From NCBI GenBank assembly GCA_002731275.1, contig PCBK01000083.1, forward strand, positions 1 to 45,956: a DNA stretch of 45,956 bases, written 5' to 3'. Below, piece by piece: positions 1 through 45,956 of this stretch (its first letter is position 1; every line of letters starts with the position of its first letter). Below the pieces are notes generated by a model, which did no database searches, was not told the origin of the DNA, and was given only the letters and a program-made list of their open reading frames with translations. The DNA is from Deltaproteobacteria bacterium. Lineage in GTDB: Bacteria; Myxococcota_C; UBA6777. Position numbers and translations under genes: made by a program.

Positions 1-1
1 G

Positions 2-241
2 TTCGTCAAAGTAAGTCTTGTGGCTGAAACAGGAAGCCGAGGCTCTGATTCTCAGATGCCCTCGGAAGCTCGCTCCTTTAGGGGCGAGTAAGTTCACCTT
101 CAGGGACAACATATCTTGGCGGCTGATGTGCTCAATCGTCCCAAGGACTTCATGGCAGTGCGTCGTCTCATCAACCAGCAGGCTGTGGTTGATTGTGAAC
201 GGCTTGCAGATGAGACAATTCCACTCCGCGAAGTCGCGTGA
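2..241 (+). pseudogene. possible gene remnant at the window edge
   Basis: One forward frame (phase 2) reads through from the window edge. It has one stop at 89-91 and a second at 239-241, and the stretch between them reads like coding sequence (…AADVLNRPKDFMAVRRLINQQ…). I do not recognise the family. The first stop falls just after a hairpin (69-88, 8-bp arms, TTTA loop), so this could be the decayed 3' end of a gene or chance. It ends 40 bp from the convergent TetR gene. Most of the gene, if real, lies outside the window. Confidence 0.2.
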
Positions 242-280
242 ACCGAATCTTGAGCGACTCCCCTCGTTTTTGTCTATGTG

Positions 281-850
281 TTAAGTCACTTCGTCACTTG
301 TGGGTAGATTCACATCGTATTGCTTGGCAACTGCACGAAGTGGACCGGGATGTCCGTATACTTTGGACAACATCAAGGCACCTTCGACCGCAGACAAGAG
401 CGCTGTGGCTTCTTGCTCTTCCATTCCCAGATGTTCCTGAATAAGACGTTCCCACTCCCGAAAGATCTCTTGTGCGACTGTCTGGAGTTCTTCGTTGGGG
501 GCTTCGAGGGCGATTGTCGCTGTCGGGCAACCAAGTTCGAGCTGATGGGAGAGTAAGTGCTCCTGGAAAGCTGCGAAGATGATGTGGATTTTCTCTTGCC
601 TGGTCAGGCCTTGTGTGAATTGTGCAGCCAACATCGTCTGAAGATGTGTCGCGCTGCTCTTCATGGCTTCGACTGCGAGCTGGACTTTCCCGTTTGGGTA
701 ATGGAAGTAGAAGGAACCTCTTGGCGCACCACTTTCACGCAAAATCTCTTGTACACCCGTTGCGCTGTAGCCTTTTTTGGCAAAGAGTTGCTCTGCTGTG
801 TCCAGTAACTTCTGGCGTGTTTGTCCTCCTGTGTTCTTACCTTGCGCCAT
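281..850 (-). CDS. TetR-family repressor, NemR/YxaF-like
   Basis: A 189-residue TetR-type regulator. The N-terminal helix-turn-helix (about residues 12-58) has the usual RQKLLDTAEQLF…G(Y/F)…GVQEIL…GAPRGSFYFHYPNGK pattern. The rest is a helical ligand and dimer domain. Its start is set by AAGGAG nine bases before the ATG. It lies 24 bp downstream of the flavin oxidoreductase gene on the same strand, so the pair is probably one operon with the repressor last. A single conserved-looking cysteine (Cys108, in LGCPT) sits where E. coli NemR, as I recall it, has its sensor Cys106 (SGCLT). NemR controls the old-yellow enzyme NemA, so an electrophile- or redox-sensing repressor of the neighbouring enzyme is a reasonable inference. 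The family call is firm; the inducer is not known. Confidence 0.88.
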   Translation of the reverse strand: MAQGKNTGGQTRQKLLDTAEQLFAKKGYSATGVQEILRESGAPRGSFYFHYPNGKVQLAVEAMKSSATHLQTMLAAQFTQGLTRQEKIHIIFAAFQEHLLSHQLELGCPTATIALEAPNEELQTVAQEIFREWERLIQEHLGMEEQEATALLSAVEGALMLSKVYGHPGPLRAVAKQYDVNLPTSDEVT

Positions 851-874
851 CTTGCTCTTCTCCTTTTTATCCTT

Positions 875-2101
875 TTAACCCCAAAGCACTTTGGGGATTT
901 CTGTCAACAACGCCCATACCCGACTCGCACGAGGTCCAAGTGATTGACCTGTTTGTGCGATAGATGCGATATGTCGCTTATACCAGAATGTCTGCAACAT
1001 ATTGTCGAGTGTTTTGATCCCCAAACGATCTCGTGCTTGAAGAGCGACGGTTTCTCTGCTCTCCAACAGACGTTTGGGCAAGTCAGGTTCGACGATCATA
1101 GGTCTCGCGATCCCAATCAAATCACATTCTCCGTCACGAATGCAATCATCCATAAACGAAGACGAGCGAAAACCGCCCGTTACGATCAGTGTGACAGATG
1201 AAACTGCGCGAACCCGCTCTGCAAAGGAGAGAAAATAGGCCTCACGCTTTTGGGTCGATTCACTCCCCATCATTGCTGGCGATTCGTAGTTACCACCTGA
1301 GATCTCCAAAAAGTCGATCTCGCGCTCTGACAACCACTCGATCACCTGCAAAGAGTCGTCTTCACCAAATCCACCCCTTTGAAAGTCCGCAGAGTTCAGC
1401 TTCACACCAACGAGGAATGTCTCGGAGACCGCATCTTTTACGCGATCAACGATTTGAAGCAACAATGAGGCTCTGTTTTCCAGAGGACCTCCCCACCTGT
1501 CCTCTCGGAGGTTGAGCAGTGGGGAGAGGAATTGACTCAGCAAGTACCCATGTGCTGCGTGGATCTCAACGCCTGCAAAACCTGCCTTCTCCAAGAAGAC
1601 TGCGCTCTCGACGAAATCATCGATCACTTGCTCTAGCTCATCTTCTGTCGCAGCTCTTGGTGCCTGGAAAATGCTGCCGTATCCTTCGAGCGGGACCGCT
1701 GACGGAGCGATTGGCTGAAACCCCGTGTGTGCCATCGCCTGACGCCCAGCGTGGTTGATCTGCACGATGCCCTTCGCTCCGTGTGCTTGTATCCTCTTTG
1801 CCAACTCCGACTGTTCTGCTAATCCCTGATCATCCCGAAAAATGACGAGATTCCCATTGCGAGATTTTCCCTCCTGCGAGACAAACATGTTCCCTGTTAA
1901 GATCATACCTACCCCTGACGCCCCCCATGTGTCGTAAAGAGAGAGCATTCCTTTTGTCATCCTCCCGTCCTTTTCGGCAAGAAGTTCCTCTGTCGAGGCT
2001 TTTACCAAGCGATTGTTCGTGCTGACGCCTGTGCTCCATGTGTACACAGAGTCCAAGGATTCGGCTTTGTCTTTCACTTTTTCAGGTTTGATCATGTTCA
2101 T
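875..2101 (-). CDS. NADH:flavin oxidoreductase, old yellow enzyme family
   Basis: A 408-residue TIM-barrel FMN enzyme of the OYE/NADH-oxidase family, which reduces activated C=C bonds or other electrophiles with NAD(P)H. Recognisable features are the FMN-barrel start (NNRLVKASTEE), the IVQINHAGRQ strand, the substrate-binding HAAHGYLLSQFLSPLLN motif near residue 190, the REDRWGG segment and a late TGGFRSS…DLIGIARP phosphate-binding part. It resembles the shorter single-domain members, with no C-terminal Fe-S or Rossmann domain as in 2,4-dienoyl-CoA reductase. AAAGGAG lies seven bases before the ATG. A TetR gene follows and a tandem operator lies 35 bp upstream, which suggests substrate-induced expression. 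Confidence 0.9.
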   Translation of the reverse strand: MNMIKPEKVKDKAESLDSVYTWSTGVSTNNRLVKASTEELLAEKDGRMTKGMLSLYDTWGASGVGMILTGNMFVSQEGKSRNGNLVIFRDDQGLAEQSELAKRIQAHGAKGIVQINHAGRQAMAHTGFQPIAPSAVPLEGYGSIFQAPRAATEDELEQVIDDFVESAVFLEKAGFAGVEIHAAHGYLLSQFLSPLLNLREDRWGGPLENRASLLLQIVDRVKDAVSETFLVGVKLNSADFQRGGFGEDDSLQVIEWLSEREIDFLEISGGNYESPAMMGSESTQKREAYFLSFAERVRAVSSVTLIVTGGFRSSSFMDDCIRDGECDLIGIARPMIVEPDLPKRLLESRETVALQARDRLGIKTLDNMLQTFWYKRHIASIAQTGQSLGPRASRVWALLTEIPKVLWG

Positions 2102-2135
2102 CTTTTCTCTCCTTTGTGTGGATGATTTGCTTGTG

Positions 2136-2171
2136 TATATAGACCGATCGTCATATATAGACCGATCGTCA
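2136..2171. promoter_or_regulatory. tandem operator of the OYE-TetR pair
   Basis: Two adjacent perfect copies of the 18-mer TATATAGACCGATCGTCA (2136-2153 and 2154-2171). Each has an inverted-repeat core (GAC-CGATC-GTC), and the pair starts 35 bp upstream of the oxidoreductase start. AGACC/GGTCT half-sites are typical of NemR- and LmrA/YxaF-type TetR repressors, so this is most likely the autoregulatory site of the repressor at 281-850. The rest of the 343-bp gap (2102-2444) shows only AT-rich sequence that could hold divergent promoters. Confidence 0.7.
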
Positions 2172-2444
2172 TAATAACGATGTATTTTGGAATGTCAACA
2201 AGATCAAGAAAGGTTGAAAGTCGATTCAACGATCAGAGAAATTTCTAGGAAGATGGAGAGGTGTGTGTGTGTGGGAAAAAGGATGTGATTGTTTTGATTT
2301 CACTTTTGGATGAAGTTGTTGTTGGTTTATCTTTTGCATTATGTGGTGGTGTCACTTTCGTCGCTTGTGACATGTGGTATGGTTGCTGACGAAGATAAGT
2401 GGTGAGTCTTTTGAAACAAACATTTTCAATTTGGAGCTAGAAAA

Positions 2445-3728
2445 ATGATGAAACGTTTGGCTTTGTCTATGCTTATGTGTTTAACTTTGCTGTCTTTTGG
2501 GACTCAGGCGCGAGCTGAATCTGAGATGTACAAGTTTTGCAAACACGACATCAACACATCCAAAGAGATCAAGGCGATGATTGGTTCGATCACGATGGGG
2601 ACGATCTTGATCAAGGGTGTGCTCGCGACGGCTGCGAATGTCATCATCATCAATAGAGTCAACAAGGAGACGTTGAAGATCGTAGGGGACACCGCAGAAC
2701 TTGGAGACAAGATCTTTCCAGTGTTTGCGCCCTCCACGAGAGCCTTTTTCAAGGCTTTTATTCCCACGATCAAGGCAGCAGAAGGACAGCTTAGTCGGAG
2801 TGATGGATACTTTAAGAAACTCTTCATTGGGCGATTGAACCAAGATGGTTTGACCGCTGGCAATTCGGCATACGCATCACATCCTGTCGTGACTTTCTAC
2901 AAACACTCCCTGAAGTTCTTCAAATACTGGGACTTTGTAGCTGGTTCCATCATTGCGTATCAGGTCGCCGCAAAGATCACCTGCGCAGAGGTGAAAAAAG
3001 CACACCAACAGTGTATGAACAAAGCCAAAAACAAGAGCAAGTGCGACATCAGCTTCAACGATCTCCCCGAAACAGATGCTGATATGTCTGTTGAAAGGAG
3101 TTCTTGCAGTGCAAATGATGCGGCGGCAAAATACACCGCTTTGATGACCCGCCTGGCTCCGACTGTTCGCAAAATGCGTGCGGCAAACAAAAAAATCCTC
3201 AAGGCTTTGAAACCCTTAAAGGCGATGGTCTCAAAAGCTAGCGCTGCGCTCAGTCCCCTGAGAGGCACACTCAGTGGAGTCGATAAGGCTATGAAAGTGT
3301 TGAAGAAAGGTTTATCCCCATTCAAAGTGTTCTCGACTGCCGTGAAAAAAGCCATGAACAAGAAGATCTGTATCAAGTTCAAAATCAAGATTGGAAAGAT
3401 CAAGAAACAAAGTAAGAAGTGTTCACGCCCCAAAAATCTCGTCAAGACCATCAAAAAGTATACACAAGCAGCACAAAAGGCGTTCAAAGTGGCGACACAA
3501 AAAATCATCGATCCCATCATCAATAGAGTCAAAAGAAAGGTGATGAAGATCCCTGGCCTCAGTAAAATGAAGAGCTCACTGTCCAAACTCGCGAGCAAGA
3601 TGAATATCAACAAAAAACTCAACAGTGTGAGCAAAGTTCTCGCGAGTGTCCCTGGTAAGACTTTTGTGACACAGCTTCGAAGCGCCACAACACAAATCAA
3701 ATCCCTCAACACCCAAATGTCTCGCTAA
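2445..3728 (+). CDS. secreted Lys-rich protein of unknown function
   Basis: A 427-residue protein I do not recognise. It starts with a clear Sec signal peptide (MMKRLALSMLMCLTLLSFGTQARA, likely cut before Glu25). Two moderately hydrophobic stretches follow (about 43-70 and 158-180) and then scattered cysteines. From about residue 230 the protein is a strongly basic, helix-prone tail rich in Lys, Ser, Ala and Leu, with loose repeats such as KKILKALKPLKAM and KAMKVLKKGLSPFK. GGAG sits eight bases before the first of two adjacent ATGs. It is monocistronic, divergent from the oxidoreductase and convergent with purM. An exported DNA-, polymer- or membrane-binding role would fit the charge, but this is a guess. 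Confidence 0.75.
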   Translation: MMKRLALSMLMCLTLLSFGTQARAESEMYKFCKHDINTSKEIKAMIGSITMGTILIKGVLATAANVIIINRVNKETLKIVGDTAELGDKIFPVFAPSTRAFFKAFIPTIKAAEGQLSRSDGYFKKLFIGRLNQDGLTAGNSAYASHPVVTFYKHSLKFFKYWDFVAGSIIAYQVAAKITCAEVKKAHQQCMNKAKNKSKCDISFNDLPETDADMSVERSSCSANDAAAKYTALMTRLAPTVRKMRAANKKILKALKPLKAMVSKASAALSPLRGTLSGVDKAMKVLKKGLSPFKVFSTAVKKAMNKKICIKFKIKIGKIKKQSKKCSRPKNLVKTIKKYTQAAQKAFKVATQKIIDPIINRVKRKVMKIPGLSKMKSSLSKLASKMNINKKLNSVSKVLASVPGKTFVTQLRSATTQIKSLNTQMSR

Positions 3729-3846
3729 TGATGTTGATGTGGCCGACAAGGCCGTCGATAGAAAAAGCGTACATTTGATTCACGAGCTTCAAAAAAGAAG
3801 CTGGCAACCTGACTCCCCTCAAAAATCTCCACTTGCCCCCTTTTTC

Positions 3847-4977
3847 CTACTCGTCAAGACCAAAGGAAAACCATTTGTCGGGGCTGGCAAAGCCTTTGCT
3901 TTTGATATCGATCGTCGCTTGTTCTTGGACTGAACCGATCACCTTGGCTTCGACACCATGCTCTTTGGCGATGTCCAAGACGACGTCAGGTTCGGGTGTC
4001 ACAAGGGCCATCCCCTGCCCCATGTTCCACGTCCGGTATGCTTCTTTGTCTGCGATACCAGCATGCTCCTGGCAGTACAACATCAGCGGTGAAGGCGTAA
4101 ACAAATCGTCCAATCGAGCGCCGTAGCCGGACTTTTTCAGCGCGCGTCCCAACTTTCCTGGAACACCACCTCCTGTGATGTGTGCTGCCGCATGGACTTT
4201 TGCGCGCGCTCCCTTCTCAAAGCCTCCGACCATATCGACAACAGTGCGACTGTAAATCCTCGAAGGCCACAACGCCCACTCGCCCATTGTCTTTCCTTCG
4301 AAGGGCAGTGTATGCCAGACATCACCGTGTAGATCTGACATGGCCTTTCTCAACAAAGACAATCCATTTGAACGAAAACCTTCTTCTCTCAAGCCGACGA
4401 TCGTATCTCCAGGACGGACATCTTCCCCTGTCAATATGTGTTCACGTTTTGCAAACCACACGACGGCTGCACCCCAATTGCAGCAAAAATCCCCAACACC
4501 TCCAACACGAAGGCCCAATTCGGCGACCTCACCATTCACAACTGCGACACCTGCGTCTGCTGCAGCCTTGACATACCCATCCGCCAATTGACGAATGACA
4601 TCGATATGGTCGCGTTGATCATCACCGAGTGTGTTGAGGTCCAAGATCGAGCCGATCAAAACAGGTTCGGCTCCACGGATGACAGCGTCATCACACACCA
4701 TCGCGAACAGATCAAACGCCATTGTCGAATGGTCACCGACACGCTCTGCGATCTCAACCTTGGTGCCGATCCCATCGAAGCCGATGTTCATCAGTGTCCC
4801 CTTCGGTAGGTTGGAGACGTCGATGGCACGCAGACCACTAAAGTCATCAAAAGGCACGATCACTTCACCGAGCAGACCAGCGCGGTTCTTCCAGGTCTCA
4901 CGTGCAGCCTCATACATGATCTCGGAAGCCTTGTCCCCTAATGAGAGATGAACACCTGCATCTTGATATGTCGTCAT
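3847..4977 (-). CDS. purM: phosphoribosylformylglycinamidine cyclo-ligase (AIR synthase)
   Basis: PurM closes FGAM to 5-aminoimidazole ribotide using ATP, step 5 of purine synthesis. The 376-residue protein shows the family's GFDGIGTKV…MAFDLFAMVCDDAVIRGAEPV nucleotide and metal-binding core, the VVNGEVAELG segment, GFRSNGLSLLRK and AHITGGGVPGKLGRALKKSGYGA. The open frame extends about 125 codons upstream, but that extension only translates an intergenic repeat array. The start at MTTYQD has GAAAGG about 12 bases upstream and gives a normal PurM length. It is the last gene of the leftward purine run, separated from purC by 388 bp. Confidence 0.95.
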   Translation of the reverse strand: MTTYQDAGVHLSLGDKASEIMYEAARETWKNRAGLLGEVIVPFDDFSGLRAIDVSNLPKGTLMNIGFDGIGTKVEIAERVGDHSTMAFDLFAMVCDDAVIRGAEPVLIGSILDLNTLGDDQRDHIDVIRQLADGYVKAAADAGVAVVNGEVAELGLRVGGVGDFCCNWGAAVVWFAKREHILTGEDVRPGDTIVGLREEGFRSNGLSLLRKAMSDLHGDVWHTLPFEGKTMGEWALWPSRIYSRTVVDMVGGFEKGARAKVHAAAHITGGGVPGKLGRALKKSGYGARLDDLFTPSPLMLYCQEHAGIADKEAYRTWNMGQGMALVTPEPDVVLDIAKEHGVEAKVIGSVQEQATIDIKSKGFASPDKWFSFGLDE

Positions 4978-5148
4978 CGGATAAAACCTTTCACTGCAAC
5001 ATGGTTGGGTGTGTGAGAAAAGAAGAATCAACTCATAGCGCTCAAAGAGCGCAAGACAAACGATGCGTGAGCATCGTGGGGTCTGGGGTGAAAACCCCAG
5101 GCGGGGGTGGGTGGCAAACCCACTATGCCAAGCGGAGCGCGGCAGTAA

Positions 5149-5325
5149 AGTAAGGGCAAGTGGCAACTTGCCCCAAAAGAGCGACAGCAAGGGCAAGTGG
5201 CAACTTGCCCCAAAAGAGTGGCAACTTGCCCCAAAAGAACGACAGTAAGGGCAAGTGGCAACTTGCCCCAAAAGAACGACAGTAAGGGCAAGTGGCAACT
5301 TGCCCCAATACAGGCAACTTGCCCT
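5149..5325. repeat. REP-like tandem hairpin array
   Basis: Four full copies of a perfect hairpin with 8-bp arms, GGGCAAGT-GGCA-ACTTGCCC, lie at 5154-5173, 5191-5210, 5249-5268 and 5286-5305. Two half copies (about 5218-5232 and 5313-5325) carry only the 3' arm. The repeat period is 37 bp, with a linker like CCAAAAGAACGACAGTAAG. The array fills the gap between purC and purM. It keeps an open minus-strand frame joined to purM, but the repeated sequence argues against coding. It may stabilise or attenuate the message between the two genes. The remaining part of the gap (4978-5148) holds nothing I recognise. Confidence 0.9.
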
Positions 5326-5365
5326 GCTCTCTGAGAGTGGCGACTCTCGCACGGTAAAAAACGTA

Positions 5366-6451
5366 CTACACCAGGATACCTAACGGAGCCAATGCGTCGA
5401 GAATCTCGGTGTGTGGTTTCTCAGTCGTGGGGACAGCCTTGCCTGTGATCTTCTCGGCGATGTTGGTGTATCGCTTTGATACGTCCAACAACACCTCTTG
5501 CGGAAGCTGCGTATTTGCGGCGAGTTCTTTGCGCTCACTCATACGGTTTGCGTTGAGCAAGATCTCGTTGTCAAAGGCCGACAACAAAAATTGGCGAAAG
5601 CTCTCTTTGCAGTAGTCGACGATACGACCTTCTTTGTATGCCTCTGCATCCCAAAAGCGCGAAGAGTCAGGTGTCCCTACCTCGTCCATGTACACCAACT
5701 CATCTTCACCGTGGACATTCTTGGCGTACCCAAACTCGAACTTGGTGTCGACAAAGATCTGTCCGACCTTTTCGAGCTGTGAACCGATCAGTTGGACACC
5801 TTCGAGCAACATCCGTTGTGATTGTTCAAGGTCATCGAGAGACTTGAGGCCAAAGGCCGTCGCATTCTCTCTGATCTGCTCGATAGAGACGGGTGTGTCT
5901 TCTTCTTCTGGGACGCCTGGGATGCCGAAGAGCATGCCCTTTGTCGAAGGTGTGAGCAAAGTCTCTGGTAACGGTTGGTTGGTTTGAAGCCCTTCTGGGA
6001 GCGCGATCCCACAGAATGTACGCTGACCCTTTGTGTAGGCGCGGGCCATGCTACCTGCGAGATAGTTGCGCGCGATGGCTTCAAAGTAGAGTGGTTGTGT
6101 TCGTTGGACGATCCACACGAGAGGATGAGGTTCTTCGAGGACGTGGTGTCTCGCGATCCCTGCCTGCTCGAATTGAGAGAACCAATGCATCGAGATCGCG
6201 TTGAGCGCTGCACCCTTTTGAGGTACACCGTCCATCCCACCTTCTGCCCTCCAGTTAAAGTCAAAGGCAGAGATGCGATCTGAGATCACCATAACACCGA
6301 GCTGAGAATCAAATGAGACGGGATAATCACGAGAGGTGATCAAACGTCGACTGTCCTCTTTCGTCAGCCAATATAACGAACGGACCTTGCCATCGTGAAC
6401 ATCTCCCTCGTGGATGATGGGGAGCTGCGATGTGTTTGTGAGCACATCCAT
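5366..6451 (-). CDS. purC: SAICAR synthase
   Basis: Phosphoribosylaminoimidazole-succinocarboxamide synthase joins CAIR and aspartate using ATP. At 361 residues it is one of the long PurC forms (E. coli has about 237). The family pattern is clear: EGDVHDGKVRSLYWL glycine-rich start, VMVISDRISAFD, QKGAALNAIS, YFEAIARNYLAGSMARAY and the late IFVDTKFEFGYAK…ELVYMDEVGTPDSSRFWDAEAY. It starts nine bases after the AICAR transformylase stop codon, so the two are co-transcribed. Confidence 0.95.
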   Translation of the reverse strand: MDVLTNTSQLPIIHEGDVHDGKVRSLYWLTKEDSRRLITSRDYPVSFDSQLGVMVISDRISAFDFNWRAEGGMDGVPQKGAALNAISMHWFSQFEQAGIARHHVLEEPHPLVWIVQRTQPLYFEAIARNYLAGSMARAYTKGQRTFCGIALPEGLQTNQPLPETLLTPSTKGMLFGIPGVPEEEDTPVSIEQIRENATAFGLKSLDDLEQSQRMLLEGVQLIGSQLEKVGQIFVDTKFEFGYAKNVHGEDELVYMDEVGTPDSSRFWDAEAYKEGRIVDYCKESFRQFLLSAFDNEILLNANRMSERKELAANTQLPQEVLLDVSKRYTNIAEKITGKAVPTTEKPHTEILDALAPLGILV

Positions 6452-6460
6452 GATGACCTC

Positions 6461-7675
6461 CTAGAAGTGACCAAAGCAACGTTCAAGTGTCGCAGGCATC
6501 GCAATATCAAAGGAATTTGCAGCGTCGATGACCAGACCATCTCTAACCGAACCATAAGGCTGTAAGATCGCTGAGACGCCTACACGGCCGAGACGTTCAA
6601 CAGAGTCAGGGAAGGGGAAGAAGGCATCAGAGGCGCAGGATGCTCCCTCAAAGGGGTTCTCTGGAAGCTGTTCATGTCCGGTGATGCCAAAGAGCGGATC
6701 GTATTCAATGCCTTCACGGTCAAAGGCTTTTTGATATCCCTTGATGATCGCTTGCTCGATGGCGCCGACACGTTCGACCTGTCCTGAACCATTGACCACG
6801 AGCGCACCATTTTTGACGACGACGACACCGTTACTTCGTGCGCCGGCGATGTTGAGATACCATGCTGTGAGCAGGTCGGACATCTCTTGCGCTGTGGGAT
6901 CGCGTTGGATGGTGTGTTGATTGCCGTGTTTGTCGATCTTCATGGGGTCGAGGACGAGGTCTTCTGCGCTGCGGACGGAGCTGAGGTAGAGCTCTTGAAG
7001 TGCAAGTCGACCTGAGGGCATCTCCTTGATCGACCACAATCCATGTGTGTCATCACCCTTGAATTTGGGCAGCGTATCGAGACGGGAGAAGGTCGACAGG
7101 CGGACATTTTTGGAGCCCTCTTGGAGCTTCTCGATTTGTCCCTCTTCGTAGTCTGGTGCTGCGACGACATCGACGATATGGCGGGGGTATAGTTCGAGAA
7201 TTGCCTCTGTCGTGTCAGCGTCGAGAGGACGGTTGAGCACGACGGTTCCGCCAAAGTTACTGCGTCGATCAGCGTCACGGGCGAGACGATAGATCTCCGC
7301 GAGTGATTGGTCGACGTGATTTTGTTTGGCGAAGCCGGAGATGATGTTGTGTTTCATAATGGCGACGGCGGGGACCTCGAAGAACTTGAGGTTATCCATC
7401 GCGCGGGTGATATCCATCAGGTTGGTGAGGGAGAGACCACCTTTTCCGCGACCGTCTTTTCGGACCGATTGGATGTCCGTCCATTCAGCGATTTGACGTG
7501 CTCTCTTTCCCTCGATCTCATCGAGGATGTAGAGCGCGGCCTGCTGATTGGGGTTCTCACCGTATTTCAGGTCGGCCTCTTTTTGGAGTGTGATGGTGAG
7601 TTGATCAGGGAATTCGCCTTCATTTCTTTGCCGATATACACGCTTAAATTGGGAGATATCTGTGCCTCTAGACAT
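6461..7675 (-). CDS. stand-alone AICAR transformylase (PurH C-terminal-domain type)
   Basis: A 404-residue protein matching only the AICAR formyltransferase part of PurH: KYGENPNQQAALY, GLSLTNLMDITRAMDNLKFFE, VAIMKHNIISGFA, NFGGTVVLNRPLD, VVKNGALVVNGSGQVERVGAIEQAI and ASDAFFPFPDSVERLGRVGVSAILQPYGSVRDGLVIDAAN. The Lys-His of MKHN and the SDAFFPF segment are the catalytic and cofactor regions known from PurH. The N-terminal MGS-like IMP cyclohydrolase domain is absent; that step is supplied by the gene just upstream. An upstream TTG is possible, but ATG at 7675 has GGAG eight bases before it. It uses 10-formyl-tetrahydrofolate. Some authors call such stand-alone enzymes PurV. Confidence 0.92.
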   Translation of the reverse strand: MSRGTDISQFKRVYRQRNEGEFPDQLTITLQKEADLKYGENPNQQAALYILDEIEGKRARQIAEWTDIQSVRKDGRGKGGLSLTNLMDITRAMDNLKFFEVPAVAIMKHNIISGFAKQNHVDQSLAEIYRLARDADRRSNFGGTVVLNRPLDADTTEAILELYPRHIVDVVAAPDYEEGQIEKLQEGSKNVRLSTFSRLDTLPKFKGDDTHGLWSIKEMPSGRLALQELYLSSVRSAEDLVLDPMKIDKHGNQHTIQRDPTAQEMSDLLTAWYLNIAGARSNGVVVVKNGALVVNGSGQVERVGAIEQAIIKGYQKAFDREGIEYDPLFGITGHEQLPENPFEGASCASDAFFPFPDSVERLGRVGVSAILQPYGSVRDGLVIDAANSFDIAMPATLERCFGHF

Positions 7676-7720
7676 GCTCAACGCTCCATCAAATGGGGTG
7701 ATGTGATTGTGACGAGAAGG

Positions 7721-8554
7721 TTATGACTCGTTTTCGAGTTCATAACGATTGATGATATGAGAGGTCACACGCCGGGAGTGGATGCCGAGGAACATCACGG
7801 CGACGCTGACGCGAAAATCTTTGCCCGGTGATACGATCCCAGGACCGGGTTTTTTGGGCCCGAGCGCGTGGTACAATTGTCCCGCGATCTCTTCGGGCGT
7901 GTCGCCCTTGAGTTCTTCTTCGAAGGGTTCGCCACCAAAGGGTTGGATGGCTTCGCCTGAGGCTGCATTGGTCCCTTCGTAGGTGGAGATCAGGCGGGCT
8001 TTCCCTGGATGTAAAGGGAAGGAGTAAAAGGAACGCGCGGTTTTTCCGTGGTCTTCTTTGCAGATGACCATCGCTCCTTCGTCATCGGAGATGATGCCGC
8101 CGATACGTGGAGTGAAGTTGGGCGCATCCGGTTCAAAGGTCGTCAAGTCGAGAAATTGCCCATCCTCGTGGCCTTCGATCCACGTCGGTTGAGAGAGCGC
8201 TTCGACGAGGATGTCGAGAGGTTTTGCGCGTGTGTTGCCTTCGTAGTTGGATTCAACGGCATCAAAGAGCAGATCCGTCTGCGCGCTGTTGCTGACGATA
8301 ATTGATTGATTGAAGTGGAATGCGCAGGCGTAGAGCAGGAGATCGGGGTTGCCTCTCATGAGGAGATCAGGGTCTGTGACGCCTGTGACGAGGCTGTTCT
8401 CTTCGTCAAATTCGAGAACTCGGGCTTGGCTGGAGGGACTACGTCCGGTGATCGCGTAGCCGATCACGTTGTGTTCACCACTGACGTCACGTCCAAACAT
8501 GATGACACGGCCGGGATATTCACGAGTTGCGAGCGTTGAGAATGGGGCTTTCAT
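7721..8554 (-). CDS. purO: IMP cyclohydrolase, archaeal PurO type
   Basis: This 277-residue protein looks like the PurO family (IMP_cyclohyd), an Ntn-hydrolase-fold enzyme unrelated to the PurH cyclohydrolase domain that closes FAICAR to IMP. The N-terminal REYPGRVIMFGRD…VIGYAITGRSPSSQARVLEF is the best match, followed by the late GKARLISTYEG and FRVSVAVMFLGIHSRRV. The gene position, directly ahead of a transformylase lacking its cyclohydrolase half, supports the call. The start at MKAPFS has GAGAGG about nine bases upstream; the frame's longer upstream part has no such site. It is the first gene of the leftward run and is divergent from purN. It is longer than typical archaeal PurO (about 200 residues). 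Confidence 0.82.
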   Translation of the reverse strand: MKAPFSTLATREYPGRVIMFGRDVSGEHNVIGYAITGRSPSSQARVLEFDEENSLVTGVTDPDLLMRGNPDLLLYACAFHFNQSIIVSNSAQTDLLFDAVESNYEGNTRAKPLDILVEALSQPTWIEGHEDGQFLDLTTFEPDAPNFTPRIGGIISDDEGAMVICKEDHGKTARSFYSFPLHPGKARLISTYEGTNAASGEAIQPFGGEPFEEELKGDTPEEIAGQLYHALGPKKPGPGIVSPGKDFRVSVAVMFLGIHSRRVTSHIINRYELENES

Positions 8555-8900
8555 TTTTTGATCCTCTCTTGGATAGTTGGATAGCACAAGGCTGGATTGT
8601 ACTACCAAATGCACATGACAATGCAAAAAACTTCACAACGCCCTTCACGAAGGCAAGAGCGACATAGCGCGAGTGCAGATCTTTGTCAAGCCGTTCCGAA
8701 ACCTTCTCAGCGGTATTGCATCAAAACGCACATAGGCGGAGGCCGCGAGACGCTTGAAACGGAAAGAACGTCTTCAAAACAAAGAAGATACAACTTTGGT
8801 GTTGACAACAAAAGAGCGCTCGTGCTAATTGCCTCCGCCAAGCAGAGAAGCCATCAACAACGTCAGCCTGTCTTGGGCTGCCATTGTGGAAGGGCGTGGA

Positions 8901-9129
8901 CTTGGAAAGACCATGTTGAGCCATCATCGCACACAAAATATGCCTTATGTTCCAAGATGCTATCAAAAGGTGACGTGCGTCGCTCCGTGCCTATACCAAA
9001 CCCACGCATATAGAGAAAAGGTGTCGTTTGCAAGGACACCTTCGACCCCCATACCGCGGAAATCACCATGGATTTCCCGTCCAACATAGAATGACATGTC
9101 GAAAGGCGCCCTCACGGCGCCTTTTTTTT
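8901..9129 (+). ncRNA. candidate structured leader of the purN operon
   Basis: The 618-bp gap between divergent purO and purN has no convincing gene. Its right part carries a series of inverted repeats in the purN direction. CTTGGAA/TTCCAAG (8901-8907 with 8950-8956) spans 56 bases. AAGGTGTC/GACACCTT (18-25 and 35-42 of 90xx, i.e. 9018-9042) and GGAAATC/GATTTCC (9058-9077) are compact hairpins. A terminator then follows 44 bp before purN. I compared it by eye with guanine, ZTP, THF and T-box leaders and saw none of their signature motifs. It could be an attenuator controlling the nucleotide operon, or an independent small RNA. The left part (8555-8900) must hold the divergent promoters; I cannot place them. 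Confidence 0.45.
9102..9129 (+). terminator. Rho-independent terminator upstream of purN
   Basis: AAAGGCGCC-CTCAC-GGCGCC followed by eight T's. The stem is GC-rich and complete and the U-tract is on the plus strand. There is no gene to end here, so it terminates a leader or small RNA that starts in the purO-purN gap. This makes premature termination ahead of purN likely. Confidence 0.85.
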
Positions 9130-9172
9130 GTATATATGACCCATATTTGCATCCCGCACGAGGGCGATTGAT

Positions 9173-9853
9173 ATGAAAGAGAACGTGTCCACATCTATCC
9201 CACTGCATGGAGAAATCCACTTCAACCATCCGACGTTGTTGGACCCCTCGCCTGCGCTCTGCATGGAGACTGCTCCCCCTTCTGCGCAGCTCCTTACGCC
9301 AAAACGCGTCCTCGTCATGGGCTCTGGCAGTGGTAGCAATTTCGAAGCGCTCGTTCACGCTCTGCGTCCTTGGGGGATCCAGTTTGTCGGGCTCTTCTGT
9401 GATCGGTATGGTACCAAGATCACCGAACGCGCCAAACGTCTCGATATCCCCATCACACAACCCCCTCCTCGCTCCAAAAAAGGACCGCTCAACGAAGCTG
9501 TCACTGCCTTCCTACAACAACCCTTTGATCTACTCGTTCTCGCCGGCTATATGCGCATCCTCCCCGAACACATCGTCGCCCCATATGAAGGCAAGATCGT
9601 CAATATTCATCCTTCACTGTTACCTGACTTTCCCGGACTCAACGCCATTCAACAGGCTGTCGATGCTGGCGCGCACATCACCGGTATCACCGTCCACCTC
9701 GTCAACGAGAAGGTCGATGACGGTGAGATCCTCTCACAAGCGCGCCTGCCTATCCTCTCTGGAGAACCTATCGAAGATCTCGAAGCGCGCGTTCACGCAC
9801 TCGAACACAAGCTCTATCCACAGACTGTGCTTCGGTATTTGGCTCGAACGTGA
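9173..9853 (+). CDS. purN: phosphoribosylglycinamide formyltransferase
   Basis: PurN transfers a formyl group from 10-formyl-tetrahydrofolate to GAR. The core shows VLVMGSGSGSNFEAL, LLVLAGYMRIL, the catalytic NIHPSLLPDFPG (Asn and His) and ITVHLVNEKVDDGEIL with the catalytic Asp. At 226 residues it has about 40 extra N-terminal residues rich in Pro and His compared with typical PurN. The first ATG has GAGGG eight bases upstream; the internal Met31 has no ribosome binding site, so I keep the long form. It is the first gene of the rightward nucleotide operon. Confidence 0.94.
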   Translation: MKENVSTSIPLHGEIHFNHPTLLDPSPALCMETAPPSAQLLTPKRVLVMGSGSGSNFEALVHALRPWGIQFVGLFCDRYGTKITERAKRLDIPITQPPPRSKKGPLNEAVTAFLQQPFDLLVLAGYMRILPEHIVAPYEGKIVNIHPSLLPDFPGLNAIQQAVDAGAHITGITVHLVNEKVDDGEILSQARLPILSGEPIEDLEARVHALEHKLYPQTVLRYLART

Positions 9854-9935
9854 CAATCATGTGAACTCTTTGTCAGCTCAAACTTTGTACCTGTGTGTGA
9901 ACCAAGTGAGACCCACCTTGGAAAGGATTTGATCC

Positions 9936-10634
9936 ATGATCGATTCATATAGCTGGCCTGAGCAGGCCGCTTCCAAACGAGAACACTGGCTCGACTTTGT
10001 CATCGAGCACGATGTGATCGGCTTCTTTGAGGAGCCCATTACGCTCAAGTCCGGCAAGATATCAAAGTGGTACGTCAATTGGCGAACAGCGACAGCGGAT
10101 GTCTTTTTGATGGATCAGATCAGCCAAGCTGTTCTTGATTTTGTCGACGCACAGGGGATAGAAGTTGATTGCTTCTTTGGCGTCGCTGAGGGGGCGAGCA
10201 AGCTCGGCGTCCTCACACAGTACAAAGCCGCCCTCACAAGTAAGGCGTTCGCAAAAGGTTCTCATACACTCGCGATGGGGCGAGCGAAACCCAAAGAACA
10301 TGGTGCTGCCAAGGACAGGTTTTTTTTGGGTGAACCACGAGGACGTGTGCTCGTCCTCGAAGATGTCACGACGACAGGTGGCTCACTCTTTGCGTGTTTG
10401 GCACAGCTCAAAGAGTTGGATGTGGACATTGTGGGAGCGCTGTGTTTGACAGACCGTTCATTAAATGAAGCAGGTCACTCGACCGTCGCGCAACAGCTCC
10501 ATACACAAGATATCCCCTTTTATGCGATGAGCCACGCAGGTCAATTGTTGCCTCGTGCCGTTGCAAAACACGACCTCGACGAAGAGACACGTGCACAACT
10601 CGTGCGTGAGTGTCCATTCTTGACGGAACTCTAA
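9936..10634 (+). CDS. pyrE: orotate phosphoribosyltransferase
   Basis: A type I phosphoribosyltransferase of 232 residues. The substrate region ITLKSGKISKWYVNWR corresponds to the orotate-specific SGxxSxxYxD/N motif, FGVAEGASKLG is the PP loop, and VLVLEDVTTTGGSL is the PRPP-binding motif. It makes OMP from orotate and PRPP in pyrimidine synthesis. AAGGA is placed eight bases before the start. It lies between purN and pyrF in the same direction, so purine and pyrimidine genes share a transcript. Confidence 0.92.
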   Translation: MIDSYSWPEQAASKREHWLDFVIEHDVIGFFEEPITLKSGKISKWYVNWRTATADVFLMDQISQAVLDFVDAQGIEVDCFFGVAEGASKLGVLTQYKAALTSKAFAKGSHTLAMGRAKPKEHGAAKDRFFLGEPRGRVLVLEDVTTTGGSLFACLAQLKELDVDIVGALCLTDRSLNEAGHSTVAQQLHTQDIPFYAMSHAGQLLPRAVAKHDLDEETRAQLVRECPFLTEL

Positions 10635-10673
10635 CACCACCCCAACAGGGTCCACATAGTAAAGGAATGTCCG

Positions 10674-11375
10674 ATGGATAGATTGATTCAAGCCAAACGC
10701 AGTGTGATCCCAGCATGTGATATCACACTCGATGCCTACGAAGAGCTCGTCAAGCAAACAGCCGATCTCCCTATGGTCAGCGCCTATAAAATAGGCTTCT
10801 CGCTAGGTCTTGGGGCCGGTCTGCCCAAGGTTGTCGAGGTGACACGTCGCTACACTGAGAAGCCCTTGATTTACGATCATCAAAAAGCCGCGACGGATAT
10901 CCCCGCGACAGGTAAAGTGTTCGCCAAGACCCTCAAGGATTCCGGTGTGGAAGCTGTGATCTTGTTCCCACAAGCAGGGCCAGCGACACAAAGAGCGTGG
11001 ATTGAGGCGATGAGAGAGTATGACCTCAGCTTGATGGTGGGCGGACATATGACCCACGCGCAGTACAAGCAAAGTGACGGTGGCTATCTTACGGATGAGG
11101 GGATTTTGCAGATATATCGACTCGCTGCAGAGATGAATGTACAAGACTACGTCGTCCCAGGGAACCGCCCTGACGTGATCGCTTACATTCGTAAAGAGAT
11201 CGAGAGTTTTGGTATTCAGCCTCGCTTCTATGCGCCCGGTTTCCTCTCACAAGGTGGTAGCCTCGAAGCCGCAGATGAAGTCGCAGGTGAACACTGGCAC
11301 GCCATCATCGGACGCGCCATCACACAAGCAGCCAACCCCAGAGATGCCATCCTAGAACTTTGGCCTTTTGCGTAG
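10674..11375 (+). CDS. pyrF: orotidine 5'-phosphate decarboxylase
   Basis: A 233-residue OMP decarboxylase TIM barrel: AYKIGFSLGLGAGLPKVVEV, PLIYDHQKAATDIPATG, LMVGGHMTHAQY, DYVVPGNRPDVIAYIRK and FYAPGFLSQGG…IIGRAITQAANP. The last part is the phosphate-binding Gly-Arg loop. It converts OMP to UMP directly after PyrE. The active-site segment has Lys and Asp spaced K-x-x-x-D, with the first Asp three residues before the Lys, rather than the textbook DxKxxD. This looks like a divergent subfamily, possibly nearer to archaeal forms. AAAGGA is seven bases before the ATG. Confidence 0.9.
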   Translation: MDRLIQAKRSVIPACDITLDAYEELVKQTADLPMVSAYKIGFSLGLGAGLPKVVEVTRRYTEKPLIYDHQKAATDIPATGKVFAKTLKDSGVEAVILFPQAGPATQRAWIEAMREYDLSLMVGGHMTHAQYKQSDGGYLTDEGILQIYRLAAEMNVQDYVVPGNRPDVIAYIRKEIESFGIQPRFYAPGFLSQGGSLEAADEVAGEHWHAIIGRAITQAANPRDAILELWPFA

Positions 11376-11400
11376 GCTTCAACAAGAACGGAATCGAACG

Positions 11401-12864
11401 ATGCAACGACATATCCGAAGCCTTCGAGGCAGTGTAGCCGAAGAATTAACATGCAATCTCCGAGAAGTTCTCCCTGAGGAGTGTGGACTCGCCGCTGCGA
11501 TCAATCTCCCAGATGCTTCGCGGTACGTCTATGACTGTTTGATGCTCCAGGAACACCGTGGTGAGCACGGTGTGGGCATTGTCAGCCAAGAGGGAGAAGA
11601 GTTCCATATGTTGCGCAGAGTGGGGAGCGTGAAACAGCAGCTCCACGGTGTGCAATTTGACAAGCAACTCCCTGGGGATATCGCCGTGGGACACAACCGT
11701 TACGCGACCAAAGGGAACGCGACCTCACTGACCAACACACAGCCGCTGTTCTTCAACCATACACGTTACGGTTCCCTGTCCATCTCTCACAACGGAACAC
11801 TCGCCAAGAGTAACGAGATCCGCACACGTCTTGCTCAAGAAGGTGCGCTCTTCCAATCTGCGACAGACTCCGAGCTGATCGGGCACCTGATCTCCCGTTC
11901 ATCCTCTGACAGCCTCGAAGAAGCTGTGATCCAGATGACGAAAGTGATCCCGACAGCGTACTCCCTCTTGATCCAGGCACAGGACAAAGTCATCGCGCTG
12001 CGCGATCCTTACGGTGTCCGTCCCTTGAGCATCGGGACCATTGAAGGTGGCTATCTCGTATGTTCGGAAAACTATACCTTCGATCAATATCCCGACTGTC
12101 GCCATGTTGGTGACATTCAGCCTGGTGAGATGGTGGTCTTTGAGCGCGGAAAAGACGACTTCACACGTATCCAATATGCTGAGCCAGAGGAACACTTTTG
12201 TATCTTTGAGGGGATCTATTTCTCCGACCCACGCTCTCGTCATAACGGTTATTGGCACGAGGATTTCCGCTATCAGCTGGGTGTGCAGATGTATCGACAA
12301 CATCCAGATATCCAGGGAGACGTTGTGATCCCCGTCCTTGACTCTGGGAAGCACGCGGCGCTCGGTCTCGCAGAGGCTTCGGGGATTCCTTATCGGGAGT
12401 ACTTTAAGCGCCTGCACAACCCACCACGTGCGCAGCGTCGTTCATTTACGTCGGCGACTTACGATGAACGTGTGCGTACAGCGTATCAAAAGCTCCACCT
12501 GCGCAAAGAGAAGGTCAGAGGCAAGCGCGTTGTGATTGTCGACGACTCCATCGTTCGCTCGACGACGATGAAGATCATCAACCAGCGCCTTCGTGAGGCT
12601 GGTGTCACCTCGATCACGACGTGCATCAGCGCACCTCCAATCGTCGATTCATGCCCGTACGGTATGGATTTTCAGGACAAGAGCCAACTCATCGCCTACA
12701 ACAAATCGATCGAGGATATCTGTGAAGGTATCAACTCCGATCGCCTGATCTACGTCGATCCCAAAGGACTCGATGTGCTGTCCAAAGAGACCTATGGCTG
12801 TGGGACATGTTCGGGATGCTTTGGCGGACGTTACCCCTTCCCGAATGAGGACACCTCCTCATAA
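11401..12864 (+). CDS. purF: amidophosphoribosyltransferase
   Basis: PurF makes phosphoribosylamine from PRPP and glutamine, the first committed purine step. Of 487 residues, the first 27 look like a propeptide cut before Cys28 (EEC-GLAAAIN), the catalytic nucleophile. VGHNRYATKG, ISHNGTL and the PRPP motif VVIVDDSIVRSTTM follow. Cysteines at HFCIFEGIYF, DSCPYGMD and the late CSGCFGG match the four ligands of the B. subtilis-type [4Fe-4S] enzyme, so I infer an oxygen-sensitive iron-sulfur form. An in-frame TTG overlapping pyrF exists, but the ATG at 11401 is preferred. It shares the operon with purN and pyrEF. Confidence 0.95.
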   Translation: MQRHIRSLRGSVAEELTCNLREVLPEECGLAAAINLPDASRYVYDCLMLQEHRGEHGVGIVSQEGEEFHMLRRVGSVKQQLHGVQFDKQLPGDIAVGHNRYATKGNATSLTNTQPLFFNHTRYGSLSISHNGTLAKSNEIRTRLAQEGALFQSATDSELIGHLISRSSSDSLEEAVIQMTKVIPTAYSLLIQAQDKVIALRDPYGVRPLSIGTIEGGYLVCSENYTFDQYPDCRHVGDIQPGEMVVFERGKDDFTRIQYAEPEEHFCIFEGIYFSDPRSRHNGYWHEDFRYQLGVQMYRQHPDIQGDVVIPVLDSGKHAALGLAEASGIPYREYFKRLHNPPRAQRRSFTSATYDERVRTAYQKLHLRKEKVRGKRVVIVDDSIVRSTTMKIINQRLREAGVTSITTCISAPPIVDSCPYGMDFQDKSQLIAYNKSIEDICEGINSDRLIYVDPKGLDVLSKETYGCGTCSGCFGGRYPFPNEDTSS

Positions 12865-13006
12865 GCTCCAGAAACCCATTCCCAGAGCAACCCTCTTGGA
12901 ATGTCATTGTGCTACACAGGTCGGCCTAATGTCCGACTCTATGAAGATTTTGCGACTTTGCATGAGCTCCATCTTTCATCTCACCTAACAGCAGGAGAAT
13001 GGCCAG

Positions 13007-14527
13007 ATGATCACGATCATCGACTGTGGAAGTCAACTGACACAAAATATCGCAAGAAGAGTCCGGGAACTTGGTGTCTACACGGACATCGTGCCGTTTA
13101 ACACCTCCGTCGAAGAGGTACTGGCGAATAAACCGGAAGGATTGATCATCTCAGGCGGTCCATTCAGTGTCTACGACGAGGGCGCGCCCATCTACGACAA
13201 GGCTTTTTTGGACCTCCCTCTTCCCATCCTCGGTATCTGTTACGGCCTCCAATCCTTGACCTATCTGCTTGGCGGAGAAGTCACACCGACCTCCAAGAGA
13301 GAGTACGGTGAAGCCCAACTCGTCGTTGAGAAAGAGACCCCATTGTTCAAGGGGTTTGATGCTCGGACGTGGCGAATTTGGATGAGTCACGGTGATATTG
13401 TCGAGGCGATCCCCGAAGGCTTTGACGTGATAGCTCGTTCACACAGTGGACACGTTGCAGCGATCCAGAAGGACAATGTATTTGCAGTTCAATACCATCC
13501 AGAGGTCGATCACTCTGAATATGGTCGTGAGCTGCTTGAGAACTTCATCAACATCTGTGACGCGAGTCGACTGTGGGATCCAACCAAAGAGTACGACAGG
13601 ATCGTCGAAGAGACCCGCGAGCAGATGAAAGGTCGCGTCGGTATTGGTGGGATCAGTGGTGGTGTCGATTCGTCTACATTGTCCGTTTTGATGGGGCAGA
13701 TCGATAACGACAATTATCACCCCATCTTCGTAGATAACGGTCTGTTACGTCTCAATGAGGCTGAACAGGTTAAGTCATTTCTCGATCCATTTGGATTGAA
13801 TGTCATGTATGTCGACGCCAGCGAGCAATTTCTGAAGAAGCTCGAAGGTGTCGAAGATCCGGACGAAAAGCGTATCCGTATTGGGCACGAGTTTATCACT
13901 GTCTTCGAAGAAGCTTCCAGTCACATCGAAGACGTCGCCTATTTGGCACAAGGGACGTTGTATCCCGATGTGATCGAAAGTGTGCCTGTGTACGGAGCGT
14001 CTTCGGAGATCAAGCGTCACCACAACGTTGGTGGTTTACCTGAGACGATGAAACTCGATGTCGTCGAGCCATTCAGACACTTATTTAAAGATGAAGTCCG
14101 CGCAATCGCCGAGCAGAAGTTGGGAATGCCCAAAGACGTCGTGTGGCGTCACCCCTTCCCTGGTCCTGGACTCGCCGTCCGGATCATCGGAGACATTACG
14201 AAAGAGAAGCTCGATTTACTCCGCAAAGCCGACGCGATCTTCATCGAAGAGTTGAAGCAGCGCGAGCTTTACTACGATATCGGACAGGCATTTGCGGTCC
14301 TTACAGGTGCTCACTCTGTCGGCGTGATGGGAGATGCAGGGACCTATGAAGGGATTGTCGGGCTGCGCGCCGTCACAACACAAGATTACATGACCGCTGA
14401 TTGGTTCGATTTTAAGGGCAGCGATCTGAGGGCGATTGCCAACCGCATTATCAACGAAGTTCCCGGTGTCAACCGCGTTGTCTATGACATCAGCCAGAAA
14501 CCCCCAAGCACCATCGAGTGGGAATAA
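13007..14527 (+). CDS. guaA: GMP synthase (glutamine-hydrolysing)
   Basis: A 506-residue, two-domain GMP synthase that aminates XMP. The N-terminal class I glutamine amidotransferase has GICYGLQ with the nucleophilic Cys and YHPEV with His/Glu. The ATP-pyrophosphatase loop GISGGVDSSTL lies around residue 215, and the C-terminal dimer domain carries RHPFPGPGLAVRI and the PPSTIEWE end. GCAGGAG lies nine bases before the start. A 142-bp gap separates it from purF and 63 bp separate it from guaB. Confidence 0.96.
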   Translation: MITIIDCGSQLTQNIARRVRELGVYTDIVPFNTSVEEVLANKPEGLIISGGPFSVYDEGAPIYDKAFLDLPLPILGICYGLQSLTYLLGGEVTPTSKREYGEAQLVVEKETPLFKGFDARTWRIWMSHGDIVEAIPEGFDVIARSHSGHVAAIQKDNVFAVQYHPEVDHSEYGRELLENFINICDASRLWDPTKEYDRIVEETREQMKGRVGIGGISGGVDSSTLSVLMGQIDNDNYHPIFVDNGLLRLNEAEQVKSFLDPFGLNVMYVDASEQFLKKLEGVEDPDEKRIRIGHEFITVFEEASSHIEDVAYLAQGTLYPDVIESVPVYGASSEIKRHHNVGGLPETMKLDVVEPFRHLFKDEVRAIAEQKLGMPKDVVWRHPFPGPGLAVRIIGDITKEKLDLLRKADAIFIEELKQRELYYDIGQAFAVLTGAHSVGVMGDAGTYEGIVGLRAVTTQDYMTADWFDFKGSDLRAIANRIINEVPGVNRVVYDISQKPPSTIEWE

Positions 14528-14590
14528 CGAGCGGATCGTGTTGCACACATTGACGAAGACAAATAGACCACACACAGAAAGGGCAAAGAC

Positions 14591-16099
14591 ATGAAAAAAG
14601 ATGCATTTTTCGCAAAGATGGACAACCTGGGCCTTGCCCTTACATATGATGATGTCCGCTTAAAGTCCGGTTACTCGGAGACCATGCCCCATGAGATCTC
14701 CATCGAGTCGAAGTTTTCCCGTAACGTCCCCCTCAAGATCCCTCTGATCAGCGCCGCGATGGACACTGTCACAGAACACCGCTTGGCGACTGAGATGGCC
14801 TTTCTCGGTGGACTCGGCGTGATCCACCGCAATCTGACACCGGAACGCCAAGCTGCTGAAGTTGTTCGTGTAAAGAACCATCTCAACGCCCGTATCGAGA
14901 AACCTACCTGTGTCTACGAAGACGAAACCATCGAGCAGCTCATCAATAAGCGTGATGAGGAAGAGTTGACCTTCCACAGCTTCCCTGTCCTCGATAGAGA
15001 GAACCGTCTCGTCGGGATTATCACGAAGAATGACTTCGACTTTTGTGATCAGCCTAGCATCACGGTCAAAGAGGCGATGACGACACAGGTGATCAAGTCC
15101 CATCCAGAGACGACGATCGCCGAAGCCTACGACATGATGTTCAAAAACAAAAAGAAACTCTTACCACTCGTCGACAAAGAGGGTTTTGTGCAGGGTCTCT
15201 ATGTCTTCAGCGATGTGCAACGGGTGATCACAGGGACATCTCCCAATTGCAACACAGATCCAAAGGGTCAGCTCCGCGTCGCAGCAGCCATCGGCACAGG
15301 CGAGAAAGCCCTCGAACGTGCCAGGCATCTGATCAAAGCCAACGTCGACGTCCTTGTGATCGATACTGCACATGGTGACTCCAAACCTGTCTTCGAGACC
15401 CTCAAGGCCATCAAACGAACACATTCCCGTATCGATGTCGTTGTCGGAAACATCTCAGAGGGGCCCTCTGCAAGACGCTTGATCGACGCTGGTGCCGATG
15501 GAATCAAAATAGGACAAGGGCCGGGGAGTATCTGTACTACCCGTATCATCGCAGGGATTGGCTCTCCTCAGGTCTCCGCCGTCTATCAGTGCAGCAAGGC
15601 GATCAGAGGTTCGGGGATACCACTTTGTGCCGATGGAGGTGTCCGTTACTCTGGAGATATCACGATTGGGATTGGTGCCGGAGCGGACAGCGTGATGATG
15701 GGTAGTATGCTCGCTGGTACACTCGAATCCCCTGGCAGCAAGATCTTCTTGAATGGTCGTCAGTGGAAGTACTATCGCGGAATGGGTTCACTCAGCGCGA
15801 TGCTGTCGAGCCGCTCCTCTCGTGAACGTTACCGCCAAAAAGACATTGAGAAGCTGATCCCCGAAGGTGTCGAGGGAATGGTTCCCTACAAAGGAAAGCT
15901 CAACGATGTCCTTGTCCAATATATCGGGGGACTGCGTTCGGGGATGGGATACGTGGGTGCCGCAGACATCGACGAATTACATGAGAAGGCGGACTTCCAC
16001 AGAATCTCAGCGTCTGGTCGCGCAGAGTCCCACCCTCACAATATCCAGATCACCAAAGAGACCCCGAATTATCCGGGACAAAGTGGTAGCCAGAAGTAA
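14591..16099 (+). CDS. guaB: IMP dehydrogenase
   Basis: A 502-residue IMP dehydrogenase that oxidises IMP to XMP with NAD. LTYDDVRL opens the barrel. A pair of CBS domains occupies about residues 95-220. The catalytic loop is GPGSICTTR with the Cys that attacks IMP, followed by DGGVRYSGDI, the MMGSMLAGT phosphate site, and KYYRGMGSLSAM with the flap R/Y region. AAAGGG sits seven bases upstream. It is adjacent to guaA, giving the complete IMP-to-GMP branch. A strong hairpin follows its stop codon. Confidence 0.96.
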   Translation: MKKDAFFAKMDNLGLALTYDDVRLKSGYSETMPHEISIESKFSRNVPLKIPLISAAMDTVTEHRLATEMAFLGGLGVIHRNLTPERQAAEVVRVKNHLNARIEKPTCVYEDETIEQLINKRDEEELTFHSFPVLDRENRLVGIITKNDFDFCDQPSITVKEAMTTQVIKSHPETTIAEAYDMMFKNKKKLLPLVDKEGFVQGLYVFSDVQRVITGTSPNCNTDPKGQLRVAAAIGTGEKALERARHLIKANVDVLVIDTAHGDSKPVFETLKAIKRTHSRIDVVVGNISEGPSARRLIDAGADGIKIGQGPGSICTTRIIAGIGSPQVSAVYQCSKAIRGSGIPLCADGGVRYSGDITIGIGAGADSVMMGSMLAGTLESPGSKIFLNGRQWKYYRGMGSLSAMLSSRSSRERYRQKDIEKLIPEGVEGMVPYKGKLNDVLVQYIGGLRSGMGYVGAADIDELHEKADFHRISASGRAESHPHNIQITKETPNYPGQSGSQK

Positions 16100-16116
16100 C
16101 AAACGCAGACACACAA

Positions 16117-16157
16117 GACACGAGAGTAGACAGGCACAGCCTGTCTACTCTTGTGTC
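16117..16157 (+). promoter_or_regulatory. 18-bp intercistronic hairpin between guaB and purD
   Basis: Positions 16117-16134 pair with 16140-16157 over 18 base pairs, with one G-U pair and a 5-base loop CACAG. No T-tract follows, so it is not a standard terminator. It ends ten bases before the GGGAGAAG ribosome binding site of purD. It could protect the guaB 3' end, partly block read-through, or affect purD translation. Confidence 0.8.
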
Positions 16158-16177
16158 CTGATGATGGGAGAAGAGAC

Positions 16178-17467
16178 ATGGCCAAAGTGCTTTTGATTGG
16201 TTCGGGTGGACGTGAACATGCGCTAGGATGGAAGCTCTCTCAAAGTGAGCAGGTCACAGAGGTCCACTATGCGCCTGGTAATGGTGGAACAGCAGGTGGA
16301 AAAGGGCGAAATATCCCAATCGATGGTAGCAAGAAGGAGAACTTTGACGCCATCGCGGCGTGGATTCAAAAAGAGGAGATAGGGCTGACGGTTGTTGGAC
16401 CAGAAGCTCCACTTGCCGAAGGGATCGTTGATTTCCTTCATGAGAAAGGTATCCACGACGTCTTTGGTCCGATCCAGGCGGCTGCGCGACTTGAAGAGGA
16501 TAAGTTCTTCTCCTTTGATATCATGCAAGAGCTCGGTATCCCACAGGCTGAAGGGATCAAGTGCCACAATATCAACGAAGCGATCACAGCCATCAAGGAG
16601 CAATCTTCGAAAGATGGGGTGGTGATCAAAGCTCGTGGTTTGACAGGCGGCAAAGGTGTCAAAGTCTGCGATTCAGCACAAGAAGCCATCGATTTTCTTG
16701 AAGAACACAAGAGCCGCTTTGGCCACGAGATCTTGATCTCCGAGAGGATGTTTGGTCAGGAGTTCTCTGTCTTTGGTATCTGCGATGGAGAGGATGTGTT
16801 GACGTTGCCCGTCGCCTTCCAGGATCACAAACCTGTCTTTGATGGAGACAAAGGACCCAATACAGGTGGGATGGGGGCGTATGGTCCTGCTCCAATCGCT
16901 CCGCCAGAGGTGATCGAGGAGGTCCATCGACGTGTGATGGAGCCGATCGTCAAGGCTTTTGCGCAGCGTGGGACGCCCTACTGTGGTTTTCTGTACGCTG
17001 GCATGATGATGACTGAGACGGGACCACGGGTTATTGAGTTTAATGTTCGTTTTGGTGATCCTGAGTGTCAGCCTGCGATGATGTTACTCGAAGATGATCT
17101 TTACGACCTGCTCAAAAAAGCAACGGCTGGCACGCTGAAAGGACATGCCTTGCGTTGTCGCGATGGCCACGCTTGTTGTGTGGTGTTGGCTTCCAAAGGT
17201 TATCCAGGAGCTGTGACAAAAGGATTGAAGATCCAGGGCATTGAGGAGGCTGATGCGCTCGATGGGGTGAAGGTCTTCCACGCAGGGACATGTCTTGAGT
17301 CGACTGAGCTGCTGACGTCAGGTGGCCGTGTCCTCGGTGTCACATCGACAGGCGAAGGGGATTTTCGTAGCGTACAACAGCAGGCCTATAAAGCCGTTGC
17401 TTGTATCGATACAGAAGGTGGTTTCCACTTTCGCAGAGACATTGGGGCAAAAGCCCACACGCTTTAG
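16178..17467 (+). CDS. purD: phosphoribosylamine-glycine ligase (GAR synthetase)
   Basis: A 429-residue ATP-grasp ligase joining phosphoribosylamine and glycine. KVLLIGSGGREHALGWKL, VVGPEAPLAEGIVDFL, VIKARGLTGGKGVKVC, the DGDKGPNTGGMGAYGPAP motif and VIEFNVRFGDPECQ are all present. The TTG upstream (16151) lies inside the hairpin; the ATG at 16178 has GGGAGAAG before it and gives the usual MAKVLLIGSGGREHA start. It is probably the last gene before the terminator in front of purA. Confidence 0.96.
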   Translation: MAKVLLIGSGGREHALGWKLSQSEQVTEVHYAPGNGGTAGGKGRNIPIDGSKKENFDAIAAWIQKEEIGLTVVGPEAPLAEGIVDFLHEKGIHDVFGPIQAAARLEEDKFFSFDIMQELGIPQAEGIKCHNINEAITAIKEQSSKDGVVIKARGLTGGKGVKVCDSAQEAIDFLEEHKSRFGHEILISERMFGQEFSVFGICDGEDVLTLPVAFQDHKPVFDGDKGPNTGGMGAYGPAPIAPPEVIEEVHRRVMEPIVKAFAQRGTPYCGFLYAGMMMTETGPRVIEFNVRFGDPECQPAMMLLEDDLYDLLKKATAGTLKGHALRCRDGHACCVVLASKGYPGAVTKGLKIQGIEEADALDGVKVFHAGTCLESTELLTSGGRVLGVTSTGEGDFRSVQQQAYKAVACIDTEGGFHFRRDIGAKAHTL

Positions 17468-17572
17468 CGTGGACTGTATGATTTCCCCTCCGAGCGCTTG
17501 GGCCTTGTATATTTAATGATGGGATTGCTTTTTTTTGGTGGTTGGACTACAAAACACTGACGGAAGTAAACA

Positions 17573-17612
17573 ACCCCCACCTTCGGCATAAACTTCAGGA
17601 GGGGGCTTTTTG
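17573..17612 (+). terminator. terminator between purD and purA
   Basis: CCCCC-A-CCT pairs with AGG-A-GGGGG around a 14-base loop, followed by CTTTTTG. It lies 105 bp past purD and 75 bp before the purA start. It may end the main operon, with purA having its own promoter, or act as an attenuator for purA. The mismatch and large loop make it moderate in strength. Confidence 0.7.
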
Positions 17613-17686
17613 ATTTGCGCAGTGTCGCCGATACCTCCGTGCCCAAAGAAGCGAACATGATTGCAAAGATAGAGGAGAATGTCTCA

Positions 17687-18979
17687 ATGGTCAGACAAGG
17701 CAAAGCCACTGTGCTCGTAGGTTCCCAATGGGGGGACGAAGGTAAAGGCCGCATCACCGATATGTTAGCCGAAAATGCCGACGTCGTCGCACGTTTTTCC
17801 GGAGGCCCCAACGCCGGACACACTGTCATCGTCGGTGACGAAAAATACGAACTTCACCTGATCCCATCAGGCATCCTTCACCCCGAAAAACAGAACATCA
17901 TCGGGAACGGAACCGTTGTCTACCCTCCTGCGATCGTCAAAGAACTCGAAGGACTTAAGAACAGAGGCATTCAGACACATAACTTGTTCCTCAGTGAGAA
18001 CGCACATGTGATCATGCCATACCACCTGCAGCTTGATCGTCTCGAAGAAGAACGCAAAGGCGACGACTCCATCGGGACGACCAAAAAAGGTATTGGTCCT
18101 ACTTACACGGATAAAGTCGCGAGAAGAGGCATTCGCATCGGTGACATGCTGGACCTAGCCTTCTTTACGGAGAAAGTCGATGAAAATCTGGCGTATGCGA
18201 ATGCCTACATTCAGCACAACTTCCCCGAAGAGCCGCTGCTCACAACCAACGACATCGTCGAAGAGTACAAACCTCTGATCGAAGTCCTTCGTCCCCACGT
18301 TGCGGATACCTCTTTGATGCTCGATCAAGCCCGCAAAGAAGGAAAAGTCATCCTCTTTGAGGGCGCACAAGGAACACTCCTCGATTTGGATCATGGCACC
18401 TACCCCTTTGTCACATCTTCCAACCCAACAGCGGGCGCTGTCTGCACCGGTTGTGGCTTTGGTCCCGCTCACATCGACGAAGTTATCGGAATCATCAAAG
18501 CCTATACCACACGTGTTGGTCATGGTCCTTTTCCGACAGAGCTAGAAGATGAAACAGGTGAGCAGCTCAGACAAAAAGGTCATGAGTTCGGTGTCACGAC
18601 ACAGCGCGCTCGAAGATGTGGGTGGTTTGACATCCCTATCATGAAATTTGCGATCAGAGTCAACGGTCTGACACAACTTGCGCTCACAAAACTCGACGTG
18701 TTGACGGGCTTTGAGACGATTAAAGTCTGCACCCACTACGAAGTCAATGGTGAGCGTATTGAGCATCTCCCGACCAATGGGAAGCTCCTGAAAGATGCTG
18801 TCCCTGTGTACAAAGATGTTCCCGGCTGGACAGAAGATCTGACTGATGTACGCACATTCGATGATCTACCCAAAGCCGCGAGAGATTACGTCCTCATGCT
18901 CGAAGAAATCGCGGAGATCCCTATCTCTATCGTCAGCGTCGGCCCCAAACGTGTGCAGGCGGTGCTTCGTACACCCTGA
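17687..18979 (+). CDS. purA: adenylosuccinate synthetase
   Basis: PurA couples IMP, GTP and aspartate to adenylosuccinate. The 430-residue protein shows VLVGSQWGDEGKGRITD (P-loop), ARFSGGPNAGHTV, GTTKKGIGPTYTDKVARRGIR, EGAQGTLLDLDHGTYPFVTSSN, TTQRARRCGWFD and LTKLDVL. Starts at 17615 and 17657 are in frame, but GAGGAG nine bases before 17687 and the close match of MVRQGKATVLVGSQWGDEGKG to known N-termini favour this one. purB, the next enzyme, is not in the window. Confidence 0.96.
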   Translation: MVRQGKATVLVGSQWGDEGKGRITDMLAENADVVARFSGGPNAGHTVIVGDEKYELHLIPSGILHPEKQNIIGNGTVVYPPAIVKELEGLKNRGIQTHNLFLSENAHVIMPYHLQLDRLEEERKGDDSIGTTKKGIGPTYTDKVARRGIRIGDMLDLAFFTEKVDENLAYANAYIQHNFPEEPLLTTNDIVEEYKPLIEVLRPHVADTSLMLDQARKEGKVILFEGAQGTLLDLDHGTYPFVTSSNPTAGAVCTGCGFGPAHIDEVIGIIKAYTTRVGHGPFPTELEDETGEQLRQKGHEFGVTTQRARRCGWFDIPIMKFAIRVNGLTQLALTKLDVLTGFETIKVCTHYEVNGERIEHLPTNGKLLKDAVPVYKDVPGWTEDLTDVRTFDDLPKAARDYVLMLEEIAEIPISIVSVGPKRVQAVLRTP

Positions 18980-19093
18980 ACACCGCGAATCCCGATCCAA
19001 CAGAAGGGGAATGTTTGGTTTGGTCGAGCTTCGATGAAAAAGTTCAAGGGGTTTCGAACAAAAAAAATTCGTTCATCGATTGGGGGATTTTTG

Positions 19094-19102
19094 TGTTATG
19101 AT
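19094..19102 (+). promoter_or_regulatory. possible extended -10 promoter of the GbsR-like gene
   Basis: TGTTATGAT is an extended -10 sequence about 100 bp before the regulator. No good -35 hexamer is present at normal spacing. The same gap carries a run of A's and a TTCG-rich stretch. This is weak evidence. Confidence 0.25.
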
Positions 19103-19202
19103 GTTGGGCGAGAAAGAAAGTTAATCTTCAGCAAGGATCTGCTCGTCATGGAATATCCGCATGTATAGATCTCTTGATGCCAGGGTAAAGGGTTGATTGA
19201 TA

Positions 19203-19778
19203 ATGACAAGAGGCTACCTGTTGACAGGCAAAGACAAGACCAACCACACAGACGAAGAGATCTCGGAGTGGGAAAAGTACGCAGGTGATGCTGTAGGGAA
19301 TTTCATCGAGTTTTGGGGATTTAAGCACAATCACGGGAAAGTGTGGACGTGTCTTTACCTTCGTGGCGAACCGATGTCCTCCGCTGAAATCCAAAGGACA
19401 CTAAGCCTCTCCAAAGGAGCTGTCTCGATGATCACCCGCGAGTTAGAGCGTTGGGGTGTCATTCATCGTGTACGTATCGAGACGAGTTCATCGTGGCACT
19501 TTGTCGCTGAAGATGATTTGATGCAGATGATAGGCCGCGTACTCAAGGAACGAGAGTCCGATATGGTCGCTCGGATCGAAACAGACCTCGCCAAGGCCGA
19601 AGAGATCGCGAAAGAGACACCTGACGTCCCCGAAGAGCGTATCGAGCGCCTTCATCGCATTCACGCGATCTCACAAAAGGTGGGTGAGTCGATTGGGACA
19701 TTTATCGAATCGGGGAAGATCGATCTGTTTAAGGTGGCTGATCTTATGAAGCACATTCAGGACTTTAAGTCCAAGTGA
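19203..19778 (+). CDS. GbsR/MarR-type transcriptional regulator
   Basis: A 191-residue winged-helix regulator. GNFIEFWGFKHNHGKVWTCLYLRGEPMSSAEIQRTLSLSKGAVSMITRELERWGVI is the GbsR-like DNA-binding core (about residues 30-85). A charged helical C-terminal half follows, probably for dimerisation. GbsR relatives respond to osmolytes, but many members of this family control membrane-related genes; the target here is unknown. The start at ATG 19203 is preferred over TTG 19197. Its last 22 bases overlap the 3' end of menE on the other strand. Confidence 0.85.
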   Translation: MTRGYLLTGKDKTNHTDEEISEWEKYAGDAVGNFIEFWGFKHNHGKVWTCLYLRGEPMSSAEIQRTLSLSKGAVSMITRELERWGVIHRVRIETSSSWHFVAEDDLMQMIGRVLKERESDMVARIETDLAKAEEIAKETPDVPEERIERLHRIHAISQKVGESIGTFIESGKIDLFKVADLMKHIQDFKSK

Positions 19779-21220
19779 AGATTTGCTGCGAGCCTTCGAA
19801 AAGACGCTCTCTTTGGCTTTAACGCTTCGTACTCTTCTCCCTCAGGCCAAGAGTAACAGGCATCTGGCATCTGGTACCGTGCAAGGTGCGTGGTGAGCTG
19901 CTCTCTCCATTCTAATCCTTCCAACGTTTTTCCATCTTCCAACTCGACGAAGACAACAGGACGTGCACCAAATTCTACATCGGGTCGATCGACGACGAGC
20001 GCACGTATCACACCTTCTAAACGCTCAAAGGCCTGCTCGATCGTCTCGGGATGAATATTTTCTCCACCTGAGATGAACATATTGTCTTTGCGACCGATGA
20101 CTGATAGGCGGCCTTTTTCATCGACCTGACCGATATCCCCTGTTTGGAACCACCCCTGCTCATTGCGAAGGTCGTGGAGACCGTCTTTTGTGAGATACCC
20201 TCGAAAGAGCGTCTCGCCTCCTGCCCATATCTCACCATCATCGTGGAGCTTCAGCTTACGATGAGGTAACAATTGTCCCGATGTCATCCAATCTTCGTAG
20301 GGTGCACCGGGCGCAGTCGTCGTGAGTTGAGAAGAGAGCTCCGTCATCCCATACGTCGTACATAGAGGAAGTCCACACTCATGTGATTGGGCGAGAAGTT
20401 CACGTGGGACTGCGCCACCTCCGACAAGAATGGCCTTTAGGGTTGTCTTACAAGAGGCAAGCGCTTCTGGATGTTGAAGCAAACGGTAGAGCTGTGTCGC
20501 GACCATCGAGGCGTGTGTGATGTCGAGTGTGAGCGCTTCGTGAAGAGGCCTCTCTTTGTCGGTAAAGACAACTGCACCCCCTCCCCACAACGCACGCACG
20601 AGGATCGCGAGCCCTCCAACATGGTACAGAGGCAAAGACAAAAGCCAACGATCACCTGGTCCGAACGGCATGTTCTCATGTGCGCCCATTGCACTGTACA
20701 GGTGATTGTCGAGGGAGTGTAGCGCGGCTTTTGGGTGTCCTGTGCTTCCGGAGGTGAAGATAATCGTCGCATCCATCGAAGATTGGGTCTTGATGGAGTG
20801 TGCTCTTGTGTTTTTGGACGCAAAGACCTCTTCGATCACCAAAGAGGGGGTGGCCTCCCAGCTTCCTTTTGTCGCGGTGTACTGATAAGAGACAAGGGCC
20901 AGAGAGCAATTGACTTCCTTGGCGAGTTCTTGGGCGCGTTGACGTGGAAGGCGTGTGTTGATGGGGACACAAGTGATGCCCAAGCGCCAACAGGCTATCC
21001 AACAAGCGATCAGCTCCAGTGAGGTTTCACCCAACAACGCGATGCGTTGTCCCTCTCTGTATCCATGAGAGGAGAAGACCCCCGCAATACGCCGAACGTG
21101 GGCCGCGTATGCGCTGTAGCTCCAACTTGTGTTCCCATCAAAGAGCGCTTCTTCGTTGCCGAATAAGCGATCCGCGCGTTCAAGTAAACATTCCAGCTCG
21201 CGCTCCTTGTGTTTGCTCAC
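19757..21220 (-). CDS. menE: o-succinylbenzoate-CoA ligase
   Basis: An acyl-activating enzyme of 487 residues that makes OSB-CoA from OSB, CoA and ATP. Motifs: TIIFTSGSTGHPKAALHS (P-loop), LPLYHVGG, TYGMTELSSQ, GWFQTGDIG and GRKDNMFISGGENIHPETIE. The ALKPKRASFRRLA end carries the catalytic Lys region. The short length and position after menC make MenE the clear choice among related ligases. ATGA overlaps the menC stop by four bases. It is the last gene of the operon and is convergent with the GbsR-like gene. Confidence 0.95.
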   Translation of the reverse strand: MSKHKERELECLLERADRLFGNEEALFDGNTSWSYSAYAAHVRRIAGVFSSHGYREGQRIALLGETSLELIACWIACWRLGITCVPINTRLPRQRAQELAKEVNCSLALVSYQYTATKGSWEATPSLVIEEVFASKNTRAHSIKTQSSMDATIIFTSGSTGHPKAALHSLDNHLYSAMGAHENMPFGPGDRWLLSLPLYHVGGLAILVRALWGGGAVVFTDKERPLHEALTLDITHASMVATQLYRLLQHPEALASCKTTLKAILVGGGAVPRELLAQSHECGLPLCTTYGMTELSSQLTTTAPGAPYEDWMTSGQLLPHRKLKLHDDGEIWAGGETLFRGYLTKDGLHDLRNEQGWFQTGDIGQVDEKGRLSVIGRKDNMFISGGENIHPETIEQAFERLEGVIRALVVDRPDVEFGARPVVFVELEDGKTLEGLEWREQLTTHLARYQMPDACYSWPEGEEYEALKPKRASFRRLAANLHLDLKS

Positions 21221-22332
21221 CAGATCACCTCTTCCAATCGCTCGGTCCGTACACGTTGCATAGAGGCCCCTGACTTCGTCACGTCCAGTGTTCCACCTTC
21301 GACAGAGACGGGGGAATGGACGATATCTTCAGCGATATACTTGCCTGTGTCCAATCCCATCGCCATCCAGGAGGATTCAGGAAGGTAGGCCGCCATACAG
21401 GTCAAAAATCCTCGCCCTATCGCCGATTCAAACATGCTGCTGATGTTGACCACGAGCTTCGCGTCATGGGCTTTGTCAATCCACTCCATTGTACGACCGA
21501 TTCCCCCTATCCACGAAGGTTTTAGGATCAAGGCCTGGACACCACGCTCACGCAGTGAGGACATGTTTTCCCAAACAGAAACAGCCTCTTCGACGGTCTC
21601 GTCCAGGGCGATTGAGAGGCCCGTTTTTTCAGCAAACACAAAGGAAGCGTCAGGTGTCAAACAGGGCTCTTCGATGTACTCGATGTCTGCGGATGAACAA
21701 TCTTTTGCGAGTGTACACGCTTCTTCCAATGTCCAGGCTCTGTTGGCGTCCAAGCGTATGCGGATATCTGGACCGACAAGTTCGCGAAGAGACAAGATCC
21801 GTTTGACATCAACATCGATGGGGACGCGACCGACCTTCAGCTTGATGTGAGTAAATCCTCTTTTTTGTAGAGCATTCCAGCGTGCTTGTAAGTCTTCAAC
21901 ATGACCTGTTAGGAGGGCTTGGACTCGAACAAATGGTTGCGTGGCCGTGCTCCTGCCAATGGCGTTGAGGCCGACTCTTAGACTGGCATACTGCATCAAG
22001 GCCATGTCCACACCAAAGCACACAGAAGGAGGCAGAGTGTGTTGTGTTGTCAATCCAGCGACTTCTGAAAAGGTGGTGTTGTCTGTTTCCAGGATACGTG
22101 ATGCACGTTGCAGGAAGGTTTGGTTGGAGAGTAAGTCTTTGAGAGCGTCGAGGGCTGAGGCGCGATCTTCCCGATGGAATCCTGGCAGCGGAGCAATATC
22201 TCCCCAGACTTGCCTTCCATGTGTATCACTTAATCGGAGTAAAAAGCCCTGCCTTTGTTGGAGGGTTGTGTGTGCGAGGTGGAGAGGTTTTCGGAGCGGA
22301 AGTGAGTATGTATACAGACGCCATTCCAACAT
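21217..22332 (-). CDS. menC: o-succinylbenzoate synthase
   Basis: An enolase-superfamily enzyme of about 371 residues that dehydrates SHCHC to OSB. It has LKVGR with the catalytic Lys (KxK-like HIKLKVG), RLDANRAWT, IEYIEEP, LALDE-like SIALDETV and ILKPSWIGG with the opposite Lys. These give the metal-binding Asp-Glu-Asp set of the family. The start ATG overlaps the menA TGA as TGATG, typical of coupled translation; an upstream GTG is less likely. Confidence 0.93.
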   Translation of the reverse strand: MLEWRLYTYSLPLRKPLHLAHTTLQQRQGFLLRLSDTHGRQVWGDIAPLPGFHREDRASALDALKDLLSNQTFLQRASRILETDNTTFSEVAGLTTQHTLPPSVCFGVDMALMQYASLRVGLNAIGRSTATQPFVRVQALLTGHVEDLQARWNALQKRGFTHIKLKVGRVPIDVDVKRILSLRELVGPDIRIRLDANRAWTLEEACTLAKDCSSADIEYIEEPCLTPDASFVFAEKTGLSIALDETVEEAVSVWENMSSLRERGVQALILKPSWIGGIGRTMEWIDKAHDAKLVVNISSMFESAIGRGFLTCMAAYLPESSWMAMGLDTGKYIAEDIVHSPVSVEGGTLDVTKSGASMQRVRTERLEEVIW

Positions 22333-23201
22333 CAGATGACCCACAGCGCCGAGAACAAAACGCCAAAGACGAGAAGATACTTACCTGTTTGTGCGAGGGC
22401 TTCGTTGAGGATCGCGCCTTCTTCGTTGCCAAAGACGCGACGAAATGCTGGAATCAGCACGAGAAAACCGAGCAGTGAGAACATCACGTAGTAGTGGCCT
22501 TGCAACCAAAGGCTCAAGCCGACAGGGACGAGCGCCGCGATGATCAAGGACAACGCAAACTCCCAACGCGCGAAGGTCGCACCGAAACGAACGGCGAGCG
22601 TTCTCTTGCCGACCTTGACGTCTGTATGGACGTCGCGAAGATTGTTGACGGCGAGCAACGCGGTCGAGATTAAACCAGGCGCGAGGCCCGCGAGGATCGG
22701 CGCGAGATGAATACTTTGTGCCTGCACATAGTAGGTCCCACCTACAGCGACAGGGCCAAAGAAGATCAGTACAAAAACATCTCCGAGGCCAAGGTAGCCA
22801 AGGGGATACGGTCCCCCTGTATATAAAATCCCCGAAGCGATCGAGAGAACACCAATCCAAACGAGTGGCCAGCCACCACGCATCACGAGGTAGACACCAG
22901 CCAACGCCGCGAGACCAAAGACGACGATCCACGACCACTTCATCACGGCAGGTGAAACGAGTCCGGCTTGTGTCACACGTACAGGGCCGACGCGTTCTTC
23001 GTCTGCGCCCTTCAAGAAGTCGAAGTAGTCATTGGCTAAATTGGTCCCGATCTGGATCAACAAGGCCCCAACAAACGCGATGACGGCAGACAATATGTGC
23101 ATTTTGCCGTCACTGTATGCCATCGCTGTCCCCATCAACACAGGTGCCACTGCTGCCCCAAGTGTCTTGGGGCGGATCGCCATCACTATCGTTTTCAACA
23201 C
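22332..23201 (-). CDS. menA: 1,4-dihydroxy-2-naphthoate polyprenyltransferase
   Basis: A UbiA-family membrane prenyltransferase that attaches the isoprenoid tail to DHNA. The first Asp-rich motif is NLANDYFDFLKGAD and the second NNLRDVHTDVKVGKRTLAVRFG; about eight hydrophobic segments are visible. The frame is open further upstream inside menD, but GTG at 23201, with GGAG eight bases before it and four bases past the menD stop, gives the standard VLKTIVMAIRPKTL start and 289 residues. Confidence 0.93.
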   Translation of the reverse strand: MLKTIVMAIRPKTLGAAVAPVLMGTAMAYSDGKMHILSAVIAFVGALLIQIGTNLANDYFDFLKGADEERVGPVRVTQAGLVSPAVMKWSWIVVFGLAALAGVYLVMRGGWPLVWIGVLSIASGILYTGGPYPLGYLGLGDVFVLIFFGPVAVGGTYYVQAQSIHLAPILAGLAPGLISTALLAVNNLRDVHTDVKVGKRTLAVRFGATFARWEFALSLIIAALVPVGLSLWLQGHYYVMFSLLGFLVLIPAFRRVFGNEEGAILNEALAQTGKYLLVFGVLFSALWVI

Positions 23202-23205
23202 GGGT

Positions 23206-24921
23206 CTATCTCCATTCTCGGATGTGTGCGCGAAGGTTTTCGTAAAAGGCCATATTGTCATCGCGTTTGGTGATGCACTCAATCACACACGACGTCTCCC
23301 CTTCCAATGCTCGTGTATACGCATCCCGAAAGGCTTCTACTGTCTGTACTTGTGTTGTAGAGAGGCCAATGCTCTCGGCGAGAGGTGCAAACTGAAGCTC
23401 ATGGGGAGTCGTAAAATACGTATCAAACACGTCGGGCTGTTTGGCGATGGGGAGGTGTCCAAAAATCCCTCCTCCGCTGTTGTTCAAGACGACAACGATC
23501 ACAGGATAGGGGGCGTGCTTGCATAGATACAGAGAGTTGAGGTCGTGTAGAAGGGATAAATCACCGATTAGCAAGGTCGTCATGCGCTGGTGACCAAAGG
23601 CAAAACCCACCGCAGAAGCGACCAGTCCGTCTATTCCACTCGCGCCACGATTGGCACCGATCAAGCAAGCCTTTGAGGTGCGACCAAAACGATCCATGTC
23701 CCTGATTGGCATACTGTTTCCAATCAAGCAAGCGTGCTCTTCGGGCAGCATTTGTGTCAGGGCGTTGACAATGGACGGCTCACTGAAGGGGGAGTCTGCC
23801 ATGAGAGCGTGACACGTTTTGTCGTACAACTCTTGAAGATCATTCCACTTGGTACGCCACTCATAACGTTGATCACCGAGCTCGCTGATCGGCAGGTATG
23901 TAGACCACTGGCGCAGCGTCTCAGGGATATCTGCCACAATACGAAGGGTGACCTTTGCGTCGGGGTCTTCTCGATCAGGAGTCGATTGAAGCTGAATGAT
24001 AAGGGGCGTGTCTTCTTTGAGCCAGGAGAGATAGGCATTTGAGACGACAGGTCCGCCGATATGTAAGATGACATCTGGCTTCATCTTCGCAGCGAGGGGC
24101 GATGAGAGGAGTTGGTCGAAACGTGGGATATGCCCGCCCCAATCGGGACCCAATTGCATTCCAGAGCCGATATCGCTCAAGACAGGCCATCCGAGACGTT
24201 GTACAAACGCGCGCACCTCTTGTTTTGGCATCGAAGACGGCATGCGACCGAGGACGACGAGACCGCGTTCGATGTGTTCGAGGCGCTTCACGCTCTCTTC
24301 GACGTCTGTCGGTTGTGTGAGTTTGGGACGTGGCCAGCTTGTGTGTGGTGTTTGTCCTTCGGAGAGAAGCACTTCTCGATCGATGTCTACTGGGTCGAGA
24401 GGTTTGCGAAAGTGAAAGTTCAGATGGACAGGTCCAGGTGAGAGTCCGACGCTCTGGAAGTGGGCTTGATCAACACTTGAACGTAGCCAATCGAGAGATA
24501 TGTCCTTTGAGGGTGTGGGGATATCCTGGAACCAGCGTGTGTACGAGCCAAAGATACGGGCTTGTTCGATCGTCTGGTTGGCACCTGTTCCGAGTAACTC
24601 ATGGGGGCGATCTGCGGAGAAGATCAGCATCGGGACATGATCGACGGAGGCTTCGACGACGGCGGGCAGGTAATTGGCAACAGCCGTTCCTGATGTGCAG
24701 ACAAGGACAGCAGGTTTTCCCGTGGCCCTTGCGTAGCCAAGGGCCACATAAGCGGCTGCACGTTCATCGATACAGAGCTGCTTGTGAATGCGTGTATCCT
24801 TTGCGAGTGCAGCGGTCAATGGTGTGGAGCGAGAGCCAGGAGAGATACATGCAAATGAGACACCACAAGCGACCAACTCGTCGACAACGACTGTTCCCCA
24901 TATCGTGTTGTACATCGCCAT
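23206..24921 (-). CDS. menD: SEPHCHC synthase
   Basis: A thiamine-diphosphate enzyme of 571 residues that joins 2-oxoglutarate and isochorismate. Motifs: VACGVSFACISPGSRSTPLT, the ERAAAYVALGYARATGKPAVLVCTSGTAVANYLPAV region with the ThDP-activating Glu, and IGDLSLLHDLNSL…VIVVVLNNSGGGIFGHLP, the ThDP/Mg site. The longer frame upstream lies in menF. ATG at 24921 follows GGGGACGTG; 24915 is an alternative. It sits ten bases after the menF stop. Confidence 0.95.
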   Translation of the reverse strand: MAMYNTIWGTVVVDELVACGVSFACISPGSRSTPLTAALAKDTRIHKQLCIDERAAAYVALGYARATGKPAVLVCTSGTAVANYLPAVVEASVDHVPMLIFSADRPHELLGTGANQTIEQARIFGSYTRWFQDIPTPSKDISLDWLRSSVDQAHFQSVGLSPGPVHLNFHFRKPLDPVDIDREVLLSEGQTPHTSWPRPKLTQPTDVEESVKRLEHIERGLVVLGRMPSSMPKQEVRAFVQRLGWPVLSDIGSGMQLGPDWGGHIPRFDQLLSSPLAAKMKPDVILHIGGPVVSNAYLSWLKEDTPLIIQLQSTPDREDPDAKVTLRIVADIPETLRQWSTYLPISELGDQRYEWRTKWNDLQELYDKTCHALMADSPFSEPSIVNALTQMLPEEHACLIGNSMPIRDMDRFGRTSKACLIGANRGASGIDGLVASAVGFAFGHQRMTTLLIGDLSLLHDLNSLYLCKHAPYPVIVVVLNNSGGGIFGHLPIAKQPDVFDTYFTTPHELQFAPLAESIGLSTTQVQTVEAFRDAYTRALEGETSCVIECITKRDDNMAFYENLRAHIREWR

Positions 24922-24931
24922 CACGTCCCCA

Positions 24932-26308
24932 TCAGGAAAAGAGTTCGACAAACGGAGTGAGCTTCTTCTCTGTCTCGACCCACTCGTGAGTTGGATCTGA
25001 GCCGGGGACGATACCTGCGCCAGCATAAAGAGAGACTTGCTTTCCTTGCACCAATGCTGAGCGAATCCCCACAACAAATTCAGCGGCGTCTGCACCAAAC
25101 CAACCGACAGGAGCTGCATACCAACCGCGATCGAAGGGTTCAAGTTGCTGGATTAACTCCAAAGCCTGCCCACGTGGACGTCCGCCAACTGCAGGTGTCG
25201 GATGGAGCGTTTGCAAGATCGTAAAATCATCGACATCTTCCTTGATCTCACCATGAATGGTTGAGAGTAGATGTTGAATATGGCGGAGTTTTCGCAAGGC
25301 GAGTTGCGTTTCAACTTTGTAGGTGTGACACAGCTCTGCAAAGTGCTCTGTGAGGACTTCGAGCACGATCTGGTGCTCGTGGACTTCTTTCTCTGTCTCC
25401 AACAACTCACGCCCGAGCGCTTCGTCTTCTTCGGGCGTCTTACCACGACTGCGTGTTCCTGCTAACGCTTCGCTCTCAACGATTTGACCGTGACGACGGA
25501 ACAAAAGCTCTGGAGTTGCGCCTAGGAAGGTGTTCTTTGTGTCGATCTGGAACAAAAAGGAGTATGTCCCTTCCGCGCGCTTTTTGAGGGCATGTAAGAG
25601 TTGTGTGGGGGAGACAGGTGTCTGGAAGCGAAGCGCCAATCGCCTCGCGAGGACGATCTTTTGTAGCGCGCTCTCTTCAAAGCTTTTGAGCGCGTGCTGA
25701 AGCTGTGTTTCCCAACCATCTTGTTCAGGAACTTCAACTCGCTCAAGGGCTTGGAGAGGATCGTTTGCCGTCGCTTGAAGGTACGATTCAGGGTGTGCAT
25801 CCCACGAAAAGGCATCGACTTCTTGGAGGAGTGTGTCTTTTTGGCGAGCAAGCCCTTCTGCTGTAGATGGTTGAAGGAGGGCCTGGAAGACGAAGAGATG
25901 CTGATCTTTGTCTCGTCGAAAGGCAAAGCGAGGCGCGACAAAGTGGCCTGTACCAAAGTCAGCCCACTCAGGCGCAGGTGCAACGGAGGGGGCAAAGCGC
26001 GCACCTCCGTAGTAATGAACTGGCAAAGAAGATGTTGAGAGGCGTTGCTTTGCTTGGCGCAAAGCAGCGAGGAGGGCACGGTGTGAGTCGGCAGAGAGAA
26101 CATCTGCGGCGCCGATCCCAGCGACTTCGGTGTGACCATCACGGCTCGACCAATAGAAGGCCTGCATGTGGGGATGTGTCTGTAACCAGCGAAGGGGAGT
26201 CGTCTCAGGGAGCGGCAGGTGGATCTGTATCCACTGCCCATCTTGATCGAGCGCGTCGCACCATCCTCGCCAATGTGTTTCGATTGTATGACGTAAAGAG
26301 TCCGTCAT
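24932..26308 (-). CDS. menF: isochorismate synthase
   Basis: A 458-residue chorismate-using enzyme. The C-terminal domain has KIVLARRLALRF, FLFQIDTKNTFLGATPELLFRR, ESEALAGTRSRG, EHQIVLEVL, HLLSTIHGEIK, LHPTPAVGGRPRG and YAAPVGWFGADAAEFVVGIRSALV, all family hallmarks. It turns chorismate into isochorismate, the entry to menaquinone (a siderophore role is excluded by context). The ATG at 26308 has GGAG eight bases upstream; the TTG at 26329 overlaps menG. Confidence 0.95.
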   Translation of the reverse strand: MTDSLRHTIETHWRGWCDALDQDGQWIQIHLPLPETTPLRWLQTHPHMQAFYWSSRDGHTEVAGIGAADVLSADSHRALLAALRQAKQRLSTSSLPVHYYGGARFAPSVAPAPEWADFGTGHFVAPRFAFRRDKDQHLFVFQALLQPSTAEGLARQKDTLLQEVDAFSWDAHPESYLQATANDPLQALERVEVPEQDGWETQLQHALKSFEESALQKIVLARRLALRFQTPVSPTQLLHALKKRAEGTYSFLFQIDTKNTFLGATPELLFRRHGQIVESEALAGTRSRGKTPEEDEALGRELLETEKEVHEHQIVLEVLTEHFAELCHTYKVETQLALRKLRHIQHLLSTIHGEIKEDVDDFTILQTLHPTPAVGGRPRGQALELIQQLEPFDRGWYAAPVGWFGADAAEFVVGIRSALVQGKQVSLYAGAGIVPGSDPTHEWVETEKKLTPFVELFS

Positions 26309-26325
26309 ACGCACACTCCACCCAC

Positions 26326-27057
26326 TCAACGTTTTACTCCCTGGTAGATATTTGCGATGCCGAAGGTCAGAGGGGTAAAGGAGACTTCTCCAAAGCCAGC
26401 CTCTTTCATCAAGGTACAGAATGCCTCACCTTGCGCAAAAGCTTCGGCGCTTTGGTTGAGATAGGCATATGCGCTCTTGTCACCAGAGACCCATCCCCCG
26501 ACTGTTGGGAGAATATGTCGAAAATATAGGGAGTAACCGGCACGCACAACGGGGTTTGTGGGCATCGCGAACTCCATGATCAAGGCTTTTCCGCCTGGAC
26601 GCAGGACGCGATGGATATCGGAGAGCGCCTTGGGAACATCTTCGACGTTTCTGATCCCAAAAGACATGGTCATCGCGTCGAAGCTGTTGTCTTCGGCGGG
26701 CAGGTCCATTGCATCGCCTGTCACCATTGAGATGTCCTGTCGAAGCGCGAGGCCAGGGATCTTCTCGCGACCGATCGCGAGCATTCCTTCGGAGAGATCC
26801 ATCCCTGTCGCCTTCTTGATACCAGGACGTTCACGGCAAACGGCGATCAATTGGTCGCCAGTGCCTGTCGCGAGATCGAGATAATCTTTGGCGTCGACAG
26901 GGACCATGCGTGCGAGCTTTTTGCGCCAGATAATATCGATACCACCGGATAGTGTGTGATTAAGCAGATCGTATGTTGTCGCGATCCGGTCAAACATCTG
27001 CCACGTCTTGAATGTAGGTCCATCGGACCACTCACGTTTCTCAGAATTGCTCTTCAT
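26326..27057 (-). CDS. ubiE: demethylmenaquinone methyltransferase
   Basis: A class I SAM methyltransferase of 243 residues (UbiE/MenG). MFDRIATTYDLLNHTLSGGIDIIWRKKL is the family N-terminus. DLATGTGDQL is the SAM-binding loop, followed by GMDLSEGMLAIGR, DAMDLPAEDNSFDAMTMSFGIRNVEDVPKAL and FRHILPTVGGWVSGDKSAYAYL. It performs the last step of menaquinone synthesis. Its place within the men operon suggests a menaquinone role. AGGTGAG lies five bases before the ATG; a GTG nine bases further up is less likely. Confidence 0.94.
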   Translation of the reverse strand: MKSNSEKREWSDGPTFKTWQMFDRIATTYDLLNHTLSGGIDIIWRKKLARMVPVDAKDYLDLATGTGDQLIAVCRERPGIKKATGMDLSEGMLAIGREKIPGLALRQDISMVTGDAMDLPAEDNSFDAMTMSFGIRNVEDVPKALSDIHRVLRPGGKALIMEFAMPTNPVVRAGYSLYFRHILPTVGGWVSGDKSAYAYLNQSAEAFAQGEAFCTLMKEAGFGEVSFTPLTFGIANIYQGVKR

Positions 27058-27079
27058 CGGGCTCACCTATGTGTTGTGA

Positions 27080-28159
27080 TCAAATGTGTTCTTCGCGATT
27101 GGGGACACTTTGTCCGTGAAATGGGCTCGTCTGTGGCTTCCCTGTGACGACATCTCGGTCCACTGCGAGAGCGATGCGACGGACTTGTCGAATCATCGAC
27201 GCGAGTTGTTCCGGTCGCAGACTTTGTGCGCCGTCGGAGAGCGCTTCTTCTGGACGAGGGTGCATCTCGACGAGCAAGCCATCTGCACCTGCTGCGATCG
27301 CACAACGTGCGATCGCATCGACGTATTTTGAGTCTCCTACTGCGTGACTTGGGTCGGCAACAACAGGGAGGTGAGTCGTATCCTTTAGGATGGGCAACAG
27401 GTTGGCGTCAAAGGTGTTCCGTGAAACGCGTGTAAAGGTACGGATACCTCGCTCACACAACATCACCTGCTCATTGCCACCTTGGAGGATGTATTCGGCT
27501 GCAGAGACAAACTCGTTGAGTGTACAATGCATCGCGCGTTTGAGCAGGACGGGGAGTCGGACACGTCCGAGCGCGCGTAGAAGAGAGAAGTTTTGCATGT
27601 TGCGAGTACCGACCTGAAGGACATCGGCGTACTCAACAATCCAGGGAAGGGTCTCTGTATCCATGACCTCGGTCACGATGGGGAGTCCGGTTTTTTCTCG
27701 TGCTTCGGCGAGCCACTGGAGTCCCTGGATCCCGTGTCCTTGGAAGCTGTGGGGAGATGTTCGTGGTTTGTAAGCACCACCACGTAAAGCGATTCCACCG
27801 GCTTCTTTGACTGCAAATGCTGACTCGATGATCTGTTCACGACTTTCGACAGCGCATGGTCCGGCGATGACGCCGATATCGGCACTTCCAACTTGCCATT
27901 CGCCGAGCGAGAAGGTGGAGTTTTCTTCGTGGTATTGTCGGCTGACAAGTGGGTAAGAGATTGTGGTCTCTTCGATGCGCGCGATGCCTTGTGTGCCGCT
28001 GAGATCTTTGAGTTGTGTAGGGGTTAAGTCCGCTGTGATGATCCAGCGCAACCGCTGCGGGTCTGTCGGTGTCGTGTCTTCCGACAACAAGCCGACTTCG
28101 TGGAGGATGGTCTCACGTTGGCTTTGGGGACACTCTGGTGTCAATTCTAGAACGAACAT
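27080..28159 (-). CDS. aroF: DAHP synthase, type I-beta with N-terminal regulatory domain
   Basis: 3-Deoxy-D-arabino-heptulosonate 7-phosphate synthase starts the shikimate pathway from PEP and erythrose 4-phosphate. Residues 1-70 form a small ferredoxin-like domain, as in the Thermotoga enzyme, where it mediates feedback control. The barrel has IAGPCAVESREQI, LRGGAYKPRTSPHSFQG, TEVMDTE, LQVGTRNMQNFSLLRALG, VLLKRAM, LCERGIRTF and VVADPSHAVG. In this operon it should feed chorismate into MenF. AAGGAGG is six bases before the start. The symbol follows common usage and other aro names are possible. Confidence 0.9.
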   Translation of the reverse strand: MFVLELTPECPQSQRETILHEVGLLSEDTTPTDPQRLRWIITADLTPTQLKDLSGTQGIARIEETTISYPLVSRQYHEENSTFSLGEWQVGSADIGVIAGPCAVESREQIIESAFAVKEAGGIALRGGAYKPRTSPHSFQGHGIQGLQWLAEAREKTGLPIVTEVMDTETLPWIVEYADVLQVGTRNMQNFSLLRALGRVRLPVLLKRAMHCTLNEFVSAAEYILQGGNEQVMLCERGIRTFTRVSRNTFDANLLPILKDTTHLPVVADPSHAVGDSKYVDAIARCAIAAGADGLLVEMHPRPEEALSDGAQSLRPEQLASMIRQVRRIALAVDRDVVTGKPQTSPFHGQSVPNREEHI

Positions 28160-28180
28160 CTTCGTCCTCCTTGTGGATGG

Positions 28181-28266
28181 TGAAAAGTCTCTCCGACGGA
28201 CTTTTCATTTTGAGAGCTTGTCTCTTGAGACAGACTCTCAAAGTGTGAGCGCATGGGCCATGCGCT
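28181..28266 (-). promoter_or_regulatory. three consecutive inverted repeats upstream of aroF
   Basis: In the 146-bp gap before aroF are three perfect inverted repeats. TGAAAAGTC/GACTTTTCA (28181-28189, 28199-28207). TTTGAGAG/CTCTCAAA (28209-28216, 28235-28242), enclosing GTCTC-TT-GAGAC. AGCGCATGG-G-CCATGCGCT (28248-28266). None has a T-tract on the minus strand. They may form mRNA structure between the prenyl synthase gene and aroF, or one may bind a regulator. Confidence 0.6.
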
Positions 28267-28305
28267 GATCGCTCCTGTCGTCGAAGTGATGTCGGGTCGT
28301 TATCG

Positions 28306-29280
28306 TCAAACGGGCATGGGATCGGAGGATAAGCTCCCCCAGAGCGCACGCGCCCAGCCGACGATATCACTTCCTCCTGGAGCCTCACGGTAGTCACCCA
28401 AACAATCGATTGCCTCGGCGATCTTTTCACTCAAGACCTGCATCGTAAGCCCTGCTACACCTGTCTCCAATACAGCATGACCGAGTTTTCGAACCTCTTC
28501 AGGTGTTAACTCATCTTTTGCCCACGCTGCTTTGAGATCTGCACCAAGTGACGGTGATATCTGAATGGCCCGTAGCAATGGGTAGCTCGGATTGCGGTTG
28601 CTGATGTCTGCGAATGGATCTTTGGCCGCGCCGCCCTTCAGATCGAGCAGATCATCTGCCATCTGGAAGGCTACACCGAGGAGATGACCACAGCGAGAGA
28701 ACTTCTCGGCCATGTCTGGTCTCTCTGCCAGATGTCCTGCTGCTTCACCACACCAGCCAAACAACACACCTGTTTTTCCCGTGGCGATCGATTCCCACTC
28801 TTCAAGGGTCAGATCCAAGTTGCCACGAGAGTCTGCTTCGAACATCGCTGCGCGTGTCATTTGGTAGACAACCCTTGCGGCCCCCATGATGACTGGGACA
28901 GGGTGCTTTTCCAGTTGGAGCAACGCGCCTGAGAGCATCAAGTCCCCTGTCAACACCGCCACCAAATTGTCCCACTTTGCGTTGACTGTGGGAAATCCCC
29001 TGCGGACATCGCCTTCGTCGATCACGTCGTCGTGGAGCAAGCTCGCTGTGTGGATGAGCTCAACTGTTACCGCTACATCCTCCAACAATGGACTGTCGAC
29101 ACCTAATGCCTGACCAAAAAGGTAGCATAGACGCGGACGTGCACGCTTGGCCTTTGGGGCGAGACAGATGTGACGAGCTGCCTCGTCCAGCTTTCCGTGA
29201 CCCCTTGACAACAAGGCGTCCAGCTTCCCTTCCACACGCGACACAAAGCGTTCTTCGTGGAATCCGCCTAATCCGTTCAT
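28306..29280 (-). CDS. polyprenyl diphosphate synthase
   Basis: A trans-prenyltransferase of 324 residues. The first Asp-rich motif is LIHTASLLHDDVIDEGDVRRG and the second is FQMADDLLDLKG; KRARPRL is the diphosphate-binding segment. It lengthens an allylic diphosphate with IPP, very probably to make the menaquinone tail, since it heads the men operon. The chain length cannot be read from sequence by eye. The start at MNGLGG has GAGGA eight bases before it. Confidence 0.9.
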   Translation of the reverse strand: MNGLGGFHEERFVSRVEGKLDALLSRGHGKLDEAARHICLAPKAKRARPRLCYLFGQALGVDSPLLEDVAVTVELIHTASLLHDDVIDEGDVRRGFPTVNAKWDNLVAVLTGDLMLSGALLQLEKHPVPVIMGAARVVYQMTRAAMFEADSRGNLDLTLEEWESIATGKTGVLFGWCGEAAGHLAERPDMAEKFSRCGHLLGVAFQMADDLLDLKGGAAKDPFADISNRNPSYPLLRAIQISPSLGADLKAAWAKDELTPEEVRKLGHAVLETGVAGLTMQVLSEKIAEAIDCLGDYREAPGGSDIVGWARALWGSLSSDPMPV

Positions 29281-29603
29281 CTTTTTATCCTCACTTGCTC
29301 CGATGCAAAAAAATTGTTCACGACTCTTTGAACAGTTTAAACATGGAATACTATTTGTCCACACTTTTTCTCAAAAAAGCACATTTTGTTTTGGATGCAC
29401 GTGGGAGAATTTGGGTGGGCTTATGTTGAACTTTTTTGTCTTGAGATTGACAAAGAGTGGTACGAAAGGGATATTCTCTTGACGATCTCGCAAAAGTTGG
29501 AAAACCATCTGCAGGATCACGTTGTGTTTTGTCAAGAAGTGGACACAAAAGACTTTGAGGCAAGACAAATTACCTACAAGACCTTTCAAAGATGAGGCAT
29601 CAT
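29281..29603. other. divergent intergenic region, nothing recognised
   Basis: This 323-bp AT-rich gap lies between the divergent prenyl synthase and rhomboid genes and must hold their promoters. Short open frames on both strands show no ribosome binding site or family resemblance. I see no repeats or hairpins of note. Confidence 0.5.
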
Positions 29604-30473
29604 ATGTCCAGTGCGAAGAGGAATTCGATACTCTGTCCAAATTGCAACAAGCTGATCAGTAAAGATGAAGAGAGCTGTCCCTACTGTGGAACAGCTCGCC
29701 CTGGTTCATGGCTGAAGAACAACCCTCTCGTGCAGGGTTTATTTAAGGAAGATGGTCTGCTCAAGGCGTTGCTCATTGTGAACGTGACACTTTACGTTGT
29801 CTCGTTGGCGATGAGCATGATGGCCAATCCCGAATACATCAAGCAGATGTTGAGTGGTGGTCTGTTTTCGTTGTTTGCGCCTGGCTCGGGCGTCCTCTAT
29901 ATGCTTGGGATGTCAGGTGTTGGACCCATGGCACAGGGCCATTGGTGGTCATTGCTTTCGGCCAATTATCTGCACGGTAGTCTGTTGCACATTGGCTTCA
30001 ATATGTACGCGTTGATGCAGCTTGGACCACTCGTGCTTGAAGAGTACGGGACGCATCGGTTTGTCACGATTTATACCGTTGGCGGGGTCGCGGGATTTGC
30101 GGCGTCTGTGTACCTTCATCATACTCCGTTTACATTGGGTGCATCGGCGTCTTTGTGTGCGTTGATCGGTGCTGTGTTGTTTTTCGGTCACAAACGTGGT
30201 GGGACATACGGCAAAGAGTTGTTTAAACAAGCTGGAGGTTGGGTGTTGTGGCTCGCGATCTTTGGTGCGCTCTCCAGTGGGATTGATAACTGGGCTCATG
30301 GTGGCGGACTTGTCGGTGGAATCATTATCGCTGCGTTGCTCGGTTACAAACAGAGAGTGGCAGACAAGCTCTACCACAAGATGCTCTCCGCTGCTTGTGT
30401 CTTAGCGACTGCAGGGACACTCGTTTGGGTCCTTATCTACACTCTCATGGCGCTCTCAAAGGCCCGTTCGTAG
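29604..30473 (+). CDS. rhomboid protease with N-terminal zinc ribbon
   Basis: A 289-residue intramembrane serine protease. Residues 11-28 form a zinc-ribbon pattern (CPNC…CPYC), facing the cytosol by inference. Six or seven hydrophobic helices follow. H124-x4-H129-x3-N133 is the rhomboid signature in helix 2. The nucleophile is Ser181 in GASASLCALIG and the base is His232 in NWAHGGGLVGG. ATG at 29604 has GATGAGG upstream; another in-frame ATG lies 12 bases before. The substrate is unknown. It is followed after 65 bp by a lipoprotein gene in the same direction. Confidence 0.92.
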   Translation: MSSAKRNSILCPNCNKLISKDEESCPYCGTARPGSWLKNNPLVQGLFKEDGLLKALLIVNVTLYVVSLAMSMMANPEYIKQMLSGGLFSLFAPGSGVLYMLGMSGVGPMAQGHWWSLLSANYLHGSLLHIGFNMYALMQLGPLVLEEYGTHRFVTIYTVGGVAGFAASVYLHHTPFTLGASASLCALIGAVLFFGHKRGGTYGKELFKQAGGWVLWLAIFGALSSGIDNWAHGGGLVGGIIIAALLGYKQRVADKLYHKMLSAACVLATAGTLVWVLIYTLMALSKARS

Positions 30474-30538
30474 GAACTTTTGGAGACGCTCCTCTTTGAT
30501 GCGTTTTTCCTTCCGCTGATCTGAAAGGATTCGTTGTT

Positions 30539-31432
30539 ATGTTGTTTCGGAATCTGGGTATGCTGCTCGTTTGCCTTTCGTTATGTGCGTGTCGGAAGAC
30601 ACCCCCTAAAGCGAACGCCAAGCATCGCAAACAAGCCGTGCAAAGGACTGTCACCCAAAAACTCCCTCCCTACATGAGCTTCAAGAACGCATCAGAGGCG
30701 ATGACTTATCTATTGAAGAGACCTCACAGTGTGTTGGGCATCGGGGAGTACCACCAGCAACATCGATTTAAGCATATCTCTCCGGCGATTGAACGATTCC
30801 GTAAGCAAATGCTTCCTCAACTTGGAGGGGAAATCAGCGACTTGCTTGTTGAGACGTGGGTGACAACGGGACAATGTGGAAAGCAAGAGAAGGTCGTCGT
30901 CAAAGAGGTGAAGAAAGTTATCAAGCGTCCTAAAAAGACGACCAATCACATCATCGAGCTGCTCAAAGCAGGCAAACGGATGAAGATGGCGCCACACATC
31001 CTCCGGGCTCATTGTAAGGATTATGAGTCCCTTCAAGACGAAAAGAAGACAGGCTTCGATCCTGTCAAGATGCTGCGTTTTGTGACGGATAAACTGGGGC
31101 AGACCACGACCTGGATTTTGAAAGAGAGAAAGAAGCGCAAGCAGAAGGCTGCCATCGCGATTTATGGCGGAGCTATCCACAACGATATCAAACCTTCCGA
31201 GACGTTACGTCCTTTCTCCTATGTTCACACTCTGCCTGCAAAAGCACAGAAAAAGTTTATCGAGCTCGATCTGTACGTGCCTGAATACATCTATGAGGAC
31301 GCGCACTACAAAAAAGTCGCGTGGTATCCACTCCTTAACAAAGCCAAAGAGACCAACAAGGTCATTCTGATCCAACACACTTCGCGCTCCTTTTCCTTGA
31401 TCTTCAAGTGGACCCCTACGTCCAAAAAGTAA
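30539..31432 (+). CDS. Tiki/ChaN-like lipoprotein
   Basis: A 297-residue predicted lipoprotein: MLFRNLGMLLVCLSLCAC, acylated at Cys16 or Cys18. The mature part has VLGIGEYHQQHRFKH…LLVETW and, near the end, AIAIYGGAIHND. Paired GExH and GGxHN-type motifs are seen in the Tiki/ChaN/TraB-like superfamily, some of whose members bind haem or cleave proteins as metalloenzymes. A Lys-rich segment (about 117-145) separates them. The fold call is by eye and tentative. It may be co-transcribed with the rhomboid gene. Confidence 0.6.
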   Translation: MLFRNLGMLLVCLSLCACRKTPPKANAKHRKQAVQRTVTQKLPPYMSFKNASEAMTYLLKRPHSVLGIGEYHQQHRFKHISPAIERFRKQMLPQLGGEISDLLVETWVTTGQCGKQEKVVVKEVKKVIKRPKKTTNHIIELLKAGKRMKMAPHILRAHCKDYESLQDEKKTGFDPVKMLRFVTDKLGQTTTWILKERKKRKQKAAIAIYGGAIHNDIKPSETLRPFSYVHTLPAKAQKKFIELDLYVPEYIYEDAHYKKVAWYPLLNKAKETNKVILIQHTSRSFSLIFKWTPTSKK

Positions 31433-31604
31433 TGCACCTCCCATCACCCCACGTATGCTCATCCCCCCGAAAAGAGATACCGTTTTTTTGCCAATTATGT
31501 TGGTATGTTGCATCATTCCTATGAGCCTATGAGAAATGGCCGTGTTTTTTCCCAACGGCTCAATCTTTGGAGCCCTATATCACATCTGTCACGTTGTGTC
31601 AGAC

Positions 31605-31633
31605 GTGGGTTGTAGGCTCTGTAAACAACCCAC
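31605..31633. repeat. perfect 9-bp inverted repeat
   Basis: GTGGGTTGT and ACAACCCAC are separated by 11 bases in the 251-bp gap upstream of the 158-residue protein gene. GAGCC/GGCTC pairings lie just before it. There is no T-tract. It could be a leader hairpin 50 bp before the start codon or an operator. Confidence 0.5.
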
Positions 31634-31683
31634 ATGTGGGCTGATCGTTTGTACTCCAAAACCACAAGCTACCGAGGAGAAAC

Positions 31684-32160
31684 ATGGATACATCCATACT
31701 TGAAGACGCCATCAAAAAAGCTATCGATCAATGGACGGGTTGCTCATGGAACCATTCTCTTCACTGGTCTACTCATCTCCCCGACGCCGACACTGCGCTA
31801 GAAGGAAGTGTAAACGTCAAAGGTCTCCGAGGTGATGAGGATATTAGAGCGTTGACAGAGTCCTACATTCCATATTTTCCAACACCTGACCTGCGCTTTC
31901 AGCACCTGAGCCAGACAGATCAACACATCCTTCGTCTTGCGATTCAGGAGGTCGCCGCGTGTGGTGTTGCCTACGCCCAAAAGTGCAAACAAGACGCAGA
32001 AGACGCAAACCAGTATGGAAAAAAAGCGCTACGGGCGCTCAAAGCTTCGGAGTTTCAACAGGTTATTTCTTTTCTCGCTTCAGCCAACCAGCTAGAGCTC
32101 CAATACGGTGACAATCCTGTGTGGGATGAGCCTTCACGTATCGCGATGTCCTGGAAGTGA
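31684..32160 (+). CDS. unknown protein, 158 residues
   Basis: A soluble-looking protein with no signal peptide and no family I recognise. The middle has SYIPYFPTPDLRFQHLSQTDQHILRLAIQEVAACGVAYAQKCK, likely helical, and the C-terminal third is Ala/Lys/Gln-rich. GAGGAG lies four to five bases before the ATG and codon use resembles neighbouring genes, so the gene is probably real. It stands alone between a lipoprotein gene and a palindrome cluster. Confidence 0.65.
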   Translation: MDTSILEDAIKKAIDQWTGCSWNHSLHWSTHLPDADTALEGSVNVKGLRGDEDIRALTESYIPYFPTPDLRFQHLSQTDQHILRLAIQEVAACGVAYAQKCKQDAEDANQYGKKALRALKASEFQQVISFLASANQLELQYGDNPVWDEPSRIAMSWK

Positions 32161-32197
32161 TGCTTCGTTGGGCGACCTCGTGTCTTCTCTGTATGTG

Positions 32198-32278
32198 AGT
32201 CATCGATCGATGACTTGTGGCTTGTGAGTCTGCGAACGATGACTGATATGGCGCTTGCTTGTTCATCGATCGATGACT
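32198..32278. repeat. cluster of ATCGAT palindromes
   Basis: A perfect 18-bp palindrome AGTCATCGATCGATGACT (32198-32215), a degenerate copy (about 32226-32243, AGTCTGCGAACGATGACT) and a third near-perfect copy (TCATCGATCGATGACT, 32263-32278) lie in the 307-bp gap between two small genes of unknown function. The spacing (28 and 37 bp) and symmetry look like a multi-site operator for the gene at 32468, roughly 190-270 bp upstream of it. Nothing else is visible in the gap. Confidence 0.7.
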
Positions 32279-32467
32279 CTCGATGTTGAACTTTGGGGTA
32301 GTGGGTAGAAACACTATGAAAAGCAATTGACTGCATTTATGCTTCCTCTTGGCATGAGGTTTGCTTGAGTGAAAGGAGCGTTCATACCACAGTCATAGGA
32401 AAGTGAGACAAAGATGATTGCAACATGCAGTGGCCCGCAAATGGTTTTACATCAGGAGGAAATAGTT

Positions 32468-32764
32468 GTGAAAGAGATCAAACACACACCTGTCTCCCCT
32501 CCCATGCTCCACATTCACCACCAGCAGCTCCTTGAGTACATGTGCTATTTGTTCCAAGTACTTGAACAGCTCGAAGAGGGGATTGTTGTCGATTATGGCA
32601 CGATAGACTACCTCCGAACGCGCAGCCATGACATGTTACAGGCATCCTTTCGGTTTCAACAAAGTTACCCACATGTTCCCGAAAAGATTGAAAAAGGTCT
32701 AGACAGACTGCATGACTTGACAAGACACGTTTACGACGCGATGGACAGTCTCATCAGTTGGTAG
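32468..32764 (+). CDS. unknown helical protein, 98 residues
   Basis: I do not recognise this protein. The GTG at 32468 has a full AGGAGG eight bases upstream; the ATG at 32414 in the same frame has a weaker site. The product is His-rich near its start (MLHIHHQQL) and largely helical (LLEYMCYLFQVLEQLEEGIVV…IEKGLDRLHDLTRHVYDAM). No signal peptide or membrane segment is seen. It is downstream of the ATCGAT palindromes and convergent with the anti-sigma-like gene. Confidence 0.65.
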   Translation: MKEIKHTPVSPPMLHIHHQQLLEYMCYLFQVLEQLEEGIVVDYGTIDYLRTRSHDMLQASFRFQQSYPHVPEKIEKGLDRLHDLTRHVYDAMDSLISW

Positions 32765-32799
32765 ATCCCCTATAAAGACTCTCTCTTTTTTTCTGCTTT

Positions 32800-32825
32800 G
32801 GCGAAGTTGTCGTTTCGACTTCGCC
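32800..32825. repeat. inverted repeat between convergent genes
   Basis: GGCGAAGT-10 bases-ACTTCGCC, a perfect 8-bp stem between the ends of two convergent genes. T's precede rather than follow it on the plus strand and A's follow it on the minus strand. It does not fit a standard terminator in either direction but may still serve as one. Confidence 0.5.
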
Positions 32826-32837
32826 CTCCTTGCCCTC

Positions 32838-33311
32838 TCAGGGGATTGACTCCCCAGCGCCAGCGTCTATGTCCTCCTGGCGTTCCGTGACAGTATCTGG
32901 TGCACGTCGCACAAAGTCCATAGAGTGTTGTGTGGAAGTAGAGAGATAGCCCATTCTCTCGACAAACATCGTCGCCCGTTTTGCGCCTATTGGGTGTGCG
33001 TTGAGTCTGTGTTGTGCGTGGCCTTGTGCCTCGCTTGTTTTGTGTTGGTATCCTGGAGGCAGCATCACAGCTGCCCCACACCACACAAAAAAGAACAACA
33101 TCGCACACGAAAAAGCACCCCGCCACAAAGGCCGTGTGTAGAAGAATGGTTGTGAAACAGGTGTTGGATGGTGTACGGACTCCTGCAAAGGAATCTCTTT
33201 GAGTCGTCGTATAAGTGAAGCATTTGGAACTTTACGACATTCAAAGGTGATCAACGCAAGCAGTTCGTCATCTTTCTCTTTGTGCGGGTGCTCTGTATCC
33301 CAATCCCACAT
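32838..33311 (-). CDS. putative membrane anti-sigma factor
   Basis: A 157-residue protein encoded directly after the ECF sigma gene (four bases between stop and start, GGAGGGG before the ATG). It has a short charged cytosolic part (1-65), one membrane segment (about 66-84, AFSCAMLFFFVWCGAAVML) and a C-terminal part outside. This is the layout of anti-sigma factors, and gene order strongly suggests the role. The zinc HxxxCxxC motif of the ZAS type is absent and I see no sequence similarity to a named family. The frame continues upstream inside the sigma gene, but that part is not used. Confidence 0.65.
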   Translation of the reverse strand: MWDWDTEHPHKEKDDELLALITFECRKVPNASLIRRLKEIPLQESVHHPTPVSQPFFYTRPLWRGAFSCAMLFFFVWCGAAVMLPPGYQHKTSEAQGHAQHRLNAHPIGAKRATMFVERMGYLSTSTQHSMDFVRRAPDTVTERQEDIDAGAGESIP

Positions 33312-33315
33312 GACA

Positions 33316-33948
33316 TTACCCCTCCGAGAATAGCGTATGCTTTGAGAGTTTGTGTTGAAGCGTCGACGACATCGTGCGTTGTTCATCCATCCATGCTCGC
33401 AAGCGTTTTCGCCCGACACGTACTCGTTGGTGTAGCTGGTTCTCTGTAATCTCCAAGAGCGCACATGTTTCCTTTAAAGACAACTCATTGAAATAGCGGC
33501 AGATAAGGACCATTCTGTACTTCTCGGGGAGCGCCTCAAGGGCTGACATCAACAGCTCAAAATCGCTCTGTGTGGACACGACGTCTTCCGGAGGACGAGA
33601 ACGATGAAAGAAGAGTTCCCAATCAAAAAACAAGGCCAGACGCTTTTGACTTTCACGCGCAAAACGTCGACGTGCATCTTTGATCTTGTGCATACAAATA
33701 CTGTACACCCACGTCTTTAAAGATGAATCCATCCTGAATCGCTCGATATTCCTGTACACCCCAACAAATGTCTCGCTGACAATGTCGTCCACACACGACT
33801 CATCCTTGATCTGACAGCGCACAAAAGTGTAGATACCCTGTGAAAATGTATCGACAAATTCGGACCACGCTGATGCATCACCTTCTCGAATACGCAAGAC
33901 GAGTGCGCGCTCCAAATCACCAGCATCTTTTTTTTCAAAATCTTCCAT
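33316..33948 (-). CDS. ECF-type RNA polymerase sigma factor
   Basis: A sigma-70 family factor of 210 residues from this start. Region 2 spans roughly ALVLRIREGDASAWSEFVDTFSQGIYTFVRCQIKDESCVDDIVSETFVGVYRNIERFR…LKTWVYSICMHKIKDARRR. Region 4 is ALPEKYRMVLICRYFNELSLKETCALLEITENQLHQRVRVGRKRLRAW. A 40-residue linker between them is aromatic-rich (ALFFDWELFFHRSRPPEDVV). AGAGG lies seven bases before 33948; ATG at 33972 with AAGGA and a TTG at 34023 are alternatives. It is co-transcribed with the anti-sigma-like gene. Its stimulus is unknown. Confidence 0.9.
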   Translation of the reverse strand: MEDFEKKDAGDLERALVLRIREGDASAWSEFVDTFSQGIYTFVRCQIKDESCVDDIVSETFVGVYRNIERFRMDSSLKTWVYSICMHKIKDARRRFARESQKRLALFFDWELFFHRSRPPEDVVSTQSDFELLMSALEALPEKYRMVLICRYFNELSLKETCALLEITENQLHQRVRVGRKRLRAWMDEQRTMSSTLQHKLSKHTLFSEG

Positions 33949-34121
33949 ATATCGGCCTCTTGAATCTTCCATTCGTGGTTCATCCTTCACAGGGCATGTG
34001 AGCTTTTCCTTCAGCGCCTCCAAAAGAGGTTACCCTATGATATAGGGTCGTCGCTTGCTGAAAAACATTTCCTTTTTTGGAAAAAAGATGAAATTGATGC
34101 TCTATTTGTGACTTTGTAGGG

Positions 34122-34140
34122 ATATCCTGTACAAGGATAT
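34122..34140. repeat. inverted repeat upstream of the sigma factor gene
   Basis: ATATCCT-GTACA-AGGATAT, 7-bp arms, about 175 bp before the sigma start in the 333-bp gap 33949-34281. It may be an operator or part of a promoter region. The rest of the gap is AT-rich, with a run of T's near 34060-34085, and shows no gene. Confidence 0.45.
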
Positions 34141-34281
34141 TCCAGCCTTCGAAAGTCTGACAAGATCTGTCCGAATTTTTCTCGTCTTGATGTGGGGGAT
34201 GGATGATTTTTGAGGGTGGAGATGTCTTGGTGTGTATGTATGTCGTTGATATGATTGAAGACTGTGATGTGGAGGAGTTAG

Positions 34282-34482
34282 TCAGTCTTCTGGCAGGGCG
34301 TAATATTTATAAACGGAGTTGTTTTTCTTCCGTTCGAGTTTTTCCTTGTTGATGAGATACTTGAGTGTTCCTGAAACAAGGTTAATCGGTTCATCGATGG
34401 TCTTTGCTATCTCTGCCAGCGTAATACCAGGTTCTTCTTGAACGGCCAATAACACCGCGTATGCAAGCGTTCCTTCTTTCAT
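34282..34482 (-). CDS. small winged-helix DNA-binding protein
   Basis: A 66-residue protein starting MKEGTLAYAVLLAVQEEPGITLAEIAKTIDEPINLVSGTLKYLINKEKLERKKNNSVYKYYALPED. This is a complete minimal winged helix: helix, then LAEIAKTI turn LVSGTLKYLI recognition helix, then a YKYYAL wing. Similar to stand-alone HTH modules seen in phages and plasmids. AAAGGAG lies eight bases before the ATG; the frame upstream is not used. It has no partner nearby and may be an autoregulator or nucleoid protein. Confidence 0.75.
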   Translation of the reverse strand: MKEGTLAYAVLLAVQEEPGITLAEIAKTIDEPINLVSGTLKYLINKEKLERKKNNSVYKYYALPED

Positions 34483-34757
34483 GGATTGTTCTCCTTTCGT
34501 TTTCGTGTTACCCGGTCGATTGTTCATGATGTATGAACACCAAGTCCCTTTATAACGAATGTGTTGGTGTATGACAAGTCTTTTTTTAGAAAAAAAACAC
34601 AAGTAATACAAAAAAACAAGCAAGAGAAAAGGTTTTTCATTCGACAGGACCGAAACAAAAGCATCTCTCATGCCCCTCAAAAAATGGACACTCATATGGA
34701 TGAACTTTGGAGGCCAATAACTCTGTCAGAAAATATCCTACTTCCTCTGTCAAAATG

Positions 34758-35789
34758 TCAACGTGACACACGGTACACTTTGGGGATGCCTTGTGTCCCT
34801 CCAACACTCGCGAGTAGCATATCCCCATTCACAAACACGTTCAAATTTACAGGCAAATCAAGGCCAGCTGCGATCACAACGCTGCCATTCTCATCCCCCC
34901 TTACCAGCTTCCCTGCACCTGTATCTGCGACCCACACACCACCTTCATCATCAACAGCCAATCCCTCAGGGTTGCTCCAATTGTACGAGAATTGCTTTTT
35001 GATGTTGCCTTTTTGATCTCGAAGGGTCACCTGACCTGGCTCTGTCCCGCTTGGACCTTGCTCACTCAACCAGATGTGACCATTCTCAAGTACGTGCAAG
35101 TCAAACGGGTTTTGTAAGCCTCCAAACAACGACGTCGGGGCCTGCCCCTTGTTGAGCTTTTGCACCATCCCAGCGTAAGAGACAGTGTACAACTCGCCAC
35201 TCTTTGTCATCGATAGATTCCACGGTGACGTCGCCTGAAAGCTCTCCACAAGCTGCAGCTTTTCGTCGAACTTCATCACCTGATTCTTTTGTAAGTCACA
35301 CACATAAAGGTAACCCTCTCTCCATTCGAGTCCACCTGGAAAAGACACTGGAAGTGATAGCTGTTCAGGTGGGGAGCGATAGGGAGGTGCGAGCCGGTAG
35401 ACAGCCTTTACGCCAACACGATGTCGACCATATGTGTCTGAAAAGTAAAGGTTCTCTTTTGCGTCGACAGCGACACCATGACCCCCGGAAATATAATTGC
35501 CAAGTACACTCACTTTGTACACCCGCTTCTCTGGAACTTGTTCAACTCTTTTCTCAAGAGCGGCGTCCGAAAATGTCTCGTCGAGATCCCCCCGCATGTC
35601 TGGTATTGTCTTGTTCTCGTTGTCTTTCTCTCTTGCCTTCTCTTTCGCACCTGCTGACTCTAAGATAAATTCTCTGCGAACTTCATTCACAATCTCTGAC
35701 TTCGTACTACATGAAAAAGCAGACCATAACGTCACAAAAAGCAGACTCGTGACAAAAAAAGCTGACTCCCAATGACTCCTATGTACCAT
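34758..35789 (-). CDS. beta-propeller (NHL/SMP-30-like) lipoprotein
   Basis: A 343-residue predicted lipoprotein. Its N-terminus has a hydrophobic helix ending AFSC-STKSE, so acylation at that Cys is likely. A charged linker (about 30-85) leads to repeated blades: HGVAVDAKENLYFSDTYG, PGGLEWREGYLYVCDLQKNQVMKFD, NPFDLHVLENGHIWLSEQG, NPEGLAVDDEGGVWVADTGAGKLVR. This is the NHL/SMP-30-type six-bladed propeller pattern. GAGGAG lies eight bases before the start. It stands alone. A ligand-binding or enzyme role cannot be told apart. Confidence 0.8.
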   Translation of the reverse strand: MVHRSHWESAFFVTSLLFVTLWSAFSCSTKSEIVNEVRREFILESAGAKEKAREKDNENKTIPDMRGDLDETFSDAALEKRVEQVPEKRVYKVSVLGNYISGGHGVAVDAKENLYFSDTYGRHRVGVKAVYRLAPPYRSPPEQLSLPVSFPGGLEWREGYLYVCDLQKNQVMKFDEKLQLVESFQATSPWNLSMTKSGELYTVSYAGMVQKLNKGQAPTSLFGGLQNPFDLHVLENGHIWLSEQGPSGTEPGQVTLRDQKGNIKKQFSYNWSNPEGLAVDDEGGVWVADTGAGKLVRGDENGSVVIAAGLDLPVNLNVFVNGDMLLASVGGTQGIPKVYRVSR

Positions 35790-36111
35790 TTCTCTTTCTC
35801 CTCTCTTGATGCTCTTTACAACCGCGATAGCTTCGGAGAACACAACACAATCTCCTTTTCTTAACAACACAACCAGAACAACAGGGGCTGCTTGCTTCTT
35901 TCTATCCCTTTGTTTTGAGAGTCTTTGGAGAGGGCGTTATTTATCGCGAAGGTATCCAAAAATCCGAAGAGTGAGAGTGTTGGATGTACAATCGCCTTCA
36001 CCTACAACAAGGAAAAGTAGACGAGAGAGGGCAGTGGGTGGGGCCTCAGGCAAGGCATGAGGAGGAGGCATGGCAGGGCCATGTCGACGACGAATAACAA
36101 AGCCTGTGGTT
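35790..36111. other. intergenic region, nothing recognised
   Basis: A 322-bp gap between the propeller lipoprotein gene and the end of the D-glutamate operon, both on the minus strand. A 74-codon minus frame (35937-36161) overlaps the DUF1445 gene and has no ribosome binding site or similarity. The promoter of the lipoprotein gene should lie here. Confidence 0.45.
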
Positions 36112-36963
36112 TCAGCAGCAACCTTCTGTCTTCGTCTCATTTTCCGTATTCTTTTTTCCATCCGACGGCCTTAGAGCCTGGAAGGAGCTATTCTTTGTAT
36201 CTGTGATAAGCATATATCCAGGAGAATGTGTGATCGCGAAGGGAGGTTTGGCGTGTGCGATTGCGAGCTGTGGGGTCACACCACATGCCCAAAAAACCGG
36301 CGTCTCACCTGTGTACGTATGGACGGAGTCTCCAAAGTCTGGACACGTCAAAGACTTGATACCTATATCTTCTGGAGCACCTGCATGTACAGGGCCACCG
36401 TGGACTTGAGGGAATTGTTCCGTGACGTGATAGGCCTCTTCTACACGCGCGTTGGGTATGGGACGCATACTCACAACCATCTTGCCTTGGAATGCCCCTA
36501 CGCCTTCACAGGGGATATTTGTGATGTACATCGGTACATTACGACCTTCTTCGATGTGCCTGATTGGGAGCCCTGTATCTGAGAGAGCCTGCTCAAATGT
36601 AAAACTACATCCTATCAAAAAGCTCACAAGGTCATCCCGCCAGATATCCTGAAGCGTTCCAACTTCTGTCCAAGTTCCACCCTGAAAGAGCCTGTATTTT
36701 CCGAGATCTCTTCTCACATCGGCGGTCTTAGATAGTTCTTGTAGACGTGATTGACCCCGTGGAAGCTCCTCCAAAAGTGGACATGGTTTCGGGTTGCGTT
36801 GGCAGAATGTACGGAAATCATTGGTATATTCAGCAGGTAAGATCACGAGATTGACCTGTGTATAACCTGGACACAGACCTGCTGTTGGTCGTCGCCAGCG
36901 CCCTTCTCTGATCGCCTCTCTCGCCTCCTCTGGTGTCCAAGAAGAAGCTTCACCCTCTATCAT
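36112..36963 (-). CDS. D-glutamate cyclase family protein (DUF1445)
   Basis: A 283-residue member of the family once called DUF1445 (YcsI-like, 'putative hydro-lyase'), now named for D-glutamate cyclase. Motifs: GYTQVNLVILP, CPLLEELPRG, SFLIGCSFTFEQAL, RNVPMYITNIPC, GKMVVSMRPIP, HGGPVHAGAPEDIGI, PVFWACGVTPQLAIAHAKPPFAITHSPGYMLITD. It corresponds to the N-terminal half of animal mitochondrial DGLUCY, which turns D-Glu into 5-oxo-D-proline. The start at 36963 overlaps the murD stop as ATGA with AAGGAG eight bases upstream; an ATG at 36987 is less likely. It is the last gene of the murL-murD operon. The C-terminal KKNTENETKTEGCC tail is unusual. Confidence 0.9.
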   Translation of the reverse strand: MIEGEASSWTPEEAREAIREGRWRRPTAGLCPGYTQVNLVILPAEYTNDFRTFCQRNPKPCPLLEELPRGQSRLQELSKTADVRRDLGKYRLFQGGTWTEVGTLQDIWRDDLVSFLIGCSFTFEQALSDTGLPIRHIEEGRNVPMYITNIPCEGVGAFQGKMVVSMRPIPNARVEEAYHVTEQFPQVHGGPVHAGAPEDIGIKSLTCPDFGDSVHTYTGETPVFWACGVTPQLAIAHAKPPFAITHSPGYMLITDTKNSSFQALRPSDGKKNTENETKTEGCC

Positions 36964-38339
36964 GATTGTGTCTCCTTCTTGGCGCATCCTGTGAGCTTCG
37001 CAAAGACCTCTCCGCGCTCCTGGAAATTCTTGAATTGGTGGTAACTTGGCGCTGCTGGAGATAACAAGACGACACCTCCCTCATCTGTACAAGAGAGCGC
37101 TTTGGTGACAGCCTCTTCGAGGCTTTGTGTACGCTCCAACAAAAAGGGAACGCCACCTTCGAGTGCTGCCCCACGATGTAAGAGGTCTTCTGCGATGCGT
37201 GAACCTGTGTCAGGCATCGTGATCACGGCATGGATGGGCGTAGATAACAATGATTCGACAAGGGGCGTTACATCAAGCTGTCTATCATATCCCCCGACGA
37301 GCAATGTTATCGGCCTGTGACGATAAGCATCCATCGCTGCGATCGCTGATTGGGGCGTCGTTGAGATGCTGTCGTCGATAAATAAACGCCCATCACGTTC
37401 ACCGATAGGCATCAACCGATGGGCCAATCCACGAAATGAAGGGAGTGATTGAACAGCTTCTTGCCAGGGGATAGAGAGCGCCTCAAGGACGGACAAGGCC
37501 GCACATACATTTGCCCAATTATGAGCGCCTCGCAAGGACAGCAAAGATCCTGGTACTGCGAGCATGTCACCCTTATAGATCCCGTCTTCTCGAACGTGAA
37601 AACCTTCTTCCGTCATATAGTAATATGGATTTGTCCAAACATTGGGCATTTGGCTCGTTTGGGCGTCTTGTCCGTTGAGGATGGTGATCCCGTCTGAACG
37701 CATATGGTTGAAAAGTTTGGTCTTGTCGCGAAAGTATGACTCCACATCACCATGCCAATTCAGATGCTCGGGATACAAGTTCAATAATACACCGATATCC
37801 GGTGCGCCTGTAAAATCGGATGTCTGGTAGCTCGACAACTCCACCACAAAGAAATCTGGTGGCTCAGGTGATTGGAAGTGCTGCAACAACGGCACTCCGA
37901 TGTTTCCGGCAAGTGTGACGGAGTGTCCTGCTGCTTCCAGCAAAAACGCGATCAAGGAAGATGTCGTACTCTTGCCCTTTGTACCGGTGACACAGATCGT
38001 CTTCTGTGTTGGGTGGTTGGCAAACCAGATATTCGTCGCGGATGTAAAGACCGTCCCTTGCTCCTTTGCGGCTTCGACGGCTGGAATATATGGTGTGATT
38101 CCCGGTGACTTGATCACGACCTCAAAGTCTGAAAGTGACGACAACACACGTGCGCCTGTGAGCACCTCACAATGTTCCGAAGACAGGCGCGGATGTGCCG
38201 ACATATCAATCTCTTTGTCGTTGAGGATGGTTACCTCAAGTGAGGGAAGTTTCTCCTGTAGCACCTCAAGGGTCGCCTGCCCCTCCCTACCAAAACCCCA
38301 GATCGCGACACGACGTTGTGATAATTCAGAGAGCAGCAT
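36960..38339 (-). CDS. murD: UDP-N-acetylmuramoyl-alanine:glutamate ligase, probably L-Glu-using (MurD2 type)
   Basis: A 459-residue Mur ligase with RVAIWGFGREGQATLEVL, the ATP loop ICVTGTKGKSTTSSLI (about 115-130), VVELSSYQTSDF, NLYPEHLNWHGDVESYFRDKTKLF and the closing LLSPAAPSYHQFKNFQERGEVF. Canonical MurD adds D-Glu to UDP-MurNAc-L-Ala. The overlapping murL gene implies that this one adds L-Glu, as Xanthomonas MurD2 does; sequence alone does not prove this. The ATG at 38339 has GAGGAA seven bases upstream and overlaps the murL stop by 14 bases; a TTG 27 bases upstream is less likely. Confidence 0.9.
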   Translation of the reverse strand: MLLSELSQRRVAIWGFGREGQATLEVLQEKLPSLEVTILNDKEIDMSAHPRLSSEHCEVLTGARVLSSLSDFEVVIKSPGITPYIPAVEAAKEQGTVFTSATNIWFANHPTQKTICVTGTKGKSTTSSLIAFLLEAAGHSVTLAGNIGVPLLQHFQSPEPPDFFVVELSSYQTSDFTGAPDIGVLLNLYPEHLNWHGDVESYFRDKTKLFNHMRSDGITILNGQDAQTSQMPNVWTNPYYYMTEEGFHVREDGIYKGDMLAVPGSLLSLRGAHNWANVCAALSVLEALSIPWQEAVQSLPSFRGLAHRLMPIGERDGRLFIDDSISTTPQSAIAAMDAYRHRPITLLVGGYDRQLDVTPLVESLLSTPIHAVITMPDTGSRIAEDLLHRGAALEGGVPFLLERTQSLEEAVTKALSCTDEGGVVLLSPAAPSYHQFKNFQERGEVFAKLTGCAKKETQS

Positions 38340-39690
38340 GGAATCGTTCCTCAAAGTAAGGCTCAAGGTGGTGTGCTTGAGAAGGTGTCAGCATACGTTC
38401 AATCAACGCAGATGGATCTTCAACCTGCGGTAGAACCTGCTCAATAAAGCGCTTGACCAGGAGAGCATCCTTCCACTCATCACGTGTCGCGAGCTGACAA
38501 AATGCCGCCACACACTCCTCGACCTCTCCGACACACTCAAAAGGTTTGTGACCTGATACGCCGATTAACTCGTCAAATCCTTCCTGTTGCGTAGGCATGT
38601 CGAGCAGATTGGCGCCGTATATCGCGAGCAGAGCTTCCTTGGCTAAGGCCGGCGCGATCGCCAAAAACGTAAAGCGACACTTCGGACAATCGAGACACCA
38701 TCTCGTCTCAGGCGCCGTCTTCACCAAACGAAAAGCTTTGTTGCAGCTCGTGAAGACACTGTGATACTGAGGATATCGTGCAAATAGCTGTGCGATATGT
38801 AATTCTGAGAGCGGACGCAGGAACGAAAAGTACCGAAACGTACCAAGCCCTTCTTTGGACCAAAACGCATGCAGATCACGCTCGAAGGTCAGACTCTTGC
38901 TGTACTGGTGGTTGACCTCAAAGCCATCTTCTCGCTCAAAGTTCCCTACGTTGGCCGAACGCTCATTGGAAAGCGCGGCACGATCAAAACCATACAGGAC
39001 GGAGGAGACCGCGAGCACAAACGCGATGATCGCTGAAATGGGTACGTGGCCGTTGTAAGCCCCCTGCTTGTTCAACGCAAACAGATGGGGATCCAGCGCC
39101 CTCTTCACGATGATATGCTCGACACCTGATACCCCTGCGACGTCGACGATTGGTTTGTGTGCTCCGATCGAGAACAACACCATCGGCTCATCTGCCTGCT
39201 TCAGTGCCTCTATTGTTACCAGCGAATCCTTACCACCTCCGACTGGAACGGCCGTCTTCCGTGGTAATGGACATGACACGACGTCTCTCTCAAGCCCTTC
39301 TTCAAAGGGAAAAGAGAGCGTTTGGTGGAGATTCAAGCCATTGATGTGTGCAAATTCACCGAGACCATGAAGGTAAATCTTCTCGAAGAAGGACGCCGCA
39401 TCTTTTGTCAAAGGTCCCGTCTCAACGACGATATTCTTGGGGACAGCCGCTTTGTAGTAACTGATCCCGGCCATCAAATGAAGCTGTGCCAGGCTCCGAT
39501 CAAGTGCAGCACGACGAGCATCATCAAGCGGAAGCATCGAACCTTCAAAGGTGAATCTCTCTGTGAAGGTGTGCTGATCATCAAAAGCATAGTGAAGTGA
39601 GGCGATAGCGTGCGTTTCGTCGAAGTCATAGGAGACAAAGCGGAACGTCTCGACGCTCGCAGGATCAAATGAAGGCATCTCTTGTGCCAT
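38326..39690 (-). CDS. murL: UDP-MurNAc-L-Ala-L-Glu epimerase
   Basis: A 454-residue protein I assign to MurL. It inverts the terminal L-Glu of UDP-MurNAc-L-Ala-L-Glu using ATP, giving the D-Glu peptide precursor. Visible landmarks are the PP-loop-like AVPVGGGKDSLVTIEAL (about 147-163), VLFSIGAHKPI, GHVPISAIIAFVLAVSSVLYGFDRAALSNERSANVGN (to residue 250), NHQYSKSLTFE and WCLDCPKC (331-338), possibly a metal site. It is overlapped by murD and preceded by four bases after the GLUCM_C-type gene. AGAGGA lies nine bases before the start. The name comes from my recollection of the Xanthomonas MurD2-MurL pair. Confidence 0.88.
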   Translation of the reverse strand: MAQEMPSFDPASVETFRFVSYDFDETHAIASLHYAFDDQHTFTERFTFEGSMLPLDDARRAALDRSLAQLHLMAGISYYKAAVPKNIVVETGPLTKDAASFFEKIYLHGLGEFAHINGLNLHQTLSFPFEEGLERDVVSCPLPRKTAVPVGGGKDSLVTIEALKQADEPMVLFSIGAHKPIVDVAGVSGVEHIIVKRALDPHLFALNKQGAYNGHVPISAIIAFVLAVSSVLYGFDRAALSNERSANVGNFEREDGFEVNHQYSKSLTFERDLHAFWSKEGLGTFRYFSFLRPLSELHIAQLFARYPQYHSVFTSCNKAFRLVKTAPETRWCLDCPKCRFTFLAIAPALAKEALLAIYGANLLDMPTQQEGFDELIGVSGHKPFECVGEVEECVAAFCQLATRDEWKDALLVKRFIEQVLPQVEDPSALIERMLTPSQAHHLEPYFEERFHAAL

Positions 39691-39694
39691 ACGC

Positions 39695-40972
39695 TTATTC
39701 CTCTTGGTTGGAAGATCCTTTACAGATCATGTACATCTCGTCCATTATCGGTGCATGAACAGCCTCCCAATCGAGTCCATCAACACAAAGCCTTTGTTCA
39801 CCGCTGACTCCATCAACAGCCGGACCTTCATACACCATCCGTTCCAATATACGCTCACTGACCTCTCGTGTTAAATTTCCGGCGATCTTCTCACCCTCTC
39901 CACACATCAAGGCGATCGCTGCCGCAAGCGCTGCACCGCCCCAATTCGAGACACCACACACCATCAACGCGTCGGCCTCCACACAACAATGAATCGTTTC
40001 TCCGTGAGGGACGTACGCAGCGACTTCTTCTCTGTCCAGGCATCCCATCCCCAACTCGTTGCCACCGTCGCCAATACCGACACGATACCAGCCATATTCA
40101 GACGTGAACAGATGATGCAACGGGGTTGTAAATGCGGATATATCCTCCCCTCTCATATTCCGACAATGGCCGTGCTGACCTGGTCCCACACGTTCAATCG
40201 ATATGACATGGGTGAGAGGGGACGCAAAAGATGACCAATGCGAAGAATACGGATTTGGGGAGGGCGAGTTTCCACTCGCCCCTGATTGTCGGGCTTCGCT
40301 TGCCCCTGATTGTCGGGCTTCGCTTGCCCCTGGCTGCATCGCTTCGCTTGCCCCTGATTGTCGCGCTTCGCTTGCCCCTGACTGCCTCGCTTCGCTTGCC
40401 CCTGACTGTCGGGCTTCGTTCGCCTCTGACTGCCTCGCTTCGTTTACCCTTGGCTGTCGCGCTTCGTTTACCCTTGGCTGTCGCGCTTCGCTTGCCTCTG
40501 ACTGCTGGACCGCTGACTGTTGCGCCTCTGACTGTCGCGCTTCGCTTTCCCTTGGCTCTTCGCGTGTTATCACGTCAATGGGGATGCTCTCCAGAAGCCC
40601 TGTTGCCGCAAGGCTGGCTTTCAATGTGCCTTCGCAATGGGTGTCTGTGACAAGGCGCACTTTCATCCCCAGCGCATGAAGGCTTGTCGCGAGCACAACG
40701 GCACCAAGGGGACCATCTGTCTCTGCCGCGCCTTGTATGATCTTTCCGTGCAGTGTGGCTTTTGCGTGTGGGATAAAGAATCCCGTGATGATCGCGATGT
40801 GGGGAGAGACTGTGCGGACGATATGTTCTGCTGCCTGACGTAATTGTCCTCTTGTCTTCTTAGCGGCCCAAGACATCCCACGGTTCTCTGTGTGGCGATG
40901 ACAGAGGGTTTCAAGTTGCGCAATGCGCTCTGTGATGTCGGGAGTACAGGTGTCTTTGTATGACGACTTCAT
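39695..40972 (-). CDS. D-glutamate cyclase C-terminal-domain protein (DUF4392) with repeat insert
   Basis: A 425-residue protein of the DUF4392/GLUCM_C family. HIAIITGFFIPHAKATLHGKIIQGAAETDGPLGAVVLA (58-95) and VISIERVGPGQHGHCRNMRGEDISAFTTPLHHLF…YRVGIGDGGNELGMG (256-310) are the two conserved blocks. This family forms the C-terminal half of animal D-glutamate cyclase; bacterial members are often stand-alone. Residues 140-235 between the blocks are an in-frame low-complexity insert of about a dozen octapeptides like SEARQSGA. AAGGAG is placed six to seven bases before the ATG. It is the first gene of the murL-murD-DUF1445 operon. Whether it works alone or with the DUF1445 protein is unknown. 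Confidence 0.88.
   Translation of the reverse strand: MKSSYKDTCTPDITERIAQLETLCHRHTENRGMSWAAKKTRGQLRQAAEHIVRTVSPHIAIITGFFIPHAKATLHGKIIQGAAETDGPLGAVVLATSLHALGMKVRLVTDTHCEGTLKASLAATGLLESIPIDVITREEPRESEARQSEAQQSAVQQSEASEARQPRVNEARQPRVNEARQSEANEARQSGASEARQSGASEARQSGASEAMQPGASEARQSGASEARQSGASGNSPSPNPYSSHWSSFASPLTHVISIERVGPGQHGHCRNMRGEDISAFTTPLHHLFTSEYGWYRVGIGDGGNELGMGCLDREEVAAYVPHGETIHCCVEADALMVCGVSNWGGAALAAAIALMCGEGEKIAGNLTREVSERILERMVYEGPAVDGVSGEQRLCVDGLDWEAVHAPIMDEMYMICKGSSNQEE
40262..40555. repeat. in-frame 24-bp minisatellite
   Basis: About a dozen tandem units like CGCTTGCCCCTGATTGTCGG plus GCTT lie inside the DUF4392 gene. They are more uniform at the low-coordinate end and more diverged at the other. 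A unit length of 24 keeps the reading frame, so copy number can change without breaking the gene. At its low-coordinate edge is the hairpin GGGCGAGT-TTCC-ACTCGCCC (40262-40281), with the same arm and loop sizes as the repeat array at 5149-5325. Confidence 0.9.
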
Positions 40973-41167
40973 CAGCCGCTCCTTTTTTGGTCCATCAACG
41001 GATTGTTTGGCGTAGATGGATCACAAGAATCACTTGCAAGATCCAGGACGTCTTGTAACATGTATGGTGATGGGATACCACCTTTGACAACCACACCCAG
41101 GAGCTGATCCAGACAAAGGACAAACACATCCATATACACGATGTGATGGGACAAAAAGGATAGAACA

Positions 41168-42019
41168 ATGACAAAGGATAAGAAGAGCCTCCTCAACCAA
41201 TTCACAGAAGGCGTCAACAAAGGCATCAAACAAACAAGTGAAGCGGCCCAAATGGTCGGTGAAACTGTTATTGAGAGCGCACAGGCTGTTGGGAACACCA
41301 TTAACGACGGTGTCAACTCTGCCGGTACAACCGTCGAGAGAGGCGCACAGGCCATCTCCGAAAGCGCAAAACTGCTCGGTGAAACCGTCGTCGACGGGGT
41401 ACAGCGGATCGGAAAGGTGCTCTCTGATGGGGGGAACATCTTGCTCGAAGATATCAACGAAGCAGGTGCGTTTGTCGCCGATCAGGTGAACGGCAGTATC
41501 GGTGTTGTTCGGGATGGAGTGTACTACGTTGGTGGCAAAGCTGTCGAAGGGACCGTCGTCGTCAAAGACGGTGTCTTGAGTGTTGGCGAAACCATCGTGG
41601 GGAGCGTGATCAACACGAGCCGCTTTGTCACCGATAAGGCGTACAGGGACAGCGAAGGTATCCCATGGCTCAAAGAAGTGATCGAGACCAACAGGGAGAT
41701 CATCGCCTATCAAATCCAACAAAATCAACGCGCCATGGAGCTTCTCTACTACGCATCCCTTGGCAAAGAGCTCAACGAAGACGAACTTGAGATCGTCAGC
41801 AAACAGATCACAGACATGACCAAACTCGTCCCCGTCCTGGCGATCTTCTTACTCCCCGGTGGGACCGTGTTGCTCCCCATCCTAGCCAAACTCCTGCCTT
41901 GGGACATGATCCCCGATCTCAAACCACCCAAAGACGTCAACCTCGCTCCCCCCGAAGCGACACCCACCCCCGAAGCCGCTGCAGAGAGCCACCCCAACGC
42001 CACTGTCAAAGACGAATAG
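41168..42019 (+). CDS. membrane protein with amphipathic repeats and LETM1-like C-terminus
   Basis: A 283-residue protein. Residues 8-160 are repeats of roughly 11 residues with Gly/Ala/Val/Glu (AQMVGETVIESAQAVGNTINDG, AISESAKLLGETVVDGV), like amphipathic or LEA-type helices. Residues 220-251 (LVPVLAIFLLPGGTVLLPILAKLLPWDMIPDL) resemble the hydrophobic hairpin of LETM1-like proteins. A Pro/Glu-rich tail follows. No signal peptide is present. AAGGA sits seven bases before the start. It is divergent from the D-glutamate operon. The LETM1 link is tentative and the function unknown. Confidence 0.6.
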   Translation: MTKDKKSLLNQFTEGVNKGIKQTSEAAQMVGETVIESAQAVGNTINDGVNSAGTTVERGAQAISESAKLLGETVVDGVQRIGKVLSDGGNILLEDINEAGAFVADQVNGSIGVVRDGVYYVGGKAVEGTVVVKDGVLSVGETIVGSVINTSRFVTDKAYRDSEGIPWLKEVIETNREIIAYQIQQNQRAMELLYYASLGKELNEDELEIVSKQITDMTKLVPVLAIFLLPGGTVLLPILAKLLPWDMIPDLKPPKDVNLAPPEATPTPEAAAESHPNATVKDE

Positions 42020-42034
42020 ACTACAAACTGGATG

Positions 42035-42160
42035 TGACATTTTTCAGTAGGGTGTGTCTTGTGTCCGACTGTCGTATCGTTTTCCGCGGGGCGGGCCCTG
42101 TGTCCGACCATTGTGTTGTGTGATGCGACATTTTTTCAGTAGGGTCGGTGCCTTGTGTCC
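42035..42160. repeat. short direct repeats between convergent genes
   Basis: GACATTTTTCAGTAGGGT (42036-42053) recurs with one extra T around 42127-42145. Each copy is followed shortly by CTTGTGTCCGA, and a third TGTGTCCGA lies between them. CTACAAACTG flanks the gap on both sides (about 42021 and 42200). They fill most of the gap between the LETM1-like and kinase genes. They may be degraded mobile or REP-like units. Confidence 0.6.
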
Positions 42161-42198
42161 GAGCATTCTGCCATATACCTACTTTGAGGAAGGACCAC

Positions 42199-43998
42199 CT
42201 ACAAACTGAAGCCTCGGCGCTTTAAGTAGAAATGAAGAGCACTTGAGGTCGCGTAGTAGAGGTCATTCTCAGGTTCAAATTGAAAGACCCCCAAGCGCTC
42301 CACCAACGTCTCCAGCTCGATCGCTGAACACTCCAATTTCTTCGTCAACATATCACGTAGTGGCGACCACTTCGCTTGCATCCGAAAATCATCATCGCTC
42401 TCATTGTACAGATGAAGATATGTCAACAGATCGTGGAAGAGTTCTAGCTGCTCATTCTCCCGTAACTGCTTCATCTTTTGTTGATCCAGCTCCTGGAAAC
42501 GTTCGGCGAGGGTCTTCACAAAACGCTCCATCCAGGAACCAAGCAACATCTTCTCCTCGAAGACATCGTGGGAGACGACCGCGACAGTCACTTCATCGAG
42601 TGCTTTCACTGTTGCGGTGCGACGGCGCTCCAAGAACACAGCGGTCTCGCCAAAGACATCCCCAGGTCCCATATCACGGATGACAACGTCCCTGTTCTCT
42701 GAGCGTTTGAAGACACGACAACGCCCTCTTATAATGATATAGGCCTCTTCACCATGCTCTCCTTCGCGTACGAGCACCGAACCCGCCTCAAATTGACGCA
42801 CTGGTAAATCACCGCCACCACGGATGAAGTCATCGATATCTCGCTTAAGGCTCTCGACACTGTTGTATCGCTCTTCGGGTTTGTAGGAGAGCGCCTTTTG
42901 CGCGATCTTGGACAGCCCTTTGGGAATATAGACATCTGAGACGCGCTCTTCGGCGGGCTCGATATCTGCAGACTGGATCTTGCTCAAGATCTCGTACAAT
43001 TCGCCTAGATAAGGCGGGTTTCCTGTTAACATTTCGTACAAGATGGCACCAAGCGCGAAGATATCCGTGCGCTCATCGAATTGCTCAATCGCGCCTTTGG
43101 CTTGCTCTGGTGACATGTAATTCCACGTCCCAAGGACCGGGTTTTTGTCTTCCTGGACATCTTCTGTGATCCGGACAGGTTCTTCGACGGCCTTGTACTT
43201 TTGTGCGGGAAGTTCCTGGTATGTCCGTGCGATCCCCCAATCCATGACATAGACCTGTCCGTGAGATGCGAGCATGACATTCGAAGGTTTGAGATCGAGA
43301 TGCAACACGCCGCGATTATGGGCGAAGGAGATGGCGTCACAGATCTTCATGAAGATCTGAAGGGCCTCGTACAAACACCGTGCTGAGCCGATCTGGTACT
43401 CACGTGAGTGGATGTAGGCCTTGAGTGTTTTGCCTTTTACCCACTTCATCGCAAAAAACGGGATCTCTTGTTTGTTGTGGGCGAATTCGTAGACGGGGAC
43501 GATATGTGGGTGTTCAAGTTGACCGGAGATCTGGGCTTCATGGACGAAGCGTTGGGCGTGGATCGACTCATCGACGAGTTTTTCGTCCAGGACTTTGAGC
43601 GCAACAGGTCGGAACAATGTGCGATCCAGCGCTTTATGGATCAAGCTCATGCCACCACGTGCGAGGATACCAAATTCTTGATATCGTTTACCAAACTCAT
43701 CGACATCGGCGGATTGTATGGATTCGTAGAGTTTGGAGCTGACCATCTCTGTGGGGCCATCGTCTTCTTGGAGTTCAAGCTCGGTCATCGGCGCGCCATC
43801 GTCCTGAAAATAACCGACAGGGGTCATCGGGACAAAGGGAGAATCTTCGACGATATCGATCGGTCGCATCGCGGTCATCGAGTCTGGACGTTTGATCTCC
43901 AAAGGGTCTTGGTGGGCGGGTCCCACAAAGGTGGGATCTTCTGGGACATCAGGCTGCGGCTGGGACGAATCTTTGGGTTCTTTGGGGTCACTCGTCAT
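42199..43998 (-). CDS. Ser/Thr protein kinase fused to a cyclic-nucleotide-binding domain
   Basis: A 599-residue protein. An acidic, Pro-rich N-terminal part (1-105) precedes a Hanks-type kinase (about 106-392). ILARGGMSLIHKA is the Gly loop, VALKVL has the ATP Lys135, HLDLKPSN (233-240) replaces the usual HRDLKPxN, MDWG (252-255) replaces DFG, and GTWNYMSPEQ is the activation segment end. A cNMP-binding domain (398-485) has GDVFGETAVFLERRRTATV, the phosphate-binding cassette. The rest is helical. No membrane segment is present. GGAGGAG is nine bases before the ATG. It likely couples second-messenger binding to phosphorylation. Confidence 0.92.
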   Translation of the reverse strand: MTSDPKEPKDSSQPQPDVPEDPTFVGPAHQDPLEIKRPDSMTAMRPIDIVEDSPFVPMTPVGYFQDDGAPMTELELQEDDGPTEMVSSKLYESIQSADVDEFGKRYQEFGILARGGMSLIHKALDRTLFRPVALKVLDEKLVDESIHAQRFVHEAQISGQLEHPHIVPVYEFAHNKQEIPFFAMKWVKGKTLKAYIHSREYQIGSARCLYEALQIFMKICDAISFAHNRGVLHLDLKPSNVMLASHGQVYVMDWGIARTYQELPAQKYKAVEEPVRITEDVQEDKNPVLGTWNYMSPEQAKGAIEQFDERTDIFALGAILYEMLTGNPPYLGELYEILSKIQSADIEPAEERVSDVYIPKGLSKIAQKALSYKPEERYNSVESLKRDIDDFIRGGGDLPVRQFEAGSVLVREGEHGEEAYIIIRGRCRVFKRSENRDVVIRDMGPGDVFGETAVFLERRRTATVKALDEVTVAVVSHDVFEEKMLLGSWMERFVKTLAERFQELDQQKMKQLRENEQLELFHDLLTYLHLYNESDDDFRMQAKWSPLRDMLTKKLECSAIELETLVERLGVFQFEPENDLYYATSSALHFYLKRRGFSL

Positions 43999-44139
43999 AC
44001 GAGGATGCTCCTCCAACAACAAAAAATTGTGCAAGAATTTTGCGCTTCACAATCAACTCGACCTATAGTCGCTGTTAACGACGATCCTGTCAAATGACAG
44101 GCTCCAAAGGGATGATTTCACACCAAAAGGGAGTGTTCC

Positions 44140-44469
44140 ATGGTACTGCAAAAACATCGAAATGATCTGTGGCCACACCACATCGCCAAGCAAGCGGCAC
44201 CCGCCGTCTCCAATCCAATGTTCCAGGTCGGTCAACCCTTCGCCAACCACGAACAAACACGCAGTATGCTCGTTGAACGCGTTGCTCGCGCCACTCGATA
44301 CTACAAACAAGCCGAGCAAAAATACAGACGCGCACAAGCCCGTGCACACGAGAATGAGACCACCAAAATGCTCGCTGATCAGGCCAAACGTAAAGCCTTC
44401 TTCGCGAAGAGAGAGATGTTCTCTGCCCTCAAAAGACTCGAAGTCTTCGAGAGTCAGACGACCCAGTAA
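44140..44469 (+). CDS. unknown basic helical protein, 109 residues
   Basis: Not recognised. The second half is a continuous charged helix (RATRYYKQAEQKYRRAQARAHENETTKMLADQAKRKAFFAKREMFSALKRLEVF), possibly a coiled coil. No signal peptide. GGGAG lies seven bases before the ATG, and the gene is divergent from the kinase, so it is probably real. Confidence 0.6.
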   Translation: MVLQKHRNDLWPHHIAKQAAPAVSNPMFQVGQPFANHEQTRSMLVERVARATRYYKQAEQKYRRAQARAHENETTKMLADQAKRKAFFAKREMFSALKRLEVFESQTTQ

Positions 44470-44562
44470 GCTGTCTCTAGCTCACCACACATTCCCACTC
44501 TCCAAGACGTCGTCGTTACCCTTTTTGTCGTCACGGAACCTGTACATCGGTCTGTAGGTATC

Positions 44563-45606
44563 ATGTCTTCTACACCCACAACTCAGTCCCATCCCGCGCA
44601 ACAAGCCAAAAAAGAAGCCCTTTTACAAGCCCTCAATAAGACGCCCTTTCGTGTCCCGCGTTGGCTTCGTGGTCAACACAGTCAGACCCTTTGGGCTGCG
44701 CTCGCGAGGAGACCCAAGGGGATCCAACGCAGTCAAGAGTGGCTCGATACTCCCGACAACGATCAGCTTCGTCTCTATTCGATCGCAGGTGATCCAGAGA
44801 AGCCGACCGTTTTGCTCCTTCATGGCCTTGAAGGGAGCGCACAATCTCCCTATATATTGGGGTTACAGAGATTATTTGCCCAGCAAGGGTGGAACACCTA
44901 CGCGCTGGAATTTAGGACGTGCGGTGGAGAATTTAACAACGCACAGAGGCTCTATCATCTCGGTGAGACAACGGATCTGGATCTTGTTGTTCGTTTCTTG
45001 CTCGAACGCGATCCTGCGATGCGTTTGTATCTCGCGGGATTCTCGATGGGCGGGAATATCACCGGGAAGTGGCTCGGTGAGAAGGCGGACAAAGTGCCTT
45101 CTCAGATCAAGGGTGCGTCGATTGTCAGCTCGCCTTTTGATCTGACGATCTCTGGTCCACACATCGACAAGGTCTTTGCTGGGATTTACGTTCGGTATTT
45201 TTTGCGGACACTGATCCCCAAAGCGCTCAAAAAACACAAGCAGTTCCCAGGGGTCTTGGATGCCGAAAAGATCAGGCGCTCCAAGACATTTCAGGAGTTC
45301 GATACTTACGCGACGGCTGCCCTGCATGGTTTTGAGGACGCACAGGATTATTGGGAGCAGTCCTCTTGTGGGCAATTTCTTCCACATATCCATGTGCCTA
45401 CGATGCTTTTGACCTCTGCTGATGATCCATTCAATCCACCCTCGACACTCCCTACCGAGCACGCTGAACGCTCTCCCTTTTTGATCCCCCAATTTACGCA
45501 GCGAGGTGGACACGTCGGCTTTGTCGCAGGTGCTCCCTGGAAAACATACAATTGGGCCGAACACCAAACACTTCGATTCTTTAACCTCCTCTCCAACGCT
45601 GATTGA
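44563..45606 (+). CDS. alpha/beta hydrolase, YheT family
   Basis: A 347-residue hydrolase of the YheT/COG0429 group. Hallmarks: PRWLRGQHSQTLWAALAR, VLLLHGLEGSAQSPYI (oxyanion region), LEFRTCGGEFNNAQRLYHLGETTDLDLVV, the nucleophile elbow GFSMGGNITGKWLGE with Ser161, LLTSADDPFNPP with the acid Asp, and RGGHVGFV with His. Members act on lipid-like esters, but their bacterial substrates are poorly known. It lies 93 bp after the 109-residue gene in the same direction. Confidence 0.92.
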   Translation: MSSTPTTQSHPAQQAKKEALLQALNKTPFRVPRWLRGQHSQTLWAALARRPKGIQRSQEWLDTPDNDQLRLYSIAGDPEKPTVLLLHGLEGSAQSPYILGLQRLFAQQGWNTYALEFRTCGGEFNNAQRLYHLGETTDLDLVVRFLLERDPAMRLYLAGFSMGGNITGKWLGEKADKVPSQIKGASIVSSPFDLTISGPHIDKVFAGIYVRYFLRTLIPKALKKHKQFPGVLDAEKIRRSKTFQEFDTYATAALHGFEDAQDYWEQSSCGQFLPHIHVPTMLLTSADDPFNPPSTLPTEHAERSPFLIPQFTQRGGHVGFVAGAPWKTYNWAEHQTLRFFNLLSNAD

Positions 45607-45642
45607 TAGACACCCGTTGTTTTTGGGAAAGGGAATAAGAAC

Positions 45643-45797
45643 CCCCTCAGTCCGAGCTCTCGCTCGTCCAGCTCCCCCTACTCAACTTCGTTGGCAAGGG
45701 GAGCGATACAAAAGAGGGAACAAGATCCCCTCAGTCCGACCTGCGGTCGTCCAGCTCCCCCTGCTGTTCAACTTCGTTGGCAAGGGGAGCGATACAT
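45643..45797. repeat. two-copy tandem intergenic repeat with hairpin
   Basis: Two copies, about 84 bp apart, of a unit starting CCCCTCAGTCCGA and ending CTTCGTTGGCAAGGGGAGCG. In each, GCTCCCC pairs with GGGGAGC across 19-22 bases (near 45671-45704 and 45754-45790). The remaining bases to the window end (45798-45956) contain a CTCTCGAAAGGCTTGAGAGG-type inverted repeat near 45858-45877 and no gene I can support. Confidence 0.75.
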
Positions 45798-45956
45798 ATC
45801 AAACGAGATATCGCAATACAAACGAAAACATCGTATATATCGGTTGGTTTGTCCCTCCTCTCGAAAGGCTTGAGAGGAGGGAAGAGCCGGAGGCTCAGGG
45901 TGGAGAGTTTGTTGAGGCGGATGATTGCAAGTGAAGACGCAAAAAACCCAATACAA

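Follow-up and report, generated by a model that had tools for sequence, protein, structure and literature searches.

Why should genes related to a D-glutamate (D-Glu) cyclase sit in one operon with genes that attach glutamate to a peptidoglycan precursor and epimerize it there? The question is raised by four minus-strand ORFs at positions 36112–40972 of the window, the whole 45,956-nt stretch analyzed here, whose positions and strand agreed with the original prediction in an ORF check. Beginning with the first gene of the operon, the features are as follows.

39695..40972, minus strand: 425-aa DUF4392 (GLUCM-like_C) protein, encoded by the leading gene (PF14336, 240 bits; AGGAG before ATG 40972)
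40278..40551, minus strand: 24-bp tandem repeat, 11.2 copies, inside the DUF4392 gene (Tandem Repeats Finder)
38326..39690, minus strand: MurL, predicted QueC-like PP-loop core, Cys4 motif (NF041275, E = 8e−148; AlphaFold; VIA-align)
36960..38339, minus strand: MurD2-type ligase, ATG 38339 (TTG 38366 possible) (TIGR01087, 323 bits; specificity residues)
36112..36963, minus strand: DUF1445/D-Glu_cyclase-family protein (UPF0317, "putative hydro-lyase"), ATG 36963 (ATG 36987 possible) (PF07286, NF003969, and PDB matches)

The DUF4392 and MurL genes are separated by a gap of 4 bp. The MurL and MurD genes overlap by 14 nt when MurD starts at ATG 38339 and by 41 nt when it starts at TTG 38366, and the MurD and DUF1445 genes overlap by 4 nt with ATG 36963 and by 28 nt with ATG 36987. 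Because Shine-Dalgarno-like motifs (GAGG or AGGAG-like) were found upstream of the starts at 40972, 39690, 38339, and 36963, the spacing of 4–14 bp originally given holds, and the ORFs, profile scores, and start motifs all agree with a four-gene operon of the families named in that prediction. In tetranucleotide composition, the contig correlated with most other fetched stretches of its own genome at r = 0.93–0.94 (0.78 for one stretch, L053) and with same-family relatives at only 0.73–0.79. Since the contig matches its own genome better than it matches relatives, a foreign contig is unlikely, and this comparison gives no support to such an artefact as the source of the operon. The complete four-gene set was met only in this genome, and literature searches of open-licence papers found no paper joining these families, in keeping with the earlier statement that the four had not been described together.

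The MurD protein scored 323 bits against the TIGR01087 murD model (cut-off, 212 bits). Its residues were read from an alignment (the literature numbering omits the initiator Met), in which E, R, P, and Y occupied the positions of E. coli D182, K348, A414, and L416, and I that of K319; the MurD proteins of the same family have N, K, A, and K at D182, K348, A414, and K319, respectively. The E and R correspond to Glu197 and Arg358, the L-Glu specificity residues of Xanthomonas oryzae MurD2; the E197D/R358K substitutions turn MurD2 to D-Glu, and K319T lets E. coli MurD take L-Glu (PMC8788868). Judged by these residues, the operon MurD is a MurD2. No MurI was found in this genome over the criterion of >146.65 bits to TIGR00067, the best match (45.5 bits) being a TIGR00035-type racemase. 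The sole good PF01177 match in the genome (C135) was rejected as a MurI because it belongs to TIGR00035, fitting that model and the aspartate-racemase models, and reached 46 bits to TIGR00067. Genome-wide, there was also no second MurD over the cut-off, leaving the operon MurD single, and no D-amino-acid transaminase over the cut-off, although one 297-aa class IV aminotransferase (C95) could not be assigned to a class. Because the MurD has MurD2 residues and the genome has neither a MurI nor a second MurD over the cut-off, D-Glu in this genome very probably arises solely by ligation of L-Glu followed by MurL epimerization on the precursor, given its completeness of 94.65%. This is what had been proposed. 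By contrast, MurL is missing from four same-family genomes, which carry MurI together with a canonical MurD. With this completeness, a contamination of 5.5%, and the unclassed aminotransferase, there may still be a hidden D-Glu source.

MurL matched 445 of the 447 positions of NF041275 (E = 8e−148) with 492 bits, which is below the curated NCBI equivalog cut-off of 700 bits for this model, named for Xanthomonadales. It thus falls outside the Xanthomonadales equivalog and was filed as a divergent MurL homologue. The GGGKD and CxxCxxC motifs were invariant across 23 MurL homologues, and the Cys4 motif consists of C316, C332, C335, and C338. No Pfam family was found for MurL, even at E 10, and no sequence relative was found in PDB; its AlphaFold model (pLDDT 93.5) had QueC (2pg3) as its best VIA-align match, with Z 13.1, and MurL is predicted to have a QueC-like PP-loop core. 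The matches to NF041275 and TIGR01087 place MurL beside a MurD homologue, with overlapping genes. The locus therefore resembles the X. oryzae MurD2/MurL pair (XOO_1320/XOO_1319; PMC8788868), in which the two genes are likewise adjacent in a genome without MurI, and whose MurD2 shares the E, R, and P. It differs in having Y where the Xanthomonas MurD2 has F, in its divergent MurL, and in the flanking DUF4392 and DUF1445 genes, which are absent from the annotated murL neighborhood of Xanthomonas sacchari.

The DUF4392 protein was matched by PF14336 far above the cut-off (240 versus 27.9 bits), and its tandem repeat encodes an EARQSGAS-rich insert that is absent from a Planctomycetota homologue (alignment with L010). 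It is homologous to TON_0340 of Thermococcus onnurineus (E = 2.7e−19) and keeps six of six metal ligands (E84, D86, E260, D302, E306, and D398), which are conserved between this protein and animal D-glutamate cyclase as well. The DUF1445 protein scored 218 bits against PF07286 (cut-off, 25 bits) and 382 bits against NF003969, and matched PDB entries 3db9 and 2pif at E values of about 1e−80. The domain searches thus back the MurL, DUF1445, and DUF4392 assignments with which the analysis began. We know of no bacterial DUF1445 or DUF4392 protein demonstrated as a D-Glu cyclase, and TON_0340 is, to our knowledge, the only stand-alone DUF4392 protein to have been assayed. TON_0340 (PDB 5GL4) shares its family and metal site with the operon protein, but it stands alone, comes from an archaeon, and was reported to be a Mn-dependent phosphatase of weak activity, best on AMP (kcat/KM 190 per M per s), with a small active-site cavity; archaea carry DUF4392 without DUF1445 (PMC5132392). 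On the profile matches, DUF1445 is the homologue of the N-terminal domain and DUF4392 that of the C-terminal domain of animal mitochondrial D-glutamate cyclase (9030617O03Rik/C14orf159), in which the fusion of both domains is the D-Glu cyclase (PMC5339696). Both domain families are thus present in one unit here too, but as two separate predicted proteins, whose genes open and close an operon for cell-wall synthesis.

Outside this genome, DUF4392, MurL, and MurD2 genes occur in the same order, and again overlapping, in the Planctomycetota genome OFTM357, and the two MurL-linked DUF4392 proteins form sister branches (support 89/86). The gene association is therefore hardly due to chance, because this core recurs in another phylum. 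The expectation that the set would co-occur in relatives was borne out only in this distant form, whereas the four nearest genomes, all of the same family, lacked MurL (4/4 tested) and also DUF1445 and DUF4392 (3/3 tested). Nor is there a general tie of MurL to the cyclase families: among 22 other MurL genomes, PF14336 was found in only one (G061) and PF07286 in two (G061 and G069), so MurL does not need DUF4392. The two cyclase families themselves keep company in Planctomycetota, where PF07286 was present in 28/28 genomes with PF14336 versus 1/20 without it (Fisher 1.7e−12, kinship ignored). Their genes are usually unlinked in this phylum, being 350–3,454 kb apart in the 11 genomes where a single large contig carries both. 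In nine of the 28 DUF4392-bearing genomes, DUF1445 forms the C-terminal part of a fusion with 5-oxoprolinase (Hydantoinase A/B), and a Pseudoalteromonas operon encodes, in order, a GH3/NagZ-like hydrolase, DUF1445, PxpA, DUF4392, and a class IV aminotransferase resembling D-amino-acid transaminases. The B. subtilis control genome had a PF07286 match and no PF14336 match; YcsI of this species is a DUF1445 protein. The ycsI gene sits within the pxpABC operon (pxpA-ycsG-ycsI-pxpBC; PMC10448178). This operon and the fusions tie DUF1445 to 5-oxoproline metabolism, as is proposed for the present locus, but we noticed no 5-oxoprolinase gene in this window, and B. subtilis had no match to the second family. 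On rhizobial and other plasmids, DUF4392 genes adjoin racemases and RidA, so members of the family need not all act on D-Glu.

The explanation we favor, and consider reasonably probable, is that the operon joins on-precursor D-Glu synthesis to a module that disposes of or salvages D-Glu as 5-oxoproline. MurD2 would ligate L-Glu onto the wall precursor, and MurL would then epimerize the attached Glu, with ATP setting the direction; the cell would consequently need no free D-Glu, and, lacking a MurI over the cut-off, it could neither form nor remove D-Glu with that enzyme. Free D-Glu from wall turnover would be converted to 5-oxoproline by DUF1445 and DUF4392, jointly or sequentially, a step modeled on D-Glu cyclization by the fused animal enzyme. 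The 5-oxoproline could then be exported, or its ring could be opened again to give glutamate by an ATP-dependent 5-oxoprolinase, a candidate as the fusion partner of DUF1445 in other genomes. As a putative function, D-Glu removal by the cyclase proteins is well supported by comparative genomics, namely the 28/28 co-occurrence, the nine 5-oxoprolinase fusions, and the Pseudoalteromonas operon. Removal of free D-Glu, as originally predicted, thus gains support, but its attribution to a two-subunit cyclase is less secure, since each domain also occurs alone (in archaea and in B. subtilis), and prey as a source of D-Glu found no support.

A possible, though rather doubtful, alternative is that the two domains act in sequence, one cyclizing D-Glu to 5-oxo-D-proline and the other racemizing 5-oxoproline, so that together with 5-oxoprolinase D-Glu would become L-Glu at the cost of ATP. 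Because 5-oxoprolinase is known for 5-oxo-L-proline, such a scheme needs an inversion step. The fusion of DUF1445 to a full 5-oxoprolinase and its place beside PxpA in Pseudoalteromonas fit this scheme, and domains that occur singly suit separate enzymes; however, the animal fusion showed no glutamate racemase activity and its product was 5-oxo-D-proline (PMC5339696). It is less likely still that DUF4392 has its role at the UDP-MurNAc-L-Ala-Glu step, which it would either act on or regulate (quality control, or removal of phosphate from a by-product by a Mn-dependent phosphatase, are examples), with D-Glu cyclization being incidental. DUF4392 immediately precedes MurL in two phyla, and in one genome (G125) it is fused to a degenerate MurD with MurD-like N-terminal and partial middle domains (rejected as a working MurD, since the P-loop Lys is replaced by Arg, the C-terminal domain is missing, and a canonical MurD is encoded elsewhere). 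Moreover, MurL releases AMP (PMC8788868), which TON_0340 dephosphorylates, but this activity is very low, the small TON_0340 cavity fits a small substrate, and the DUF1445/5-oxoprolinase fusions and the 28/28 co-occurrence would be left unexplained. A chance gathering of unrelated amino-acid genes in one transcription unit would suit the restriction of the full set to this genome and the absence of both cyclase families from most MurL loci, but it is already unlikely, and the least probable reading, in view of the recurrence of the overlapping core in another phylum, the sister DUF4392 branches, and the one metabolite shared by all four families.

DUF1445, DUF4392, and an ATP-dependent 5-oxoprolinase might constitute an undescribed bacterial salvage of D-Glu to L-Glu via 5-oxoproline, replacing the reverse reaction of MurI in organisms whose only D-Glu synthesis is by MurL on the precursor, a proposal that we put forward tentatively. 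If true, it would give a one-way D-Glu economy, in which MurL converts L to D on the precursor and the cyclase route converts D to L. The MurL route now extends to a phylum whose bacteria have large genomes, and the predicted QueC-like PP-loop fold would provide a structural reason for the adenylation mechanism that has been proposed for MurL, itself a proposed narrow-spectrum antibiotic target. The poorly understood DUF1445 and DUF4392 families are now tied both to 5-oxoprolinase and to the metabolism of D-Glu for the bacterial cell wall, and this link offers a testable bacterial function, and an origin, for animal D-glutamate cyclase.

The four open reading frames of the original prediction were found at the expected places, and all of their profile matches were far above chance. 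In order of transcription, they are:

39695–40972, minus strand, DUF4392 (GLUCM-like_C), transcribed first
38326–39690, minus strand, MurL, transcribed second
36960–38339, minus strand, MurD, transcribed third
36112–36963, minus strand, DUF1445 (D-Glu_cyclase), transcribed fourth

The predicted operon spacing holds with internal ATG starts at 38339 (MurD) and 36963 (DUF1445), the successive junctions being a 4-bp gap and overlaps of 14 and 4 nt. Shine–Dalgarno-like motifs precede both ATGs, and none precedes the TTG of the longer frame (38366). Contamination, reported at 5.5% for this genome, is unlikely to explain the operon because the tetranucleotide composition of the contig is closer to its own genome (r = 0.93–0.94 with most other fetched stretches; 0.78 with one, L053) than to same-family relatives (r = 0.73–0.79). 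The adjoining divergent gene (41168–42019, plus strand) weakly matched the LETM1 ribosome-binding domain (24.7 bits; Pfam cut-off, 25.3), and one protein (42199–44034, minus strand) combines Ser/Thr protein kinase (PF00069) and cyclic-nucleotide-binding (PF00027) domains, a pairing also present in eukaryotic cyclic-nucleotide-dependent kinases. When the translations were read by eye, 5366–18979 and 19757–28159 resembled purine and menaquinone biosynthesis clusters, respectively, the former perhaps with separate genes for IMP cyclohydrolase and AICAR transformylase rather than one PurH.

Synthesis of D-Glu only on the precursor, as originally predicted, is consistent with profile searches of the genome (94.65% complete; 10.75 Mb in 200 contigs), which, above the cut-offs, detected no MurI and a single MurD, the operon copy. 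The only strong PF01177 match was rejected as MurI, being a TIGR00035-type amino acid racemase, and the remaining Mur ligases are MurC, a MurE–MurF fusion, and Mpl. There are four class IV aminotransferases: two branched-chain enzymes, one PabB-type fusion, and a 297-aa protein, C95. Because C95 matched no model over the cut-off, some chance of a D-amino-acid transaminase is left. Among the positions that control chirality according to Ogasawara and Dairi (PMC8788868), those aligned with E. coli MurD D182, K348, A414, and L416 are occupied in the operon MurD by E, R, P, and Y, and K319 is replaced by I. The MurL-linked MurDs of bins from Desulfobacterota, Planctomycetota, and Parcubacteria are identical to it at the D182, K348, A414, and K319 positions; in same-family MurDs, the residues at D182, K348, A414, L416, and K319 are N, K, A, F, and K. 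The double change E197D/R358K converted MurD2 to a D-Glu ligase, and E. coli MurD with K319T accepts L-Glu (PMC8788868). All four same-family genomes encode MurI and canonical MurD and lack MurL. Given these residues, the single MurD, the lack of a MurI match, and the enzymes of the same-family genomes, MurL and MurD2 probably took the place of MurI and MurD in this lineage.

MurL matched no Pfam family, and no solved structure was found by sequence. Its AlphaFold model (mean pLDDT 93.5) has a PP-loop core, and its best VIA-align match was QueC (Z = 13.1, 200 residues, rmsd 3.6), with QueC-like Cap9 (Z = 12.8) and B. subtilis QueC (Z = 12.6) also at the top, after which matches dropped to Z ≤ 9.3. 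The GGGKDS motif and invariant C316, C332, C335, and C338 fit a predicted nucleotide-binding PP-loop and QueC-like Cys4 site. QueC is a carboxylate-activating enzyme. Such an activity suits the adenylate proposed for the MurL reaction by Ogasawara and Dairi (PMC8788868), the modeled fold being a resemblance and not proof of mechanism. MurL homologues with MurD-like neighbours also occur in Gracilibacteria, Bacteroidales, and Lachnospiraceae bins (stretches L024, L026, L028, L029, and L030), groups unnamed in the published MurL distribution.

The DUF4392 protein of the operon retains all six metal ligands of TON_0340, its Thermococcus onnurineus relative (PMC5132392). Within its gene, a 24-bp tandem repeat (11.2 copies, 40278–40551) inserts some 95 low-complexity residues, rich in EARQSGAS, between the domain's two halves; the Planctomycetota homologue has no such insert. 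Among solved structures, the UPF0317 proteins 3db9 and 2pif are close to the DUF1445 protein.

Neighbourhood conservation, proposed as a check, did not extend to the same family, where MurL is absent (4/4) and PF07286 (DUF1445) and PF14336 (DUF4392) were both absent from the three genomes searched, but the order DUF4392–MurL–MurD2 recurs in the Planctomycetota isolate OFTM357, with overlaps of 4 and 29 nt. The two DUF4392 proteins are sisters (support 89/86, tree of 29), and the OFTM357 DUF1445 gene lies on another contig. In the planctomycete phylum, PF14336 was found in 28 of 392 genomes; PF07286 occurred in all 28, compared with 1 of 20 PF14336-negative genomes from the same draw (Fisher p = 1.7e−12, uncorrected for phylogeny). 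Linkage does not explain this co-occurrence because the genes are about 350–3,454 kb apart in the 11 genomes with both on one large contig. Nine of the 28 genomes (L150–L154, L165–L168) carry DUF1445 as the C-terminal part of a 5-oxoprolinase-type protein, either Hydantoinase B or full Hydantoinase A/B, and in genome G465 a 5-oxoprolinase-type (Hydantoinase) protein is encoded near DUF1445. Four Pseudoalteromonas megaplasmids encode, in order, a GH3 beta-N-acetylhexosaminidase (NagZ-like), DUF1445, PxpA, DUF4392, and a class IV aminotransferase; for the one aminotransferase scanned, the top models were D-amino-acid transaminases, with scores below the cut-offs. The DUF1445 protein of B. subtilis is YcsI. 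Its gene belongs to the pxpABC operon (PMC10448178). In genome G125 (L091, 6091–7881), a fusion protein joins DUF4392 to a degenerate MurD with N-terminal and partial middle domains, a P-loop Lys-to-Arg change, and no C-terminal domain; a canonical MurD is encoded elsewhere, and the fusion is possibly a UDP-MurNAc-binding pseudo-MurD. Taken as a whole, the co-occurrence, the fusions, and the Pseudoalteromonas and B. subtilis operons link DUF1445 with DUF4392, and both families with 5-oxoproline and the cell wall. In the MurL-bearing Desulfococcaceae HSG9 (L157, 2708–6981), DUF1445 adjoins a TRAP transporter (DctP, DctM), suggesting acidic-substrate uptake. On plasmids (L170, L171, L173), DUF4392 genes have amino-acid transporters and either alanine-racemase-like or Asp/Glu-racemase-family genes as neighbours, and the substrates of some members may therefore be other D-amino acids.

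An animal protein fusing DUF1445 and DUF4392 turns D-Glu into 5-oxoproline (PMC5339696). In the simplest reading, D-Glu would be made solely on the precursor, by MurD2 and MurL, and free D-Glu would be removed as 5-oxoproline by DUF1445 and DUF4392, putative bacterial cyclase proteins acting jointly or in turn. The co-occurrence and fusions favour the predicted D-Glu removal, but the DUF4392 family as a whole cannot be said to work as an obligate two-subunit enzyme, because TON_0340 is reported to be a weak Mn-dependent phosphatase and archaea have DUF4392 without DUF1445 (PMC5132392). The operon is a variant form of a known pathway, and the link that it suggests to an orphan enzyme pair can be tested.
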